Source: an uncultured Hungatella sp.
GTDB lineage: Bacteria > Bacillota > Clostridia > Lachnospirales > Lachnospiraceae
DNA: 58,786 bases
Reading direction: 5' to 3'
Assembly: GCA_947089145.1 (NCBI GenBank)
Contig: CAMUJH010000026.1
Coordinates: 1 to 58,786 of the forward strand
Positions 1-58,786 of this stretch are shown here, in pieces. A model generated the notes under the pieces. That model saw only the letters and a list, made by a program, of their open reading frames with translations. It had not been told where the DNA came from and searched no databases. A program made the translations under genes and the position numbers. The stretch's first letter is position 1. Every line of letters starts with the position of its first letter.

Positions 1-30
1 CACTGACAGGATTTAGTGGAGGAACAGCAT

Positions 31-1356
31 ATGTCCATGGAACAGTTGTCATTGTTTGACAGACAGGAAACGTATCACCCGCTGGCCAGCCGCGTAAGGC
101 CGGAGTCTCTGGAGGATTTCGCAGGGCAGGAACATCTTTTGGGAAAGGGAAAAGTGCTGCGGAGGCTGATTGAGAACGATCAGATCCCATCCATGATTTT
201 CTGGGGGCCTCCGGGAGTGGGAAAGACCACTTTGGCGGGAATCATTGCCCGCAGGACTCATGCCCGGTTTATTAATTTCAGTGCGGTTACCAGCGGCATC
301 AAGGAGATAAAAGAGGTAATGGCCCAGGCAGAGTCCAGCCGGAGATCCGGGGTCAAGACCGTAGTGTTTGTGGACGAGATACACCGTTTTAATAAAGCGC
401 AGCAGGATGCTTTTCTGCCTTATGTGGAGAAGGGCAGCATTATTCTTATTGGAGCGACTACAGAAAACCCGTCTTTTGAGATCAACAGCGCTCTTTTGTC
501 CAGGTGCAGGGTTTTTGTGCTGCAGGCACTGTCGGCGGAGGAACTTACAGAACTTCTGAACAGGACGCTAAAAAGCGAGAAAGGCTTTGGCTATCTGAAT
601 ATAGATATTTCCCATGATTTGGTGGGTATGATTGCCCGGTTTGCCAACGGTGATGCAAGGACGGCGCTGAACGTGCTGGAGATGGCGGTGACAAACGGTG
701 AGATCCGTGCGGATAAAACTGTCATAACAGCAGAAGTGCTGCAGCAGTGCATTGGCAGGAAAAGCCTTTTATATGATAAAAAGGGGGAAGAGCACTACAA
801 TTTGATCTCAGCCCTCCACAAGTCAATGAGAAATTCGGACCCGGATGCCGCAGTGTACTGGCTGGCACGAATGCTGGAGGCAGGCGAAGATCCTCTGTAT
901 GTGGCCAGAAGGCTGGTGAGATTTGCCAGCGAGGACGTGGGAATGGCGGACAGCCAGGCGCTGCAGCTGGCGGTTGCAGCCTATCAGGCATGTCATTTTC
1001 TGGGCATGCCTGAGTGCAATGTGCATTTAAGCCATGCGGTTATTTATCTGTCCATGGCGCCTAAATCTAATTCTGCTTACAAAGCCTATGAAAAGGCGAA
1101 GACAGATGCCCAGAACATGCTGGCGGAGCCGGTTCCCCTGGTGATCCGCAATGCTCCCACAGAGCTTATGGGGCAGCTTCACTATGGAGAGGGATATGTG
1201 TATGCTCACGATACGGAGGAAAAGATAGCCAGAATGGAGTGCCTGCCGGAAAGCCTGGCCGGAAGGGTTTACTATGTGCCTACAAGGCAGGGGGCGGAAA
1301 AGGAGGCAGAAGAAAAGTTAGAAAAAATCAGGCAGTGGAAGGCTTCAGACTGCTGA
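31..1356 (+). CDS. rarA: Replication-associated recombination protein A (RarA/MgsA AAA+ ATPase)
   Basis: RarA is an AAA+ ATPase of the clamp-loader clade that acts at stalled replication forks. The 441-residue length is usual for the family. Visible motifs are Walker A GPPGVGKTT at about residues 59-67, Walker B with VVFVDEIHRF, sensor 1 GATTENPSFE, and the C-terminal region with SEDVGMADSQAL and the QLHYGEGYVYAHD block characteristic of RarA. A GTG lies 15 bases upstream in frame, but GGAGGA at 18-23 sits at the correct distance for ATG 31, so I chose 31. The next gene is 415 bases away, so it is probably the last gene of a transcript that begins before the window. Function is secure at family level. 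Confidence 0.95.
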   Translation: MSMEQLSLFDRQETYHPLASRVRPESLEDFAGQEHLLGKGKVLRRLIENDQIPSMIFWGPPGVGKTTLAGIIARRTHARFINFSAVTSGIKEIKEVMAQAESSRRSGVKTVVFVDEIHRFNKAQQDAFLPYVEKGSIILIGATTENPSFEINSALLSRCRVFVLQALSAEELTELLNRTLKSEKGFGYLNIDISHDLVGMIARFANGDARTALNVLEMAVTNGEIRADKTVITAEVLQQCIGRKSLLYDKKGEEHYNLISALHKSMRNSDPDAAVYWLARMLEAGEDPLYVARRLVRFASEDVGMADSQALQLAVAAYQACHFLGMPECNVHLSHAVIYLSMAPKSNSAYKAYEKAKTDAQNMLAEPVPLVIRNAPTELMGQLHYGEGYVYAHDTEEKIARMECLPESLAGRVYYVPTRQGAEKEAEEKLEKIRQWKASDC

Positions 1357-1680
1357 CGGAGATTTTTTCGGTTTCTTTTCCCGGCGGAGCAATGATGAAA
1401 ACAAAGGCTTTAGGACTTTTGCCTGGCAGGAGACGTCTCCTGCCAGGTCTGTTGCAGCTCAAACAAGAAAATATCAATTCAGCAGATACAGCATGTCTCC
1501 TTTTATCTGACAGCCTGCTCAAGACCCCTTTTCAGGGTATCCAAAATCATCTTCATATCCCGGTTTCCGGCATTTCCTCAATTATATCTTGTCTCCAGGA
1601 ATCTGTGTGCGCATCAGGCGCATTTCTTTAATTACACCAAATCCGGACAATACAAGCAAAGAGCCTGTCGAAAATACCCA
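1357..1680. other. Gap after rarA with palindrome and possible antisense gene relic
   Basis: There is no convincing intact gene here. The stretch holds a 26-bp perfect palindrome at 1422-1447. On the minus strand, roughly 1690 down to 1500, short protein-like stretches lie in three successive frames (for example GFGVIKEMRLMRTQIPGDK, then IIEEMPETG, then MILDTLKRGLEQAV). That pattern suggests a decayed gene but does not prove it. Confidence 0.35.
1422..1447. repeat. Perfect 26-bp palindrome (13-bp arms, no loop)
   Basis: The left arm begins CCTGGCAGGAGAC and the right arm is its exact reverse complement. It lies 66 bases after the rarA stop. No T-run follows on either strand, so it is not a standard intrinsic terminator. 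It could still stop or stabilise the rarA transcript, or bind a dimeric protein. Confidence 0.6.
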
Positions 1681-1709
1681 TTGACAAAATATGATTTTAG
1701 AGATAAAAT
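1681..1709 (+). promoter_or_regulatory. Sigma-A promoter of the MarR gene
   Basis: Consensus TTGACA at 1681-1686, a 17-bp spacer and TAAAAT at 1704-1709. It lies 62 bases before the MarR start. Confidence 0.75.
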
Positions 1710-1723
1710 GTTAGCATGCTTAC
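1710..1723. promoter_or_regulatory. Probable MarR operator
   Basis: GTTAGCATGCTTAC is a 14-bp near-perfect inverted repeat immediately after the -10 box, covering the expected transcription start. The position suits autorepression by the MarR protein encoded next. Binding is inferred from position only. Confidence 0.45.
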
Positions 1724-1771
1724 AAAGTGAAGGAAATACCATATCCCAAGGGTGCCAGGGAGGATCATTTC

Positions 1772-2203
1772 ATGGACAAAGAACATTTAGGATTTGAGAT
1801 TCGAACCTTATCAAACCTGATTAACCGGAGGATCAATCAGATGGTGGCAGAGGAAGAGAAGGAGGCCCTGACAGCCCGGCAGGCCTGGGTGCTCAGGTTT
1901 CTTGTGTGCCAGAAAGACAAGGCGGCTGCCCAGCGGGATATCGAAGAGAGATTTTCCATTCGCCGGTCCACCGCCAGCCATATGCTGACTCTCATGGAGA
2001 ATAACGGTTATATTAAAAGAGTTCCAGTGCCTGAGGATGCCAGGATGAAACATATTGTGGTTACGGAAAAGGGATTGGCTGCCCATGAGCGCATGGCAGA
2101 CAGGCTCATACGGTTTGAGGCTATGCTTCAGAAAGGCATGACGGGGGAGGAACTGGAGAATTTTCTTTGCATGATAAAGCGGTTAGAGGAAAACATTTCC
2201 TGA
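1772..2203 (+). CDS. MarR-family transcriptional regulator
   Basis: A 143-residue winged-helix regulator. The recognition region is around RRSTASHMLTLMENNGYIKR, followed by the wing VPEDARMKHIVVTEKG, a typical MarR arrangement with flanking dimerisation helices. The start at 1772 is chosen because GGGAGGA lies 7 bases upstream; an upstream in-frame GTG at 1727 has no ribosome-binding site. The gene has its own consensus promoter with an inverted repeat over the start site. The MATE exporter gene follows 62 bases later, so the pair probably forms an autoregulated drug- or metabolite-responsive efflux operon. The ligand is unknown. Confidence 0.9.
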   Translation: MDKEHLGFEIRTLSNLINRRINQMVAEEEKEALTARQAWVLRFLVCQKDKAAAQRDIEERFSIRRSTASHMLTLMENNGYIKRVPVPEDARMKHIVVTEKGLAAHERMADRLIRFEAMLQKGMTGEELENFLCMIKRLEENIS

Positions 2204-2265
2204 TCTTAAAAAATCAGGGGCAGAGAGACTTTGGAGCAGGCAACTACAAGAAGGAGGAAATGCTT

Positions 2266-3612
2266 ATGAAAGATAACAGACAATTATTTGAGGAGGCCCC
2301 AGTGGCAAAGGCCGTGGCCGTTATGGCTGTTCCCACCATGATATCCATGCTGGTGGTGGTCATTTATAATATGGCAGATACTTTTTTTATCGGACAGACC
2401 GGTGATCCCATGCAGGTTGCGGCTGTTTCCCTGGCGACGCCTGTATTCATGGTGTTTATGGCTTTGGGGAATCTATTCGGAATCGGCGGCAGCTCGGCCA
2501 TCTCCAGAGCCTTGGGGGAAAAGAAAGCAGAGAGAGCCAGAAATATCTCTTCCTTTTGCTGCTATGGTTCCCTGGGGCTTGGGATTATTATGGCTTGTAT
2601 CTTTTTGGCAGGCATGAATGGAATTCTGAAACTTATCGGCGCCAGTGCAAATACCATTGATTATGCGAGGGATTACTTAACTTATATTGCATTCGGAGGC
2701 CCGTTTATTATGTTCGGAACCGCATTCGGCAATATTTTGCGGGGAGAAGGGGCTGCAAAGGAATCCATGATCGGCAACATGATTGGCACGGTGACCAATA
2801 TCGTGCTGGACCCCATTATGATTCTTGGCCTGAACTGGGGCGTGGTAGGTGCGGCAGTGGCCACAGTCATCGGAAACATGGCGGCCAGCGCATTCTATCT
2901 TTTGTACTTCCTTCGGAAGAAATCCGCTCTGTCCATCCGGTTAAAGGACTTTAAGGCAGGGGAGCGGATCGCTGCCGGTGTCATGTCCATCGGTATTCCT
3001 GCATCCCTTAACAATATCCTTATGAGCTGCGCCAATATCGTTTTGAATCAGGTCCTTATCAGCTATGGCGACACGCCGGTGGCTGCCATGGGTGTAGCCA
3101 TGAAGGCCAATATGCTGCTGGTGCTTCTGCAGATTGGGCTTTGTTCAGGGATTCAGCCCCTGATCGGCTATAATTACGGGGCCGGGAATAAGAAACGGCT
3201 TATGCAGGTGTTCCGCTTTACTGGGATCTGCGCCGTGGTTATGGGAACGCTTCTGACGGTTCTGATGGTAGCAGCCAGGGAGACGGTTATCAGGGCATTT
3301 ATTAATGACAGCCAGGTTATCTCTTACGGCATTCAGATGGTGATTGCGTTGCAGATATCCGGGCCGGTTCTGGGGATACTGTTCTTGTGCATTAATACCA
3401 TTCAGGGAATGGGAAAAGCCATACCATCTTTAGTTTTGACCATATGCAGGCAGGGCGTGGTGTTTATTCCTTCGGTGTATCTTCTTAATGCCATATTCGG
3501 ACTGGACGGCGTTATCTATGCCCAGACTACGGCGGACTTCATTTCCATTGTGCTGGCTCTCGTTATATGCCTGGGAATTTTCAGAAAGATGGACAAAGTG
3601 CAGAGTTCCTGA
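2266..3612 (+). CDS. MATE-family multidrug/cation exporter (MepA-like)
   Basis: A 448-residue polytopic membrane protein with about twelve hydrophobic segments in two homologous halves. The opening PVAKAVAVMAVPTMISMLVV and the NMADTFFIG motif match the MepA/NorM branch of MATE Na+- or H+-coupled exporters. Start 2266 is preferred over ATG 2260 because AGGAGG at 2252-2257 is 8 bases from the former and only 2 from the latter. It is paired with the upstream MarR gene, a common arrangement for regulated efflux. Substrates cannot be read from sequence. The stop codon lies in the loop of the following terminator hairpin. Confidence 0.9.
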   Translation: MKDNRQLFEEAPVAKAVAVMAVPTMISMLVVVIYNMADTFFIGQTGDPMQVAAVSLATPVFMVFMALGNLFGIGGSSAISRALGEKKAERARNISSFCCYGSLGLGIIMACIFLAGMNGILKLIGASANTIDYARDYLTYIAFGGPFIMFGTAFGNILRGEGAAKESMIGNMIGTVTNIVLDPIMILGLNWGVVGAAVATVIGNMAASAFYLLYFLRKKSALSIRLKDFKAGERIAAGVMSIGIPASLNNILMSCANIVLNQVLISYGDTPVAAMGVAMKANMLLVLLQIGLCSGIQPLIGYNYGAGNKKRLMQVFRFTGICAVVMGTLLTVLMVAARETVIRAFINDSQVISYGIQMVIALQISGPVLGILFLCINTIQGMGKAIPSLVLTICRQGVVFIPSVYLLNAIFGLDGVIYAQTTADFISIVLALVICLGIFRKMDKVQSS

Positions 3613-3636
3613 CAGAGAGGAACTCTGCACTTTAAA
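3598..3636. terminator. Bidirectional terminator between MATE gene and nfo
   Basis: Arms GTGCAGAGTTCCT (3598-3610) and AGGAACTCTGCAC (3618-3630) form a 13-bp stem with a 7-base loop, followed by TTT. The hairpin includes the last codons and stop of the MATE gene and separates two convergent genes. Confidence 0.8.
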
Positions 3637-3651
3637 ATCCGGCCATGGACT

Positions 3652-4509
3652 TTAGGGACAGACATGGGAGCCGGCAGCGTTTTCTTCATGACGCCGCAGC
3701 AGTTCAATCTCTTTCCCATATCCGTCCAGTTCATTGGGGGTTTCCAGATAAAAGGGAAGGTCTTTAAGAGCAGGGTGGTTTATGATGCGCACCATGGCAT
3801 CAAGTCCGATGCAGCCTTCCCCGATTCTGGCATGGCGGTCTTTTCGCGAGCCCAGAGGATTGCGGCTGTCGTTTAGATGGACAGCCTTTAGCCTGTTCAG
3901 GCCGACTGCCGCGTCAAAACGGTTCAGAACCTCATCAAGATGATTTGCGATATCATACCCAGCGTCCCAGACATGGCAGGTGTCAAGGCAGACGCCCATG
4001 TGGTCTGACAAACTTATTCTGTCTAAGATTTCTCTTAATTCTTCAAATTCCCGGCCGATTTCGCTGCCTTTTCCAGCCATGGTTTCCAACAGCACCGTGG
4101 TATGGAGTTCGGGCTTCAAGATCCTATTAAGCATTTGAGAAATATGGCTGATTCCGGTTTCGGCGCCCTGGCCCACATGGCTTCCGGGATGGAAATTATA
4201 GCAGCTGCCGGCAAGGTATTCCATGCGGCTTAAGTCGTCCGCCATAATATCCCCGGCCAGACTGCGCAGATGCTCGTCGGCAGAAGCAGGATTAAGCACA
4301 TAAGGGGCGTGGGCCAGGACTTTCTTTATGCCATGGTCTGCGGCATAATCCAGGAAAGAGGCAATGTCTTTATGGTTTAAAGCTTTGGCTTTCGTTCCCC
4401 GGGGGCTGCGGGTGAAAAACTGAAAGGTGTTGGCATTGATTTTTACAGCATCTCTTCCCATGGCCAGATAGCCTTTGGAAGAGGAGAGATGGCAGCCAAT
4501 AGTTAACAT
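3652..4509 (-). CDS. nfo: Endonuclease IV (AP endonuclease)
   Basis: A 285-residue TIM-barrel Zn enzyme that cuts the phosphodiester 5' of abasic sites in base-excision repair. Expected metal ligands are present: H67 (LAHAPY), H107 and H111 (NFHPGSH), E142 (LLET), D176 and H179 (CLDTCH), H211 (VHLND), D224 and H226 (GSRKDRH) and E256 (LETP). Start 4509 ([11 protein letters not shown]) has AGGAGA 7 bases upstream; a longer frame from 4539 lacks a site and would add ten non-conserved residues. It is transcribed alone, convergent with the MATE gene and divergent from the HAD gene. Confidence 0.95.
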
Positions 4510-4576
4510 AATGTATCTCCTATCTGTTAAAATTCTCATTTTTTTGCGGTTTTTTCATCAGATTATTGTACCATGG

Positions 4577-4605
4577 TTGAGAAATGGCGTCAATTATGGT
4601 AATAT
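4577..4605 (+). promoter_or_regulatory. Promoter of HAD phosphatase gene
   Basis: TTGAGA at 4577-4582, 17-bp spacer, TAATAT at 4600-4605. It lies about 125 bases before the start of the HAD gene, in the divergent region with nfo. Confidence 0.55.
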
Positions 4606-4731
4606 GGGTGTACAAAATAGGGCCGCCTTAAAGGCTTACACCAAAGCTGATTACTGCGGCAGTTAGCTTGGAGGATGGATGTATCCCGGGCGCACATAAA
4701 GAGAATGACAGGCAGCGAGGAGGGAGACGGG

Positions 4732-5391
4732 ATGTACAGATGCTGTATTTTTGATTTGGACGGAACTGTAATCAACAGTATTTATGCATTAAACAGAACC
4801 ATAAATCTGATGCTGGAAAGACTGGGGTATGCCCCTGTTGATGAAGAGCACACGAAGATTTTTGTTGGGGACGGCTATAAAAAATTTGTGGAGAGGGCTT
4901 TGATTTACAGCGGAGACAGGCAGCTGTCCCGTTTAGATAAGGCTCTGCAGGTTTATGAAGAAGTGTTTCCCAAAAACTGCCTGTATCGGATTGAGGCGTA
5001 TGAAGGCATGAAGGAGCTGCTGGAATATTTAAAGGGGCGGGGCATAAAAATAGCGGTGCTTACGAACAAGGCCCATGCCCAGGCAGTGGAGAATATTGAG
5101 ACGGTTTACGGAAAGGGATTCTTTGACCTGATTACAGGCGAGCGTCAGGGCCTGAAGCGGAAGCCTGATCCAGCGGGAGCTCTGTACACCGCCAAAACGC
5201 TGGGGGTTAAACCGGAGGAATGCCTGTATTTGGGGGATACGAACACGGATATGAAGACAGGAATTGCGGCAGGCATGGATACGGTGGGAGTTACATGGGG
5301 ATTTAGGGACAGGAAGGAACTGGAGGCTTTTAAGCCCAGGTACATTGTGGACGCTCCCTGGGAGATCAGGGGGATTTTGGAAAGTGTTTAA
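4732..5391 (+). CDS. HAD hydrolase, phosphoglycolate phosphatase-like
   Basis: A 219-residue HAD subfamily IA hydrolase. Motif I FDLDGT holds nucleophile D8 and D10, motif II is VLTNKAH, the lysine of motif III is in KRKPDP, and motif IV is YLGDTNTDMKTG. The helical cap lies between motifs I and II (about residues 17-90), as in Gph/PGP enzymes and beta-phosphoglucomutases. Start 4732 has GAGGAGGGA about 7 bases upstream; the frame extends to an ATG at 4675 whose GGAGG abuts the codon. Substrate is not certain: 2-phosphoglycolate removal is the family default, and a pyrophosphatase (PpaX-like) is possible. Confidence 0.85.
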   Translation: MYRCCIFDLDGTVINSIYALNRTINLMLERLGYAPVDEEHTKIFVGDGYKKFVERALIYSGDRQLSRLDKALQVYEEVFPKNCLYRIEAYEGMKELLEYLKGRGIKIAVLTNKAHAQAVENIETVYGKGFFDLITGERQGLKRKPDPAGALYTAKTLGVKPEECLYLGDTNTDMKTGIAAGMDTVGVTWGFRDRKELEAFKPRYIVDAPWEIRGILESV

Positions 5392-5445
5392 CTTCTCAAA
5401 CCGTGAAAGATGTGGTAATATGTTGACAGTTTAGGGACTCTAGTA

Positions 5446-5486
5446 CTGCCCGGCAGGGCATCCACACAGTATTGGCTGCCGGGCGG
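5446..5486 (+). promoter_or_regulatory. Leader hairpin before DUF4015 lipoprotein gene
   Basis: GCCCGGCAG at 5448-5456 pairs with CTGCCGGGC at 5476-5484 and extends to 11 pairs with one wobble, leaving a 19-base loop. No T-run follows, so it is not an obvious terminator. It ends about 30 bases before the start codon. Confidence 0.4.
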
Positions 5487-5516
5487 CAAGAATTACCAAT
5501 GACAGAGGGAAACTTT

Positions 5517-6923
5517 ATGAAGACGAAACTGAGCCTGTTTTTAATCTGCGTGGCGCTGACAAGCGGATGCAGCCGATACCAGCCAAAGGAGGAGCCGGCA
5601 ACGGTTCCTCCGCCGGTGGTAGTGACCAGAGGACAGGAAGAAGCGGAAACGAAAGAAACGGGAGACGGGAAACCAAAGATAGAGATTGAGGTGACCACGG
5701 AGCGGCCCAAATCCCGGCGTTCGCCGGTAAAAGTAAAAGGAGTCTATATTTCCGCCTATGTGGCGGGAACCCAGGATCTGATGGATGAGATTATCCGACA
5801 GATTGACCAGACGGAGATCAATGCGGTGGTCATTGATGTAAAGGATGACAACGGCAGAATCACATTTTCCATGGACACTCCCATGGTCAGCGAAATAGGG
5901 GCCGTACAGAAGTTTATTCCTGATATTGAAGGGTTAGTAAAGACCTTAAAGGAGCATAATATCTATACCATCGCCCGGGTGGTAGCTTTCAGAGATCCGT
6001 ATCTGCCTGAGAAGAAGCCGGAGCTGGCCCTTAAGCTGGCGGACGGAAGCATTTATCGGGACAGCAAAGGGCTGGCCTGGGTGAATCCTTACAAGCAGGA
6101 AATCTGGGACTATCTGGTAGAAGTGGGAATCGGGGCGCACCAGGCAGGCTTTGACGAGGTGCAGTTTGACTATATCCGGTTTTCTACAGAAAAAGGCGTA
6201 AACAATGTGGTCTATGATGAAGCTGACATGAAGGGGCGCAGCAGGACCGACATTATTACGGAATTTATTGACTATGCCCATGATAAACTGGAGGAGGAGG
6301 GAGTCTATGTGGCGGCAGACGTGTTTGGAGCCATTATTGAAAGCGGAGTGGATTCGGATACTGTCGGGCAGTCTTATGGGGAAATGGCGAACCACCTGGA
6401 CTATATCTGCCCCATGATTTATCCTTCCCATTACGGCGACGGCAATTTCGGCATTGAGCATCCGGATACGGAGCCTTACAAAACCATCCTTGCCGCTCTG
6501 AAGGGCTCCCGGGAGGTGCTTGACAGCCACAGGGATCAGGAATCCTCCCAGGCTGCCGTGCGGCCATGGCTGCAGGATTTTACGGCGTCTTATCTAAGCC
6601 ACCATATTAAGTATGGGGATGAGCAGGTCCGGCAGCAGATTCAGGCGGTTTATGACGCAGGGTATGATGAATGGATGCTCTGGAGCGCTGCCTGCCGCTA
6701 TCACTGGGGAGGCTTAAAGAGCACCCAGGAGGCGGCTGAGGAACAGCAGCAGATACAGCAGTCCAGGGCGGCCATGGAGACAGAAAAAGCCCAGGGCCGG
6801 CAGGAGGAGACAGGCAATGGGCAGCCTGGTACTCCAGTAGGCGCTTTGCATAGGGACAGGCGCTTTTTGGAGAAAAGCGGCCTTGGGGCGGGAACCATGA
6901 TCCGAAGGAAGAAAGCGGCATAA
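5517..6923 (+). CDS. Lipoprotein with DUF4015 putative glycoside hydrolase domain
   Basis: A 468-residue predicted lipoprotein. The signal peptide MKTKLSLFLICVALTSGC has lipobox cysteine C18, followed by a Pro/Glu-rich linker to about residue 75. The domain beginning VKGVYISAYVAGTQ, with VVIDVKDDNGRI, FDEVQFDYIRF and YICPMIYPSHY, is typical of DUF4015, a TIM-barrel family distantly related to glycoside hydrolases and of unproven activity. The last 70 or so residues are Gln/Glu-rich and low complexity. Start 5517 follows GAGGGA and gives a clean signal peptide. It likely sits on the outer face of the membrane and acts on wall or exopolysaccharide. Substrate unknown. Confidence 0.85.
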   Translation: MKTKLSLFLICVALTSGCSRYQPKEEPATVPPPVVVTRGQEEAETKETGDGKPKIEIEVTTERPKSRRSPVKVKGVYISAYVAGTQDLMDEIIRQIDQTEINAVVIDVKDDNGRITFSMDTPMVSEIGAVQKFIPDIEGLVKTLKEHNIYTIARVVAFRDPYLPEKKPELALKLADGSIYRDSKGLAWVNPYKQEIWDYLVEVGIGAHQAGFDEVQFDYIRFSTEKGVNNVVYDEADMKGRSRTDIITEFIDYAHDKLEEEGVYVAADVFGAIIESGVDSDTVGQSYGEMANHLDYICPMIYPSHYGDGNFGIEHPDTEPYKTILAALKGSREVLDSHRDQESSQAAVRPWLQDFTASYLSHHIKYGDEQVRQQIQAVYDAGYDEWMLWSAACRYHWGGLKSTQEAAEEQQQIQQSRAAMETEKAQGRQEETGNGQPGTPVGALHRDRRFLEKSGLGAGTMIRRKKAA

Positions 6924-6995
6924 GCTGTAAGCTTGGCAGTGAATGTAAGAGAAATGTTTCCAGGCCTTCAGACTGGAAGAAATGAGGGAAAAGAG

Positions 6996-7547
6996 ATGGA
7001 GCAGACGCCAAAGCCTGGGGAAATCTACCGGCATTTTAAAAATAAACTGTATCAGGTGATGGCTGTGGCCTGCCACACGGAGACAGGCGAAGAGCTGGTT
7101 GTGTATCAGGCCCTTTACGGAACCTACGGGGTTTATGCCCGGCCCCTTGCCATGTTTACGGGAAAGGTGGACAGAGAGAAATACCCGGATGCAAGGCAGG
7201 CGTACAGGTTTGAAAAGGTGGATATTTCGGAACTTGCAGAACGCTCTCCAAAACAGGCCGGGGAGGAGGAAAAGGCATCTTCAGAGATACTGACTCCCAA
7301 GGGGCAGGAAGCAGGCCAGGGACAGAAGCTGAATCCTTTGATCTTGTCATTTGTGGATACAAAGGATTTTGACGTAAAACTGGAGATCTTGTCGGCCATG
7401 GAGGACAGTGCGGGGCAGGAGGATATGGATCTGCTATGCGAATCCTTGGATCTGCCTAAAGGGACAGGGGACATAAAAGAGCAGATCCGCCTGGTGAGAC
7501 AATATTTGGAGATGCGTAAAAAATTTGACAATAAAAGGCTCCGCTGA
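6996..7547 (+). CDS. DUF1653 domain protein
   Basis: A 183-residue cytoplasmic protein. The N-terminal 70 residues (PKPGEIYRHFKNKLYQVMAVA ... ETGEELVVYQALYG, then RPLAMFTGKVD) match DUF1653, a small beta-rich domain of unknown function. The C-terminal half is acidic and helical (LNPLILSFVDTKDFDVKLEILSAM and onward) and resembles nothing I can name. Start 6996 has GAGGG about 8 bases upstream; the frame continues to 6933 without a site. It lies 72 bases after the lipoprotein gene and 30 before uvrC, so it may be co-transcribed with uvrC. Confidence 0.8.
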   Translation: MEQTPKPGEIYRHFKNKLYQVMAVACHTETGEELVVYQALYGTYGVYARPLAMFTGKVDREKYPDARQAYRFEKVDISELAERSPKQAGEEEKASSEILTPKGQEAGQGQKLNPLILSFVDTKDFDVKLEILSAMEDSAGQEDMDLLCESLDLPKGTGDIKEQIRLVRQYLEMRKKFDNKRLR

Positions 7548-7577
7548 CGGGAAAGCCAGGAAAAGGGGAGAGGCGCC

Positions 7578-9449
7578 ATGGATCAGGAACCTTCATTTAA
7601 TATTGAGGAAGAATTGAAAAAACTGCCGGGCCAGCCGGGAGTTTACATTATGCATGATGCCAGGGATGAGATTATTTATGTGGGCAAGGCTGTCAGCCTG
7701 AAAAACCGGGTAAGGCAGTATTTCCAGAGCAGCAGGGGAAAAACGGCAAAGATTGAGCAGATGGTTTCCAAAATTGCCAGGTTTGAGTATATTATTACCG
7801 ACTCGGAACTGGAAGCCCTGGTGCTGGAGTGCAACCTTATTAAGGAGCATCAGCCCCGGTACAACACCATGCTGAAGGATGACAAAGCCTATCCCTACAT
7901 TAAGGTTACCGTGTCCGAGGACTTCCCCAGGATTATGATGTCCAGGACTATGAAAAAGGACAAAAACAAATATTTCGGGCCTTACACCAGCGTGGGGGCA
8001 GTTAATGACACTGTGGATCTGATTCATAAGCTGTACCAGATCCGCACCTGCAGCCGGAACCTTCCAAGGGATATGGGAAAGGAACGGCCCTGCCTTAATT
8101 ATCATATAAAACAGTGCGCCGGCCCCTGTCAGGGGTATATTAGTAAAGAAGATTACGCAAAATCAATAACAGAGGCCCTGGAGTTTTTAAACGGACGTTA
8201 CGGAAAGCTTCTGAAAATGCTGGAGCAGAAGATGACAGAGGCTTCGGAGCGCATGGATTTTGAGAAAGCTATTGAATACCGGGAACTGCTTGGCAGCGTA
8301 AAGAAAGTGGCTCAGAAACAGAAAATTACCAGCAGCAGCATGGAGGACCGGGACATCATTGCCATGGCAAAGGACGAGACAGATGCAGTGGTGCAGGTCT
8401 TTTTTGTGCGTGAGGGGAAAATTATCGGCCGGGATCATTTCCATGTGTCAGTAGGTGCGGAGGAAGATGACAGGCAGATCCTTACCAGCTTTGTGAAACA
8501 GTTTTATTCCGGAACTCCGTTTGTGCCCAGGGAGCTGTGGATGCAGACAGAGCCGGAGGACAGCCAGGTGATTGTCAAATGGCTGGCAGCCAAGCGGGGA
8601 CAGAAGGTAAAGATCGTAGTTCCCCAGAAGGGACAGAAGGAGCGGCTGGTGGAGCTGGCAGAGAAAAATGCCGCATTGGTGCTTTCCCAGGATAAGGAAA
8701 AGATAAAGCGGGAAGAATTGAGAACCATCGGAGCCATGAACCAGATAGGAAATTTAATAGGGCTGGAACATATAAGGCGGGTGGAAGCCTATGATATCTC
8801 TAACACCAGCGGCCTGGAATCGGTAGGTTCCATGATTGTTTATGAGGACGGAAAGCCGAAACGCAGCGATTACCGAAAGTTTAAGATTCAGACCGTAAAA
8901 GGGCCTAATGACTATGCGTCCATGAAAGAGGTGCTGACAAGACGGTTTACCCATGGCATGAAAGAGGCCGAGGAACTGAAAAAGGGCGGCATGGATAAGG
9001 AACTGGGAAGTTTTACCAGATTTCCGGATCTGCTGATGATGGACGGAGGCAGGGGACAGGTAAATATTGCCCTGGAAGTACTTGGGGAGCTGGGGTTGGA
9101 AATTCCGGTGTGCGGCATGGTAAAAGATGACAGCCACCGCACCAGGGGACTGTACTACAACAATGTGGAAGTCCCTATTGACAGACATTCGGAAGGGTTC
9201 CGGCTAATTACCAGGATTCAGGACGAAGCTCACAGATTCGCCATTGAGTATCACAGAAGCCTGAGGGGAAAGGGGCAGGTAAAGTCGATTTTGGACGATA
9301 TTCCGGATATTGGCCCTACAAGGCGCAAGGCGCTGATGAGGCAGTTTAAATCTTTGGAGGCGGTTAAAGAGGCCACGCTGGAACAGCTGATGGAGACGCC
9401 GGGGATGAACCGGAAGTCGGCGGAAAGCGTATACAGCTTTTTTCGCTGA
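7578..9449 (+). CDS. uvrC: UvrABC system protein C
   Basis: The dual-incision nuclease of nucleotide excision repair, 623 residues, normal for the family. In order: GIY-YIG nuclease ([18 protein letters not shown], residues 21-38) for the 3' cut, a cysteine cluster C-x-n-C-L-N-Y-H-x-x-Q-C-x-x-P-C (about 160-190), a UVR domain for UvrB binding (about 205-240), the RNase H-like domain ([19 protein letters not shown]) for the 5' cut, and C-terminal helix-hairpin-helix repeats ([27 protein letters not shown]). GGGGAGAGG precedes ATG 7578. Gene order uvrC-hprK-murB is commonly seen in Lachnospiraceae. Confidence 0.97.
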
Positions 9450-9513
9450 CAGACAAATGATACAGGGTGGATAGCCGCAGCAGGCAGAGAATTGGAAAAG
9501 GAGAAGGAAAATT

Positions 9514-10446
9514 ATGTATGGAGTAACCATTGCGGAACTGATAGAAAAAATGAAACTGAAGAATATGACTCCTGAAATAGATGCGGAGAAAGCAGTACTT
9601 ACCCATCCGGACGTGAACCGTCCTGCCCTGCAGCTGGCTGGCTTTTTCGACCATTTTGACAAGGACAGGGTACAGATTATCGGCTTTGTGGAACAGGAGT
9701 ATCTGAGGCAGATGGAGCCGGAGAGGAAGAGGGAGATGTATGACCGGCTTCTGGCAGAGCATATTCCGTGTTTGATCTTCAGCCGCGGGTTTGTGCCGGA
9801 GGAGGATCTTCTGGCCATGTGCAATTACTATGATGTTCCGTGCATGGTGTCAGAACAGAGCACCTCGGCGCTGATGGCGGAGGTGATTCGCTGGCTGAAT
9901 GTGAAGCTGGCGCCCTGCATAAGCATTCATGGGGTCTTGGTGGACGTTTTCGGCGAGGGCGTACTGATTATGGGGGAGAGCGGCATCGGCAAAAGCGAGG
10001 CAGCCCTGGAACTGATTAAGCGGGGGCACCGCCTTGTGACGGATGACGTGGTACAGATTCAGAAAGTAAGCGACGATACGCTGGTGGGATCGGCGCCGGA
10101 CATTACCAAGCATTTTATCGAGCTGCGGGGCATAGGAATTATTGATGTCAGAAGCCTTTACGGCGTGGAGAGCATTAAGGATACCCAGGCCATTGACATG
10201 GTGATAAAGCTGGAGGAGTGGAACCGGGATAAAGAGTATGACAGGCTGGGGCTGGAAAACCAGTACACGGAATTTCTGGGCAATCAGGTAGTGTGCCACG
10301 CCATTCCCATGCGTCCCGGGAGAAACGTTGCCATCATCGTGGAAACGGCAGCCATTAACTACAGGCAGAAAAAGATGGGGTACAATGCGGCAAAAGAGCT
10401 GTACAACCGGGTGCAGGCCAATCTGGCAAAACCAAAGATGCAGTAA
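9514..10446 (+). CDS. hprK: HPr kinase/phosphorylase
   Basis: HprK phosphorylates and dephosphorylates Ser46 of HPr and Crh in response to glycolytic intermediates, and so controls CcpA-dependent catabolite repression. It has 310 residues, with the conserved SIHG stretch just before the P-loop GESGIGKS (154-161), the signature ELRGIGIIDVRSLYG and the C-terminal PMRPGRNVAIIVETAA loop. AAGGAGAAGG precedes the start. Its target serine is present in the HPr-like protein encoded about 3.4 kb downstream in the same block. Confidence 0.96.
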   Translation: MYGVTIAELIEKMKLKNMTPEIDAEKAVLTHPDVNRPALQLAGFFDHFDKDRVQIIGFVEQEYLRQMEPERKREMYDRLLAEHIPCLIFSRGFVPEEDLLAMCNYYDVPCMVSEQSTSALMAEVIRWLNVKLAPCISIHGVLVDVFGEGVLIMGESGIGKSEAALELIKRGHRLVTDDVVQIQKVSDDTLVGSAPDITKHFIELRGIGIIDVRSLYGVESIKDTQAIDMVIKLEEWNRDKEYDRLGLENQYTEFLGNQVVCHAIPMRPGRNVAIIVETAAINYRQKKMGYNAAKELYNRVQANLAKPKMQ

Positions 10447-10470
10447 CATGAAAGCCAGGGAAGGACGGAT

Positions 10471-10505
10471 CTTTTGCAGACAGGCATATGCCCTGTCTGC
10501 AAAAG
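10471..10505. repeat. Intergenic hairpin between hprK and murB
   Basis: CTTTTGCAGACAGG (10471-10484) and CCTGTCTGCAAAAG (10492-10505) make a perfect 14-bp stem with a 7-base loop. No U-run follows on the plus strand, so complete termination before murB is unlikely. It may be a processing or attenuation site within the operon. Confidence 0.55.
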
Positions 10506-10529
10506 GCGACCAAAAATCAGGGGGCAGAG

Positions 10530-11453
10530 ATGAGCGACTTTTATGAGAGATTGCAGAGGATTTTGACGGAGGATTCTTTAAAGACAGAGGAACCTATGAG
10601 AAACCATACCACTTTCCGCATCGGAGGGCCGGCAAAATACTATGGGGCGCCAAAGACAGAGGCCCGTTTCATAGAGGCGGTGAGGCTCTGCAGGTCAGAA
10701 CAGGTGCCCTTTTATGTCATAGGAAACGGCAGCAACCTTCTGGTAAACGATAAAGGGTACGAAGGGGTAATTCTGTCCACGGAATGCCTGACAGCGTGTA
10801 AGGTAACTGAAGAGACTGCCCGTCAGACCGGGCGGGGAGCCGTGATCACTGCTTTGGCAGGAATCCGTCTTTCCAGCCTGGCCAGGGCCGCCGCTCAAAA
10901 GAGCCTGACAGGCCTTGAGTTTGCTGCGGGGATTCCGGGGACCCTGGGGGGAGCGCTGGTGATGAATGCCGGGGCTTACGGCTCCGAGATAAAAGACATA
11001 CTTTGCTGGGTGCGGATTTTGGACCAGGATGGCAATGTCAGACAGATCGCCGCAGAAAAAATGCAGCTGGGATACCGTACAAGCTGTATTCCGGGAAAGG
11101 GATACGTGGTGCTGGAGGCAGGCCTTCGGCTTTTAGGTGGACAGCAGGAGGAAATCTGGGGAAGAATGGAGGAGCTTGCCAGGAGACGGCGGGAGAAACA
11201 GCCTTTGGAATATCCCAGCGCAGGCAGTACATTTAAAAGGCCGGAGGGGTATTTTGCCGGAAAGCTTATTGAGGAGGCAGGCCTTCGGGGATTCTGCGTC
11301 GGGGATGCCCAGGTGTCGGAAAAGCACTGCGGCTTTGTGGTGAACCGGGGAAACGCAACGGCATCCGACGTAATTGCGCTATGCGACCAGGTGGCGCACC
11401 GGGTAAAGGAGCTGTTCGGCGTGGACTTGGAACTGGAAGTGAAACGGCTGTAG
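10530..11453 (+). CDS. murB: UDP-N-acetylenolpyruvoylglucosamine reductase
   Basis: MurB reduces UDP-GlcNAc-enolpyruvate to UDP-MurNAc with NADPH and FAD in peptidoglycan synthesis. This is the 307-residue type II form: FAD-binding NHTTFRIGGPA near the N-terminus, VIGNGSNLLV, GIPGTLGGALVMNAGAYG, the catalytic serine region EYPSAGSTFKRPEG and the final glutamate region QVSEKHCGFVVN. Start 10530 follows CAGGGGGCAGAG; the frame runs 14 codons further upstream into the intergenic hairpin without a site. Confidence 0.96.
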   Translation: MSDFYERLQRILTEDSLKTEEPMRNHTTFRIGGPAKYYGAPKTEARFIEAVRLCRSEQVPFYVIGNGSNLLVNDKGYEGVILSTECLTACKVTEETARQTGRGAVITALAGIRLSSLARAAAQKSLTGLEFAAGIPGTLGGALVMNAGAYGSEIKDILCWVRILDQDGNVRQIAAEKMQLGYRTSCIPGKGYVVLEAGLRLLGGQQEEIWGRMEELARRRREKQPLEYPSAGSTFKRPEGYFAGKLIEEAGLRGFCVGDAQVSEKHCGFVVNRGNATASDVIALCDQVAHRVKELFGVDLELEVKRL

Positions 11454-11545
11454 GCCAATGGACTTTTTTGGAGATGCAGCCCGCGGCATGGAGCGGGAAG
11501 GGCGGCGGGAATACATACCGCAAAAAGGGAAGGAGTAAAAGCGCT

Positions 11546-12421
11546 ATGAGGCTGGTGATTGTGACGGGAATGTCAGGAGCAGGCAAGACCGTGGCACTGA
11601 AAATGCTGGAGGATATAGGGTATTACTGTGTGGATAACCTGCCGATTGCCCTGATGGAAAAGTTTGCACATCTGGTTTTGGACAGCCATGGGCAAAATAG
11701 CCATGCGGCTTTGGGGATCGATATCCGAAGTGGTGAAGAACTGTCCATGCTGGATGGAATTTTGGATTCCTGGAAGACGGAATCCGTGCCGTATGAGATT
11801 CTGTTTTTGGATGCAGGGGACCAGGTGCTGATTAAGCGGTATAAGGAAACCAGGCGCAGCCATCCTCTGTCAGGAAGCGGCAGAGTGGATCAGGGGATTC
11901 GGAGAGAAAGGGAGAAGCTGGCTTTTCTGAAGAAGAAAGCCGACATTATTATTGATACCAGCAAACTTCTGACCAAGGAGCTGAGGCAGGAGCTGGAGAA
12001 GATTTTTATGGAGGATCAGACTTACGGCAATTTGTTTGTTACGGTTTTGTCCTTTGGATTTAAATATGGAATTCCTTCCGATGCAGATCTGGTATTTGAT
12101 GTGAGATTTCTCCCCAACCCTTTTTATGTGGAGGATCTTCGGGCAAAGACCGGTGAGGAGAGGGAAGTTCAGGACTATGTAATGCAGGGAGGGACAGCGG
12201 AAGAATTTTTAAAGAAACTTTATGACATGGTGGATTTTCTGATGCCCAACTATATTCTGGAGGGAAAGAACCAGCTGGTTATTGCAATAGGCTGTACCGG
12301 GGGAAAACATAGATCTGTAACCATTGCCAATGCCCTGTATGGGTATTTGGCAGGGCAGCAGAAGCTGGGCGTGAAGATCGAGCACCGGGATATTGAGAAC
12401 GACAGTAAGCGGAAGAAGTAG
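11546..12421 (+). CDS. rapZ: RNase adapter / nucleotide-binding protein RapZ (YvcJ)
   Basis: A 291-residue P-loop protein with Walker A GMSGAGKT (residues 8-15), YYCVDNLP, the ETRRSHPL motif and the C-terminal CTGGKHRSV signature. In E. coli RapZ controls GlcN6P synthase mRNA decay; in Firmicutes the homologue YvcJ binds nucleotides and its role is less clear. GGGAAGGAG lies about 11 bases before ATG 11546. In many Firmicutes rapZ is followed by yvcK/mgfK and then whiA; here whiA follows directly after 14 bases. Confidence 0.95.
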   Translation: MRLVIVTGMSGAGKTVALKMLEDIGYYCVDNLPIALMEKFAHLVLDSHGQNSHAALGIDIRSGEELSMLDGILDSWKTESVPYEILFLDAGDQVLIKRYKETRRSHPLSGSGRVDQGIRREREKLAFLKKKADIIIDTSKLLTKELRQELEKIFMEDQTYGNLFVTVLSFGFKYGIPSDADLVFDVRFLPNPFYVEDLRAKTGEEREVQDYVMQGGTAEEFLKKLYDMVDFLMPNYILEGKNQLVIAIGCTGGKHRSVTIANALYGYLAGQQKLGVKIEHRDIENDSKRKK

Positions 12422-12435
12422 AGGAGAAGGATGCC

Positions 12436-13458
12436 ATGTCATTTTCTTCCAGGGTAAAAGAAGAGCTGTCCAGGCAGCTAAGTCCTGCCAGACACTGTCA
12501 GATAGCGGAAATTGCCGCAATTATCAGCCTGTGCGGCAAGATCGAAATTGATGAGGAAGACCGCCTGTGTATTAAAATCAGTATAGAAAATGCGGCTGTT
12601 GCAAGAAAGTACTTTACATTATTGAAAAAAACATTTAATATAAGTACGGATATTGTCATCCGCCGCAATGCTTATTTGAATAAAAAACGCTCTTTTCAGG
12701 TATCAATTACTGAAGACTCAGATGCCAGGAGGGTTCTTCTTGCTGCAAAGCTTTTAGATGAACATGGAGAGATCGGTGAAAATCTGTCTGTGGTTGGGAA
12801 TCTGGTAGTGCAGAATCCATGCTGCAGAAGGGCGTTTTTGAGAGGCGCATTTTTAGCCGCAGGCTCTATAAGCGATCCGGAGAAGTTCTACCACTATGAG
12901 ATTGCATGTACTGCCAAGGCCAAAGCAAAACAGCTTCAGGATATTATAGCAACCTTTGGAATGGACGCCAAAATTGTGCAGAGAAAGAAATACTTTGTGG
13001 TTTATGTCAAAGAGGGCAGCCAGATAGTCAACCTTTTAAATGTGATGGAGGCCCCCATAGCCCTTATGGAATTGGAAAACATCCGAATTCTCAAGGAGAT
13101 GCGGGGCAGCGTCAACAGGCAGGTAAACTGTGAGACAGCCAATATTAATAAGACGGTTCTGGCGGCTGTAAAACAGGTGGATGATATTATCTGCATAAAG
13201 GATATGATTGGATTGGAGCAGCTTCCCAAAGGGCTTTGCGAAATAGCCATGCTTCGCCTGGAACGCCCTGAGGCATCCCTTAAGGAGCTGGGAGAGGCAC
13301 TGAACCCTACCGTAGGAAAATCAGGAGTGAACCATCGGCTCAGAAAGCTGAGTATCCTGGCAGAGGAACTGCGGGAGAAAGGCAGGGCGTCCAATGGCCT
13401 GCCGGCCGTTCAAAGGAATGAGGAGGAGAATTATGATAAGAAGAACAATTACGATTGA
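12436..13458 (+). CDS. whiA: DNA-binding protein WhiA
   Basis: WhiA has an N-terminal degenerate LAGLIDADG homing-endonuclease fold (RRAFLRGAFLAAGSISDPEK about residues 133-152) and a C-terminal helix-turn-helix (RPEASLKELGEALN, KSGVNHRLRKL). It acts in chromosome segregation and division in Bacillus and in sporulation in Streptomyces. Length 340 is slightly over the usual because of a short charged tail. Its last 26 bases overlap the start of the HPr-like gene, implying translational coupling. GAGGAGAAGG precedes the start. Confidence 0.95.
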   Translation: MSFSSRVKEELSRQLSPARHCQIAEIAAIISLCGKIEIDEEDRLCIKISIENAAVARKYFTLLKKTFNISTDIVIRRNAYLNKKRSFQVSITEDSDARRVLLAAKLLDEHGEIGENLSVVGNLVVQNPCCRRAFLRGAFLAAGSISDPEKFYHYEIACTAKAKAKQLQDIIATFGMDAKIVQRKKYFVVYVKEGSQIVNLLNVMEAPIALMELENIRILKEMRGSVNRQVNCETANINKTVLAAVKQVDDIICIKDMIGLEQLPKGLCEIAMLRLERPEASLKELGEALNPTVGKSGVNHRLRKLSILAEELREKGRASNGLPAVQRNEEENYDKKNNYD

Positions 13459-13687
13459 ACTGGAATCAGGCCTGGAGGCAAGGCCGGTTGCCATGCTGGT
13501 GCAGGTGGCCAGCCAGTATGACAGCAGCATCTATGTGGAATGCGATTCCAGAAGAGTAAACGCCAAGAGCATTATGGGGATGATGACCCTTGGGCTTACA
13601 GCAGGAGAGCAGGTTATTGTGACAGCGGAGGGAGCCGACGAGGAGAATGCCGTGGAGGGTATTGAGAAATATCTGACAGTGGGATAA
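13433..13687 (+). CDS. Crh-like HPr paralogue (Glu15, Ser46)
   Basis: An 84-residue HPr-fold protein. Counting from ATG 13433 (AGGAGGAG at 13421-13428) gives GLEARP with glutamate at position 15, exactly where HPr has its phosphorylated histidine, while the HprK target Ser46 is intact in VNAKSIMGMM. This is the pattern of Bacillus Crh (Gln15, Ser46), which takes part in CcpA signalling but cannot carry PTS phosphate. The genomic place after rapZ and whiA is also that of crh in B. subtilis. Databases may simply call it an HPr family phosphocarrier. A regular His15 HPr should be encoded elsewhere. It is the last gene before a strong terminator. Confidence 0.85.
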   Translation: MIRRTITIELESGLEARPVAMLVQVASQYDSSIYVECDSRRVNAKSIMGMMTLGLTAGEQVIVTAEGADEENAVEGIEKYLTVG

Positions 13688-13751
13688 TGTCTCACAAAAC
13701 TGTTTGGACATAGAAAACGATACGCCAGCGATTAAAGAGCAAAAATCAAAA

Positions 13752-13804
13752 CAGGCCAGATGGATGTGCCTTAAGCGGGACATGTCCATCTGGCTTGTTA
13801 TCTT
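13752..13804 (+). terminator. Terminator after Crh-like gene
   Basis: GCCAGATGGA (13755-13764) pairs with TCCATCTGGC (13785-13794), followed by TTGTTATCTT. It closes the hprK-murB-rapZ-whiA-crh block. Confidence 0.7.
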
Positions 13805-13820
13805 ATTCCATTCAAAAGAA

Positions 13821-13848
13821 TGCAAATCCCGGTGAGATATGATATAAT
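13821..13848 (+). promoter_or_regulatory. dnaE promoter, extended -10
   Basis: TATAAT at 13843-13848 preceded by TGA (an extended -10 TGn) with a poor -35 (TGCAAA). It sits about 100 bases upstream of dnaE and downstream of the terminator. Confidence 0.6.
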
Positions 13849-13950
13849 GGAACAAGCCTGCAAATGTGCCCGCGTCAGCCCCCAGGCGGGGGAAGGCAAG
13901 GGCGCAGGGAAGATTTCGGGAGTGCCTGCAAGTTAAACGGAGGAAAAACC

Positions 13951-16900
13951 ATGGCATTTACACATCTGCACGTCCATACGGAGTACAGCCTTCTGGACGG
14001 TTCCAGTAAGATTAAAGAACTGGCGGCAAGAGCTAAGGAGCTTCACATGGACAGCATGGCCATCACGGATCATGGGGCCATGTACGGAGTCATAGATTTT
14101 TATCGGGCAGCAAGGGAAGTGGGCGTTAAGCCTATTATCGGATGTGAGGTTTATGTGGCTCCCGGTTCCAGGTTTGACCGGGAGACAGTCAGCGGGGAGG
14201 ACAGGTATTACCATCTGGTTCTTCTGGCAGAGAATAATAAGGGTTATGAAAACCTGATGAAGATTGTATCCAGAGGGTATTTAGATGGTTTTTATTATAA
14301 ACCCAGAGTGGACTATGAGATCCTTAAGACTTATCATGAGGGAATTATCTGCCTGTCAGCCTGTCTGGCCGGGGAGGTGCAGAAGTATCTGGAGAGAGGA
14401 CAGTATCAGCAGGCCAAAGAGGCGGCTTTGCGGTATGAGGGGATTTTCGGGAAAGGCAATTTTTTCCTGGAACTGCAGGATCATGGAATTCCGGCTCAAA
14501 AGACGGTTAACCAGGCTCTTCTGCGCCTTTCCAGGGAATTAGAAATAGAACTGGTGGCTACCAATGATATTCACTACACCTTTGCAGAAGATGCGGCCGC
14601 CCATGATATTCTTTTGTGCATTCAGACCGGGAAAAAGGTGACGGACGAGAACCGCATGCGCTATGAAGGGGGACAGTTTTACTGCAAGTCCGAGGAGGAG
14701 ATGCGGGCATTATTTCCCTATGCCCAGGAAGCTCTTGACAATACCCACAAAATAGCCGAGAGATGTAATGTGGAGATCGAATTCGGAGTCACGAAACTGC
14801 CCAAATTTGAGGTGCCGGAAGGGTATGATTCGTGGGGATACCTAAATAAACTTTGCAACGAAGGCATGGAGCGGCGGTATCCGGAGGATGACGGCACTTT
14901 AAGGGAGCGCCTGGAATATGAGCTGAATGTCATCCATACCATGGGGTATGTGGACTATTTTCTTATTGTGTGGGATTTTATTCATTTTGCGCGTTCCCAC
15001 AACATTATGGTAGGGCCGGGGAGAGGTTCTGCGGCAGGGAGCATTGTGGCCTACTGCCTGGAGATTACCAATATCGATCCTATCCGCTATAATCTGCTGT
15101 TTGAGCGCTTTCTGAATCCGGAAAGGGTGTCCATGCCGGATATTGATATTGATTTCTGCTATGAGCGCCGGCAAGAGGTTATAGACTACGTGGTGGAAAA
15201 ATACGGGAAAGACCAGGTGGTGCAGATAGTAACCTTTGGTACTCTGGCAGCCAGAGGCGTCGTGCGGGACGTGGGCAGAGTTCTGGATATGCCCTATGCC
15301 AAGTGCGACGCCATTGCCAAGGCGATACCCAAAGATCTGGGGATTACCCTGGAAAAGGCCCTTAAGGCCAGTCCTGACCTTAAGAAGGCGTATCAGGAGG
15401 ACGGTGACGTAAAGTATCTAATTGATATGTCCATGCGCCTGGAGGGACTGCCACGGCACACCTCCATGCATGCGGCAGGGGTGGTTATCAGCCGGACGGA
15501 GGTGGACAACTATGTGCCTCTGTCACGGGCTCAGGACGGGACCATCACCACGCAGTTTACCATGACCACTTTGGAGGAGCTGGGGCTTCTGAAAATGGAC
15601 TTCCTGGGACTGCGCACCCTGACCGTGATTCAGAACGCAGTGGAACAGGTGAAGAAAAACCAGGGAGTCATTCTTGATATAGACAAGATTGATTTTAATG
15701 ACAAACAGGTTTTGGATTCCATAGGGACAGGTAAGGATGACGGGGTGTTTCAGCTGGAAAGCAGCGGCATGAAAGGATTTATGAAGGAGCTGAAGCCGCA
15801 GAACCTGGAGGACATTATTGCAGGAATTTCCTTGTACCGGCCGGGCCCCATGGATTTTATTCCCAAGTACCTGAAGGGGAAAAATCAGCAGGCATCCGTG
15901 ACGTATGACTGCCCGCAGCTGGAGCCTATTTTAAATTCCACTTACGGATGTATCGTGTACCAGGAACAGGTTATGCAGATCGTGCGGGATCTGGCAGGCT
16001 ATACCCTGGGCCGCAGCGACCTGGTGCGCAGGGCAATGTCAAAGAAAAAAGCGTCGGTCATGGAGAAGGAGCGGCAGAATTTTGTCTACGGCAATGACGC
16101 GGAAGGCGTAAAGGGATGCGTGCGCAACGGCATTGACGAGAAAACGGCGAATCATATCTTTGATGAGATGACGGATTTTGCCAGCTATGCATTTAATAAG
16201 TCCCACGCAGCCTGCTATGCGGTGGTGGCCTATCAGACGGCGTATCTGAAATACTATTATCCCAAAGAATTTATGGCGGCACTTATGACTTCGGTCATTG
16301 ACAATGGCAACAAGAGCGCAGAGTATATTCTTACCTGCCGTCAGATGGGGATTCCGATTCTGCCGCCGGACATTAATGAGGGAGAGAGCGGATTCACGGT
16401 ATCAGGCGATGCGATCCGATACGGGCTGTCAGCGATTAAAAGCGTGGGCAGGTCAGTGGTGGATGCCATTGTTGCGGAGCGGACAGCCAACGGTCCTTTT
16501 CGGACCATGGATGAATTTGTGGAGCGCATGAGCAACAAGGAAGTAAACCGGCGCACTCTGGAAAATTTCATTAAGTCCGGGGCACTGGACAGCCTTCCCG
16601 GCAACCGCCGCCAGAAGGTGATGGTGGCGCCGGAGATGCTGGAACAGAAAAACAAGGAAAAGAAACATGCCATGGAAGGCCAGATGTCCCTGTTTGATTT
16701 TGTGCCGGAGGAGGAGAAGCACAACTTCCAGATTACATTTCCCAACGTGAAAGAGTACGAGAGGGAGGAGCTTCTGGCTTTTGAGAAAGAAACTTTAGGC
16801 ATTTATGTCAGCGGCCATCCCCTGGAACAGTTTGAAACCTTGTGGCGCTCCTGCGTGACGGCGGTTTCCTCGGACTTCGTAGTGGATGAGGAGACGGAGC

Positions 16901-17418
16901 GGGCAAAGGCGGAGGATAACTCCCGGGTAACTATCGGGGGGATCATTACCGGAAAGGTGACAAAGATTACCAGAACCAACCAGATGATGGCTTTCATTAC
17001 CATAGAGGATCTGGCAGGATCAGTGGAGGTTCTGGTGTTTCCCAAAGATTATGAGAAGAACCGGGAGATTCTGACAGAGGAATCAAAAGTGTTTATTTCA
17101 GGCCGGGTATCCATAGGTGAAGATCCGGTGGGGAAATTAATATGCGAGCGGGTAACCCCCTTTGAGAAACTGCCAAAGCAGCTGTGGCTTCAGTTTGAGG
17201 ACAAGGCTGCCTACGACGAAACCATCGGACCGGTGATGGAATGTCTGAAAGGAAACGAGGGGGCGGATCAGGTGGTGATCTGGCTGTCGAAAGAAAGGGC
17301 AAAGAAAATTCTGCCTGCCAATTGGAATGTATGCTGTGACAGAGCGCTTTTGGAAGAGCTTACAAAAATTCTTGGTGAAAAAAATGTCAGAGCAGTACAA
17401 AAAGGGTTGAAAGTCTAG
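13951..17418 (+). CDS. dnaE: DNA polymerase III subunit alpha (DnaE)
   Basis: A replicative family C polymerase of 1155 residues. An N-terminal PHP domain starts HLHVHTEYSLLDGSS with TDHGAMYG. The palm carries PDIDIDF (396-402) with catalytic aspartates, and the third acidic residue lies near LLKMDFLGLRTL (about 549). Beyond are beta-binding and OB-fold regions (VTIGGIITGKVTKIT, about 990 on), which marks the DnaE rather than the PolC type. GGAGGAAAAACC precedes ATG 13951; upstream codons in frame are not conserved in character. Confidence 0.96.
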   Translation: MAFTHLHVHTEYSLLDGSSKIKELAARAKELHMDSMAITDHGAMYGVIDFYRAAREVGVKPIIGCEVYVAPGSRFDRETVSGEDRYYHLVLLAENNKGYENLMKIVSRGYLDGFYYKPRVDYEILKTYHEGIICLSACLAGEVQKYLERGQYQQAKEAALRYEGIFGKGNFFLELQDHGIPAQKTVNQALLRLSRELEIELVATNDIHYTFAEDAAAHDILLCIQTGKKVTDENRMRYEGGQFYCKSEEEMRALFPYAQEALDNTHKIAERCNVEIEFGVTKLPKFEVPEGYDSWGYLNKLCNEGMERRYPEDDGTLRERLEYELNVIHTMGYVDYFLIVWDFIHFARSHNIMVGPGRGSAAGSIVAYCLEITNIDPIRYNLLFERFLNPERVSMPDIDIDFCYERRQEVIDYVVEKYGKDQVVQIVTFGTLAARGVVRDVGRVLDMPYAKCDAIAKAIPKDLGITLEKALKASPDLKKAYQEDGDVKYLIDMSMRLEGLPRHTSMHAAGVVISRTEVDNYVPLSRAQDGTITTQFTMTTLEELGLLKMDFLGLRTLTVIQNAVEQVKKNQGVILDIDKIDFNDKQVLDSIGTGKDDGVFQLESSGMKGFMKELKPQNLEDIIAGISLYRPGPMDFIPKYLKGKNQQASVTYDCPQLEPILNSTYGCIVYQEQVMQIVRDLAGYTLGRSDLVRRAMSKKKASVMEKERQNFVYGNDAEGVKGCVRNGIDEKTANHIFDEMTDFASYAFNKSHAACYAVVAYQTAYLKYYYPKEFMAALMTSVIDNGNKSAEYILTCRQMGIPILPPDINEGESGFTVSGDAIRYGLSAIKSVGRSVVDAIVAERTANGPFRTMDEFVERMSNKEVNRRTLENFIKSGALDSLPGNRRQKVMVAPEMLEQKNKEKKHAMEGQMSLFDFVPEEEKHNFQITFPNVKEYEREELLAFEKETLGIYVSGHPLEQFETLWRSCVTAVSSDFVVDEETERAKAEDNSRVTIGGIITGKVTKITRTNQMMAFITIEDLAGSVEVLVFPKDYEKNREILTEESKVFISGRVSIGEDPVGKLICERVTPFEKLPKQLWLQFEDKAAYDETIGPVMECLKGNEGADQVVIWLSKERAKKILPANWNVCCDRALLEELTKILGEKNVRAVQKGLKV

Positions 17419-17435
17419 GGAATTTGAATTAGAAT
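17407..17435 (+). promoter_or_regulatory. Likely pfkA promoter overlapping dnaE end
   Basis: TTGAAA at 17407-17412, 17-bp spacer, TAGAAT at 17430-17435. A leader of about 100 bases follows, with a small hairpin CAGCCAT/ATGGCTG at 17492-17513 ahead of the AGGAGG of pfkA. Confidence 0.5.
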
Positions 17436-17540
17436 AATCATAGTACGAGGGGGATTCGTAAGGTTTATTCATCAAAAATTTTGTATCGGTTCAGCCATAT
17501 TAACACATGGCTGCGAACTGCATACAGCTCAGGAGGTTAG

Positions 17541-18518
<978 letters not shown>

Positions 18519-18563
18519 GAAAGGCGTCTGCGGCTTAAGGACAGCAATCGGAAAATAATGAGG

Positions 18564-18597
18564 AAGGCTCCGCTATAAAAGGCAGGAGCTTTTCTTT
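18564..18597 (+). terminator. pfkA terminator
   Basis: AAGGCTCC and GGAGCTTT form an 8-pair stem with one wobble around a 13-base A-rich loop, followed by TTCTTT, about 45 bases after the pfkA stop. Confidence 0.65.
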
Positions 18598-18604
18598 GAT
18601 TAGT

Positions 18605-18672
18605 ATGAAAGTCCCGCCGCCGAGTAGGCGGCATGCATTCAGGGATGCCGAGTGCGCCCGCCGGACTTTCAT
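18605..18672. ncRNA. Compact structured element of unknown class
   Basis: ATGAAAGTCC (18605-18614) and GGACTTTCAT (18663-18672) form a perfect 10-bp closing stem. Inside are a GCCGCC/GGCGGC hairpin and a GGCAT/ATGCC hairpin that compete for the same bases. A further C-rich/G-rich hairpin (about 18685-18716) follows just before the next gene. It could be a cis-regulatory RNA for the downstream gene, or a small palindromic repeat element. I cannot match it to a named riboswitch class. Confidence 0.4.
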
Positions 18673-18734
18673 GGGTGGTGGTGCGTCCCCCCGACGGGCG
18701 TATGAGGGGCGGTTAAAAAGTGAAGGGAATTGAT

Positions 18735-19064
18735 ATGGAAGAAACAATAGTGCTCTGCGGGGCCAGCTCTTATGAGCAGAAATATTATTTTAACGAACAA
18801 TTTGCAGCACTGCCAGAAAGCATCAGACAGGAACTTCAGATTATGTGCGTCCTGTATACAGAGGATGTAGGCGGCGTTCTGACCATGGAATTTGACAGGG
18901 AAGGGAATCTTGAATTTAAAGTAACCGCCCATGAAGCAGATTATCTGTTTGACGACATAGGAAGCGCACTGAAGATCAAACAGTATCAAATGGAGAAAAG
19001 GGAGCTTTTGGAGTCGCTGGAGCTTTTTTACCGGGTGTTTTTCCTGGGTGAGAAAGTGGTATAG
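18735..19064 (+). CDS. Conserved small protein of unknown function (possibly DUF6145)
   Basis: A 109-residue acidic cytoplasmic protein with no membrane segment. Readable features are CGASSYEQKYYFNEQFAALP near the N-terminus, a central beta-rich stretch (GGVLTMEFDREGNLEFKV) and a helical end (DIGSALKIKQYQMEKRELLESLELFYRVFF). I recall similar Lachnospiraceae proteins filed as DUF6145, but I am not certain. GAAGGGA is about 7 bases from ATG 18735; a GTG at 18720 is in frame but less well placed. dusB follows after 22 bases, so the two are probably co-transcribed. Confidence 0.7.
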   Translation: MEETIVLCGASSYEQKYYFNEQFAALPESIRQELQIMCVLYTEDVGGVLTMEFDREGNLEFKVTAHEADYLFDDIGSALKIKQYQMEKRELLESLELFYRVFFLGEKVV

Positions 19065-19086
19065 TCCCATATAAAAGGAGAGAACA

Positions 19087-20052
19087 TTGAAGACATTGAC
19101 AATTGGCAGCGTAACCCTCGAGAATCCGTTTATCCTGGCTCCCATGGCAGGGGTGACAGACAGGCCGTTTCGGATCTTGTGCAAGGAGCAGGGGTGCGGC
19201 CTGATGTACACAGAGATGGTCAGCGCCAAGGCGATTTTATATAAGAACAGAAATACCAGGCCGCTTATGGAGGTGGGACAGGAGGAGGGGCCGGTGGCAC
19301 TGCAGCTCTTTGGTTCCGATCCGGAGATCTTAAGCCGGATTGCCTCTCAGGTGGAGGAAGGGCCTTATGCCTGGATCGATGTGAATATGGGATGCCCAGT
19401 CCCTAAGGTGGTGAACAATGGAGAAGGCTCTGCGCTGATGAAGAACCCCCGGCTGGTGGAGAAGATTCTTACCGCTATGGTGAGAAGGGTAAAGAAGCCG
19501 GTGACCATTAAAATACGGAAAGGGTTTGACGATTTCCAGGTCAATGCAGTGGAGATTGCAAAGATTGCAGAAGCATGCGGCGCAGCGGCCGTGGCAGTCC
19601 ATGGACGTACCAGAGAGCAGTTTTATTCGGGAAAGGCTGACTGGGACATTATCCGGCAGGTGAAGGAAGCAGTGAAGATACCGGTTGTGGGAAACGGAGA
19701 TATTTTTACTGCCGGGGACGGAGTCAGGATGATGGAGGAGACAGGCTGCGACGGCGTCATGGTGGCCAGAGGGGCAAAGGGAAACCCTTGGATTTTTGCC
19801 GGCCTGCTTCGCTGCCTGGAGACAGGAAAGGAGGCAGTTCCGCCTTCAGCCGATGAGATAAAAAAGGAGATTCTGCGGCATATGAGGCTTCAGGTGGAAT
19901 ATCAGGGAGAATATCTGGGAATCCGGGAGATGCGGAAACATGTGGCCTGGTATACAGCAGGCATGGCCCATTGTGCAGCCCTGAGAAACAGGATTAACCA
20001 GGCAGAGAGCTATGAAGAATTAAGGCGGCTGATTGAGGAGAGAGTAAGATGA
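19087..20052 (+). CDS. dusB: tRNA-dihydrouridine synthase (DusB family)
   Basis: An FMN enzyme that reduces uridine in the tRNA D-loop. It has 321 residues and starts with TTG at 19087, supported by AAGGAG 6 bases upstream. Motifs are LAPMAGVTDRPFR for FMN and DVNMGCPVPKVV with the catalytic cysteine, then TIKIRKGFDD, VHGRTREQFYSG and VGNGDIFTAGD. The C-terminal helical tRNA-binding region (MRKHVAWYTAGM) is present. Confidence 0.94.
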   Translation: MKTLTIGSVTLENPFILAPMAGVTDRPFRILCKEQGCGLMYTEMVSAKAILYKNRNTRPLMEVGQEEGPVALQLFGSDPEILSRIASQVEEGPYAWIDVNMGCPVPKVVNNGEGSALMKNPRLVEKILTAMVRRVKKPVTIKIRKGFDDFQVNAVEIAKIAEACGAAAVAVHGRTREQFYSGKADWDIIRQVKEAVKIPVVGNGDIFTAGDGVRMMEETGCDGVMVARGAKGNPWIFAGLLRCLETGKEAVPPSADEIKKEILRHMRLQVEYQGEYLGIREMRKHVAWYTAGMAHCAALRNRINQAESYEELRRLIEERVR

Positions 20053-20058
20053 CGGGGA

Positions 20059-20913
20059 TTACTGCACATAAGGATTATCCCGGCCAAGCTTTCTTAACTG
20101 CCTGGGAGTACACTGAAAGATCTCTTTAAACTGCCTGTAGAACATCTTGCTGTTAAAGATCCCGTTGCGCTCCATGATCTCCTGTATGCTGCCGTCTTTG
20201 TACAAAAGATCCTGATAAATGTGGTTCAGCCGTACATGGCTGACATACTGAAGAAAGGACATCCCTGTATTCTTTTTGAAGAAGCGGCAGAAATACTCCT
20301 TGTTCAGACCCAGTTCATCTGCGGCTGCCTGCAGTTCAATGGGTTCTCTATAATGCTGCTCCACATACTGAAAAAGCTGTTCAATGCGGTTTAACTGGCT
20401 GTTTCCCCCGATTACTGCGGTGTCTGATGCCGGGGTGGCAAAGTCATCCACCAACACAGCCATAATCGACAGGATCAGGGCGCTGCTGGCAAAGGGATAG
20501 CTTGCCTTCTGTACAAAATAAAGCTGGGTCAGATCCTTCAGATATTCACATAACCGATTGTAACTGTCCTGCTGCCTTGACTTAAGCCTTTTGGGACAGC
20601 AGGTAATTTGCAGCAATTCGATGTCAGGCATATACCGGCGGAGAGAGGCCTTGGAAATGTGGATACAGATCCCCATGGTTTGGGGAAGCTTATAAACCAC
20701 CTCATGGATGATAGAAGAGTCCACTACGATCACATCCAAAGGCTTTATACAATAACTCTCTCCTTCCATGGTCAGTATAGCGCTTCCATTTAAAATATAG
20801 AGAATTTCCATCTCGCGGTGCCAGTGAAGCGGCGAATTACAGCTCATGGTTACAAAGTCAATCTGAAATCCCATCTCAGTGGGAACATTGGTTTCTTTAA
20901 AAATCGTTTCCAT
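20059..20913 (-). CDS. AraC-family regulator with cupin sensor domain
   Basis: A 284-residue regulator. An N-terminal AraC-type cupin (WHREMEILYILNGSAIL, residues about 24-110) should bind a small ligand, and a C-terminal pair of helix-turn-helix motifs lies in ELQAAADELGLNKEYFCRFF and QEIMERNGIFNSKMFYRQF. It converges on dusB with a gap of only 6 bases. The ATG at 20913 has no Shine-Dalgarno sequence, and a good promoter places the transcription start on or next to it, so the mRNA may be leaderless. The regulon is unknown; the only divergent neighbour is a 39-residue membrane protein. Confidence 0.9.
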   Translation of the reverse strand: METIFKETNVPTEMGFQIDFVTMSCNSPLHWHREMEILYILNGSAILTMEGESYCIKPLDVIVVDSSIIHEVVYKLPQTMGICIHISKASLRRYMPDIELLQITCCPKRLKSRQQDSYNRLCEYLKDLTQLYFVQKASYPFASSALILSIMAVLVDDFATPASDTAVIGGNSQLNRIEQLFQYVEQHYREPIELQAAADELGLNKEYFCRFFKKNTGMSFLQYVSHVRLNHIYQDLLYKDGSIQEIMERNGIFNSKMFYRQFKEIFQCTPRQLRKLGRDNPYVQ

Positions 20914-20920
20914 GACGGCT

Positions 20921-20948
20921 ATTATACTATGTTTTTGATGATTTTCAA
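20921..20948 (-). promoter_or_regulatory. Promoter of AraC-family gene (leaderless arrangement)
   Basis: Read on the minus strand: TTGAAA (20948-20943), 16-bp spacer, TATAAT (20926-20921). The distance from the -10 box to ATG 20913 is 7 bases, so the start of transcription coincides with the start codon. Confidence 0.65.
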
Positions 20949-20954
20949 GAGCAA

Positions 20955-20968
20955 AGTCAATATTGACT
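20955..20968. promoter_or_regulatory. Perfect 14-bp palindrome in divergent region
   Basis: AGTCAATATTGACT is its own reverse complement and lies just upstream of the araC-type -35 box. It is a candidate operator for a dimeric regulator. Confidence 0.4.
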
Positions 20969-21075
20969 ATAATTTGGATAAAATTGCACCTTATATCTCT
21001 CCTCTTTTTCCTGTATTATGGGAGCCATCAGTTGAAAGGCTGATGAAAGCAGAGGTCAATAAGGAGGAGATAATT

Positions 21076-21195
21076 ATGGTTAAAAATATCAATAGATTGT
21101 GGAATGAGCAGATCAAAATAATTGGGGCAGGTGCGTTTGCTGCAGCCATGGCTCTGCTGATGGTAACCGTACGGTATGCGTGGTACTTTTTATAA
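21076..21195 (+). CDS. Small membrane protein (39 residues)
   Basis: A short ORF with an excellent ribosome-binding site (AAGGAGGAG at 21061-21069) and its own strong terminator 27 bases after the stop, which argues that it is expressed. It has a basic/polar N-terminus (MVKNINRLWNEQIK) and one hydrophobic segment (IIGAGAFAAAMALLMVTVRY), giving a single-pass protein with its N-terminus probably inside. No family is recognised. It is divergent from the AraC-type regulator. Confidence 0.65.
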   Translation: MVKNINRLWNEQIKIIGAGAFAAAMALLMVTVRYAWYFL

Positions 21196-21221
21196 GCAGT
21201 GAGAAAAAGGCAAAAAAGGAG

Positions 21222-21263
21222 GGAGAACAGCAGGAAGGATAGGTGCCTGCTGTTCTCCTTTTT
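21222..21263 (+). terminator. Strong intrinsic terminator after small membrane protein gene
   Basis: GGAGAACAGCAGG (21222-21234) and CCTGCTGTTCTCC (21246-21258) form a perfect 13-bp stem followed by TTTTT. An A-tract before it would also serve the opposite strand. Confidence 0.9.
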
Positions 21264-21339
21264 GCTGGGGACCGTGGACAGGCGCAGAGCCGGACATGTG
21301 ATGAAGCCAAAAACGTTTGCGATCTTTCTGGCTGGATTT

Positions 21340-21395
21340 TGATAGTTTACGACTGTTTTTTGATAGTTATGGCAAGATGGCTGTATTATGATAGT
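21340..21395 (+). promoter_or_regulatory. Promoter of PHP phosphatase gene with three TGATAGT repeats
   Basis: TTGATA (21360-21365), 18-bp spacer, TATTAT (21384-21389). Direct copies of TGATAGT start at 21340, 21361 and 21389, that is upstream of, within and just after the promoter. The first two are 21 bp apart, two helical turns. Confidence 0.5.
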
Positions 21396-21439
21396 GGCAT
21401 AGAAAAGCAGAGCGTGATTGGCTCAGGGAGGAAAGGAAA

Positions 21440-22270
21440 ATGTTTGCGGATTACCATGTACATACAGAGTTTAGTGATGATTCGGTTTATCCTATGGAGG
21501 ACGTGGTGAAGGATGCCATTTGCATGGGGATGGATGAAATCTGCTTTACAGACCATGTGGATTACGGCGTGAAAGTGGACTGGGACTGTGGAAAGGAGAT
21601 TGTCTACCGTCAGGGAGAGCCTATGGCCAATGTGGATTATCCAAGGTATGCGGCGGAGATTAACAGGCTGCGGGACGCCTACGGCCATAGGATCACAATC
21701 CGCATGGGAATGGAGTTTGGGGCGCAGATGCACACCATACCGCAGTTTAAGTCCCTTTATGAGAGATATCCCTTTGACTTTATAATCTTGTCGGTTCACC
21801 AGGTGGAGGACAAAGAATTTTGGAACGGGGATTTTCAGGCAGGGAGAAGCCAGAAGGAGTACAACGAGCGGTACTATGAGGAGATGCTGGATCTGGTCAG
21901 CAATTTTCATGACTACAGCGTGCTGGGGCATATGGACTTGATTGTAAGGTATGATGACGCCGGGGTTTACCCTTTTGAGAAGATCAGGCCCTTTGTGGAG
22001 GAGATTTTAAGGAAGGTCATAAAGGATCAAAAGGGGATTGAGGTTAACACCTCTTACCATAGGTATGGGCTGAAGGATTCGACGCCCTCCAGGGATATTC
22101 TTAGGCTATACCGGGAGCTGGGAGGAAGGATTGTGACCATTGGCAGCGACAGCCATAAAAAAGAGCACCTGGGAGCTTATGTCCAGGAGGCCAAGGAGCT
22201 TTTAAAGTCCCTGGGCTTTCAGGAATTCTGTACGTTTGAGGGGATGAAGCCGGTGTTCCACAGGCTTTAA
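21440..22270 (+). CDS. PHP-domain histidinol-phosphatase (HisJ/HisK family)
   Basis: A 276-residue PHP metallophosphatase. Metal-binding motifs are DYHVHTEFSDDS (H6, H8), CFTDHVDYG, GMEFG, ILSVHQVE, GHMDLI, EVNTSYHRYG and TIGSDSHKKEHLG, matching the HisK-type histidinol-phosphate phosphatase of Gram-positives. GGGAGG is about 9 bases upstream. No other histidine-biosynthesis gene is nearby, so it may act on another phosphate ester. Confidence 0.85.
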   Translation: MFADYHVHTEFSDDSVYPMEDVVKDAICMGMDEICFTDHVDYGVKVDWDCGKEIVYRQGEPMANVDYPRYAAEINRLRDAYGHRITIRMGMEFGAQMHTIPQFKSLYERYPFDFIILSVHQVEDKEFWNGDFQAGRSQKEYNERYYEEMLDLVSNFHDYSVLGHMDLIVRYDDAGVYPFEKIRPFVEEILRKVIKDQKGIEVNTSYHRYGLKDSTPSRDILRLYRELGGRIVTIGSDSHKKEHLGAYVQEAKELLKSLGFQEFCTFEGMKPVFHRL

Positions 22271-22318
22271 AGCGATAAATAAGGGCACAGCATACAATGA
22301 GGGGAGAGAACATAAAAA

Positions 22319-22702
22319 ATGAGGATTGAGCATGTCGCCGCATATTTTATGGATTTGGAAAGGGCAAAGGATTTTTTTGCCACGTATTTTGGCGGGATTT
22401 CCAATGAACTTTATCATAATAAAAAGACTGGGTTTCGCTCATATTTTCTCACTTTTGAGGACGGAGCAAGACTGGAGATTATGAGCAGGGAAGATTTAAA
22501 GGAAAGAGAGAAAACGTCTGTGCAGCCGGGGTTTATCCATATGGCCTTTTCAGTGGGAAGCCGGGAGAATGTGGATAAGCTGACCATGCGGCTTAAAGAA
22601 GACGGGTATCAGGTGGTCAGCGGGCCAAGAACTACGGGAGATGGATACTATGAAAGCTGCGTGCTGGATTTTGAGGGGAATCAGATTGAGATAACCGTGT
22701 AG
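22319..22702 (+). CDS. VOC-family protein (glyoxalase/bleomycin-resistance fold)
   Basis: A 127-residue single-module VOC protein with two beta-alpha-beta-beta-beta units: RIEHVAAYFMDLERAKDFFATYFGG at the start and GFIHMAFSVGSRENVDKL in the second half, ending in DFEGNQIEITV. Potential metal ligands are H5, E52 region, H74 and E124. Typical activities are lactoylglutathione lyase-like isomerisation or small-molecule binding; the substrate is unknown. GAGGGGAGAG precedes ATG 22319. It follows the PHP gene by 48 bases and is probably in the same transcript. Confidence 0.85.
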   Translation: MRIEHVAAYFMDLERAKDFFATYFGGISNELYHNKKTGFRSYFLTFEDGARLEIMSREDLKEREKTSVQPGFIHMAFSVGSRENVDKLTMRLKEDGYQVVSGPRTTGDGYYESCVLDFEGNQIEITV

Positions 22703-22741
22703 AGGAAATAGGAAACGGCAATCGGATTGTGGAAGGGCTGT

Positions 22742-22762
22742 CTGCCAAAGGCAGCTCTTTTT
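22742..22762 (+). terminator. Terminator after VOC gene
   Basis: A short CTGCC-AAA-GGCAG hairpin (22742-22754), then CTC and a run of six T, 40 bases after the stop. Confidence 0.55.
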
Positions 22763-22877
22763 TGTATGCAGGGCTTTTTATGTCAGCAGACGATAGGATA
22801 GACGAAATTGATTTGCTGTGGTAGAATTGATAAAAGAGGAAGAGATAACAGCAGGATGATGGCTGAGGGAGGATAGA

Positions 22878-23651
22878 ATGAAACGCAAATATTTCTTTTT
22901 TGACATTGACGGAACCCTGGCGGCAGGGGAGATGAGGAACCAGTATATTCCGGAATCCACAAAGAGAGCGCTTGAGGAGCTTCGGGCAGCCGGACACTTT
23001 GTGGCCATCGCTACAGGGCGAAGCTATGCCATGGCATTGGACTATATGAAGGCGATGGGGTTTTCCAATATGGTCAGTGACGGGGGAAACGGGATTACCA
23101 TTGACAACAAACTGATAGGCATTAAGCCCATGGATTATGAGAAATGCCTGGCATTAATAGAAGAATGCCAGCAAAAGGGATTTATCTGGGCGTTTTCGCC
23201 GGATGATTCTAAAAGGAGGCTGGCGCCGGATAATCGGTTTAATGATTTTACCAAGGACGCATATATGGAGACGGAAGTGGTTCCAGGGCTGAATCCCCGG
23301 GATTACAAGGAGATTTACAAGGTTTATATTGCCTGTTTTTCCCCGGAGGAGGAAAGGCTTACAGCATTAAAGGATCTGCCGTGGTGCCGGTTTTTTAAGG
23401 AATTCCTGTTTGTAGAGCCGGCAGATAAATCTGCGGGGATTAAGGCCATGGTGGATTATCTTGGAGGCGATTACAGGGACGTGGTGGTGTTCGGGGATGA
23501 GAAAAATGATATTTCCATGTTCAGGAAAGAGTGGACAAGCATTGCCATGGGAAATGCCATAGAGGAATTGAAAAACCTGGCAGATTATGTGACAGATGAT
23601 TGTGACAAAGATGGGATTTACAATGCATGTAAGCATTTTGGATGGATCTGA
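22878..23651 (+). CDS. Cof-type HAD-IIB phosphatase
   Basis: A 257-residue HAD hydrolase of subfamily IIB. The motifs are FFDIDGTL (D10, D12), IATGRSY, the C2 cap in the middle (about residues 85-185) and the C-terminal motif VVFGDEKNDISMF. Such enzymes dephosphorylate sugar phosphates or flavin and pyridoxal phosphates; which one is not evident. GGGAGG lies 5 bases before the start. The GH25 gene starts 18 bases downstream, so they are likely co-transcribed. Confidence 0.88.
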   Translation: MKRKYFFFDIDGTLAAGEMRNQYIPESTKRALEELRAAGHFVAIATGRSYAMALDYMKAMGFSNMVSDGGNGITIDNKLIGIKPMDYEKCLALIEECQQKGFIWAFSPDDSKRRLAPDNRFNDFTKDAYMETEVVPGLNPRDYKEIYKVYIACFSPEEERLTALKDLPWCRFFKEFLFVEPADKSAGIKAMVDYLGGDYRDVVVFGDEKNDISMFRKEWTSIAMGNAIEELKNLADYVTDDCDKDGIYNACKHFGWI

Positions 23652-23669
23652 GAGAGACAGGGTGACGGA

Positions 23670-24641
23670 TTGAGGGATGGAAGACGGATTCTTTGGAGAA
23701 TCGGCAGCTTTAGCGCTTTGGCGATTGTCTTAGCCCTGGGGACTGCGTTTAGCATATACAGAGGACTTGTGCATGTAAACGGGCTGGCGGCGGGAAAGTA
23801 TCCGGTTAAGGGGATTGACGTGTCCCACTATCAAGGGGACATAGACTGGCAGGCAGTGGCAGGCCAGGAGATTGATTTTGCCTATATCAAGGCTACGGAG
23901 GGCAGTTCCCATGTGGATGAGAGGTTCGCTGAGAATATAGCAGGGGCAAGGGAGGCAGGGATGTCTGCAGGGGCGTACCATTTTTTTAGTTTTGACAGCC
24001 TGGGGGCGTTCCAGGCAGAAAACTTTTTAAAGACAATCAGGGACTTTCAGGGAGCTATGGTTCCGGCGGTGGATGTGGAGTTTTATGGGGACAAGAAGGA
24101 GAATCCGCCGGATGCAGGGGCGGTGGAGATACAGCTTAAGGATTTTTTGGACAGGGTGGAGGCGGCCTGCGGGAGAAAGCCGGTGATCTACTCCACCTGG
24201 GAGGCTTGGGAGATCTATATTAAGGGCAGGTTTGCGGAGTATCCGCTTTGGATTCGGGATATTTGGCGGGAGCCGGATTTTGTGGATGGGGAAGGCTGGA
24301 CGTTTTGGCAGTATACGAACCGAGGAAAGCTTCATGGGGTTTGGGGAGAGGAGGAGTTTGTGGATTTCAACGTGTTTTTTGGAACAAGGAAGCAGTGGGA
24401 GGAGTGGCTGGATGGCCAGGTTATGGAAGACGCAAATGATCAGGCCAGTGAAGTACTGTCTAGAGCGTGTTTGAAAATTGCTTTCCGTCAGATGTGCGTC
24501 ACAGTTTGCGGGAGATTTGGCCCGAATGAGGGAGGCGTAGTGGGCTACGTTGACCGAATGAGGGCCAGATCTCCCGCAAAGTGGGGCGTGCAGATGGCGG
24601 GAATGAATTTTCAAACACGCTCTAGGAGTAATATTTGGTAA
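23670..24641 (+). CDS. GH25 lysozyme, membrane-anchored, C-terminus extended by repeat element
   Basis: A muramidase of family GH25 (Lyc/cellosyl type) that cleaves MurNAc-GlcNAc bonds. The 323 residues comprise an N-terminal membrane anchor (about 7-30) and the catalytic barrel from GIDVSHYQGDIDW through IKATEG, GAYHFFSF, the catalytic PAVDVEF, YPLWIRDIW and WQYTNRGKLHGV. The barrel ends near residue 250. Residues from about 264 on are encoded by the palindromic element at 24460-24625, which keeps the frame (a net gain of 54 codons if a 4-bp target duplication is assumed) and leaves the original stop. Start is TTG at 23670 with a modest GGGTGA site. Catalysis should be unaffected. Confidence 0.85.
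   Translation: MRDGRRILWRIGSFSALAIVLALGTAFSIYRGLVHVNGLAAGKYPVKGIDVSHYQGDIDWQAVAGQEIDFAYIKATEGSSHVDERFAENIAGAREAGMSAGAYHFFSFDSLGAFQAENFLKTIRDFQGAMVPAVDVEFYGDKKENPPDAGAVEIQLKDFLDRVEAACGRKPVIYSTWEAWEIYIKGRFAEYPLWIRDIWREPDFVDGEGWTFWQYTNRGKLHGVWGEEEFVDFNVFFGTRKQWEEWLDGQVMEDANDQASEVLSRACLKIAFRQMCVTVCGRFGPNEGGVVGYVDRMRARSPAKWGVQMAGMNFQTRSRSNIW
24460..24625. mobile_element. 166-bp palindromic MITE-like element inside GH25 gene
   Basis: Perfect 20-bp terminal inverted repeats (CTAGAGCGTGTTTGAAAATT at the left end and its reverse complement at the right) enclose further pairing: TTTGCGGGAGATTTGGCCC on the left against a matching segment with one mismatch on the right, and a GTAG/CTAC tip. The whole can fold as one long hairpin. 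The outer CTAG at each end could be a target duplication. No transposase ORF is inside, so it would be non-autonomous. Confidence 0.75.
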
Positions 24642-24970
24642 AGGGGATGATGGCCGGCTGAATCAGGGGAGGGCTGCCGGGCAAGATTATATATTCGGCT
24701 GTAGTGTTCTTAATTTTGTGCCTTTGGTCATTATTCCTATATAATTATCTTATAGGATTTTAAAATTGTAAAAAATTAGCAAAAAATGTATTAAATACCA
24801 AAAAATTTTCAAATGACTCCACAACAAAAGCCCCTCTACTTTTCACAGTAGTAAGGGCTTTCATTCCTTGAAAATCTATGGAATTGAGATAAATTTGAGA
24901 TAAAACCGCCGTCCTGGCAACAGTCCAACAACAAATTTTCCTTTATTTTCGGGCTTTTCCGGCTCTGAAA
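24642..24970. other. AT-rich gap between GH25 gene and lysS
   Basis: No gene is seen. It contains an A/T-rich stretch (about 24700-24815), the lysS terminator at 24827-24861 and a tandem TTGAGATAAA repeat (24884-24893 and 24895-24904). The last codes for an integrase-tail-like IYGIEINLR before a stop on the plus strand, which may be an attachment-site scar. This is speculative. Confidence 0.4.
24827..24861 (-). terminator. lysS terminator
   Basis: AAAGCCC (24827-24833) and GGGCTTT (24855-24861) with an inner CTACT/AGTAG pairing. On the minus strand the hairpin is followed by TTTTG. It is 110 bases past the lysS stop and may also stop plus-strand transcripts. Confidence 0.7.
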
Positions 24971-26464
24971 TCAGGAAAGACTTTTCATCGTGGGGAACAG
25001 CAGCACATCCCGGATGGCGGGAGAGTTGGTAAACAGCATTACAAGCCTGTCAATACCGTAGCCGATGCCTCCTGTAGGAGGCATGCCGATCTCCAGGGCA
25101 TTTAAGAAATCCTCGTCCGTAGTGTTAGCCTCCTCGTCACCGGCAGCCAGTGCGGCCTCCTGGGCCTTAAAGCGCTCTCTCTGGTCGAGGGGATCATTCA
25201 GCTCTGAATATGCATTGCACATTTCCCGGGCATAGATATACAATTCAAACCGCTCTACCAGGTCCGGCTTATCCGGCTTTCTCTTGGTCAGAGGAGACAC
25301 CTCTACCGGGTGATCCATAATAAAGGTGGGCTGGATCAGATGTTCTTCTACAAATTCTTCGAAGAACAGATTGATAATGTCTCCCCGGACGTGGCGGGCC
25401 TCGTAATGAACCCCCTTTTCGTCAGCCAGCTTTTTAGCTTCTTCAGTAGTTTTAATCTCCTCAAAATCAATGCCGGCATACTTTTTGATGGCCTCAATCA
25501 TGGTCAGCCGTTCAAAGGGCCTGCCAAGGTCGATCTCCACCTCTGCATAGGGGATCTTTGTGGTGCCGCAGACCTCCTGGGCGATATGCCGGAACATATT
25601 CTCCGTCAGATCCATCATGCCATAATAATCAGTGTAGGCCTGGTAAAGCTCCATCAGAGTAAACTCCGGATTGTGCCTGGTATCAAGGCCTTCGTTTCTG
25701 AACACCCGGCCAATCTCATAGACTCTTTCCATGCCGCCGACAATCAGCCTTTTTAAGTATAATTCCAGAGAAATCCTCAGTTTTACGTCTTCGTCCAGAG
25801 CGTTGTAGTGAGTCTCAAAGGGCCTTGCCGCAGCGCCGCCTGCATTGCTGACCAGCATGGGGGTTTCTACTTCCAGAAATCCCAGGTTATCCAGATACCG
25901 CCTTATGCAGCTAATGATTTTGGAACGCATGACAAACGTTTTCTTTACATCCTCATTCATAATCAGATCCGTATAGCGCTGCCGGTACCGCATATCCGTA
26001 TTGGTCAGACCATGGTATTTTTCAGGCAGGACCTGAAGGCTTTTGGAAAGCAGGGTTACAGAAGTGGCATGGATGGAAATCTCACCGGTCTTTGTAGTAA
26101 ATACAGTGCCGGTCAGGCCGATGATATCGCCGATATCCAGTTTGCGGAATTCCTTATAGGAATCTTCGCCGATGCTGTCCCTGGCCACATAGGATTGAAT
26201 ATTGCCTTTTAAGTCCTGGATGTTGCAGAAAGAAGCCTTGCCCATAACCCGTTTGGACATCATACGACCGGCTACGGATACTTCTTTTCCCTCCCACTGG
26301 ACATAGTCCTCCTTCACATCGGCACTGTGAGCGGTAACGTCATATTTCGTAATCTGAAAAGGATCTTTGCCTGATTCCTGAAGCTGTGACAGCTTCTCAC
26401 GGCGCACCTTAAGTAACTGACTTATGTCTTCCTGGGTCTGTATCTGGTTTTGCTGCTGTGCCAC
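24971..26464 (-). CDS. lysS: Lysyl-tRNA synthetase, class II
   Basis: Charges tRNA-Lys. It has 497 residues: an N-terminal OB anticodon-binding domain ([21 protein letters not shown] about residues 64-84) followed by the class II catalytic core with motif 2 ([20 protein letters not shown]) and motif 3 ([14 protein letters not shown]) near the end. Translation starts at GTG 26464 with GGAGGAGACAA upstream. It is cotranscribed with greA from a consensus promoter, a conserved Firmicute pairing. No T-box leader is seen. Confidence 0.97.
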
Positions 26465-26530
26465 TTGTCTCCTCCTTTATGTTTGAATGTACTCTCGGAA
26501 CCTCTCCTGCACCTGCCTTTGCGGCTGATT

Positions 26531-26580
26531 TGGGCAACTGGAAGGCCGGATGCCGCAGACTGGAATTTTCCAATTGCCCA
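26531..26580 (-). repeat. Hairpin in greA-lysS intergenic region
   Basis: TGGGCAACTGGAA (26531-26543) and TTCCAATTGCCCA (26568-26580) pair over 13 positions with one wobble or mismatch around a 24-base loop. No U-run follows in the direction of transcription, so it more likely marks processing or differential stability than termination. Confidence 0.5.
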
Positions 26581-26586
26581 TGGTTT

Positions 26587-27069
26587 TTAAGATACCCTCT
26601 GGATCTCTAATACTTTATACTGGATGACGCCGACCTGAGTTTCCACATCAACCACGTCGCCCACCCTTTTACCCAGGAGGGCCTGGCCTACAGGGGACTC
26701 GTTGGAAATCTTGTTCTGAAGGCTGTTGGCCTCCGTAGAACCCACAATCCGGAATTCCATCTCCTCGTCCTCTTCCAGCTCATATACTTTAACCTTGCAG
26801 CCGATGTTGATGGTATCAAGGTCGATTTCTTCTTCAACAACAACCTCCGCATTCTTTAAAAGCTTTTCCAATTCCTCAATACGAAGCTCTATATCCCTCT
26901 GCTCATCCTTGGCAGCATCGTATTCCGCATTCTCGGACAGATCCCCCTGCTCTCTGGCTTCTTTAATCTTCTGTGCAACTTCTTTTCTCTTGACTACCTT
27001 CAGATTGTGAAGTTCGTCCTCATATTGTTTCAATCCTGCGTACGTAAGAATGTTTTTCTTCTCTGCCAT
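26587..27069 (-). CDS. greA: Transcription elongation factor GreA
   Basis: GreA rescues backtracked RNA polymerase by stimulating transcript cleavage. It has 160 residues. The N-terminal antiparallel coiled coil has the acidic tip [16 protein letters not shown], and the C-terminal FKBP-like domain ends with [14 protein letters not shown] and an IQYKVLEI strand. Start ATG 27069 is preferred over GTG 27078, which would leave only 2 bases after GGGAGG. First gene of the greA-lysS operon. Confidence 0.96.
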
Positions 27070-27171
27070 AATCAGCACAACCTCCCGTTATTTCCATATT
27101 CTACTGCGGGCCTTAAAACCGGCTGGGACGGCCCTGCGGCCCGCTGCTGAAGCGGTTTTCGCATTCAAAGT

Positions 27172-27200
27172 ATTATATCCCAAACCATACGCATTGTCAA
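27172..27200 (-). promoter_or_regulatory. Full-consensus promoter of greA-lysS
   Basis: On the minus strand TTGACA (27200-27195), 17-bp spacer, TATAAT (27177-27172). Both hexamers match consensus exactly. A leader of about 95 bases with an AAAACCG/CGGTTTT stem precedes greA. Confidence 0.85.
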
Positions 27201-27325
27201 GAACCGTGAAACTACGTTTTCCGGCATTTTTCTGGAGTTTGGGCGTATTTTTGTATCGTTTTTATAGCAAATGTCAAAGATTTATGGTAGAATAAAAAAT
27301 ATAAAGGGGAGAAAGGAAAATACAG

Positions 27326-28240
27326 ATGCTGATTTCACTAAAATATGATCTTACAACAGCGGTTATTGATACGTCAGGGGCTCAGTTGCTTTCTCTGAGA
27401 GACAGGAACGGAAAGGAATATATGTGGCAGAGAGAGCCAAAATTCTGGCCTCGGACTTCACCGGTTTTGTTTCCGGCTATCGGCAACAGCAGGGGCGGAA
27501 AAACTATATTTGACGGGCAGTGGTATGAGCTTTCCAAACACGGTTTTGCTAAGGAGATGGAGTTTAAGGCGGAGCGCAGGACGGAGTCAGAGGTGCTGCT
27601 GGCTATAAAAGATACAGAGGAAACCAGGCGCTGCTATCCATATGAATTTGGCTTTTCCATTTGCTTTAAGCTGACAGAAGCCGGGATTTGGACCGAATAT
27701 CAGGTGGAGAACCAGGGATCTAAAACTATGTATTACTGTCTTGGAGCCCACCCGGGTTTTAACTGCCCCATGGAAGAGGGAGAAAGCTTTGAAGATTACC
27801 GGCTTCAGTTTGACCATGAGGAGGACTGCCATGCTGTTGTCTATGATCTGGAAGCCCTGGAGTTTGACAGAGGAAAACCCGGGTATCATTTGGAGCGAAC
27901 ATCGGTACTGCCTCTTCGATATGAACTGTTTGACAGTGATGCCGTTTATTTTGAGGGACTTAAGTCTAAGAAAGTTTCCCTGATTCATGGAAGTACAGGG
28001 AAAGGGGTTCAGGTTTCATTTGAGGACTTTGCATCTGTGGCTTTTTGGACTCCCATGGGGAAGCAGGCGCCGTTTTTGTGCATAGAGCCTTGGAACGGTT
28101 CTGCCATCTGTTCTGACGAGGATGATGAGTTTGCCCATAAGCATGACGTGCAGCGCCTAAAGGCCGGGGAAAAGAGAACCTACATGCTCGGAATTAGAAT
28201 TCTGGACGGAAAGGAAACAGCAGGGACGAAACTAAAGTAG
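27326..28240 (+). CDS. Aldose 1-epimerase family protein (LacX-like)
   Basis: A 304-residue galactose-mutarotase-fold protein. Recognisable are the N-terminal GAQLLSLRDRNGKEYMWQ, SPVLFPAIGNSRGG, SKHGFAKEM (first His), the central GAHPGFNCP (catalytic His) and CIEPWNG (catalytic Glu). The overall plan matches the LacX/YeaD-like branch rather than GalM proper. It probably interconverts anomers of a sugar or sugar phosphate. AAGGA sits 8 bases before ATG 27326. It is divergent from greA and stands alone. Confidence 0.88.
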   Translation: MLISLKYDLTTAVIDTSGAQLLSLRDRNGKEYMWQREPKFWPRTSPVLFPAIGNSRGGKTIFDGQWYELSKHGFAKEMEFKAERRTESEVLLAIKDTEETRRCYPYEFGFSICFKLTEAGIWTEYQVENQGSKTMYYCLGAHPGFNCPMEEGESFEDYRLQFDHEEDCHAVVYDLEALEFDRGKPGYHLERTSVLPLRYELFDSDAVYFEGLKSKKVSLIHGSTGKGVQVSFEDFASVAFWTPMGKQAPFLCIEPWNGSAICSDEDDEFAHKHDVQRLKAGEKRTYMLGIRILDGKETAGTKLK

Positions 28241-28308
28241 CTGGCTTGCAGTTGCCGCTGACAATTACGGTGAGGTATTCGCTGTAAAGTTTAAAGGAGT
28301 ATATTAAT

Positions 28309-29988
28309 ATGAAGAGAGCAATGAATCAATCGAAACTGAACATGATTTTAAACGGAATCTCCATGGCAGCTCTTTTGCTGGTGGTGCTGCTTCTGTTTGG
28401 CTACGGCAGATTAAATGATAAGCTTAATGATGCCAATGAGGACAGATACGATTTAACCTATAACGCTAACCGTTTTATGAATGGTTCGTCCTACCTTACA
28501 AATGAAGTGCGTGCCTATGCTTCTACAGGAAACCAGGTGCACTATGACAACTATTGGAATGAGATTAACAATCTAAAGAACCGCGATCTGGGAGTTGCGG
28601 CTATGCAGGAAATCGGGCTGACATCCCAGGAACAGGACATGATTGATCAGATGTCCGCTTTGTCCAACAACCTGGTACCTCTGGAGGAAGGAGCCATGGA
28701 GCAGGTGCAGTCCGGACAGATGGAGGATGCCCTGGAATACGTATACGGCAGTGATTACAGTTCGGTTACAGAGAACATTACGTCGATTAAGCAGCAGTTT
28801 TTAGATGAATTGAACATAAGGACCAAAGATGAAGTAAAAAGTCTGAGGCTGCAGGGCGATATTGTTTTAGGGATTATATTCCTTTCCCTGGTTTTAGTAG
28901 GGATACTGCAGATCTATGTGATGATGATCACTAAAAAGAGGATTTTAAATCCAGTGATAGCGGTCAGGGATCAGATGGGGGAGATCTCCAGGGGGAACCT
29001 TTCTGCTGAGTTTCCGCTGGAGCCGGATACTTCCGAGATCGGAATGCTGGTGCAGTCCATCCATGAGACAAAGAGGGAGCTGAAGAAATATATCTCCGAT
29101 ATTGATGTAAAGCTGGCCCAGATGGCCCAGGGAAAAATGGATCTGGCTATCGGCAGCGATTACAGGGGAGAATTCCAGCCTATTCAGAAGGCTATGAGCC
29201 AGATTTTGGATTCTTTTAACAATGCTTTGTACCAGATCAACCGGGCGGCAGGCCAGGTTTCCCAGGAGTCGGAAAAGATGGCTGAAGATTCCCAGACACT
29301 TTCCCATGGAGCCATGCAGCAGGCATCTGCAGTGCAGCAGCTGTCAGCCAGCATCCAGACCCTTTCAGCCCAGGTTAACAGCACATCCACAGATGCAGAC
29401 AACGCCCGCAGCGCCTCCATGGATGCGGCAGTCCAGCTGGAAGCCTGCAATGAGAAGATGGCGGAACTGACCATTGCCATGAAGGATATTTCCGAAGCCT
29501 CTCACCAGATAAGCGGAATCATTAAGACCATAGAGGATATATCTTTCCAGACCAATATCCTGGCCCTCAATGCAGCCATTGAGGCGGCACGGGCGGGAAG
29601 TGCAGGAAAAGGCTTTGCCGTGGTGGCTGATGAAGTACAGAGCCTGGCCAACAAAAGCTCCATAGCAGCCCAGGACATTACCAGGCTTATTAAAAACTCT
29701 ATGAATTTGGTGGAGCACGGTACGGCTTTGTCGGCTGAGAGTACCAAAACCCTTGCAATAGGAGTGGCAGGGGCAAGGAAATCTACGGAACTGGTGGAGC
29801 ATATCGCTGTATCCGCCAGCGATCAGGCGGAATCTCTGGCTCAGCTGACCATGGGGATGGAGCAGATTTCCGGAGTGGTTCAGACCAATGCCGCAACAGC
29901 GGAGAAATCGGCAACATCCGCCCAAGAGCTGCGGAGCCAGTCAGAGGAGCTGTCAGAGTCAGTGCAGAGATTTAAGCTTCGGCGATAA
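28309..29988 (+). CDS. Methyl-accepting chemotaxis protein
   Basis: A 559-residue receptor. TM1 is about residues 11-31, followed by an extracellular four-helix-type sensor to about 180, TM2 ([20 protein letters not shown], about 185-205), HAMP to about 260, a second HAMP-like or linker region, and a cytoplasmic signalling coiled coil with hairpin [20 protein letters not shown] near residues 410-430. No C-terminal CheR pentapeptide is present. AAGGAG is 10 bases before the start. No che or flagellar gene is in the window, so its chemotaxis partners lie elsewhere. Ligand unknown. Confidence 0.93.
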
Positions 29989-30025
29989 GAAAGGGAAGGC
30001 ATGGAATGCTGCCGGTTTTGGACAG

Positions 30026-30955
30026 CTAAATGTCTTCGGCCTCAGATAGAATCTCCCAGTCTGCTTTGGTGCATCCGCTTTTGCTGTATCGGGCTTTTTC
30101 ATAAAGCTGATGGAGGATTGGCTGGCAAAGTTCCACAGATTGCTCCAGCTCGGCGGGAGTTGCGGACAAGGCAGGAGTCTGTTTCCGTTTTAAAGACAGG
30201 GAAAGGATTTTTCGGCGGTACTTTTGACGGATTTTTTCGTCATAGGAGAGCCTGAATCCTTTCCTTTTTTTGTGCGGCAGCAGTTTCCCAGCCGGGGAAG
30301 GAGGCCATACGGGGGTGAGATAAATTTTTTCGTCACTGTCAAAATGCCGGGGCTTTACAATCCAGGCCCAGATGCGGGAGAACAGGATGCGGATTGCCAA
30401 AACCGCCAGAAGCAAAAGCAGGAAGGTTCCTGCAGTTCTGAAAATTTTATCTAACAGGCTGATCCAGGGAGCCGTAGGCCTTGCATCTGCCAGCAGGGCC
30501 GAAAAATCCGGAGTTTCCAAAGGCTGGGACTGCATGTACAGGGCAGGATAGACGGCCTGGTCTAAACTCATGCGGCCAGACAGCCATCTGCCTGCAAGCT
30601 GCCATAAAGGTTCCAGCAGAAAAGCGGCTCCAGGTAGGCTTGCGGCGGCCAGGACTGTAAAGACAGTCATGGAAACAGAATTTACAAGGGCGATCTGCTT
30701 TTTTGGAAGTCGGTCCATGTCCTTAAAATGATCCAGGAGCCAGTGAGCGGCATGAAGGTTCAGGTGAATAAAAAAGGCCAGGATCGTTGCCAAAAAGCCT
30801 AAGAATCCTGCTGGTTTCAGCATCAGAGACAAGGACTTTGGGCTTTGGATTAGATTTTCGGCAGCATAGGCAGCAGCGGACAAAATGCCCAGTGACAGGT
30901 AGAACCCGGAACGCTTTTTTCCCAGCCAGCAATTAAGAAGCTTGCGAATAGTCAT
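30026..30955 (-). CDS. Membrane protein with DUF4129-like C-terminus
   Basis: A 309-residue protein with about four hydrophobic segments (near residues 18-35, 48-68, 92-113 and 170-190), then a basic cytoplasmic tail that includes LCQPILHQLYEKARYSKSGC, a pattern like the DUF4129 tail of MoxR/DUF58-linked membrane proteins. It starts inside the DUF58 gene (23-bp overlap) with GGAGGT 6 bases before ATG 30955, so translation is coupled. It probably completes a three-component membrane system with the MoxR ATPase and DUF58 protein. Usual partners such as a transglutaminase or VWA protein are missing. Confidence 0.7.
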   Translation of the reverse strand: MTIRKLLNCWLGKKRSGFYLSLGILSAAAYAAENLIQSPKSLSLMLKPAGFLGFLATILAFFIHLNLHAAHWLLDHFKDMDRLPKKQIALVNSVSMTVFTVLAAASLPGAAFLLEPLWQLAGRWLSGRMSLDQAVYPALYMQSQPLETPDFSALLADARPTAPWISLLDKIFRTAGTFLLLLLAVLAIRILFSRIWAWIVKPRHFDSDEKIYLTPVWPPSPAGKLLPHKKRKGFRLSYDEKIRQKYRRKILSLSLKRKQTPALSATPAELEQSVELCQPILHQLYEKARYSKSGCTKADWEILSEAEDI

Positions 30956-32093
30956 AGGCCACCTCCCAGGGGAAAAGAGAAAATTGAGCAGAGGGCTTCA
31001 GGCAGCATTTCTGCCCCGGCCGCAGAGGGAGAATCCACTGACATCCAGGGACGCTGCGGCAAAGGGAGCCATAGGACTCTGCCAGAGACTCCCTCTGCTT
31101 TGAGGAAATAAGAATATAGATCACGGATTCTTTGCCCCAGGGCGCAAAGGTGCAGGAGCCATCCGCCATTGTTTCCAGAAAAAGTTCTATGGGAGGCAGC
31201 TTTTCTGCAGCCTGGATTCTGGCCAGAAGCTCCACAACAGCTTTAACATGGCCAGGGCCGGCGCCGGATTTTATGCAGCCAGGCTGCCCTGTCAGGCAGT
31301 CTGTCCCATTGGTGCAGACGGATACGGGAATGCCCTGCCGTATGAGAAGGCGGCTGTAGGAGGCGCAAAGACGTATGGCCTCCTCTGTCAGAGCTTCATC
31401 TTTATAGATGCCGCCGGAATCCATATCAAGCAAAAACATAACCTGCCATGAGGCAGTAGGTGCATATACATTAACCTTTAATTCTCCTGTCCTGGCAGTG
31501 GCTTTCCAGTTAATCGCCCTATAAGGGTCGTAGGATTGGTACGGGCGGACCGACTGAATTTCAAATGGGTCTGCCAGAAGAGAGGAGCGGGCCAGAAACT
31601 GTCCGCAGAGATTCCGAAAAGGAAGATTCAGCCTTTCTGGAGGAACTTCCCTGGGATAAACGTACAGACAGGCATTTACAGGAAGGGAGGCTGCCAGACG
31701 GCTGGAAAAAAACAGGTCATAGCTAATGAGCTGTACCTGGGAAATAGTGTAATATCCCCGTTTGCTGCAGGAAAACTCCAGATTTCTTCGGATCTCCTGC
31801 CACGGCATACAGGAGAAAATATCACTTCTGTAGTTCTGATCCGTGATTTTAAAATTCCCGGAAGAGGTAAAAATCAGATATTTGGCCATCTGAAACTTTA
31901 CATGGAGTACAGGCAGGGGCAGAGCCTTGGCATTGGTGATGGTTTCTTTTAAAACAGCACGGCTTCCTTCCTCAGTGCCGGCGCAGCTGAAAGACAGGCT
32001 GACATTTAAGTTTTTGCGCCAGCATTGATGGAATACAAGACCCTGAAGAATCCAAAGGATAAAAGCCCAGGCAGCCATGGTAAACAGCTTCAT
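30933..32093 (-). CDS. DUF58 domain protein
   Basis: A 386-residue protein with N-terminal hydrophobic segment(s) (MKLFTMAAWAFILWILQGLVF) and the DUF58 signature SVRPYQSYDPYRAINWKATA at about residues 180-200, followed by a VWA-like fold (VMFLLDMDSGG). DUF58 proteins are usually encoded with MoxR AAA+ ATPases and thought to form membrane-linked chaperone-like complexes, with roles reported in envelope stress and cofactor insertion. Its ATG overlaps the MoxR stop (ATGA), and GGGGGAA lies 6-7 bases upstream. Confidence 0.88.
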   Translation of the reverse strand: MKLFTMAAWAFILWILQGLVFHQCWRKNLNVSLSFSCAGTEEGSRAVLKETITNAKALPLPVLHVKFQMAKYLIFTSSGNFKITDQNYRSDIFSCMPWQEIRRNLEFSCSKRGYYTISQVQLISYDLFFSSRLAASLPVNACLYVYPREVPPERLNLPFRNLCGQFLARSSLLADPFEIQSVRPYQSYDPYRAINWKATARTGELKVNVYAPTASWQVMFLLDMDSGGIYKDEALTEEAIRLCASYSRLLIRQGIPVSVCTNGTDCLTGQPGCIKSGAGPGHVKAVVELLARIQAAEKLPPIELFLETMADGSCTFAPWGKESVIYILISSKQRESLAESYGSLCRSVPGCQWILPLRPGQKCCLKPSAQFSLFPWEVAYDYSQAS

Positions 32094-33064
32094 AGACGCT
32101 TCCCCCATTCTTCAGTGGGAAGCGCAACCGTGCCCAGAAGCCGTTCAATGTTCTCACGGCCAAGAGAGGGGGAACCAAAGGAGTGGGCAGCCGTCAGGCG
32201 GTGGGACAGAACGGGGACTGCCAAAACCTTAATATCTTCGGGGACCGCATAATCTCTTCCCTGTATCAGAGCATAGGAGCGGACTGCCCTGCAAAGGCTT
32301 AAACTTCCTCTGGGGCTGACCCCGTTTAAAATCTGGCTGTCCCTTCTGGTAGCCTGAATCAGATCTACCAAATAACCTTTCAGAAGAGGGTGGACATAGA
32401 CCCTGGCAGCAGCTTCTGTTAGCATATAAATATCATTGAGAGAGCATACTGGCTTAATGTCATCCAGAGGGTTATGCGTGCCAAAACGCTCCAGGATGGC
32501 CAGTTCCTCCTCTCTATCAGGATAGCCCATGGAAACCTGCATAAGGAAACGGTCAAGCTGGGCTTCAGGCAAAGGGTAGGTTCCGGCTGTTTCTACAGGG
32601 TTCTCAGTGGCAATAACAAAAAAGGGCTCCCTCAGCAGACAGGTTTCCCCGTCAATGGTAACCTGCCTTTCTTCCATGGCCTCCAGAAGGCTGGACTGGG
32701 TTCTTGGAGTGGCCCGGTTAATTTCGTCCGCCAACAGAATGTGGGTGAATACAGGGCCTTTCCGCATAATAAATTGCCCCTCCTTCTGGTTAAAATAGTT
32801 TAAGCCTGTAACATCCGAGGGCAGAAGGTCAGGGGTAAACTGAATTCTTGAAAAGGCCAGATCAAGGCTTTTGGCCAGGGATTTGGCCAGCATGGTTTTC
32901 CCGGTGCCGGGGACATCTTCCAAAAGCACATGGCCCCGGGATAAAAGGGCAGTCAAAAGCAGATCAACCGTGCTGCCCTGCCCTACAATAACCTGGGAAA
33001 TATTCTGTTTTATGGTCTGTATCAGTCCTGACAATAAAGACAGATCCGGGTTCGGTTCATTCAT
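32090..33064 (-). CDS. MoxR-family AAA+ ATPase
   Basis: A 324-residue AAA+ protein: Walker A EDVPGTGKTML, Walker B HILLADEINRA, sensor 1 FVIATENPVETAGTYPLPEAQLDRF and C-terminal lid with SPRGSLSLCRAVRSYAL. These are the hallmarks of the MoxR clade. The start at 33064 has AGGAGG 7 bases upstream; the frame extends 13 codons without a site. It is first in a coupled three-gene operon with the DUF58 and membrane proteins. The client is unknown. Confidence 0.93.
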   Translation of the reverse strand: MNEPNPDLSLLSGLIQTIKQNISQVIVGQGSTVDLLLTALLSRGHVLLEDVPGTGKTMLAKSLAKSLDLAFSRIQFTPDLLPSDVTGLNYFNQKEGQFIMRKGPVFTHILLADEINRATPRTQSSLLEAMEERQVTIDGETCLLREPFFVIATENPVETAGTYPLPEAQLDRFLMQVSMGYPDREEELAILERFGTHNPLDDIKPVCSLNDIYMLTEAAARVYVHPLLKGYLVDLIQATRRDSQILNGVSPRGSLSLCRAVRSYALIQGRDYAVPEDIKVLAVPVLSHRLTAAHSFGSPSLGRENIERLLGTVALPTEEWGKRL

Positions 33065-33182
33065 TGGGGATTCCTCCTGTAATGTGCAGTCCGCCGTAAG
33101 CATTCCATAGGTTGGCAGAGTACGGCATGGGTATATTTTACCACTATATACTTTTTTTCACTATACTTCTTTTGAGAAAATG

Positions 33183-33211
33183 TTGTCACTGGATACATGT
33201 GATGTTATAAT
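33183..33211 (+). promoter_or_regulatory. nfnAB promoter
   Basis: TTGTCA (33183-33188), 17-bp spacer, TATAAT (33206-33211), 47 bases before the first start codon and in the region divergent from the MoxR gene. Confidence 0.75.
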
Positions 33212-33258
33212 AAGGAAACTCAGAAGTCTTTGGGAATACATATATGAGGAGGAGTCAG

Positions 33259-34149
33259 ATGTATAAGATTACAAAGGCAGAGAAGCTGGCGGATAAAATT
33301 TATCTGATGGATGTAGAAGCTCCCAGGGTAGCCAGAGCCTGCCAACCGGGAGAATTTGTGATTGTGAAAATGGACGAGACAGGGGAGAGAATTCCTTTAA
33401 CCATCTGCGATTATGACAGAGAAAACGGGATAGTTACCATTGTGTTTCAGATTGTGGGAGCGTCCACCTGGAAGATGGCATCCCTGAAAGCCGGCGACAG
33501 CTTCCGGGATTTTGTAGGCCCTCTGGGCCGTCCGTCGGAGTTTGTCCATGAAGATTTGGAGATTTTAAAGCAAAAGAAAATGCTGTTTGTGGCAGGGGGC
33601 GTAGGGGCTGCGCCGGTGTATCCTCAGGTAAAATGGCTGAGGAACCATGGCATTGACGCCGATGTCATAGTAGGGGCTAAGACAAAGGATCTGCTGATCC
33701 TGGAAGATATGATGAAGGAAGCAGCAGGAAATCTTTACATAACCACAGATGACGGTTCCTATATGCACAAAGGCATGGTAACTGACGTGGTGAAAGATCT
33801 GGTGCAGAATCAGGGAAAGCGCTATGATGTATGCGTAGCCATTGGCCCCATGATTATGATGAAATTTGTATCCATCCTGACAAGGGAACTGAATATACCT
33901 ACCATTGTCAGCATGAACCCCGTTATGGTGGACGGGACGGGCATGTGCGGCGCCTGCCGCCTGACTGTTGGGAACGAGGTCAAGTTTGCCTGCGTGGACG
34001 GTCCGGAATTTGACGGACACTTGGTGGATTTTGACGAGGCGATGAAACGGCAGCAGATGTATAAAACAGAAGAAGGACGCGCCATGCTGAAACTGAAAGA
34101 GGGAGATACCCACCATGGCGGGTGCGGACATTGCGGAGGTGACGAATAA
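33259..34149 (+). CDS. nfnA: NADH-dependent ferredoxin:NADP oxidoreductase small subunit (NfnA/SudB type)
   Basis: A 296-residue ferredoxin-NADP reductase-fold flavoprotein. FAD binding is in RIPLTICDYD, NAD binding in FVAGGVGAAPVYPQ, and a [2Fe-2S] site is formed by cysteines in MCGACRL and KFACVDGPEFDGH. In clostridia this subunit pairs with a GltA-like partner as the electron-bifurcating transhydrogenase NfnAB, moving electrons between NADH, ferredoxin and NADPH. A short Cys/His tail (HHGGCGHCGGDE) follows the domain. Start 33259 has GAGGAGGAG. Its stop overlaps the next start by one base. Confidence 0.88.
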   Translation: MYKITKAEKLADKIYLMDVEAPRVARACQPGEFVIVKMDETGERIPLTICDYDRENGIVTIVFQIVGASTWKMASLKAGDSFRDFVGPLGRPSEFVHEDLEILKQKKMLFVAGGVGAAPVYPQVKWLRNHGIDADVIVGAKTKDLLILEDMMKEAAGNLYITTDDGSYMHKGMVTDVVKDLVQNQGKRYDVCVAIGPMIMMKFVSILTRELNIPTIVSMNPVMVDGTGMCGACRLTVGNEVKFACVDGPEFDGHLVDFDEAMKRQQMYKTEEGRAMLKLKEGDTHHGGCGHCGGDE

Positions 34150-35543
34150 TGGATGTGCTGAAAAAAGTTCCGGTTCGTGAGCAGGACCCTAAGGTGAGGG
34201 CGGGAAATTTTGAAGAAGTCTGCCTGGGATACAACAAAGAAGAGGCTATGGAAGAAGCCTCAAGGTGTTTAAACTGCAAGAATGCCAAATGCATCAAAGG
34301 CTGTCCGGTGTCCATTAATATTCCCGGATTTGTGGAAGAAGTAAAGGCGGGAAATTTTGAAGAGGCGGCTAAAGTCATCGCCAGATCCTCTGCGCTTCCT
34401 GCAGTGTGCGGCAGGGTATGCCCCCAGGAAAGCCAGTGCGAGGGACAGTGCATCCGGGGGATTAAGGGCGAGCCGGTTTCCATCGGCAAACTGGAGCGGT
34501 TTGTGGCTGACTGGTCAAGGGAAAACGGATTTGTACCAGAGGCTCCGGGAAGCATGAACGGGAAGAAAGTGGCGGTTATCGGTTCCGGCCCGGCTGGCCT
34601 GACCTGCGCAGGGGATCTGGCGAAGCAGGGATATGAAGTGACAATATTTGAGGCGCTCCATGAGCCGGGCGGCGTACTGCTGTATGGCATTCCCGAGTTC
34701 CGTCTTCCAAAAGAGGGCGTGGTAAAGCCGGAAATCGAGAATGTGAAGAAGCTGGGCGTGAAGATAGAGACAAATGTGATTATCGGCAAATCGGTGACCA
34801 TTGACCAGCTTCTGGATGAAGAAGGCTTTGACGCGGTGTTTATCGGCTCCGGGGCAGGCCTGCCTATGTTTATGGGGATTCCCGGAGAGAATGCCAACGG
34901 AGTGTTCTCGGCCAATGAGTACCTGACAAGGAGCAATCTGATGAAAGCCTTCCGTGACGACTATGATACTCCTATTGCAGCGGGAAAGAAAGTAGCCGTA
35001 GTAGGCGGAGGCAATGTGGCCATGGATGCTGCCAGGACGGCTCTGCGGCTGGGAGCAGACGTACATATTGTGTACAGGAGAAGCGAGGCGGAGCTTCCGG
35101 CCAGGGCGGAGGAAGTCCATCATGCAAAAGAGGAGGGGATTATCTTTGATCTGCTGACTAACCCCACAGAGATCCTGGTAGATGACAGCGGCTGGGTAAA
35201 AGGAATGCGGTGCATCCGCATGGAGCTTGGGGAGCCGGATGCCAGCGGCAGAAGAAGGCCGGTACCCATTGAGGGATCGGACTTCGTCATTGACGTGGAT
35301 ACGGTGATTATGTCTTTAGGAACTTCACCTAACCCGCTGATTTCCAGTACCACAAAAGGGCTGGAAGTCAACAGGAGAAAATGTATCGTGGCAGAGGAGG
35401 ACAACGGAAAGACCAGCAAAGACGGCGTTTTTGCCGGAGGGGACGCGGTAACCGGGGCAGCCACGGTGATTCTTGCCATGGAGGCAGGACGGGCGGGAGC
35501 CAGGGGAATCCATGACTATCTGAGCGGAAAGCCGGAGGAATAG
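34149..35543 (+). CDS. nfnB: NADPH-dependent glutamate synthase beta-like large subunit (NfnB/GltA type)
   Basis: A 464-residue flavoprotein. The N-terminal cysteine motifs RCLNCKNAKCIKGCP and CGRVCPQESQCEGQC bind [4Fe-4S] clusters, then come an FAD Rossmann fold VAVIGSGPAGLTCAG, an NADP Rossmann fold VAVVGGGNVAMDAAR and the closing GDAVTGAATVILAMEAGR. Because it is fused at TAATG to the FNR-like gene and no glutamate synthase large subunit is nearby, NfnB is preferred over GltD. A terminator follows after 13 bases. Confidence 0.88.
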   Translation: MDVLKKVPVREQDPKVRAGNFEEVCLGYNKEEAMEEASRCLNCKNAKCIKGCPVSINIPGFVEEVKAGNFEEAAKVIARSSALPAVCGRVCPQESQCEGQCIRGIKGEPVSIGKLERFVADWSRENGFVPEAPGSMNGKKVAVIGSGPAGLTCAGDLAKQGYEVTIFEALHEPGGVLLYGIPEFRLPKEGVVKPEIENVKKLGVKIETNVIIGKSVTIDQLLDEEGFDAVFIGSGAGLPMFMGIPGENANGVFSANEYLTRSNLMKAFRDDYDTPIAAGKKVAVVGGGNVAMDAARTALRLGADVHIVYRRSEAELPARAEEVHHAKEEGIIFDLLTNPTEILVDDSGWVKGMRCIRMELGEPDASGRRRPVPIEGSDFVIDVDTVIMSLGTSPNPLISSTTKGLEVNRRKCIVAEEDNGKTSKDGVFAGGDAVTGAATVILAMEAGRAGARGIHDYLSGKPEE

Positions 35544-35556
35544 AAAGCTTACAGGC

Positions 35557-35592
35557 AATACCAGGAGGCGGCATAAGCTTCCTGGTATTTTT
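35557..35592 (+). terminator. nfnAB terminator
   Basis: AATACCAGGA (35557-35566) pairs with TCCTGGTATT (35580-35589), followed by TTT. Confidence 0.9.
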
Positions 35593-35614
35593 AGCAGGAC
35601 CTGAAAAGAATCCA

Positions 35615-35643
35615 TCGACAAATTTGCCGGCAGGCTATATAAT
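35615..35643 (+). promoter_or_regulatory. deoB promoter
   Basis: TCGACA (35615-35620), 17-bp spacer, TATAAT (35638-35643), 26 bases before the start codon. Confidence 0.75.
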
Positions 35644-35668
35644 ATAGCACATAAGGAGCGTGATCGCC

Positions 35669-36859
35669 ATGAAGAAATATAAACGGATTTTTATCATTGT
35701 CATAGACTCCCTGGGAATTGGGGCTATGCCCAATGCGGCGGAGTATGATGACGAGGGGACGGATACCTTGGGCCATATTGATGACCATATGGACCCGTTT
35801 GTGATTCCCAATCTTACCCGTATGGGGCTGGCAAACCTTCACCCATTAAAACATGCAGAGGCTGCCAAAGAACCCTTGGGATACTATGGACAGCTTTTAG
35901 AGGCCAGTGTAGGCAAAGATACCATGACCGGCCACTGGGAGATGATGGGGCTTCATATAACAAAGCCGTTTCAGACTTTTACAGAGACAGGATTTCCAAA
36001 GGAGCTGTTGGACGAACTGTCAGCCAGGACGGGACATAAGATCGTGGGAAATAAATCTGCCAGCGGAACAGAGATTCTGGATGAGCTGGCAGAGCATGAG
36101 ATTGCCACTGGCGATATGATTGTATACACTTCTGCGGATTCCGTACTGCAGATCTGCGGCAATGAGGAGACATTCGGCCTTGAGGAGCTGTACCGGTGCT
36201 GCGAGATTGCCAGGGAGCTGACCATGCGGGATGAGTGGAAGGTGGGACGGGTGATTGCCAGGCCCTACGTGGGAAAGAAAAAAGGGGAATTTAAACGGAC
36301 TTCCAACCGCCATGATTATGCACTGAAGCCTTATGGAAAGACGGCCATGGACGCTTTGAAGGAAGCCGGCTATGATGTGATAAGCGTGGGAAAGATCAGG
36401 GACATTTTTGACGGGGAAGGGATTACAGAAAGCTACAAATCCAAGAGCAGCGTCCATGGGATGGAGCAGACCATTGAACTGGCGGATAAGGACTTTACAG
36501 GGCTGTGCTTTGTGAATCTGGTGGACTTTGACGCACTGTGGGGGCACCGGAGAGATCCAGAGGGATACGGAAGGGAACTGGAGCGGTTTGACGAGAAGCT
36601 GGGGATACTGCTTGGGAAGCTAAAGGAGGAGGATCTGCTGATCATTACGGCTGATCATGGGAATGATCCCACTTATAAGGGCACTGACCATACAAAGGAA
36701 AAGGTACCGTTTTTGGCGTGGTCACCCTCTATGAAAGGACGGGGAAGGATGCCGGATAGGGATACTTTTGCAGTGATTGGAGCCACGGCTGCCGATAATT
36801 TTATGGTGGAGATGCCAGAGGGAACAATTGGACAGTCGATTTTGGAGGAAATGGAATGA
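35669..36859 (+). CDS. deoB: Phosphopentomutase
   Basis: Interconverts ribose (or deoxyribose) 1- and 5-phosphate in nucleoside salvage. It has 396 residues of the alkaline-phosphatase superfamily: metal site [11 protein letters not shown] at the N-terminus, the phospho-threonine region [13 protein letters not shown], and C-terminal metal ligands in [19 protein letters not shown] and [22 protein letters not shown] 35669 is about 11 bases from AAGGAG; a GTG at 35660 is only 2 bases from it. It stands alone here with its own promoter and terminator and no deoA/C/D neighbours. Confidence 0.96.
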
Positions 36860-36881
36860 TGAGCCGTTTATGGCTGGAGAG

Positions 36882-36912
36882 AAACCGCTTGCACGCTTGC
36901 AGGCGGTTTTTT
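36882..36912 (+). terminator. deoB terminator
   Basis: AAACCGCTTGCA and TGCAGGCGGTTT form a 12-position stem (one wobble) with a 4-base loop, then a run of T. Confidence 0.9.
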
Positions 36913-36968
36913 AATGGGACTTTAGTGTGGTAGCGAGTTATTTGAATAGTAGAGAGAGGTAAAATGTT

Positions 36969-37826
36969 ATGAAAAATCTGCAGAAGCTGAAAAGTATTTT
37001 TTGGATATTGGCAGGCAATACAACCTACGCATTGGCAATTACTGTGTTTATACTGCCCAACGGCCTGATTACCGGAGGAACCACAGGGCTGGCTCTGTTT
37101 TTCTACCATCAGCTGGGAGTGCCGATTCAGGCATTTGTGACTGTATTCAATGTGGCCATGTTCCTTTTGGGGGCAGCTGTGCTGGGAAAGAAATTTGCAC
37201 TGACTACAGTAATCAGTACCTTTTATTATCCGTTTATTCTGTCTGTCCTGCAGGGCATTCCCGGATTGGGGAAGATAACAGATGATAATCTGCTGGCAGT
37301 CATATTTGCAGGTCTGCTTATCGGGGCCGGAATCGGAGTGGTTATCCGAATGGGGGCTTCCACAGGAGGAATGGATATTCCTCCCCTGGTGCTGAATAAA
37401 AAGCTTGGTTTGCCGGTATCTGTGACCATGAACGTAATGGACACGGGAATCCTGCTTCTGCAGATGGTATTTTCCAATAAGGAAATGGTTCTCTATGGAA
37501 TTTTGCTGGTACTGGCCTATACCGGGGTTCTTAATAGGGTGCTGCTTCTGGGAAGGGCCAAAATGCAGGTAAAAATTGTGACAGAACATTTTGAGGAAAT
37601 TAACCAGGCCATTGCCAGCCAATTGGACAGAGGGGTGACGCTGTTTCAATCCAGAACCGGACATCTGAAACGGGATGGATATGTGGTTATGTCTGTGGTG
37701 AATAACCGGGAACTGGTTCAGCTAAATCAGCTGATCCAGGAGATTGATCCCCAGGCCTTTATTGTAATTCACCAGGTAAATGAGGTAAGGGGAAGAGGAT
37801 TCACTCTAAAAAAGGAATATGACTAA
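36969..37826 (+). CDS. YitT-family membrane protein
   Basis: A 285-residue protein with five or six transmembrane helices in the first 200 residues (starting FWILAGNTTYALAITVFILP), including the family motif GLITGGTTGLA and GASTGGMDIPPLVL, then a cytoplasmic DUF2179 domain (GVTLFQSRTGHLKRDGYVVMSV). YitT proteins are widespread in Firmicutes with no proven substrate. The ribosome-binding site is weak (GAGAGG, 9 bases). The TRAP genes start 125 bases later. Confidence 0.9.
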   Translation: MKNLQKLKSIFWILAGNTTYALAITVFILPNGLITGGTTGLALFFYHQLGVPIQAFVTVFNVAMFLLGAAVLGKKFALTTVISTFYYPFILSVLQGIPGLGKITDDNLLAVIFAGLLIGAGIGVVIRMGASTGGMDIPPLVLNKKLGLPVSVTMNVMDTGILLLQMVFSNKEMVLYGILLVLAYTGVLNRVLLLGRAKMQVKIVTEHFEEINQAIASQLDRGVTLFQSRTGHLKRDGYVVMSVVNNRELVQLNQLIQEIDPQAFIVIHQVNEVRGRGFTLKKEYD

Positions 37827-37951
37827 GCAGCCTTTTATAGTCAACCCAAAAAGTGCAGGAAAAATGGAAGCATAACGGAAATTTTGGTGTATATTTTCAA
37901 AAAACAGTCATACTAACAAAAGAAATCCATAAGAAAGGAACGTCTGAGAAT

Positions 37952-39124
37952 ATGAGACGAAAGGATATCTTTTGCAGAGCAGGGCTGTTTTTTGCTGTGA
38001 TTCTGGCGGCAGCAGTCCCTGTAACCGGGTGCGGGAAAGCTGCAGACGGCAGGCGGATTGTAAGAATCGCATTGGGGCAGTCGGAAAGCCATCCGGAATA
38101 TATAGGCCTTATGGCATTTAAGGAATATGTGGAGGAACAGCTGGGGGATCGGTATGAGGTGCAGATCTTTCCCAACGAGATTCTGGGAGCTGCCCAGAGG
38201 GCTATTGAGCTGACCCAGACAGGAGCCATTGACTTTGTGGTAGCAGGAACCGCAAACTTGGAAACGTTTGCAGATATATATGAGATTTTCAGCATGCCCT
38301 ATCTGTTTGATTCTCCGGAGGTTTACCAGACGGTTATGGGCGACGAGGCCATGATGAACGGCATCTATGAGTCAACAGATAAGGCAGGGTTCCGGGTATT
38401 AACCTGGTATAATGCGGGGACCAGAAATTTTTATGCCAAAAAGCCTGTTTACACGCCGGAGGATCTGAAGGGAATGAAAATCAGGGTGCAGCAGAGCCCG
38501 GCCAGCGTAAAGATGATGCAGGCATTCGGAGCGGCGGCTTCCCCAATGAGCTTTGGCGAGGTATACACGGCCATTCAGCAGGGAGTGATTGACGGGGCGG
38601 AAAATAATGAGCTGGCGCTTACAAACAACAAGCATGGGGAAGTGGCGAAATATTTTACTTATAACATGCATCAGATGGTTCCGGACATGCTGGTAGGCAA
38701 TCTGAAGTTTTTAAACAGCCTGACAGCCGAGGAGTTGGAAGTTTTTAAAGAGGCGGCCAGACGCTCCAATGAGGTAGAACTTGAGGAATGGGACAAGCAG
38801 GTGGAGGAGGCGAAACGAGTGGCGGCCGAAGACATGGGGGTGGAGTTTTTGAATACGGATGTGGAGCTGTTTAAAGAAAAGGTGCTTCCCCTTCACCAGG
38901 AGATGCTTTTGGAAAACCCGGACATAGCACAGCTGTATACGGCTATTCAGGAAATCAATGAGAACATGAAAGCACAAGGCATGGAATATGGGCCGGAGAT
39001 GGGGAAAGGAGAACCGGAGGGAGAAATAAAACCTCAGTCCGCCATGGAGGCAGGGCTGGGGATGATATGGAAATCGGACTGGGAATTTGCGGATGAAAAG
39101 GGGGAAGGAGCATGGATGGAATAA
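37952..39124 (+). CDS. dctP: TRAP transporter solute-binding lipoprotein (DctP)
   Basis: A 390-residue extracytoplasmic binding protein with a lipoprotein signal (RAGLFFAVILAAAVPVTGC) and the DctP fold: PYLFDSPEVYQTV, DLKGMKIRVQQSP with the carboxylate-binding arginine, and GVIDGAENNELALTNNKHGEV. It captures an organic acid, possibly a uronate or other sugar acid given the neighbours. Start 37952 has AAAGGA and a clean signal peptide; the frame runs 33 codons upstream. About 45 residues after the usual DctP end (near EINENMK) form a Gly/Glu/Met-rich tail. The last 13 bases overlap dctQ. Confidence 0.9.
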   Translation: MRRKDIFCRAGLFFAVILAAAVPVTGCGKAADGRRIVRIALGQSESHPEYIGLMAFKEYVEEQLGDRYEVQIFPNEILGAAQRAIELTQTGAIDFVVAGTANLETFADIYEIFSMPYLFDSPEVYQTVMGDEAMMNGIYESTDKAGFRVLTWYNAGTRNFYAKKPVYTPEDLKGMKIRVQQSPASVKMMQAFGAAASPMSFGEVYTAIQQGVIDGAENNELALTNNKHGEVAKYFTYNMHQMVPDMLVGNLKFLNSLTAEELEVFKEAARRSNEVELEEWDKQVEEAKRVAAEDMGVEFLNTDVELFKEKVLPLHQEMLLENPDIAQLYTAIQEINENMKAQGMEYGPEMGKGEPEGEIKPQSAMEAGLGMIWKSDWEFADEKGEGAWME

Positions 39125-39618
39125 GAAAACTGAGGGGAGGGCTTGACAAGGGGCTGGAAATTGTCCAGATAAGCCTGTTTGCCCTTATGGCAGCAGTGGG
39201 GACGTATCAGATTCTTGTCCGGTATCTGTTTAATAAGCCAAGCACCGTGTCAGAGGAACTGCTGACCTATGCATTTGCATGGCTGTCGATTTTGGCAGCG
39301 GCTTATATGTTTGGGAAGCAGGGGCACATGCGCATGGGTTTTTTGGCGGACCAGGCAGCAAAAGGAGCGAAGAAAGCACTGGAGATTGTATCGGAGTGTC
39401 TGGTATTTTTGTTTGCAGCCATTGTCATGGTATATGGGGGGATTCAGATTACCTCTTTAACGATGGCCCAGAAAACGGCATCTCTGGGAATCCCCATGGG
39501 ATACGTGTATGCGGTTGTGCCCTTGGGCGGGGGGATAATTCTTGTGTACAGCGTTCTCAACCTGATTCAGATGATAAGAGAAGCCAGGGATATCGAAAAG
39601 GCAGGTGAGCAGCAATGA
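39112..39618 (+). CDS. dctQ: TRAP transporter small permease (DctQ)
   Basis: A 168-residue protein with four membrane helices, matching DctQ: EIVQISLFALMAAVGTYQILVRY, the EELLTYAFAWLSILAAAYMF helix pair and a last helix near YAVVPLGGGIILVYSVLNL. It starts inside dctP (GGGAAGGAG upstream) and its stop overlaps the dctM start as ATGA, so the three genes are translationally coupled. Confidence 0.92.
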   Translation: MDGIRKLRGGLDKGLEIVQISLFALMAAVGTYQILVRYLFNKPSTVSEELLTYAFAWLSILAAAYMFGKQGHMRMGFLADQAAKGAKKALEIVSECLVFLFAAIVMVYGGIQITSLTMAQKTASLGIPMGYVYAVVPLGGGIILVYSVLNLIQMIREARDIEKAGEQQ

Positions 39619-40922
39619 GCATTGCGTGGACAGCCGGCCTGATAATCCTGACAGTTTTGATGATCTTGCTTCTTGCAGGCATACCCATAGCCATTGCTTT
39701 GGCCGTGTCGTCAATCTGTGCCATTCTGCCTGTTTTGGAACTGGAACCGGCTCTTTTAACAGGCGCCCAAAGGATATTTTCTGGAATTTCAGTGTTTAAC
39801 CTGATTGCCATCCCTTTTTTTATTCTGGCAGGAAATATTATGAATAAAGGCGGCATTGCCATTCGGCTGATACAATTTGCCAAGCTGTTTACCGGAAAAA
39901 TACCAGGCGCCCTGGCTCATACCAACATTGTGGCCAATATGCTGTTCGGAGCTATTTCCGGTTCAGGAACTGCGGCAGCTTCGGCTATGGGAGCCATTAT
40001 CGGGCCGGTGGAGGAAAAAGAAGGGTATGACAGAAACTTTTCGGCAGCTGTCAATATTGCAACGGCGCCGACAGGGCTTTTAATACCGCCCAGCAATGTA
40101 ATGATCACTTATGCGCTGGTCAGCGGAGGAACTTCCATTGCGGCGCTGTTTATGGCAGGATATATACCGGGAATTTTATGGGGGCTGGCCTGTATGGCAG
40201 TGGTGTATTTTTATGCCAGAAAGCGTGGATACCGCAGCACCCGGAGTTTTACGGGCAAGGAAAAAGTCAGAACCGCCTATGAGGCCGTTCCAAGCCTTCT
40301 CATGATCGTAATTGTAATCGGAGGAATCATCAAAGGAATTTTTACTGCCACAGAGGGAGCCGTGGTGGCCGTAGTGTACAGTTTAATCCTATCCCTGTTT
40401 TTTTACCGCTCCATCAGATGGCGGGATCTGCCGGGAATTTTTATGGACAGCGCACAGATGACAGGGATTATTATTTTCCTTATTGGCGTTTCCAGCATTA
40501 TGTCCTGGGTCATGGCGTTTACAGGGCTGCCGGAGGCTATCTCAGAAACCATGCTTGGGATCAGCAGTAACCGCTATGTGATTCTGCTGATTATTAATAT
40601 ACTGCTTCTGATTGTGGGCACATTTATGGATATGACGCCCGCCTGCCTGATTTTCACGCCTATTTTCCTGCCTGTCTGCCAGGCGCTGGGAATGAATTCC
40701 GTGCATTTTGGCATTATGATGATTTTCAATTTATGCATTGGAACCATTACGCCGCCAGTTGGGACTACGCTGTTTGTGGGAGTAAAAGTGGGAAATACCA
40801 GGATCGAAGAGGTGATAAAGCCTTTGCTGCTTTATTTTGCAGCTATTTTTGCAATCCTTTTGGTAGTGACGTATATACCGGCAGTATCTATGTGGCTGCC
40901 TGGGCTTTTGGGCTATGTATAG
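39615..40922 (+). CDS. dctM: TRAP transporter large permease (DctM)
   Basis: The 435-residue Na+-coupled transport subunit with about twelve membrane segments. Hallmarks are IPFFILAGNIMNKGG, NMLFGAISGSGTAAASAMGAI, the re-entrant APTGLLIPPSN and, in the second half, MDMTPACLIFTPIFLP and GTITPPVGTTLFVG. It completes the DctPQM set. A terminator lies 31 bases downstream. Confidence 0.94.
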   Translation: MSIAWTAGLIILTVLMILLLAGIPIAIALAVSSICAILPVLELEPALLTGAQRIFSGISVFNLIAIPFFILAGNIMNKGGIAIRLIQFAKLFTGKIPGALAHTNIVANMLFGAISGSGTAAASAMGAIIGPVEEKEGYDRNFSAAVNIATAPTGLLIPPSNVMITYALVSGGTSIAALFMAGYIPGILWGLACMAVVYFYARKRGYRSTRSFTGKEKVRTAYEAVPSLLMIVIVIGGIIKGIFTATEGAVVAVVYSLILSLFFYRSIRWRDLPGIFMDSAQMTGIIIFLIGVSSIMSWVMAFTGLPEAISETMLGISSNRYVILLIINILLLIVGTFMDMTPACLIFTPIFLPVCQALGMNSVHFGIMMIFNLCIGTITPPVGTTLFVGVKVGNTRIEEVIKPLLLYFAAIFAILLVVTYIPAVSMWLPGLLGYV

Positions 40923-40952
40923 GCGGTCCTGGCCCGGACTGGATTTAAAAAT

Positions 40953-40995
40953 AGGAAAGGCCGGTTCTTTGTGGTGAATCCGGCCTTTCCTGTTG
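40953..40995. terminator. Bidirectional terminator between dctM and caxA-like gene
   Basis: AGGAAAGGCCGG (40953-40964) and CCGGCCTTTCCT (40980-40991). On the minus strand the hairpin is followed by ATTTTTAAA, a good U-run for the long minus-strand operon; the plus-strand tail is weaker. Confidence 0.75.
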
Positions 40996-41061
40996 TGGGT
41001 CTGACGGCGCGCATTTTTGGCATGGAGCAGCAAACGAAAAAGTAAAAGCTGCCGGGTATTG

Positions 41062-42027
41062 TCACAGGGTAAACTGAACCGTACAGAATGCCCCGTAAAG
41101 AATAAGAAGCGCAATTCCCTGAACTCTGGAAAGCTTCCCGCGGATAAGAGCCGGAACCGTCATAAGCAGCATGACTGCGAACATAACCGGAATCTCCAGC
41201 ACAAGAGAGGCATTGCGGCCAAAGATCACGGAACTTTGGGGAACGCTGAAAGGAGCCAGGGTCACGGAGACGCCGTTGACCAGCACCAGATTAAAAAGGT
41301 TGGCGCCAATTACGTTTCCAAGAGAAAGGGCCCCGTGTCCTTTCAAAAGGGAGGTGATGGCTGTCACCAGCTCCGGCAGGGAAGTGCCAAGCGCGACAAA
41401 AGTCAGCGCAATTACAGACTCCGGCACTCCAAGAGCCTGGGCAATAAGGGTTCCGTTGTCTACCAGAAGGTTGGCCCCTACGGCTATAAGGGCAGCGCCG
41501 ATAACCAGCAGGCCGATATTTTTTCCAAGAGGCTTTTCGGTTTCCTCTTTCTCACCATCCTCGTCTTCAGGTGGGTTATGCTTCATCTGCATTACGGTAA
41601 CTACCATGTAGACAACGAAGATTACCAGAAGAGCAGCACCGACTAACCGGCTGAAATATCCGGTGAAATAGGCAACTCCGGCATAAAGCACGGCAGATGC
41701 AAAGAAAAACATTACCGGCGTGCGCAGAGTCTTTTTGTTGACTGGCCCCGGCTTAACCGTAATGGTGATGGCCGCAATCAGTGCGGTGTTACAGATAATG
41801 GAACCGATGGCATTGCCGTAAGCGATTTCGCTGTGGCCTGTCAGCGCAGAAGTGGTGGAAACCATGACTTCCGGAAGGGTGGTGCCGATAGAGACAACGG
41901 TTGCGCCGATAAGCAGTTCCGGCAGACGAAACTTGCGGGCAATTCCCGTGGAACCGTCTACAAACCAATCCCCGCCTTTTATCAGGCAGACCAGCCCCAC
42001 AGCGAACAGCAAAATAGGAATCAGCAT
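41062..42027 (-). CDS. Calcium/sodium antiporter (CaxA/YrbG family)
   Basis: A 321-residue cation/Ca2+ exchanger with two inverted halves carrying the alpha repeats VVSIGTTLPEVMVS ... YGNAIGSIICNTALI and FVALGTSLPELVTA ... LGNVIGANLFNLVLV. Ten membrane helices are expected, with an acidic cytoplasmic loop (PPEDEDGEKEETEKP) between halves. Start 42027 has AGGAGA 7 bases upstream. It lies 39 bases after the broken esterase gene and before the terminator, so it is probably the last gene of the minus-strand operon that starts at the sugar-acid kinase. It may export Ca2+ or use Na+ entering with the permease's substrate. Confidence 0.9.
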   Translation of the reverse strand: MLIPILLFAVGLVCLIKGGDWFVDGSTGIARKFRLPELLIGATVVSIGTTLPEVMVSTTSALTGHSEIAYGNAIGSIICNTALIAAITITVKPGPVNKKTLRTPVMFFFASAVLYAGVAYFTGYFSRLVGAALLVIFVVYMVVTVMQMKHNPPEDEDGEKEETEKPLGKNIGLLVIGAALIAVGANLLVDNGTLIAQALGVPESVIALTFVALGTSLPELVTAITSLLKGHGALSLGNVIGANLFNLVLVNGVSVTLAPFSVPQSSVIFGRNASLVLEIPVMFAVMLLMTVPALIRGKLSRVQGIALLILYGAFCTVQFTL

Positions 42028-42066
42028 ATTTTTTTCTCCTAACATGTGTTTATTGATTAATTTGTT

Positions 42067-43520
42067 TTAAGTACTTTTGGCAGAAACCTGTCTGCAGGCT
42101 TTCACCTTACGTGAACCGCCGATGCGGCAGAATTGTCTCAGAAACTCCCAGGTAAGGCGGCTTTCCTCATAGACAGCGCCGTGCGGCATGTTTTTCATGA
42201 TAGTAACCATTACCATGGCCTGTCCATTTGGGTTTTTATAAGAAACCATGGAAAACCCGTCTCCTTTTGCTGTTTCCATGCTGGTGCAGCCGTTGGCGGC
42301 AACCATGGGTTCAGCCATGGGATCATTTTCGGCGCAGGCAGCCTTGTCTTTATCGCCGAAGATAAATGCAAAAGGCATTTCATATCCCGGCTGACGTCAA
42401 TTCCAAACTCTATTTCCATATCATACACGATTTGAGGAAATACCATACAGTCTCTTGGAAGGAACCAGATATTTCCCGGCGAATCGGGAGATACCAGGAT
42501 AAACTCCCCGGTTTCATCAGCAAGGGTATCCCATCCGTTTTTCCCAGTAAACAGCCAGGCCGGTTCCCCTCTGCCGTGTACGGTAAAGACAAGAGGAAGC
42601 CCTTGCAGCTGCTTTTTTGTCCGGCCTTCAGGCAGGTGTACAAAATAATCATAGTCAATACCGCTGACAGTAACTTTACGGTGCAGAAATCGGGGATCTT
42701 TATAGAATTCCTCTTTGCTGTCCACAAGAGCCAGAGTACCGTCAGGGCTGTTTTTCCATCGGATAACGTGTTCAAAGCATTGAGCCAGGATCATATTGTT
42801 CAGTTGGCGGTCTTCGAAGCAAAAATTTCCAAAAAACACCCGGGTCTGCCATGCCGGATTTGTCTTTGAAACTGTCACTTCCCCCTGCAGCCCCTGAACC
42901 GTTATCCGTGACTTTGTGCATTCCCCGTAACAGCCAGAAAAATAACCGGCCTCCTCCCAAAGTTTGCAGCTCTCTTTCTGGAATATCCATAGATGTACAG
43001 GAATGTCCCTGTTTTTCACATTATACTCTAAATCAGCATCCGGCACAAGCCAGCGGCAGGAAAAATCGTCTGCTCCAGAGAAATCATCCGGTACGCCGTT
43101 GACAAGTGCGGCAGCGGCAAACAAGCTGGGATACTGCACCAGGACGTTTCCGGCGAATACTGCCCCGTCATCATAGGCCGCCATATACAGCATGGTTTCC
43201 CAGCACCATAAGCTTCCCTGACGTCCCCAAATCGCTTTGCCGCTTCGGGTCTTAAAGTGATGGGCAGTTTCTCTGTAAATATCCAGGAAAAGGCTTTTGG
43301 GCTTTGCCGCCCATCCATCCGGCACAACTGGGATCACGAGCACAGCCTCCCTTTCTTCGGCCAAATCCTGCCAGCCGGAGGCAAGGGCAAACTGTCTGGC
43401 CGCCTTTAAGGTGCCCGCCTGGGCGGCAGGCGGGCACAAATATATGGTCTTACAGGGATCATGGGCAGCTTTGGATGAGACATAATAATACAGAGGATGG
43501 CTAAAATTTTGCAGATCCAT
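42067..43520 (-). pseudogene. Broken PHB-depolymerase-like esterase (internal deletion and frameshift)
   Basis: The first frame (43520 down to about 42400) reads well through an N-terminal alpha/beta-hydrolase-like region and into a second esterase domain (VSGIDYDYFVHLPEG, GLPLVFTVHGRGEPAW) up to VYDMEIEFGIDVSR. It should next meet a strand and the nucleophile GxSxG. Instead the protein sense jumps to another frame at PGYEMPFAFIFGDKD (about 42385), which belongs to the late part of the fold, and ends with the histidine region MPHGAVYEESRLTWEFLRQF. Some 80-100 residues with the catalytic serine are missing and the two parts are out of frame. It was probably a feruloyl/acetyl-type esterase of the operon. 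A GTG start at 43532 is also possible. Confidence 0.75.
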
Positions 43521-43538
43521 AGCAGGCGGCACCTTCTT

Positions 43539-44822
43539 TTACATCGGGAAAATAATTACTGCTGCAGCGCTTAAGGCCACGATCCTGATTAAATACATAG
43601 GTACGGAGAATTTCCAGAATTCAGGCAGCTTGTATTTGCCCATGCCCATGATCATGGCCGGCATGCCGTCAATGGGCATATATCCTCCCTGCCATCCTGA
43701 TACCACTACGGCGGCAGCGGCGGCCGTGGGATTCAGTCCCAGACTCATGCAGGACGCAATTGCAATAGGGGCGAAGATGTACACGGACCCCATATTGGAA
43801 CCGGTAAAAGTGGCGCAGGTACTGGTCAGAAGAGCGAAAAGCAGCACGATGAGAACCGGAGATACGCTGGTGCCCAGGGTTCCTGCGATGACTTCGCCGA
43901 TCATTGCGGTGAAGCCGGAATTGGCCAGGGCGTCAGCCACGCCGATAACGCCGGCCATCATAAGAATCACAGGGGCAAACATATTTTCACGGAACTCTTT
44001 AAAATCAACGACTTTAATCAGCAGCAGAGCCATGGCCGCCAGGCCAGGGATGGCGTAAGCCATATTGCCCAGTGTATTGAGAAGCATCATGCCGATGACG
44101 CTGACAATAAACAGAGCCACAGTGGCTTTCTCTTTCCATGCAGGCATATCAACTGCCTTTGTCTTTTCAATTTTGGCATTGGCGTCGTCCTCGGCCGCAG
44201 CGATAGGATGATCAGGAAGCAGCTTGTAAGAAACGAGACACCATGCCAGAAACGCAGCTGCCATAACAAAGTTTACCATAGCGAATTTTACCATGGAAAC
44301 CTGCTCCATAAATCCTGCAGTTTCCAGAACGGAACTGACAACCCCATAATAAAGCGCCACGTTAAAAGGCAGCAGGGGATGGTTGGTAGCGAATCCCAGA
44401 GGCATCATCAGTTTGGAGGTAGGCATTTTTTGGGTGTAAGGAATGGTGGAAATCAGGGACAGGATCAGCACGTAGTAGCCTGTATTGCCGCCTCCCACAA
44501 GGCTGGCCCCCAGCATTACTACAATAACCAAGAGAGCATAGCTTTTGTAACCGCCCTTGTTTACCAGGGAAATAAGGGCTTCTTTTACTTTATCCATAAG
44601 CCTGGTTTCCTGAACGCCTGCCAGCACTACCATAAAGGTTGCAATCATAATCACGCTGGAATTGGCAAAACCGGCAAAAGCTTCCGGGACTGTGGAGAGT
44701 CCAAGGAGCACCAGCAGAATACATGCGAAAATCGGCGGTGCGCCGAAAGGCATTACATCAAACATGATTAAGGCAATCATGATGATCAGCACTGCAAGGG
44801 CAAGAATCATTTGTGTTGTCAT
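43539..44822 (-). CDS. Anion:Na+ symporter of the SLC13/ArsB-NhaD (IT) superfamily
   Basis: A 427-residue polytopic permease with about eleven membrane segments. Features are the N-terminal ALIMFDVMPFGAPPIFACILL, FANSSVIMIATFMVVL, GGGNTGYYVLILSL and, in the second half, TSTCATFTGSNMGSVYIF and WQGGYMPIDGMPAMIMG. These match the ion-transporter superfamily that takes up di- or tricarboxylates and related anions. AAGGAGA is about 9 bases upstream. Its place among sugar-acid genes suggests import of the operon's anionic substrate. Confidence 0.8.
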   Translation of the reverse strand: MTTQMILALAVLIIMIALIMFDVMPFGAPPIFACILLVLLGLSTVPEAFAGFANSSVIMIATFMVVLAGVQETRLMDKVKEALISLVNKGGYKSYALLVIVVMLGASLVGGGNTGYYVLILSLISTIPYTQKMPTSKLMMPLGFATNHPLLPFNVALYYGVVSSVLETAGFMEQVSMVKFAMVNFVMAAAFLAWCLVSYKLLPDHPIAAAEDDANAKIEKTKAVDMPAWKEKATVALFIVSVIGMMLLNTLGNMAYAIPGLAAMALLLIKVVDFKEFRENMFAPVILMMAGVIGVADALANSGFTAMIGEVIAGTLGTSVSPVLIVLLFALLTSTCATFTGSNMGSVYIFAPIAIASCMSLGLNPTAAAAAVVVSGWQGGYMPIDGMPAMIMGMGKYKLPEFWKFSVPMYLIRIVALSAAAVIIFPM

Positions 44823-44863
44823 ATTTGTTTATCTCCTTTTCGTTTTGGCATGGTAATTGCTTA

Positions 44864-45850
44864 TTACAGCCGGTCCCTCAAAAACTGATATGCAAACCCG
44901 TCAATCTGGTGCCCCAGAGAAGGCCCATGGCCTCCCTGGGAATAAGAAATATATGTAGCATCCGCGCCGGCAGCCATCAATGCTTTATAGAGCATTTCAC
45001 TCTGGCTGATGGGAACAATGGGGTCGCAGCCTCCGTGGAAGATGCATACCGGCGGATTATCCCTGCTTACATATTGGATAGGGCTGCATTGCTCCATCAG
45101 CTGGATATAATGCCAGTCAGGGTCAGACTTATCCCCCTTATCCAGCACCTGAGCCAGCTTTTCCATGGTGCGTCCCGGCCCGGTGTACCCTACAATCAAT
45201 GCAGGTATGATTCCGGCTGTGTCATTTCCCACATTTTCAATTTCCGTACCTGTTAAGTCTTTAGGGCTTCCATCCAAACCTTTTGCATTTGTCCTCAGAC
45301 TCTCTGTTAAATCGCAGGGGGCATAGAAAAGGCATGCGGCTTTTACGGAGCTGGAGTATTCCAGATTTCCTCCCACCGTACCTTCCAGCCCAGGACAGCG
45401 GGAACTGAGAGCCACCATGGCTGCCAGGTGCCCTCCTGCCGAATTTCCCAATACGCCGATACGCTCCGGATCAATGTGGTAATCCCGTCCATGGGCTTTC
45501 AGAAAGCGGATCACGGCTTTGGCATCATGAATGCAGGCAGGGAAAACAGCCTGGCTTACGAGACGGTAATCAGGGCAGACGACGGTGTAGCCTTCTGCCG
45601 TCATATTGACCAGATCTCTGCAGTATACGGCTTTTTGAGTTACCTGTTTATATTCGCCCCACATCCATCCGCCGCCGAAATAGTAGACAATGCATGGCCC
45701 CGGCCGGCGCTGGGAGGGGGATTGATAGATATCCAGCTTCAGGGCATAGGACTGCCCGTTATCCAGAGCGGCCTCCCCGTATACAATATCTTCATACCTG
45801 GGCGGCTGCCCCGGAGGGCACAGAGGTTTTACTTTAGGCGGAATATACAT
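44864..45850 (-). CDS. Alpha/beta hydrolase (esterase/lipase, BD-FAE-like)
   Basis: A 328-residue cytoplasmic serine hydrolase with no signal peptide. The oxyanion motif reads FGGGW at 58-62, with Phe where HGGG is usual. The nucleophile elbow is GNSAG (Ser137). The acid is probably D in HGGCDPIVP and the histidine in SQGGHGPSLGH near the C-terminus. Such enzymes deacylate carbohydrates or short-chain esters. ATG 45850 follows the stop of the sialidase-fold gene after one base, so translation is coupled. It may remove an acyl group from the imported compound. Confidence 0.85.
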   Translation of the reverse strand: MYIPPKVKPLCPPGQPPRYEDIVYGEAALDNGQSYALKLDIYQSPSQRRPGPCIVYYFGGGWMWGEYKQVTQKAVYCRDLVNMTAEGYTVVCPDYRLVSQAVFPACIHDAKAVIRFLKAHGRDYHIDPERIGVLGNSAGGHLAAMVALSSRCPGLEGTVGGNLEYSSSVKAACLFYAPCDLTESLRTNAKGLDGSPKDLTGTEIENVGNDTAGIIPALIVGYTGPGRTMEKLAQVLDKGDKSDPDWHYIQLMEQCSPIQYVSRDNPPVCIFHGGCDPIVPISQSEMLYKALMAAGADATYISYSQGGHGPSLGHQIDGFAYQFLRDRL

Positions 45851-45851
45851 A

Positions 45852-47012
45852 TCACTGCACCTTTGCGGACGTAGGATTGTAAAGACCTACGGTTTCCCGC
45901 TTTTTGCCCATAACGTCCTCTTCTGTAAAACTCATGTACTTTACGCCGATACGGTCTTTATAGGCAAATGCCAGATGAAGCCGGCCGTCTGCGCCCTGCA
46001 TAATATAGGGATATTCATACTGCTTGTTGTTGGTCTTATTTTCATCACCCATATAGCCTTCCCCCCGCTCCATATACCGGATCATAGGGAACGTAAGTCC
46101 GCCGTCCTCAGACAAGGCAACCGCTACCGGGCAGCGCAGCCCGGGCCAGGAGGCAATGCCCGGAGTAGGGCAGGGGGTGCAGGTGGGATTATAGGCAATG
46201 GCGATTCTTCCGCTTTTCAGCTTTACTGCACTGATGCTGGAGTTATTATTGGGAAGAACCGTGGGAACAGGGGCTGTCCAGGTATCCCCGTTATCTTTTG
46301 ATTCGCTGCGGTAAATATTGTCAGCTGCCCGGCTCCGCATGAAAGCTGCCAAATGTCCCGGCTCCAGTTCCACCACGTTGGCGTGTACCGCTCCGTTGCT
46401 CTCAGGCATATCCACCTTTTTCCAGGTTTTTCCCTGATCGTCAGAAATGCGGAAAGCCGTAGGATCTCCCGTCAGTCCCAGCTCTGAATCCGTGCAGATC
46501 CAGTTGCCGAATATCCAGCGGCCATTGGCCAGCACCTGAATCGGCTGCCTGCAGAAACTTCCCTCTTCCGGGAAAACCGTTTCATAATCACTCCATGTCT
46601 TTCCCCCATCCTGGCTTTTCTGGCAGCGGATAACCGAAGTAAACTGCATGTTGTCCTTGCCCTCTACCCGTGATAACTGAGAAGTATACATTGCCCAGAC
46701 TTTCCCGTCCGGCCCTGCAAAGAGAGAAGGATTCTGCTCGCTTCTGTCCGGATCATGGGAAACTTCCACTGGCTCTTCCCACCTGTCAGATCCTTTGGGA
46801 AGCCGTGCACAGACCACGTTAACATCTGCATTCCCCTCGAATGAGCCGGCAAACCAGACGCACAGCATATCGCCGTTATCCAGTTCCAGAAGCCCCGGTC
46901 CATGGGCCGTCTTATATCCTCCCGGAGGAATCATAGCCTCAACTGTACCCAAGTCCTCATTCCAATACATCTTCCCGTCAGGCGTCAATCCCGGCAATCT
47001 TGTGTATTCCAT
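45852..47012 (-). CDS. BNR/Asp-box beta-propeller protein (sialidase-like fold), cytoplasmic
   Basis: A 386-residue protein with three Asp boxes: SQDGGKTW (133-140), SDDQGKTW (190-197) and SKDNGDTW (238-245), giving a six-bladed sialidase-type propeller (BNR_2). There is no signal peptide or membrane anchor, unlike secreted sialidases, and no nan genes are near. It is therefore uncertain that sialic acid is the substrate; a glycosidase or lyase acting on an imported acidic oligosaccharide fits the operon better, but this is inference. AAGGAG precedes ATG 47012. Confidence 0.8.
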   Translation of the reverse strand: MEYTRLPGLTPDGKMYWNEDLGTVEAMIPPGGYKTAHGPGLLELDNGDMLCVWFAGSFEGNADVNVVCARLPKGSDRWEEPVEVSHDPDRSEQNPSLFAGPDGKVWAMYTSQLSRVEGKDNMQFTSVIRCQKSQDGGKTWSDYETVFPEEGSFCRQPIQVLANGRWIFGNWICTDSELGLTGDPTAFRISDDQGKTWKKVDMPESNGAVHANVVELEPGHLAAFMRSRAADNIYRSESKDNGDTWTAPVPTVLPNNNSSISAVKLKSGRIAIAYNPTCTPCPTPGIASWPGLRCPVAVALSEDGGLTFPMIRYMERGEGYMGDENKTNNKQYEYPYIMQGADGRLHLAFAYKDRIGVKYMSFTEEDVMGKKRETVGLYNPTSAKVQ

Positions 47013-47069
47013 ATTCCTTTATCTCCTTTTCTATAGAATTTTCTCCTCCAGCCTGGCCCTGCGCCAGAC

Positions 47070-48095
47070 TTACGTTCTCTCTGCCATCCGAATTCCATAA
47101 TCCAAAGCATTAATCAGGCTCAGCTCACTGGCAAGCCCTGTCCCCGCCTGGTCGAAGGCGGTTCCGTGGTCCACAGACGCCCGTATAATAGGCAGGCCAA
47201 GTGTAACATTTACCCCGGCTACAGCATCCCACTTCTTCTCCTCCCGGTTATAGACAAACCCTACAACCTTCAGCGGAATATGCCCCTGGTCGTGGTACAT
47301 GGCCACTACGATATCATACCAGCCGCCCCGTGCCTTAGAGAACACCGTGTCAGGCGGTACAGGCCCCTCTGCAAGAATCCCCTCTGCCTTAGCCGATTCA
47401 ATAGCCGGAGTGATCTCCTCAATCTCTTCCCGTCCAAACATCCCGTTCTCACCGCTGTGAGGGTTCAGCCCTGCAACTCCGATTTTTGGCTGTTCAATTC
47501 CAAGCTGTTTACATGCCTGGTGGGCAATGCGGATAACCTCGAGCACCCTGTCTTTTTTTACCCTGTCACAGGCTTCCCGCAGCGATACGTGAGTGGACAC
47601 ATGAACCACCCTTAAATTTTCATGAGCCAGCATCATGGTATATTTGCTTGTATTGGTATATTCCGCATAAATCTCTGTATGCCCGGAAAAGTGATGGCCT
47701 GCCAGATTCATAGCCTCTTTGTTCAGCGCATTGGTCACTGTGGCGTCTACTTTGTGCTCCATGGCAAGTTCAATGACCTTTTTTACATACTGGAACGCCG
47801 CATTTCCCGCCATAACCGAAACCTGCCCCCGCTTCAGCTGACGGATATCCACAGCCTCCATGTCATAGACATCAATGGTTCCGTACTGGAAAAGAGCTTC
47901 GCTTACATCCTTGATTCCATGAATTTTCAGGGTTTTGTCCAGTCCGGTAATGTTAAGCGCCTCCTCCATAACGGATACGTCACCCACCACAAGAGGCCTG
48001 CACCGCTCATATACTGCGGGGTCAGACAATGCCTTTGCAGTGATTTCCGGCCCGATGCTTGCGGGGTCGCCCATGGTTATCCCGATAATCTTCAT
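47070..48095 (-). CDS. PdxA2-type 4-phospho-sugar-acid dehydrogenase
   Basis: A 341-residue member of the PdxA family, beginning IIGITMGDPASIGPEI, with GHTEIYAEYTNT (metal His), AGLNPHSGENG and AMYHDQGHIPLK (metal His). PdxA itself oxidises 4-phosphohydroxythreonine, but paralogues next to DUF1537 kinases oxidise and decarboxylate D-threonate or D-erythronate 4-phosphate to dihydroxyacetone phosphate. The partner kinase is in this operon, which favours the catabolic role. AGGAGG is 6 bases from the start. Confidence 0.88.
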   Translation of the reverse strand: MKIIGITMGDPASIGPEITAKALSDPAVYERCRPLVVGDVSVMEEALNITGLDKTLKIHGIKDVSEALFQYGTIDVYDMEAVDIRQLKRGQVSVMAGNAAFQYVKKVIELAMEHKVDATVTNALNKEAMNLAGHHFSGHTEIYAEYTNTSKYTMMLAHENLRVVHVSTHVSLREACDRVKKDRVLEVIRIAHQACKQLGIEQPKIGVAGLNPHSGENGMFGREEIEEITPAIESAKAEGILAEGPVPPDTVFSKARGGWYDIVVAMYHDQGHIPLKVVGFVYNREEKKWDAVAGVNVTLGLPIIRASVDHGTAFDQAGTGLASELSLINALDYGIRMAERT

Positions 48096-48106
48096 AATTC
48101 CGCCTC

Positions 48107-49006
48107 CTATTTGTTCTTATATTCTGCGTAATAAGTGTCAATGGTTTTCTGGATTCCGGCCACGGCTTCCTGGGGCAGGATACCGAAAGGCTTTCTGCAG
48201 GGGCCTACAGGCTGACCGATAAGGTTAGTAGCGCACTTTACCACAGAATTAGGGTTGCCGTACTTAAAGCAGTCACGGATCTGCGCAATGGAATTCTGAG
48301 CCTTCTTGGCATTTTCCATGTCGCCTTTCAGATAGTATTGGTAAATGCTTACCATAACCGTAGGAAGAATATTGGCAATGGCTGTAATTCCCCCATGGCC
48401 TCCTGCCAGAAGAGTCCACAGAATCAATGCGTCATTGCCGGAAAGAACCGAGAAATCAGTTCCCTCTGCAGCCTGGATATACTGCAGGATATTGTTAAAG
48501 TTACCGCTGGAGTCTTTTACTCCGGCAATATTGGAAAAATCTTTTGCCAGCCGCCCTACGGTAGACGGCGCCAGGGCGGCTCCTGTCCTGGCCGGGATAT
48601 TGTACATAACCACAGGAAGGCTGACAGACTCTGCCACTGCGGCAAAATGCTGGTACAGTTCCTCCTGGCTGACAGCGGCAAAGTAGGGGGTAATGACAGA
48701 GAGCACGTCAACTCCGATTTCCTCCGCCTTTTTGGACAGCGCAATGGTTTCCTTCGTGCCGATGCATCCAGTGCCGGCATATACCGGAACACGTCCCCCA
48801 ACCTGATCCACAAAGATTTCCATAACACGGATTTTTTCTTCCATAGACATAATATAAAATTCGCCGTTGGTTCCCAGACAGAATACCGCATCTACGCCTG
48901 CGTTAATCTGGCGGTCAATCTGTCTGCGGAGCTCTTCCTCATGGATACTGCCATCTTCATGCATGGCTGTCTGCATGGCCGCAATAATTCCCTTGATTTC
49001 AGTCAT
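48107..49006 (-). CDS. DapA/NanA-family class I aldolase
   Basis: A 299-residue TIM-barrel Schiff-base lyase: pyruvate-binding GTNGEF (45-50), the catalytic tyrosine Y135 in MYNIPARTG and the Schiff-base lysine K164 in GVKDSSGN. True DapA has GTTGES; the GTNGEF variant is common in catabolic relatives such as 2-keto-3-deoxy-sugar-acid aldolases, N-acetylneuraminate lyase and 4-hydroxy-2-oxoglutarate aldolases. Its partner genes suggest aldol cleavage of a 2-oxo acid to pyruvate and an aldehyde. GGAGGG precedes the start, and it lies 3 bases after the alcohol dehydrogenase gene. Confidence 0.88.
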   Translation of the reverse strand: MTEIKGIIAAMQTAMHEDGSIHEEELRRQIDRQINAGVDAVFCLGTNGEFYIMSMEEKIRVMEIFVDQVGGRVPVYAGTGCIGTKETIALSKKAEEIGVDVLSVITPYFAAVSQEELYQHFAAVAESVSLPVVMYNIPARTGAALAPSTVGRLAKDFSNIAGVKDSSGNFNNILQYIQAAEGTDFSVLSGNDALILWTLLAGGHGGITAIANILPTVMVSIYQYYLKGDMENAKKAQNSIAQIRDCFKYGNPNSVVKCATNLIGQPVGPCRKPFGILPQEAVAGIQKTIDTYYAEYKNK

Positions 49007-49009
49007 TTT

Positions 49010-50170
49010 TTAACCCTCCTTCAGAACTTTTAAATAAATGGAACGGATATCTTCAATACGTAACTCTTTCATGTTATTAACCAAAAGCCTCTGCTGCTTA
49101 CTCCCTGCATCCACCAGGAACTCCAGGTCTTCCATCTTAACTCCGAATGCATTTAAGTCAGTGGGAATGCCGGTGTTCTTTACAATGGCCTCAATGCGGC
49201 TGACCATGTAATCTGCCTTTTCATCCTGAGACTTTGCAGAACATTCCGGGTAAACCCCGTCACACAGGGATGCCAGCCTTTCCTGACAGGCATCCTTGTT
49301 AAATTCCATAACATGGGCAAACAGGATGGCATTGGAAATGCCGTGGGCAATGTGGTACTTTCCGCCCAGAGGATAGCTTAAGGCGTGGACCGCAGTGGTG
49401 CCGCTTCCGGTAATGGCCACGCCGCCGTAAAAGGCGCCCAGGAGCATGCTGTCCCTTGCCTCTATATTGGAAGGATTGGCATAAGCCTCTTCGATGTTCC
49501 TGAAAATCAGCTTTGCACTTGCCAGAGCATAGGTGTCGCTTAAGGGAGTGGCCTTTTTCGAGGTAAAACATTCGACAGCATGGGCCAGGGCATCAACTCC
49601 CGTTGCAGCCACAATAGGAGCCGGCAGGCCGGCAATCATCCCTGCGTCCAGAATCACATAGTCCGGTATCATCTCTTCATTTACAATTCCCCTTTTCGAC
49701 TGTTCCTCAGGAACCGCCACGATAGCGTTGCAGGTTGCCTCTGCGCCGGTTCCGCAGGTGGTGGGAATCATAACCGTCTTAAGCTGTTTTGACGCCAGAA
49801 GGGGGTTGTCCAAAAGATCTTTTACTTTGTAGGAAGAACCCTTCAGCAGGGAGCACAGCTTGGCTGCGTCCATAACGCTTCCGCCGCCTATGGCAAAAAT
49901 AATATCTCCGTTTTCTTTGTCCATTTGCTCTGCCACGCGTTCAACATCCTGGTAGGCCGGTTCGGGCTTTAAGCCGTCAAATATTTTACAGCTGACGCCG
50001 GCTTCGTCTAAAACCTTTAACAGCCTGTCAAGAAGCCCGGCGCCGGCAACCCCTTTGTCCGTAAATACCAGGGCCTTTTTGGCAGATTCCTTGTTTACAA
50101 TGGTTTTAATGTCCTCAATGCTCCCGATTCCTGAATAGACGCAGGGCGGGATTTTAATTCGATATGCCAT
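49010..50170 (-). CDS. Iron-containing alcohol dehydrogenase
   Basis: A 386-residue group III dehydrogenase: nucleotide loop FAIGGGSVMDAAKL, TTCGTGAEATCNAIV, metal ligands D and H in LDAGMIAGLP ... GVDALAHAVECFTSK, and two more histidines in YPLGGKYHIAHGISNAIL. It probably reduces the aldehyde made by the neighbouring aldolase, or oxidises a hydroxy acid, with NAD(P)H. Start 50170 has GGAAGGTGG; the frame runs 8 codons upstream. Confidence 0.9.
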   Translation of the reverse strand: MAYRIKIPPCVYSGIGSIEDIKTIVNKESAKKALVFTDKGVAGAGLLDRLLKVLDEAGVSCKIFDGLKPEPAYQDVERVAEQMDKENGDIIFAIGGGSVMDAAKLCSLLKGSSYKVKDLLDNPLLASKQLKTVMIPTTCGTGAEATCNAIVAVPEEQSKRGIVNEEMIPDYVILDAGMIAGLPAPIVAATGVDALAHAVECFTSKKATPLSDTYALASAKLIFRNIEEAYANPSNIEARDSMLLGAFYGGVAITGSGTTAVHALSYPLGGKYHIAHGISNAILFAHVMEFNKDACQERLASLCDGVYPECSAKSQDEKADYMVSRIEAIVKNTGIPTDLNAFGVKMEDLEFLVDAGSKQQRLLVNNMKELRIEDIRSIYLKVLKEG

Positions 50171-50200
50171 ATTTCCACCTTCCTTTTTATGCATGCATTT

Positions 50201-51463
50201 TTAATGCCCCTTTAATTCCTCTGTCAATTCCCACAGCAGCTGTTCTTTGCCAAAGCCGCCGGACTTCGTAATAATATGATATTCCCTGCAGCCATAGAAA
50301 AGCTTTGTCAGCACGCATCCAGGCCTGATTTCGCGAATGGGCTGCAATTCCTTTTGTCCGATTTCCTTCATAAACCCAAGCAGCGTATCTCCGCCTGTTA
50401 CCAGCACAACGGCGCAAAGTCCTCCGTCCAGCATTTTTTTCAGGACAATGCCCAGGCTGTCTGAGATTTTCTGACGCACCTGTTCAGTATCCATGCCCTT
50501 TTGTGCGGCATAGGCCAGAGTTTTGGCCTGCCCTTCCTGGTCGTTGCTGTCAAGCATAACGCAGTCAAAAGCCTTGCTGTCCAAAAGCAGCTTCCCGATT
50601 AAACGATCCCCGGCTTCTGAGCTCCAGAAATCTCTGTCCAGCTTTTCTTCCGGGGTCATGTACACCCTTGGATAACCGGCCTGCTCCCCAAAACATAACT
50701 GCTTTTTGGTAATGGGATTTACGCTGCCGCAGATAACAAAAAGCTTTTCCTCCAGAACGGTTCGGGCAGGAGCACTGCGCTCCAGCCCCAGAAGCTGGGG
50801 AAGAATCAGGGCAAATCCTGCGCATCCTGCCAGGAGCCGGCTTTTTCCCGATGCGGTCAGGCTTTTTCCGATGTTTTGGATATCTTCTTCTGTCTCCGCG
50901 TCAAAGACGACGATGCCCGCCTCCTGCCAGTCTTCCTCATGGGGGCTGGCTGCTTCCCTTACGGGAACCTGGCTTTGGAGCCGGATGATATCTTTTACGG
51001 AATCATGCTTCACCGGCTCAAAGGGGTCGGCTCCAAATACGCTTTGACTGACTAAAACGCCGTCAATATACTGTTTTCCGCCTTTGGTGGTTCGGTTCAT
51101 CTGGGGGAATGCAGGGACAAAAACAAGGTGATTTTCCCCGGAGGCAGCATAAGCTGCTTCCAGCTCGCTTCCGATATTTCCCCGGAGGGCAGAGTCTGTT
51201 TTCTTGTAAATATAGGGAATTCCGGCCTTTTTCCCGTCCGCCACAATGTCATATACTTTCCTGAATGCCTGATCTTTCGGCATATGCCTGGTTTCTGCAT
51301 CAATAACCAGAACAGCTGCCTGACTGGGGCTTTGGGCATCTTTCAGATTTCCTCCGCCTTCTGAGCTGACGATTACCCTGGTCTGAATTCCCTTTTCCGC
51401 AAAATGGACTCCAGTGTCCAAGGCGCCTGTAAAGTCATCAGCAATAATCATTAACTGAACCAT
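50201..51463 (-). CDS. Four-carbon acid sugar kinase (DUF1537; OtnK/DtnK type)
   Basis: A 420-residue kinase. The N-terminal domain starts MVQLMIIADDFTGALDTG and contains KKTDSALRGNIGSEL and PAFPQMNRTT; the C-terminal nucleotide-binding domain has CGSVNPITKKQL and VLVTGGDTLLGF. The family phosphorylates D-threonate, D-erythronate, L-threonate and related acids at the 4-position. It is the first gene of the minus-strand operon. Start 51463 has AGGAGGTGA 5-6 bases upstream. The left arm of the intergenic inverted repeat lies directly before that site, so a bound repressor would block the 5' end of the transcript. Confidence 0.9.
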   Translation of the reverse strand: MVQLMIIADDFTGALDTGVHFAEKGIQTRVIVSSEGGGNLKDAQSPSQAAVLVIDAETRHMPKDQAFRKVYDIVADGKKAGIPYIYKKTDSALRGNIGSELEAAYAASGENHLVFVPAFPQMNRTTKGGKQYIDGVLVSQSVFGADPFEPVKHDSVKDIIRLQSQVPVREAASPHEEDWQEAGIVVFDAETEEDIQNIGKSLTASGKSRLLAGCAGFALILPQLLGLERSAPARTVLEEKLFVICGSVNPITKKQLCFGEQAGYPRVYMTPEEKLDRDFWSSEAGDRLIGKLLLDSKAFDCVMLDSNDQEGQAKTLAYAAQKGMDTEQVRQKISDSLGIVLKKMLDGGLCAVVLVTGGDTLLGFMKEIGQKELQPIREIRPGCVLTKLFYGCREYHIITKSGGFGKEQLLWELTEELKGH

Positions 51464-51479
51464 AATCTCACCTCCTATC

Positions 51480-51586
51480 TGTTTCATTTTAGAACAAATA
51501 TCGTTTGAATTTGACAGTTAAAGAATACTACATCTTTTCATATGTTTCAATTAAAAACATAACAGTATTTGTTCTTTTTTGAAACA
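51480..51586. promoter_or_regulatory. Long inverted repeat bracketing the kinase-operon promoter
   Basis: The left arm TGTTTCA-tttt-AGAACAAATA (51480-51500) and right arm TATTTGTTCT-tttt-TGAAACA (51566-51586) are 21 bp each and match as reverse complements except in the 4-base spacer. Between them, on the minus strand, is TTGAAA (51550-51545), 17 bp, TATTCT (51527-51522). Further half-sites TGTTTCAA at 51543 and TTGAAACA at 51628 give four in all. This looks like a two-site operator, perhaps with DNA looping. Confidence 0.65.
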
Positions 51587-51589
51587 TTA

Positions 51590-51618
51590 TTGTGGTTTTT
51601 TAGAAAACATGGTACTAT
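51590..51618 (+). promoter_or_regulatory. Likely promoter of the PrpR_N-type regulator gene
   Basis: TTGTGG (51590-51595), 17-bp spacer, TACTAT (51613-51618). It begins 3 bases after the right operator arm, with another half-site (51628-51635) over the expected start, compatible with autoregulation. No GG-N10-GC sigma-54 pattern is seen on either strand of the region. Confidence 0.45.
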
Positions 51619-51718
51619 ATTTTCATATTGAAACACTATCTGCATCTGAGAAAAACATATTAAAAAACAGACAGAAAGAGACTCCGAGAGTACATTAAGA
51701 AAATAAGGAGGGAGGAGC

Positions 51719-53494
51719 ATGAAAAGAAAATATAGGATTTTGGGCATAGCGCCCTATCAGAGCCTGAAAAACGCCATGACTGCAGCGGCGGAAAAATACG
51801 AGGAAGTTGAATTAACAGTCTATACAGGAAATCTGGAGGATGGAGTACTGCTGGCCCTGCAGTATATGAACCAGGGATTTGACCTTATTCTGTCCCGGGG
51901 CGGAACTGCGGATATGATTCAGAAAGTGGCATCCATTCCAGTGGTTGAGATTCCCGTGTCCATTAATGATATTCTTCGGGCTATTCTCCTTCTGGAGAAC
52001 CTTACGGAACCTTATGCCATTGTTGGTTATCCCAATATTACTCAGCCGGCTCATATTTTGTGTGAAATGATGAATTACCAGATGAACATTATTACCATCC
52101 ACCATCCGGAGGAATTGGATGAGGTTTTGCGGAGACTGAAAGAGGAAGGCAATCACCTTGTTTTGTGTGATGTGATTACAGAGACAGTGACCAGAGAGGC
52201 AGGCCTGGAGCCGATTTTGATCACGTCCGGCCCCGAGGGCGTTGAAGGCGCCATGGAGACTTCAATTCATATGTGCGATGCCATAGAGGAGACAAAGGCC
52301 AGAAGCCGTCTCTTTGCAGCGGCGCTGCAGATGCAGGGCATGGGGACCGTTATTATGAAACAGAATGGGACTGTGTTGTTTTCCACCTATAATAAAGAAA
52401 ATGTTGCTTCTGTTATGGGATATCTGCGGAAAATGGCGGAGGAACCTCATGGCATGTCTGCTAAGGGGTTTCATATGATAGACAAGGGGCTGTATTCGAT
52501 TTTGGCGGAAAAAGCCGATTTTCTCGGGGAACCCTGCTATATATTCTGTGTGGAACCCAATCCTTGCCCAGTAGGCGGCAGCAAACACGGAATCCGTTTC
52601 TCTTCCTATACAGAGATTTCGGTTATGTATTCCGGAAGCTTTTATTCCCTTACGGCCAGCGCAAGAATCATGGAAGAAAAGATTAAGATGATTAACCAGA
52701 ATCAGATGCCGGTTATGATTCTTGGGGAGCGGGGAGCAGGGAAAAACCAGCTGGCAGCCAAGCTTTATCTGGAAAGCTCTATGCGGAAATATCCCTATGT
52801 GACCATAGACTGTCAGGTAGTAAATGACAGGACATGGAACTATATAGTAGGCAATTACAACTCGCCGCTTAATGATCAGAATAATACCATATTTATCAGC
52901 AATATTCAGGCATTGTCAAAGAACCAGCAGAATCAGCTGCTGTCACTTCTGGTGGATACGAATGCATATAAGAGAAACCGGATTATCTTTTCCTGTTCCC
53001 AGACATTGGACAGAGATATGGATGACCCATCCAAGAATTTTATTGACTATCTTACCTGCATAACCATCTATATGCCGCCGTTAAGAGAGTTGGCAGATGA
53101 TATCCAGAACTCTTCCAATCTGTACCTGAACACCCTTAACGTGGAATTGTCCAGGCAGATTGTGGGATTTACGCCAGAGGCACTTGAGCTGCTGGTCAGC
53201 TATCAATGGCCGGATAACTTTCTTCAGCTAAAACGGGTGCTGGCGGAGCTGGTTATGCTTACATCAACGTCTTATATTCAGTATGATACTGTGTACCAGA
53301 CCATTGAGAAGGAAAAGAGGCAGTATGTGCCGTCAGCTTCCGCCATGTTCCACTATGACCGCCCTTTAAGCGAAATGACCCATGAGATCGTAAAGGTGGT
53401 TCTGGCCCGGTGCGGCGGAAACCAGACGCTGGCGGCCAAAAGGCTGGGCATCGGACGCACTACCCTGTGGCGGTATCTGAATGAGGGGAACTGA
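51719..53494 (+). CDS. PrpR_N-domain regulator with degenerate AAA+ module
   Basis: 591 residues in three parts. Residues 1-170 resemble the PrpR_N ligand domain (ILGIAPYQSLKNAM, FDLILSRGGTADMIQK, VGYPNITQPA), followed by a PAS-like middle. From about 325 a sigma-54-activator AAA domain is recognisable but altered: Walker A is GERGAGKN (336-343), the GAFTGA loop is absent, and the Walker B position reads TIFISN (390-395) with no DE pair. The C-terminus is a Fis-type helix-turn-helix (GNQTLAAKRLGIGRTTLWRY). It probably cannot hydrolyse ATP or contact sigma-54, so it should act as an ordinary DNA-binding repressor or activator of the divergent sugar-acid operon. AAGGAGGGAGG precedes the start. 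Confidence 0.85.
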   Translation: MKRKYRILGIAPYQSLKNAMTAAAEKYEEVELTVYTGNLEDGVLLALQYMNQGFDLILSRGGTADMIQKVASIPVVEIPVSINDILRAILLLENLTEPYAIVGYPNITQPAHILCEMMNYQMNIITIHHPEELDEVLRRLKEEGNHLVLCDVITETVTREAGLEPILITSGPEGVEGAMETSIHMCDAIEETKARSRLFAAALQMQGMGTVIMKQNGTVLFSTYNKENVASVMGYLRKMAEEPHGMSAKGFHMIDKGLYSILAEKADFLGEPCYIFCVEPNPCPVGGSKHGIRFSSYTEISVMYSGSFYSLTASARIMEEKIKMINQNQMPVMILGERGAGKNQLAAKLYLESSMRKYPYVTIDCQVVNDRTWNYIVGNYNSPLNDQNNTIFISNIQALSKNQQNQLLSLLVDTNAYKRNRIIFSCSQTLDRDMDDPSKNFIDYLTCITIYMPPLRELADDIQNSSNLYLNTLNVELSRQIVGFTPEALELLVSYQWPDNFLQLKRVLAELVMLTSTSYIQYDTVYQTIEKEKRQYVPSASAMFHYDRPLSEMTHEIVKVVLARCGGNQTLAAKRLGIGRTTLWRYLNEGN

Positions 53495-53594
53495 TAAAGG
53501 GCAATGGCAATATAATAGAAGGAGGGCAGCGGTTTTTGCAGCCTGCTTCACGGACGAAGCGGGCTGTGCCTGAAATAAATTTTGGGAGAAGTGT

Positions 53595-53750
53595 ATGGAA
53601 CTTTTTATCAGATTGGCCCAGCAGACAGGGTTGGTTATAGGAATCATGGTTTGTGCGGCAGGGGGAACCATAGGTGCCATAGGACTGGCGGAACTGGCAG
53701 GGCGGTTTCGGAGCGGGAAAAAGTTTTGTAAAAGGCAGGAGACAGAATAA
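53595..53750 (+). CDS. Small membrane protein (51 residues)
   Basis: A short ORF with GGGAG 6 bases before ATG 53595. Its one hydrophobic helix (GLVIGIMVCAAGGTIGAIGL) is rich in GxxxG-type spacing, which favours helix packing or oligomers, followed by a basic tail (RFRSGKKFCKR). It lies 100 bases after the regulator gene. The gap contains a TATAAT at 53511-53516 and a GC-rich hairpin (53539-53566). No family is recognised. Confidence 0.55.
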   Translation: MELFIRLAQQTGLVIGIMVCAAGGTIGAIGLAELAGRFRSGKKFCKRQETE

Positions 53751-53772
53751 GGAAGAGTAAAACGGCAGGAAG

Positions 53773-53813
53773 AAAAAGACCGGTACGAGGAAAACAAAGC
53801 CTGCGTATCGGTC
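53773..53813 (-). terminator. Terminator of YcxB-like gene
   Basis: On the minus strand, GACCGATACG and CGTACCGGTC pair (one wobble) around a 16-base loop and are followed by TTTTTCTT. It is 13 bases past the stop of the minus-strand gene. Confidence 0.7.
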
Positions 53814-53825
53814 ACAAAATGAAAA

Positions 53826-54368
53826 CTATTTTATAACATGGATTTTTTCAGGTTTCAGGCGGGATGCAATTATTTCCCGCAGATCCTTTGGGGGAACGTC
53901 GGCGCAGCCTTCCGGAAGAAGGAATGCCTGGCGCGGGGATACATACAGGTAGATACAGCCGGCTCTTTCATAGACGCCGAAAACCTGATCCCAGGAAAAT
54001 GTTACATTGCTGCCGCCGGATTGATTTTTGCTTACCTGAATTTCTGCCGGAGTTAATGTTACCGTGTAGGCAACGGCGTTTTTTTGAAGCTTCAGGGCTT
54101 TAGACTGGAGCCTTAAAGAATGGAAAAATGTTCCGAAGTATACAGCCGGGACGCCCAGGCCTACGATCAGAAGGACAGCGCCTAAAAGTTCTGCCTGATT
54201 CGTTTCTGAATACATGGAAAAGCAGATAAGGGAGCAGACAAGAAAAATTCCTGCAAAGACGGCCGGGGAAATCCAGCGTTTGCGCAGGCTTAACGTGTCA
54301 AACACGGCGAAGCGGTAAAAGGTTCCCGGATCTATTTTAGAAGTGATAATAACCGTATGGGATTTCAT
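53826..54368 (-). CDS. YcxB-like membrane protein
   Basis: A 180-residue protein with two membrane helices (ISPAVFAGIFLVCSLICFSMY, about 33-53, and GAVLLIVGLGVPAVYFGTFF, about 63-82) and a C-terminal YcxB-like domain: YTVTLTPAEIQVSKNQSGGSNVTFSWDQVFGVYERAGCIYLYVSP, including the family's W-x-x-V-x-x-V/I-x-E pattern and PRQAFLLPEG. Function of the family is unknown. AAAGGAG lies 5-6 bases before ATG 54368. It is a single gene with its own promoter and terminator. Confidence 0.8.
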   Translation of the reverse strand: MKSHTVIITSKIDPGTFYRFAVFDTLSLRKRWISPAVFAGIFLVCSLICFSMYSETNQAELLGAVLLIVGLGVPAVYFGTFFHSLRLQSKALKLQKNAVAYTVTLTPAEIQVSKNQSGGSNVTFSWDQVFGVYERAGCIYLYVSPRQAFLLPEGCADVPPKDLREIIASRLKPEKIHVIK

Positions 54369-54751
54369 AAAGACTCCTTTCTGGGGCGCAGCATTTTCAC
54401 AGCCTTGGACAGGCTGTCTTTAATGGTAGCGCAATTTGCCTGAAACGGCAACCCTTTTCTCCATATTAAAAAAAATCGGTTTCGAATGTCAAAAGAGGAC
54501 GATCTATATGTCAAAAACGGCTATTGACATATATTTATTTAATCTGCATGAAAACAAGGGCAAAGGTTACAATATCATTTGTAATTCACTCCGACAGGCA
54601 TATCTTCGGGCGGGAAAAAGCATAGCGGGGCAGTAATAAAAAAATATCTGGTCTACTAATATATTAGTTGACTAGCTGGAAGAAATTTGGTATAATAAGA
54701 TCATCAAAATAAACCTGGCCAGGTTCAGGAGAGAAAAGGAGAAAAAAGCAT
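54369..54751. other. Divergent control region between YcxB-like gene and uxuA
   Basis: Contains a possible minus-strand promoter TTGCCG-17-TACCAT (54451-54423) for the YcxB-like gene, a small ACAGCC/GGCTGT hairpin near 54400-54418, and the uxuA operator and promoter at 54655-54696. A 42-codon ORF (54508-54636, GAGGA 8 bases upstream) is open but has no persuasive protein character. Confidence 0.45.
54655..54696 (+). promoter_or_regulatory. uxuAB promoter with palindromic operator
   Basis: TTGACT (54668-54673), 17-bp spacer, TATAAT (54691-54696). The perfect 14-bp palindrome ACTAATATATTAGT (54655-54668) touches the -35 box. Its size and symmetry suit a GntR/FCD regulator such as the one encoded downstream of uxuB. 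Confidence 0.75.
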
Positions 54752-55831
54752 ATGAAAATGACATTCCGCTGGTATGGAGCCGACAGTGATTCCATTACAT
54801 TGAAGCAGATCAGGCAGATTCCCGGCATGAGCGGCCTTATGGGAGTTCTTGACTACAAGGCGGCAGGAGAGGTGTGGACTGAAGAAGAGATCGAGAAGTA
54901 TGTCAATGAGGTCCATGAGGCAGGCCTGGAGTGCGAGGTTATTGAAAGCGTCAATGTCCATGAGGACATAAAGATGGGACTTCCCACCCGTGACCAGTAC
55001 ATTGCCAACTATATCACTACTATTCGGAATCTGGCGAAATACGGCATTAAAGTTATCGTGTACAACTTTATGCCGGTACTTGACTGGCTCCGCACGGATC
55101 TGGCCCGGGAGATTGAGGAGGACGGTTCCAACAGCCTTTATTATGACGAGAAGGAACTGGGCAGTATGAGTCCTCTGGAGATTGTGAGAAAGACCGCAGA
55201 GGACAGCAACGGATTTACTCTTCCAGGGTGGGAGCCGGAGCGTCTGGCCGAGCTGGAAAAGACTTTGAAACAGTATGAGAGCATTACTCCGGACATGCTC
55301 CGTGACAATTACAAATATTTCCTGGATGCCATTATTCCTGTATGCGAGGAGGTGGGCATTAAGATGGCAGTACACCCGGATGACCCGGCATGGCCTATTT
55401 TCGGGCTGCCCCGGATTTCCCACAGCCAGGAGGATTTCGACAAGATTGTGGCTCTCCATGATTCACCGGCCAATGCCCTTTGCCTGTGCACCGGTTCTTT
55501 AGGGTCAAACCCGGACAACGATATTCCGGCCATTATACGTCACTTTGGCCAGATGGACCGCATTGCCTGCCTGCATATCCGCAACGTGAAATATTTGGGA
55601 TACCGCAGATTCAGGGAAGCGCCCCACCTGTCACGTCAGGGAGATCTGGATATGTTTGAGATTGTCAAGGCTGTGTACGACACATGTCCCCATGATGTTT
55701 ATGTCCGCCCTGACCATGGAAGGATGATATGGGACGAGGTCGGACGTCCGGGGTATGGCTTGTATGATCGTGCCCTTGGGGCCACCTATCTTAACGGACT
55801 TTGGGAAGCTATTGAGAAGATGTCAAAATAG
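54752..55831 (+). CDS. uxuA: Mannonate dehydratase
   Basis: Dehydrates D-mannonate to 2-keto-3-deoxygluconate in glucuronate catabolism. It has 359 residues of the xylose-isomerase-like TIM barrel, opening [20 protein letters not shown], with [15 protein letters not shown], the metal/substrate region [31 protein letters not shown] and HIRNVKY, and the closing [17 protein letters not shown] is 10 bases upstream. First gene of uxuAB; kduD/kdgK/kdgA are not in the window. Confidence 0.97.
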
Positions 55832-55865
55832 TTCAGTTAACAGGAAAAAGGAGCGGTAATCAGTT

Positions 55866-57479
55866 ATGAGATTAAGTTATGAGGGATTAAAAGAAAAAGA
55901 AGCATGGCAGAAAGCCGGCGTGACATTGCCGGAGTATGACTGGAAGGCGATGTGCCAGGCCACCGAGGAAGCTCCGGTGTGGGTGCATTTTGGGGCAGGC
56001 AATATTTTCAGAGGATTTATCGCCGGACTGCAGCAGAGGCTTTTAAACCAGGGACTGGCTAAAAGCGGGATTGTTGCGGCTGAAACATTTGATTACGATA
56101 TTATTGATAAAATATACTGGCCCCACGACAGCATGACTCTTATGGTGAGCTTAAGACCTGACGGGAGCACGGAGAAAGAGGTTATCGCTTCCATAGCAAA
56201 AGGCGTGAAGGCTGACAGCTCGGATAAAGGGCAGTGGGAAAGCTTAAAGAACGTGTTTGAGAACCCGGCGCTTCAGATGGCCAGCTTTACCATTACAGAG
56301 AAAGGATATGCCATCCGAGACATCCAGGGCAATCTGATGAAGGTGGTTGAAGAGGATATGGAGCAGGGGCCTGACAGGGCGCGCCATGCCATGAGTGTTG
56401 TGGCAGCGCTGATGTTTGCGCGTTTTAAAGCGGGAGCGGCTCCGATGGCTTTGGTCAGCATGGATAATTGCAGCCATAACGGTGAGAAACTGAAAGGAAG
56501 CGTACTGGCGATTGTAAAGGCGTGGAAGGAGAAGAATCTGGTACCCGCAGAGTTTGAGGAGTATATGAGCGATGAGGAAAAGGTTTCTTTCCCGTGGAGC
56601 ATGATTGACAAGATTACCCCAAGACCTGCAGAGATTATTGAGAAACAGCTGACCGAAGCAGGTGTTGAGGATATGGCTCCGGTTATTACCAGCAGGAATA
56701 CGTATATTGCTCCTTTTGTTAATGCGGAGATCCCTCAGTATCTGGTGGTGGAAGATCGGTTCCCCAACGGGCGGCCTGCTCTTGAAAAAGCGGGGGTGTA
56801 CCTGACCACCAGAGATACGGTAAACATGACAGAGCGCATGAAGGTAACTACCTGCCTGAATCCGCTGCACACTGCACTGGCGGTTTACGGATGTGTTCTG
56901 GGATATGACAGCATTGCCTCTGAGATGAAGGATGCGGAACTTAAGAAGCTGGTGGAACACATCGGATATGACGAGGGAATGCCGGTGGTTACAGATCCGG
57001 GTATTATCAGCCCTATGGACTTTATCCATGAAGTTGTTGACCAAAGGCTGCCAAATCCGTTTATTCCGGATACGCCTCAAAGAATCGCCACAGATACCAG
57101 CCAGAAAGTGGCTATCCGGTTTGGCGAAACCATAAAGTCCTATATGGCAAGCAGCAAGCTGGATACGAAGAGCCTGACCTACATCCCTCTGGCATTGGCC
57201 GGATGGCTGCGGTACCTTCTTGGCGTGGATGACAAGGGGGAGAAAATGGCAGTCAGCGCAGATCCAATGCTGGCACAGCTTCAGGAGCAGCTGGCAGGCG
57301 TGAAGGCGGGGGAGCCTGATTCCTATAAAGGCCAGCTGAGCGGCATTCTGTCCAATCCGGTAATATTCGGAGTGAATCTGTATGATGCAGGAGTGGCTGA
57401 CAAGGTGGAAACCATGTTCTGCGAAATGCTGGCTGGGCCAGGCGCTGTGCGGGCGACGCTTAAGAAATATATTCAGTAA
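55866..57479 (+). CDS. uxuB: Fructuronate reductase / mannitol dehydrogenase family protein
   Basis: Reduces D-fructuronate to D-mannonate with NADH, supplying UxuA. It has 537 residues of the polyol-specific long-chain dehydrogenase family: N-terminal Rossmann region with VHFGAGNIFRGFIAGLQQRLL, the middle SMDNCSHNGEKL, and the catalytic ITPRP ... TTCLNPLHTALAVYGCVLGY with the conserved Lys/Asn/His set. It is 34 bases after uxuA and in the same operon. Confidence 0.93.
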   Translation: MRLSYEGLKEKEAWQKAGVTLPEYDWKAMCQATEEAPVWVHFGAGNIFRGFIAGLQQRLLNQGLAKSGIVAAETFDYDIIDKIYWPHDSMTLMVSLRPDGSTEKEVIASIAKGVKADSSDKGQWESLKNVFENPALQMASFTITEKGYAIRDIQGNLMKVVEEDMEQGPDRARHAMSVVAALMFARFKAGAAPMALVSMDNCSHNGEKLKGSVLAIVKAWKEKNLVPAEFEEYMSDEEKVSFPWSMIDKITPRPAEIIEKQLTEAGVEDMAPVITSRNTYIAPFVNAEIPQYLVVEDRFPNGRPALEKAGVYLTTRDTVNMTERMKVTTCLNPLHTALAVYGCVLGYDSIASEMKDAELKKLVEHIGYDEGMPVVTDPGIISPMDFIHEVVDQRLPNPFIPDTPQRIATDTSQKVAIRFGETIKSYMASSKLDTKSLTYIPLALAGWLRYLLGVDDKGEKMAVSADPMLAQLQEQLAGVKAGEPDSYKGQLSGILSNPVIFGVNLYDAGVADKVETMFCEMLAGPGAVRATLKKYIQ

Positions 57480-57546
57480 GCATCTTTTGGCTTAACAGGA
57501 GATGGGGAGCTGATCAGCAGAAGAATCCAATATAGTAGAAAAGCAG

Positions 57547-57573
57547 AGAAATGCGCCGATGACGCATTTCTTT
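57547..57573 (+). terminator. Hairpin after uxuB, probable terminator
   Basis: AGAAATGCG (57547-57555) and CGCATTTCT (57563-57571) form a perfect 9-bp stem followed by TTGCG; the U-run is poor, so read-through into the regulator gene is possible. Confidence 0.5.
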
Positions 57574-57653
57574 GCGTACATGGAAATAGTAAAAGCATAG
57601 AGGCAGCAAAGCAAGAGCATATAGAAACAAGCTCTGGGAAGGGAGTACTGGAA

Positions 57654-58340
57654 ATGTATGTGACAGAACAGCTGGCAAGGGAAAACGGCCGGGACTATGC
57701 CCTTCGCATGTTGAAAGAAAATATTATCCGTCTGGAGCTGGAGCCTGGAAGCAGTATCAGCGACAGAGAGATGGCGGCCTGCCTGTCCCTTTCCCGGACT
57801 CCGGTCAGAGAGGCGCTGTTGGAGCTTGCAAAAGCTAAAGTGGTGGATATCTATCCCCAGAAGGGCAGCGTGGTTTCCCTTATTGATTATGACCTGGTGG
57901 AGGAGGCGTACTTTGTCCGCAGCGTGCTGGAGGGGGCGGTTGTGGAGACGGCTTGTGATAGGGCGGACAGGGCTTCCATAGAGGAATTGGAGGCAAACGT
58001 TAAGCTGCAGTGGTTTTACCAGCAGGATCGGGTGCTGGACAAGCTGCTGGAACTGGATGACGAATTTCACCGCCTTCTGTTTAAGACTGCGGGCAAGATG
58101 CAGGCATATGAGATGATGAAAGGGATGATGGTGCATTTTGACCGGGTGCGGAATATGGCTTTAGGCACGCTGAAAGACAAAAGCCTGGTGGAAGACCATG
58201 AAAAGATCCTGGAGGCAGTAAAAGAGGGAGACAAAAATACAGCCAAGATCCTTATGGACAAACATTTAAAAAGGTACCGTGTAGATGAGGAAGAGGTGAG
58301 AAGGAGGTATCCGGGATACTTTAAACCTGCCGCAGGATGA
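57654..58340 (+). CDS. GntR-family regulator, FCD/FadR subfamily (likely uronate regulator)
   Basis: A 228-residue regulator. The winged helix near the N-terminus has LEPGSSISDREMAACLSLSR and TPVREALLELAKAKVVDIYP, and the all-helical FCD effector domain follows (EEAYFVRSVLEGAVVETACDRA through DDEFHRLLFKTAGK and VEDHEKILEAVKEGD), with the metal-binding Asp/His pattern. Such proteins in uxu clusters (UxuR/ExuR/KdgR-like) sense uronates. The palindrome at the uxuA promoter is its most likely target. GGGAAGGGAG lies 8-9 bases before ATG 57654. Confidence 0.9.
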   Translation: MYVTEQLARENGRDYALRMLKENIIRLELEPGSSISDREMAACLSLSRTPVREALLELAKAKVVDIYPQKGSVVSLIDYDLVEEAYFVRSVLEGAVVETACDRADRASIEELEANVKLQWFYQQDRVLDKLLELDDEFHRLLFKTAGKMQAYEMMKGMMVHFDRVRNMALGTLKDKSLVEDHEKILEAVKEGDKNTAKILMDKHLKRYRVDEEEVRRRYPGYFKPAAG

Positions 58341-58472
58341 GATGGCTGCAGAGCGGCGCTATGCGCCGTTTAATCCCCTGAACCTGTAAATATTTCCGAA
58401 ATTTGGAAATAGTAGTATGTAGCAAGCTTGATTGCTCAGGAGTACGCAAGACAAAATCAGGTGTGAGATTAG

Positions 58473-58514
58473 CAGAGCTGATAAATGGCGTGTGAAAAAA
58501 TCAGCTCTGTTTTT
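58473..58514 (+). terminator. Strong intrinsic terminator before the rRNA-type promoters
   Basis: CAGAGCTGAT (58473-58482) and ATCAGCTCTG (58500-58509) are perfect arms followed by TTTTT. It insulates the downstream promoters from gntR transcription. Confidence 0.85.
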
Positions 58515-58610
58515 ATGCCTGATATGAAATAGTGAAATGGGCTGCTGTAGGCTGAGAATACTATATAAAACGGATAATTGGAAAATTTTAGAAAAAAATG
58601 AAAAAAGCTG

Positions 58611-58639
58611 TTGACTTTTGCAAATAGATTTGTTATTAT
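58611..58639 (+). promoter_or_regulatory. Stable-RNA promoter P1
   Basis: TTGACT (58611-58616), 17-bp spacer, TATTAT (58634-58639), preceded by A/T-rich tracts (58580-58606) that resemble an UP element. Confidence 0.8.
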
Positions 58640-58712
58640 AAGACTCGCCCCGTGAGAACGGAGGTCACAAAAGCAAAACGGATTGAAAAATCCAAAAAAA
58701 AGAAAAAAGTTG

Positions 58713-58741
58713 TTGACAATCCGAAAACAGCGTGGTATCAT
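58713..58741 (+). promoter_or_regulatory. Stable-RNA promoter P2
   Basis: TTGACA (58713-58718), 17-bp spacer, TATCAT (58736-58741), 102 bp after P1 and preceded by A-tracts (58686-58708). Two closely spaced strong promoters with UP-like tracts and no ORF up to the window edge suggest an rRNA (or tRNA) operon starting beyond 58786. Confidence 0.8.
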
Positions 58742-58786
58742 AAATAAGCTGCTTTCGAGAAGAGAAACAGCGGCGAACCTTGAAAA

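Follow-up and report, generated by a model that had tools for sequence, protein, structure and literature searches.

The window, the whole 58,786-nucleotide stretch of an uncultured Hungatella sp. contig that was analysed (GenBank assembly GCA_947089145.1, CAMUJH010000026.1), carries nine consecutive minus-strand genes between a terminator hairpin and a divergent regulator. Their predicted functions centre on Dha, a C7 2-keto-3-deoxy diacid and rare acid sugar of side chain D of the pectin rhamnogalacturonan II (RG-II).

50201–51463, minus strand: DUF1537 (SBD_N/NBD_C) four-carbon acid sugar kinase, predicted D-threonate kinase (PF07005, 166.9 bits; PF17042, 70.7 bits)
49010–50194, minus strand: iron-containing alcohol dehydrogenase (Fe-ADH), lactaldehyde-reductase-like (PF00465/PF25137), predicted to convert a C4 semialdehyde acid to D-threonate
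48107–49006, minus strand: DapA/NanA-superfamily pyruvate aldolase, predicted Dha aldolase (PF00701, 284 bits)
47070–48095, minus strand: PdxA family, predicted D-threonate-4-phosphate dehydrogenase (PdxA2; PF04166, 362 bits)
45852–47012, minus strand: cytoplasmic BNR_2 (sialidase-fold) propeller protein (bnr), predicted Dha glycosidase (PF13088, 205 bits)
44864–45850, minus strand: BD-FAE/Abhydrolase_3 esterase, accessory (PF20434, 176 bits)
43539–44822, minus strand: SLC13/CitMHS-type anion permease, predicted importer (PF03600, 89 bits)
42067–43532, minus strand: alpha/beta hydrolase (PHB-depolymerase/CE1-like), broken, two ORFs in different frames
41062–42045, minus strand: Na+/Ca2+ antiporter (CaxA/YrbG type), predicted to export Ca2+ alongside uptake of a Ca2+-chelating substrate (PF01699, 206 bits; TIGR00367 above cut-off)
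40953–40991 (approximate), minus strand: operon terminator hairpin, 15 pairs
51522–51550, minus strand: sigma-70-like promoter match for the operon, by consensus only (TTGAAA-17-TATTCT, 9/12)
51719–53494, plus strand: divergent regulator with a PrpR_N sensor, an AAA+ domain without the GAFTGA motif, and HTH_8 (domain matches)
51480–51486, 51543–51549, 51580–51586 and 51629–51635, no strand assigned: four TGTTTCA/TGAAACA sites, predicted regulator operators from their recurrence in orthologous intergenic regions

The initial annotation had placed nine genes on one strand, and both this arrangement and the families assigned to them are confirmed, the hydrolase by a partial NCBIfam match of PHB-depolymerase type with no Pfam match. 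The first six intergenic gaps, of 30, 3, 11, 57, 1 and 41 bases, hold with the gene starts chosen there, whereas the remaining two are 6 and 21 bases by ORF ends and not 18 and 39. The eighth gene, the hydrolase, is present but not as one intact frame in this assembly. Its ORFs 42210–43532 and 42067–42378 lie in different frames, and 199 bp of a near relative (90% identity over 1509 aligned bases, locus L032) are missing at about 42387; either the gene is a true pseudogene or the assembly is wrong at this point. Of the terminator described as bidirectional, the hairpin and its T tail stand on the operon side, the other half of the description being doubtful because the T tail is poor when read from the plus side. 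The 145-nt terminator stretch folds with z = −2.8, two of 200 shuffles being equally good, and the hairpin is absent from the output of a simple terminator scan. A TRAP system (37853–40922) is convergent to the operon and was left out of it. Rfam gave no match in the window, and sigma-70-like promoter matches in the region number 22 against 16.5 expected.

Missing from the earlier gene list was the divergent PrpR_N/AAA+/HTH_8 regulator at 51719–53494, which belongs to the operon's system, a relative being present at 63 of the 80 loci described below. The class of sigma-54-dependent activators was considered for it and rejected, as a GAFTGA-like motif occurs in one of 55 full-length relatives and sigma-54-like (−24/−12-type) sites in none of 53 orthologous intergenic regions. 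These same 53 regions hold 67 TGTTTCA/TGAAACA sites, with at least one in 39 of them, compared with a mean of 2.3 and a maximum of 8 in 100 base-composition shuffles.

The kinase, sole PF07005 match in the window's genome, finds its best NCBIfam model in D-threonate kinase (205.3 bits, under the cut-off of 450), and the PdxA protein scores over the general pdxA cut-off and reaches 339 of the 583 bits of the D-threonate-4-phosphate dehydrogenase model, neither protein passing the curated D-threonate-specific models. The Fe-ADH likewise stays under the cut-off of TIGR02638 (264 of 523 bits). Kinase and PdxA families are shared with the DtnK-PdxA2 pathway for D-threonate, which Zhang and colleagues reportedly described in 2016 with a DUF1537 kinase, and DHAP is the predicted product in both; the operon differs in adding, upstream in the chain, a DapA-type aldolase, an Fe-ADH and a sialidase-fold enzyme, which are predicted to make the C4 acid within the cell.

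The aldolase retains the superfamily's Schiff-base lysine (Lys164) and YNxP motif (Tyr135, Asn136, Pro138) in 68 of 68 relatives, and Arg140 (the YNIPxRT arginine), Asn47 and Phe109 in 67 of 68 each; GTNG and P-x-F motifs are distinctive. In dihydrodipicolinate synthase (DHDPS), an arginine of the YNIPxRT type binds the carboxylate of a C4 semialdehyde. The operon protein scores above the plain dapA cut-off in NCBIfam and has in common with DHDPS the fold, the Schiff-base lysine and this arginine, but it has GTNG instead of GTTG and lies in a catabolic operon, and a higher-scoring DapA with ordinary GTTGE/PYYN motifs is encoded elsewhere in the genome. A DHDPS role in lysine biosynthesis was rejected, since the catalytic residues are not kept: the second threonine of the Thr-Thr pair is Asn, and the Tyr107 position Phe, in 67 of 68 relatives each (motif-based numbering).

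Conservation of the set was followed through named loci fetched by their propeller protein, 80 of 93 relatives being kept; dapA, bnr and the regulator were counted as full-length open ORFs only, and the clusters of spurious antisense ORFs contained in the neighbour clustering were excluded when naming neighbours. As the initial annotation had anticipated, the set is co-conserved: kinase, Fe-ADH, DapA-like aldolase and PdxA occur together at 63 of the 80 loci (44 of the 47 spanning at least 20 kb), and at 61 of the 63 complete loci all four share the strand of bnr; none of them is found at five loci, some of which are short contigs. The association exceeds chance: among family genomes a close PdxA is found in all 13 that have a propeller orthologue, against 21 of the 237 others (p = 5e-13). 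The DtnK-PdxA2 type of gene pair, DUF1537 kinase with a PdxA-family dehydrogenase, is thus found both in the window's operon and within the four-enzyme set at the 63 complete loci. Conservation of the core extends across phyla. Homologues of bnr occur in 300 plasmid records, and five regions from these were compared; all five annotated products were present in the rhizobial regions of S. meliloti, A. fabrum and R. leguminosarum; the aldolase signature is missing from the R. leguminosarum DapA, and the arginine is present in 10 of 11. The Pantoea JZ2 region yielded no kinase by tblastn, and that of P. agglomerans has bnr, YhcH and SDR genes without the four enzymes.

Conservation at this level bears on whether the operon simply serves D-threonate or D-erythronate use by kinase and PdxA2, with unrelated neighbours. 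The two families are indeed those of the known C4 pathway, and many other family genomes carry pdxA and kinase without dapA or bnr. However, among the 34 genomes with a close pdxA, dapA accompanies the operon in 14 of 17 holding bnr or a BT_1020-like gene against 3 of 17 holding neither (p = 2e-4, post hoc), most of the latter having pdxA and kinase alone. This tie of dapA to propeller loci, together with conservation across phyla, makes plain C4 acid use quite improbable. The earlier statement that DUF1537/PdxA2 degradation of threonate and erythronate needs no aldolase needs qualifying: in passages of PMC10580937, the DUF1537 clusters for L-threonate and D-erythronate contain an 'aldolase' family protein, none being indicated there as DapA-type.

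The other genes recur less regularly. Relatives of the SLC13/CitMHS-type permease occur at 48 of 80 loci, caxA or a P-type cation ATPase at 30, a DUF386/YhcH gene (ulosonic-acid anomerase family) at 29, the hydrolase at 13 and the esterase at nine. The initial annotation had proposed an acylated, glycosidically linked, larger sugar acid of unspecified identity that is imported, de-acylated, cleaved in the cell and split into pyruvate- and DHAP-yielding branches. Much of this probably holds: the substrate is likely to be anionic, larger than threonate or erythronate, glycosidically linked, imported (often by an SLC13/CitMHS-type permease) and cleaved in the cell. Acylation is not required, because esterase and hydrolase are accessories, the latter broken in this assembly. 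Although esterase, hydrolase, propeller protein and permease all lie in the operon, the reading with acylation and two branches is unlikely, as the four central enzymes keep together in the manner expected of one chain and a single C7 ulosaric acid accounts for both products; with Dha as substrate, the four enzymes from aldolase through reductase and kinase to PdxA would form one linear chain in place of separate branches.

Esterases, a C4 acid kinase and a Ca2+ antiporter could also serve ascorbate-derived oxalyl-L-threonate, which an esterase would split into L-threonate and oxalate, the latter accounting for the Ca2+ exporter. Against this, aldolase, Fe-ADH and propeller protein would be left without use, esterases occur at a minority of loci, and the kinase/PdxA pair is one that we take to be of the D-threonate type, in agreement with the kinase's best model. 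The compound does occur in the plant apoplast (PMC6099474), but this explanation is barely credible.

The propeller protein matches GH33 sialidases and the BT_1020-like propeller distantly, and no signal peptide was seen at the N-termini of the bnr orthologues listed. Aligned to 4fj6 it keeps Arg226 and Arg293, the RIP arginine being replaced by His37 and a glutamate by His210, with the tyrosine beyond the aligned part. Membership of GH33 was rejected, the RIP arginine and the nucleophile-pairing glutamate being missing, and because of these same replacements the chemistry of bnr is uncertain. An invariant histidine stands at the RIP-arginine position of GH33 in 42 of 42 window-type and 11 of 11 BT_1020-like propellers, but a YNP...R.P.A pattern noticed in both occurs in only 21 of 42 and in 10 of 11, respectively. 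The list of invariant bnr positions drew on 93 of 98 rows, those below 45% identity being excluded. By hhalign, bnr and the BT_1020-like profile match with 93% probability and E 3.5e-7, over only 88 columns of the Asp-box region. The PDB matches listed for the window's propeller family, 60 out of 70, do not include BT_1020 (5mqr), and PF24067, the model of the BT_1020 N-terminal propeller, matches neither this protein (BNR_2 and other propeller models do) nor anything in its genome.

The N-terminal domain of BT_1020, a protein of the Bacteroides RG-II system, is reportedly its GH143 part (Ndeh 2017). GH142 corresponds to its C-terminal barrel (PMC7263609), and GH143 is tabulated as a Dha hydrolase (PMC7761036). 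Compared with this protein, the window's propeller belongs to a BNR_2 family of its own and of smaller size, and the Firmicute BT_1020-like proteins match residues 19–611 only, without the C-terminal GH142 part and with no evident signal peptide. A PF24067 protein adjoins bnr in locus L107, its best PDB match being BT_1020 (5mqr, residues 19–583, E 3e-111). Among 250 family genomes PF24067 matches 12, 11 of them above cut-off; the twelfth (G054, 20.7 bits, with internal stops) was dropped from the counts. In five of these 11 (G132, G194, G157, G158, G181) such propellers lie beside the same four enzymes, all within about 15 kb; two (G220, G098) have part of the set and four none. The fetched regions of G132 and G194 contain no bnr orthologue, and therefore the BT_1020-like gene takes its place there.

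It is also possible that Dha is the substrate and the propeller its anomerase or lyase, not a glycosidase, a reading that we hold less probable while giving it some weight. His37 and His210 in place of the sialidase residues would suit it, NanM anomerase is likewise a propeller, and both propeller types occur together in L107 (L109 by clustering), which simple replacement does not explain. On the other hand, the 29 loci noted above hold, besides bnr, a DUF386/YhcH gene, from the family in which the anomerase would be expected, and the BT_1020-like propeller replaces bnr in G132 and G194.

Two Bacteroidota records place a BT_1020-like gene inside a TonB/SusD cluster that contains GH140, GH43 and rhamnosidase genes; in one of them GH28 and polysaccharide lyase genes are present as well. 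Taken as a marker of pectin use, GH28 (polygalacturonase) is enriched in genomes with BT_1020-like genes (10/11 against 62/239 others, p = 2e-5) and not in those with bnr (5/13 against 67/237, p = 0.31). Other large neighbours of BT_1020-like genes by Pfam are mostly ABC transporters; the others include one GH35, one DUF5696 and a fusion of BNR_2 with an FGE-sulfatase domain.

Which genes are present, how widely they are conserved and that they are linked to BT_1020-like (GH143-type) genes are matters of direct observation; that the operon carries out cytoplasmic catabolism of Dha in gut and plant-associated bacteria is a sequence-based prediction that we consider probable. In its favour are the co-conserved enzymes, the BT_1020-like linkage, the tie of dapA to propeller loci, the aldolase arginine, the YhcH genes and the stereochemistry given below. 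Against it count the lack of GH28 enrichment in bnr genomes, the absence of PF24067 from the window's genome, the D-threonate-specific cut-offs that kinase and PdxA do not reach, the altered sialidase residues of the propeller and the loci without the four enzymes. Free Dha or a small glycoside of it, in anionic form and perhaps complexed with Ca2+, would be imported by the SLC13/CitMHS-type permease, or in relatives by TRAP, ABC or other transporters, with CaxA exporting Ca2+. The BNR_2 enzyme would then release Dha, whose ring a YhcH-family anomerase may open in many relatives, and the DapA-like aldolase would yield pyruvate and 2,3-dihydroxy-4-oxobutanoate. The latter would be reduced to D-threonate by Fe-ADH with NAD(P)H, phosphorylated by the DUF1537 kinase to D-threonate 4-phosphate, and oxidised and decarboxylated by PdxA2 to DHAP and CO2 with regeneration of NADH, all presumably under control of the PrpR_N regulator acting on TGTTTCA boxes. 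The predicted net reaction, Dha + ATP to pyruvate + DHAP + CO2, would be redox-neutral. The stereochemistry fits, since cleavage of the C3–C4 bond of D-lyxo Dha followed by reduction of the resulting aldehyde yields precisely D-threonate.

This scheme follows the logic of sialic acid catabolism (sialidase, YhcH, NanA), in which a propeller glycosidase, an anomerase family and a pyruvate aldolase act on a 2-keto-3-deoxy acid; it differs in that a C7 diacid is expected and not a C9 amino sugar acid, and in that reductase, kinase and PdxA replace the ManNAc enzymes. The YhcH genes at 29 loci fit this scheme, as YhcH supplies NanA with its 2-ulosonic acid in ring-opened form (PMC8141875). Since BNR_2, YhcH and the DapA/NanA superfamily are sialic-acid parts, another ulosonic acid such as sialic acid or Kdo might be the substrate. 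No ManNAc kinase or epimerase was found among the recurrent neighbours examined, however, and Kdo cleavage would give arabinose, no substrate for a C4 acid kinase/PdxA pair. The aldolase moreover has arginine at a position where NAL has leucine, leaving such substrates very improbable.

RG-II is a component of vascular plants' primary walls, and Bacteroides enzymes that dismantle it are known; for the bacterial fate of the freed Dha, our searches of open-access literature found no description. With somewhat less confidence than in the operon's role, we favour a widely distributed cytoplasmic pathway from RG-II-derived Dha to pyruvate and DHAP, in which BNR_2 would found a new Dha-glycosidase family with histidine for the sialidase RIP arginine, uptake of Ca2+-complexed substrate would be balanced by a dedicated Ca2+ exporter, and many carriers would scavenge Dha freed by pectin degraders. 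Because substrate and product are defined at every step, the proposed pathway is directly testable. If it is correct, a large number of genes in gut, oral and root bacteria, at present annotated as exo-alpha-sialidase, dihydrodipicolinate synthase, 4-hydroxythreonine-4-phosphate dehydrogenase and four-carbon acid sugar kinase, would share one function, and one family annotated as sialidase would drop out of host-glycan counts.

The operon is set out here with the genes that flank it:

41062..51463, minus strand: nine-gene operon running from the kinase start (51463) to the end of the CaxA-type antiporter gene (41062), in the order DUF1537 kinase, Fe-ADH, DapA-like protein, PdxA, BNR_2 propeller protein, BD-FAE esterase, CitMHS/SLC13-type permease, hydrolase and Na+/Ca2+ antiporter
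51719-53494, divergent from the operon: regulator with a PrpR_N sensor, an AAA+ domain without GAFTGA, and HTH_8
54752-58340, just past the regulator: UxuA mannonate dehydratase, a mannitol-dehydrogenase-family (UxuB-like) gene and a GntR/FCD regulator
37853-40922, convergent with the operon: complete DctPQM TRAP transporter

A terminator hairpin is located 3' of the antiporter gene, the last of the operon. The hydrolase (42067-43532) is spread across two frames and lacks 199 bp found in its near relative at locus L032, and would be either a pseudogene or the product of an assembly error. The adjoining genes at 54752-58340 belong to hexuronate catabolism.

The core of the operon is widely conserved. 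At E 1e-3 the propeller protein finds a match in 30 of 250 family genomes; counting the window's own genome, 13 of these reach at least 48% identity. A scan of named genomes returned 93 relatives, the best 80 of which were kept as loci. Hosts of these best 80 are Lachnospiraceae, Faecalibacterium and other Oscillospiraceae, Streptococcus, Enterococcus and Paenibacillus, and further Trichococcus, Oribacterium, Solobacterium, Spirochaetaceae, Pectobacterium and Brenneria. Kinase, Fe-ADH, DapA-like protein and PdxA all occur in 63 of these 80 loci, and in 44 of the 47 sized at least 20 kb; in 61 of the 63 complete loci all four core genes share the strand of the propeller gene. Relatives of the regulator are found in 63/80 loci and of the SLC13 permease in 48/80, and the accessory genes are rare (esterase 9/80, hydrolase 13/80). 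Loci devoid of SLC13 often have DctM-type TRAP, TAXI-type TRAP or ABC systems, which may often take its place. The AAA+ domain of the regulator family resembles that of sigma-54 activators, yet its GAFTGA motif appears in one of 55 relatives; a Walker-A pattern is present in 31/55, so that many members may have lost ATPase function. Four TGTTTCA/TGAAACA sites lie between operon and regulator, and 67 such sites were counted in 53 orthologous intergenic regions, against a mean of 2.3 and a maximum of 8 in 100 base-composition shuffles.

The propeller protein has homologues on 300 plasmid records as well. Most of these records are of Rhizobium, Sinorhizobium and Pantoea, and three are of Haladaptatus; homologues that are annotated are mostly labelled exo-alpha-sialidase. 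Among five regions inspected, all five annotated products are present in three, from Rhizobium leguminosarum, Agrobacterium fabrum and Sinorhizobium meliloti (the last on pSymA), one rhizobial DapA being without the aldolase signature. The Pantoea sp. JZ2 region holds four of the products plus YhcH, the kinase not being found there, and that of P. agglomerans only the propeller, YhcH, an SDR and a symporter.

Two kinds of neighbour that recur in these loci suggest a 2-ulosonic acid as the substrate. The first is DUF386/YhcH, encoded in 29/80 propeller loci; YhcH supplies N-acetylneuraminate in its open form to its aldolase (PMC8141875). The second is a PF24067 protein ('BT_1020-like, N-terminal beta propeller') that adjoins the propeller gene at locus L107, and whose sole hit in the PDB at E 0.01 is BT_1020 itself (residues 19-583). 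The N-terminal propeller of BT_1020 is reported to be its GH143 part (Ndeh et al. 2017). The GH142 beta-L-arabinofuranosidase activity resides in the C-terminal barrel (PMC7263609). The substrate is probably Dha, the C7 2-keto-3-deoxy diacid of pectin rhamnogalacturonan II, converted to pyruvate, DHAP and CO2. The presence of both propeller types at L107 counts against this explanation.

In the proposed route, a retro-aldol cut between C3 and C4 of Dha would yield pyruvate and a C4 acid bearing an aldehyde, whose reduction would give D-threonate. Fischer bookkeeping identifies the reduced C4 product as D-threonate, and a route from this acid to DHAP through the DtnK-PdxA2 pair is known. In DHDPS, which joins pyruvate to a different C4 semialdehyde acid, Arg138 binds the carboxylate of that acid. 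The equivalent arginine is retained in 67/68 operon aldolases and the lysine in 68/68, but these differ from DHDPS in having Asn for the second Thr and Phe for Tyr107 (each 67/68). The window's genome has three PF00701 genes besides that of the operon aldolase, including a DapA that scores higher and carries GTTGE and PYYN motifs. The window's kinase and PdxA miss the cut-offs of curated D-threonate-specific models, which counts against the route, as does the rhizobial DapA that lacks the signature. PdxA would restore the NADH that Fe-ADH spends, so such a route would suit fermenters.

Sialidases were matched by the propeller protein in a PDB profile search (best E 1.6e-12). Aligned to 4fj6, it keeps the second and third arginines (Arg226, Arg293), but it has His37 for the RIP arginine and His210 for the glutamate. 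His37 is invariant in its family (42/42), as is His80, in a similar TxxHxP context, in the BT_1020-like family (11/11). Since hhalign joined the two families solely over residues 207-310 (93%), the correspondence of the two histidines is a motif reading and not an alignment result. A Dha glycosidase is the likeliest function, a Dha anomerase or lyase being a less likely alternative.

The BT_1020-like family offers an independent test. A PF24067 profile search matched 12 of the 250 family genomes, 11 over the cut-off, and the surroundings of these 11 were examined. All four core enzymes lie within about 15 kb of the BT_1020-like gene in five (G132, G194, G157, G158, G181), and a partial set in two (dapA and Fe-ADH in G220; Fe-ADH in G098, where pdxA, dapA and kinase sit on another contig). 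None is nearby in four (G008, G236, G114, G199), of which the last three belong to the more divergent members, with identities of about 30-37%. In G132 and G194 the order is kinase, Fe-ADH, dapA, pdxA, then the BT_1020-like gene, and no orthologue of the window's propeller was found in the stretches fetched. The enzymes of G157, G158 and G181 are more distant types (kinases, for example, 27-31% identical), which suggests that the same four functions were assembled separately. Among 34 genomes with a close PdxA, dapA is operon-linked in 14/17 with either propeller versus 3/17 with neither, many of the latter having merely pdxA and kinase; the comparison is post hoc and some contigs are short. 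In several BT_1020-like loci, pdxA adjoins a gene that encodes a fusion of BNR_2 and FGE-sulfatase-type domains (L126:10702-13065).

Either CaxA or a P-type cation ATPase that we read as calcium-type occurs in 30/80 propeller loci, and this recurrence, together with the CitMHS-type permease, suggests that the substrate would be taken up with Ca2+. The ATPase itself is found in 17/80 loci (including L081, L085 and L097), often downstream, in Enterococcus, Streptococcus and Lacrimispora-type loci and mostly where clostridial loci have caxA. In Brenneria, a TerC-family membrane protein, possibly another metal exporter, follows the permease (L091:12586-13308; also L104), and the protein's cluster recurs in Pectobacterium.

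The open-access literature searched on Dha, BT1020/GH33/GH142/GH143 and the annotated gene names yielded no Dha catabolic route. Each of the enzyme families is known already; what would be new is that they combine to form a Dha pathway. GH28 polygalacturonase is enriched in carriers of the BT_1020-like gene (10/11 versus 62/239), unlike carriers of the propeller operon (5/13 versus 67/237 other family genomes), where the lack of enrichment counts against Dha. We infer that the latter may be scavengers of freed Dha or of small Dha glycosides.
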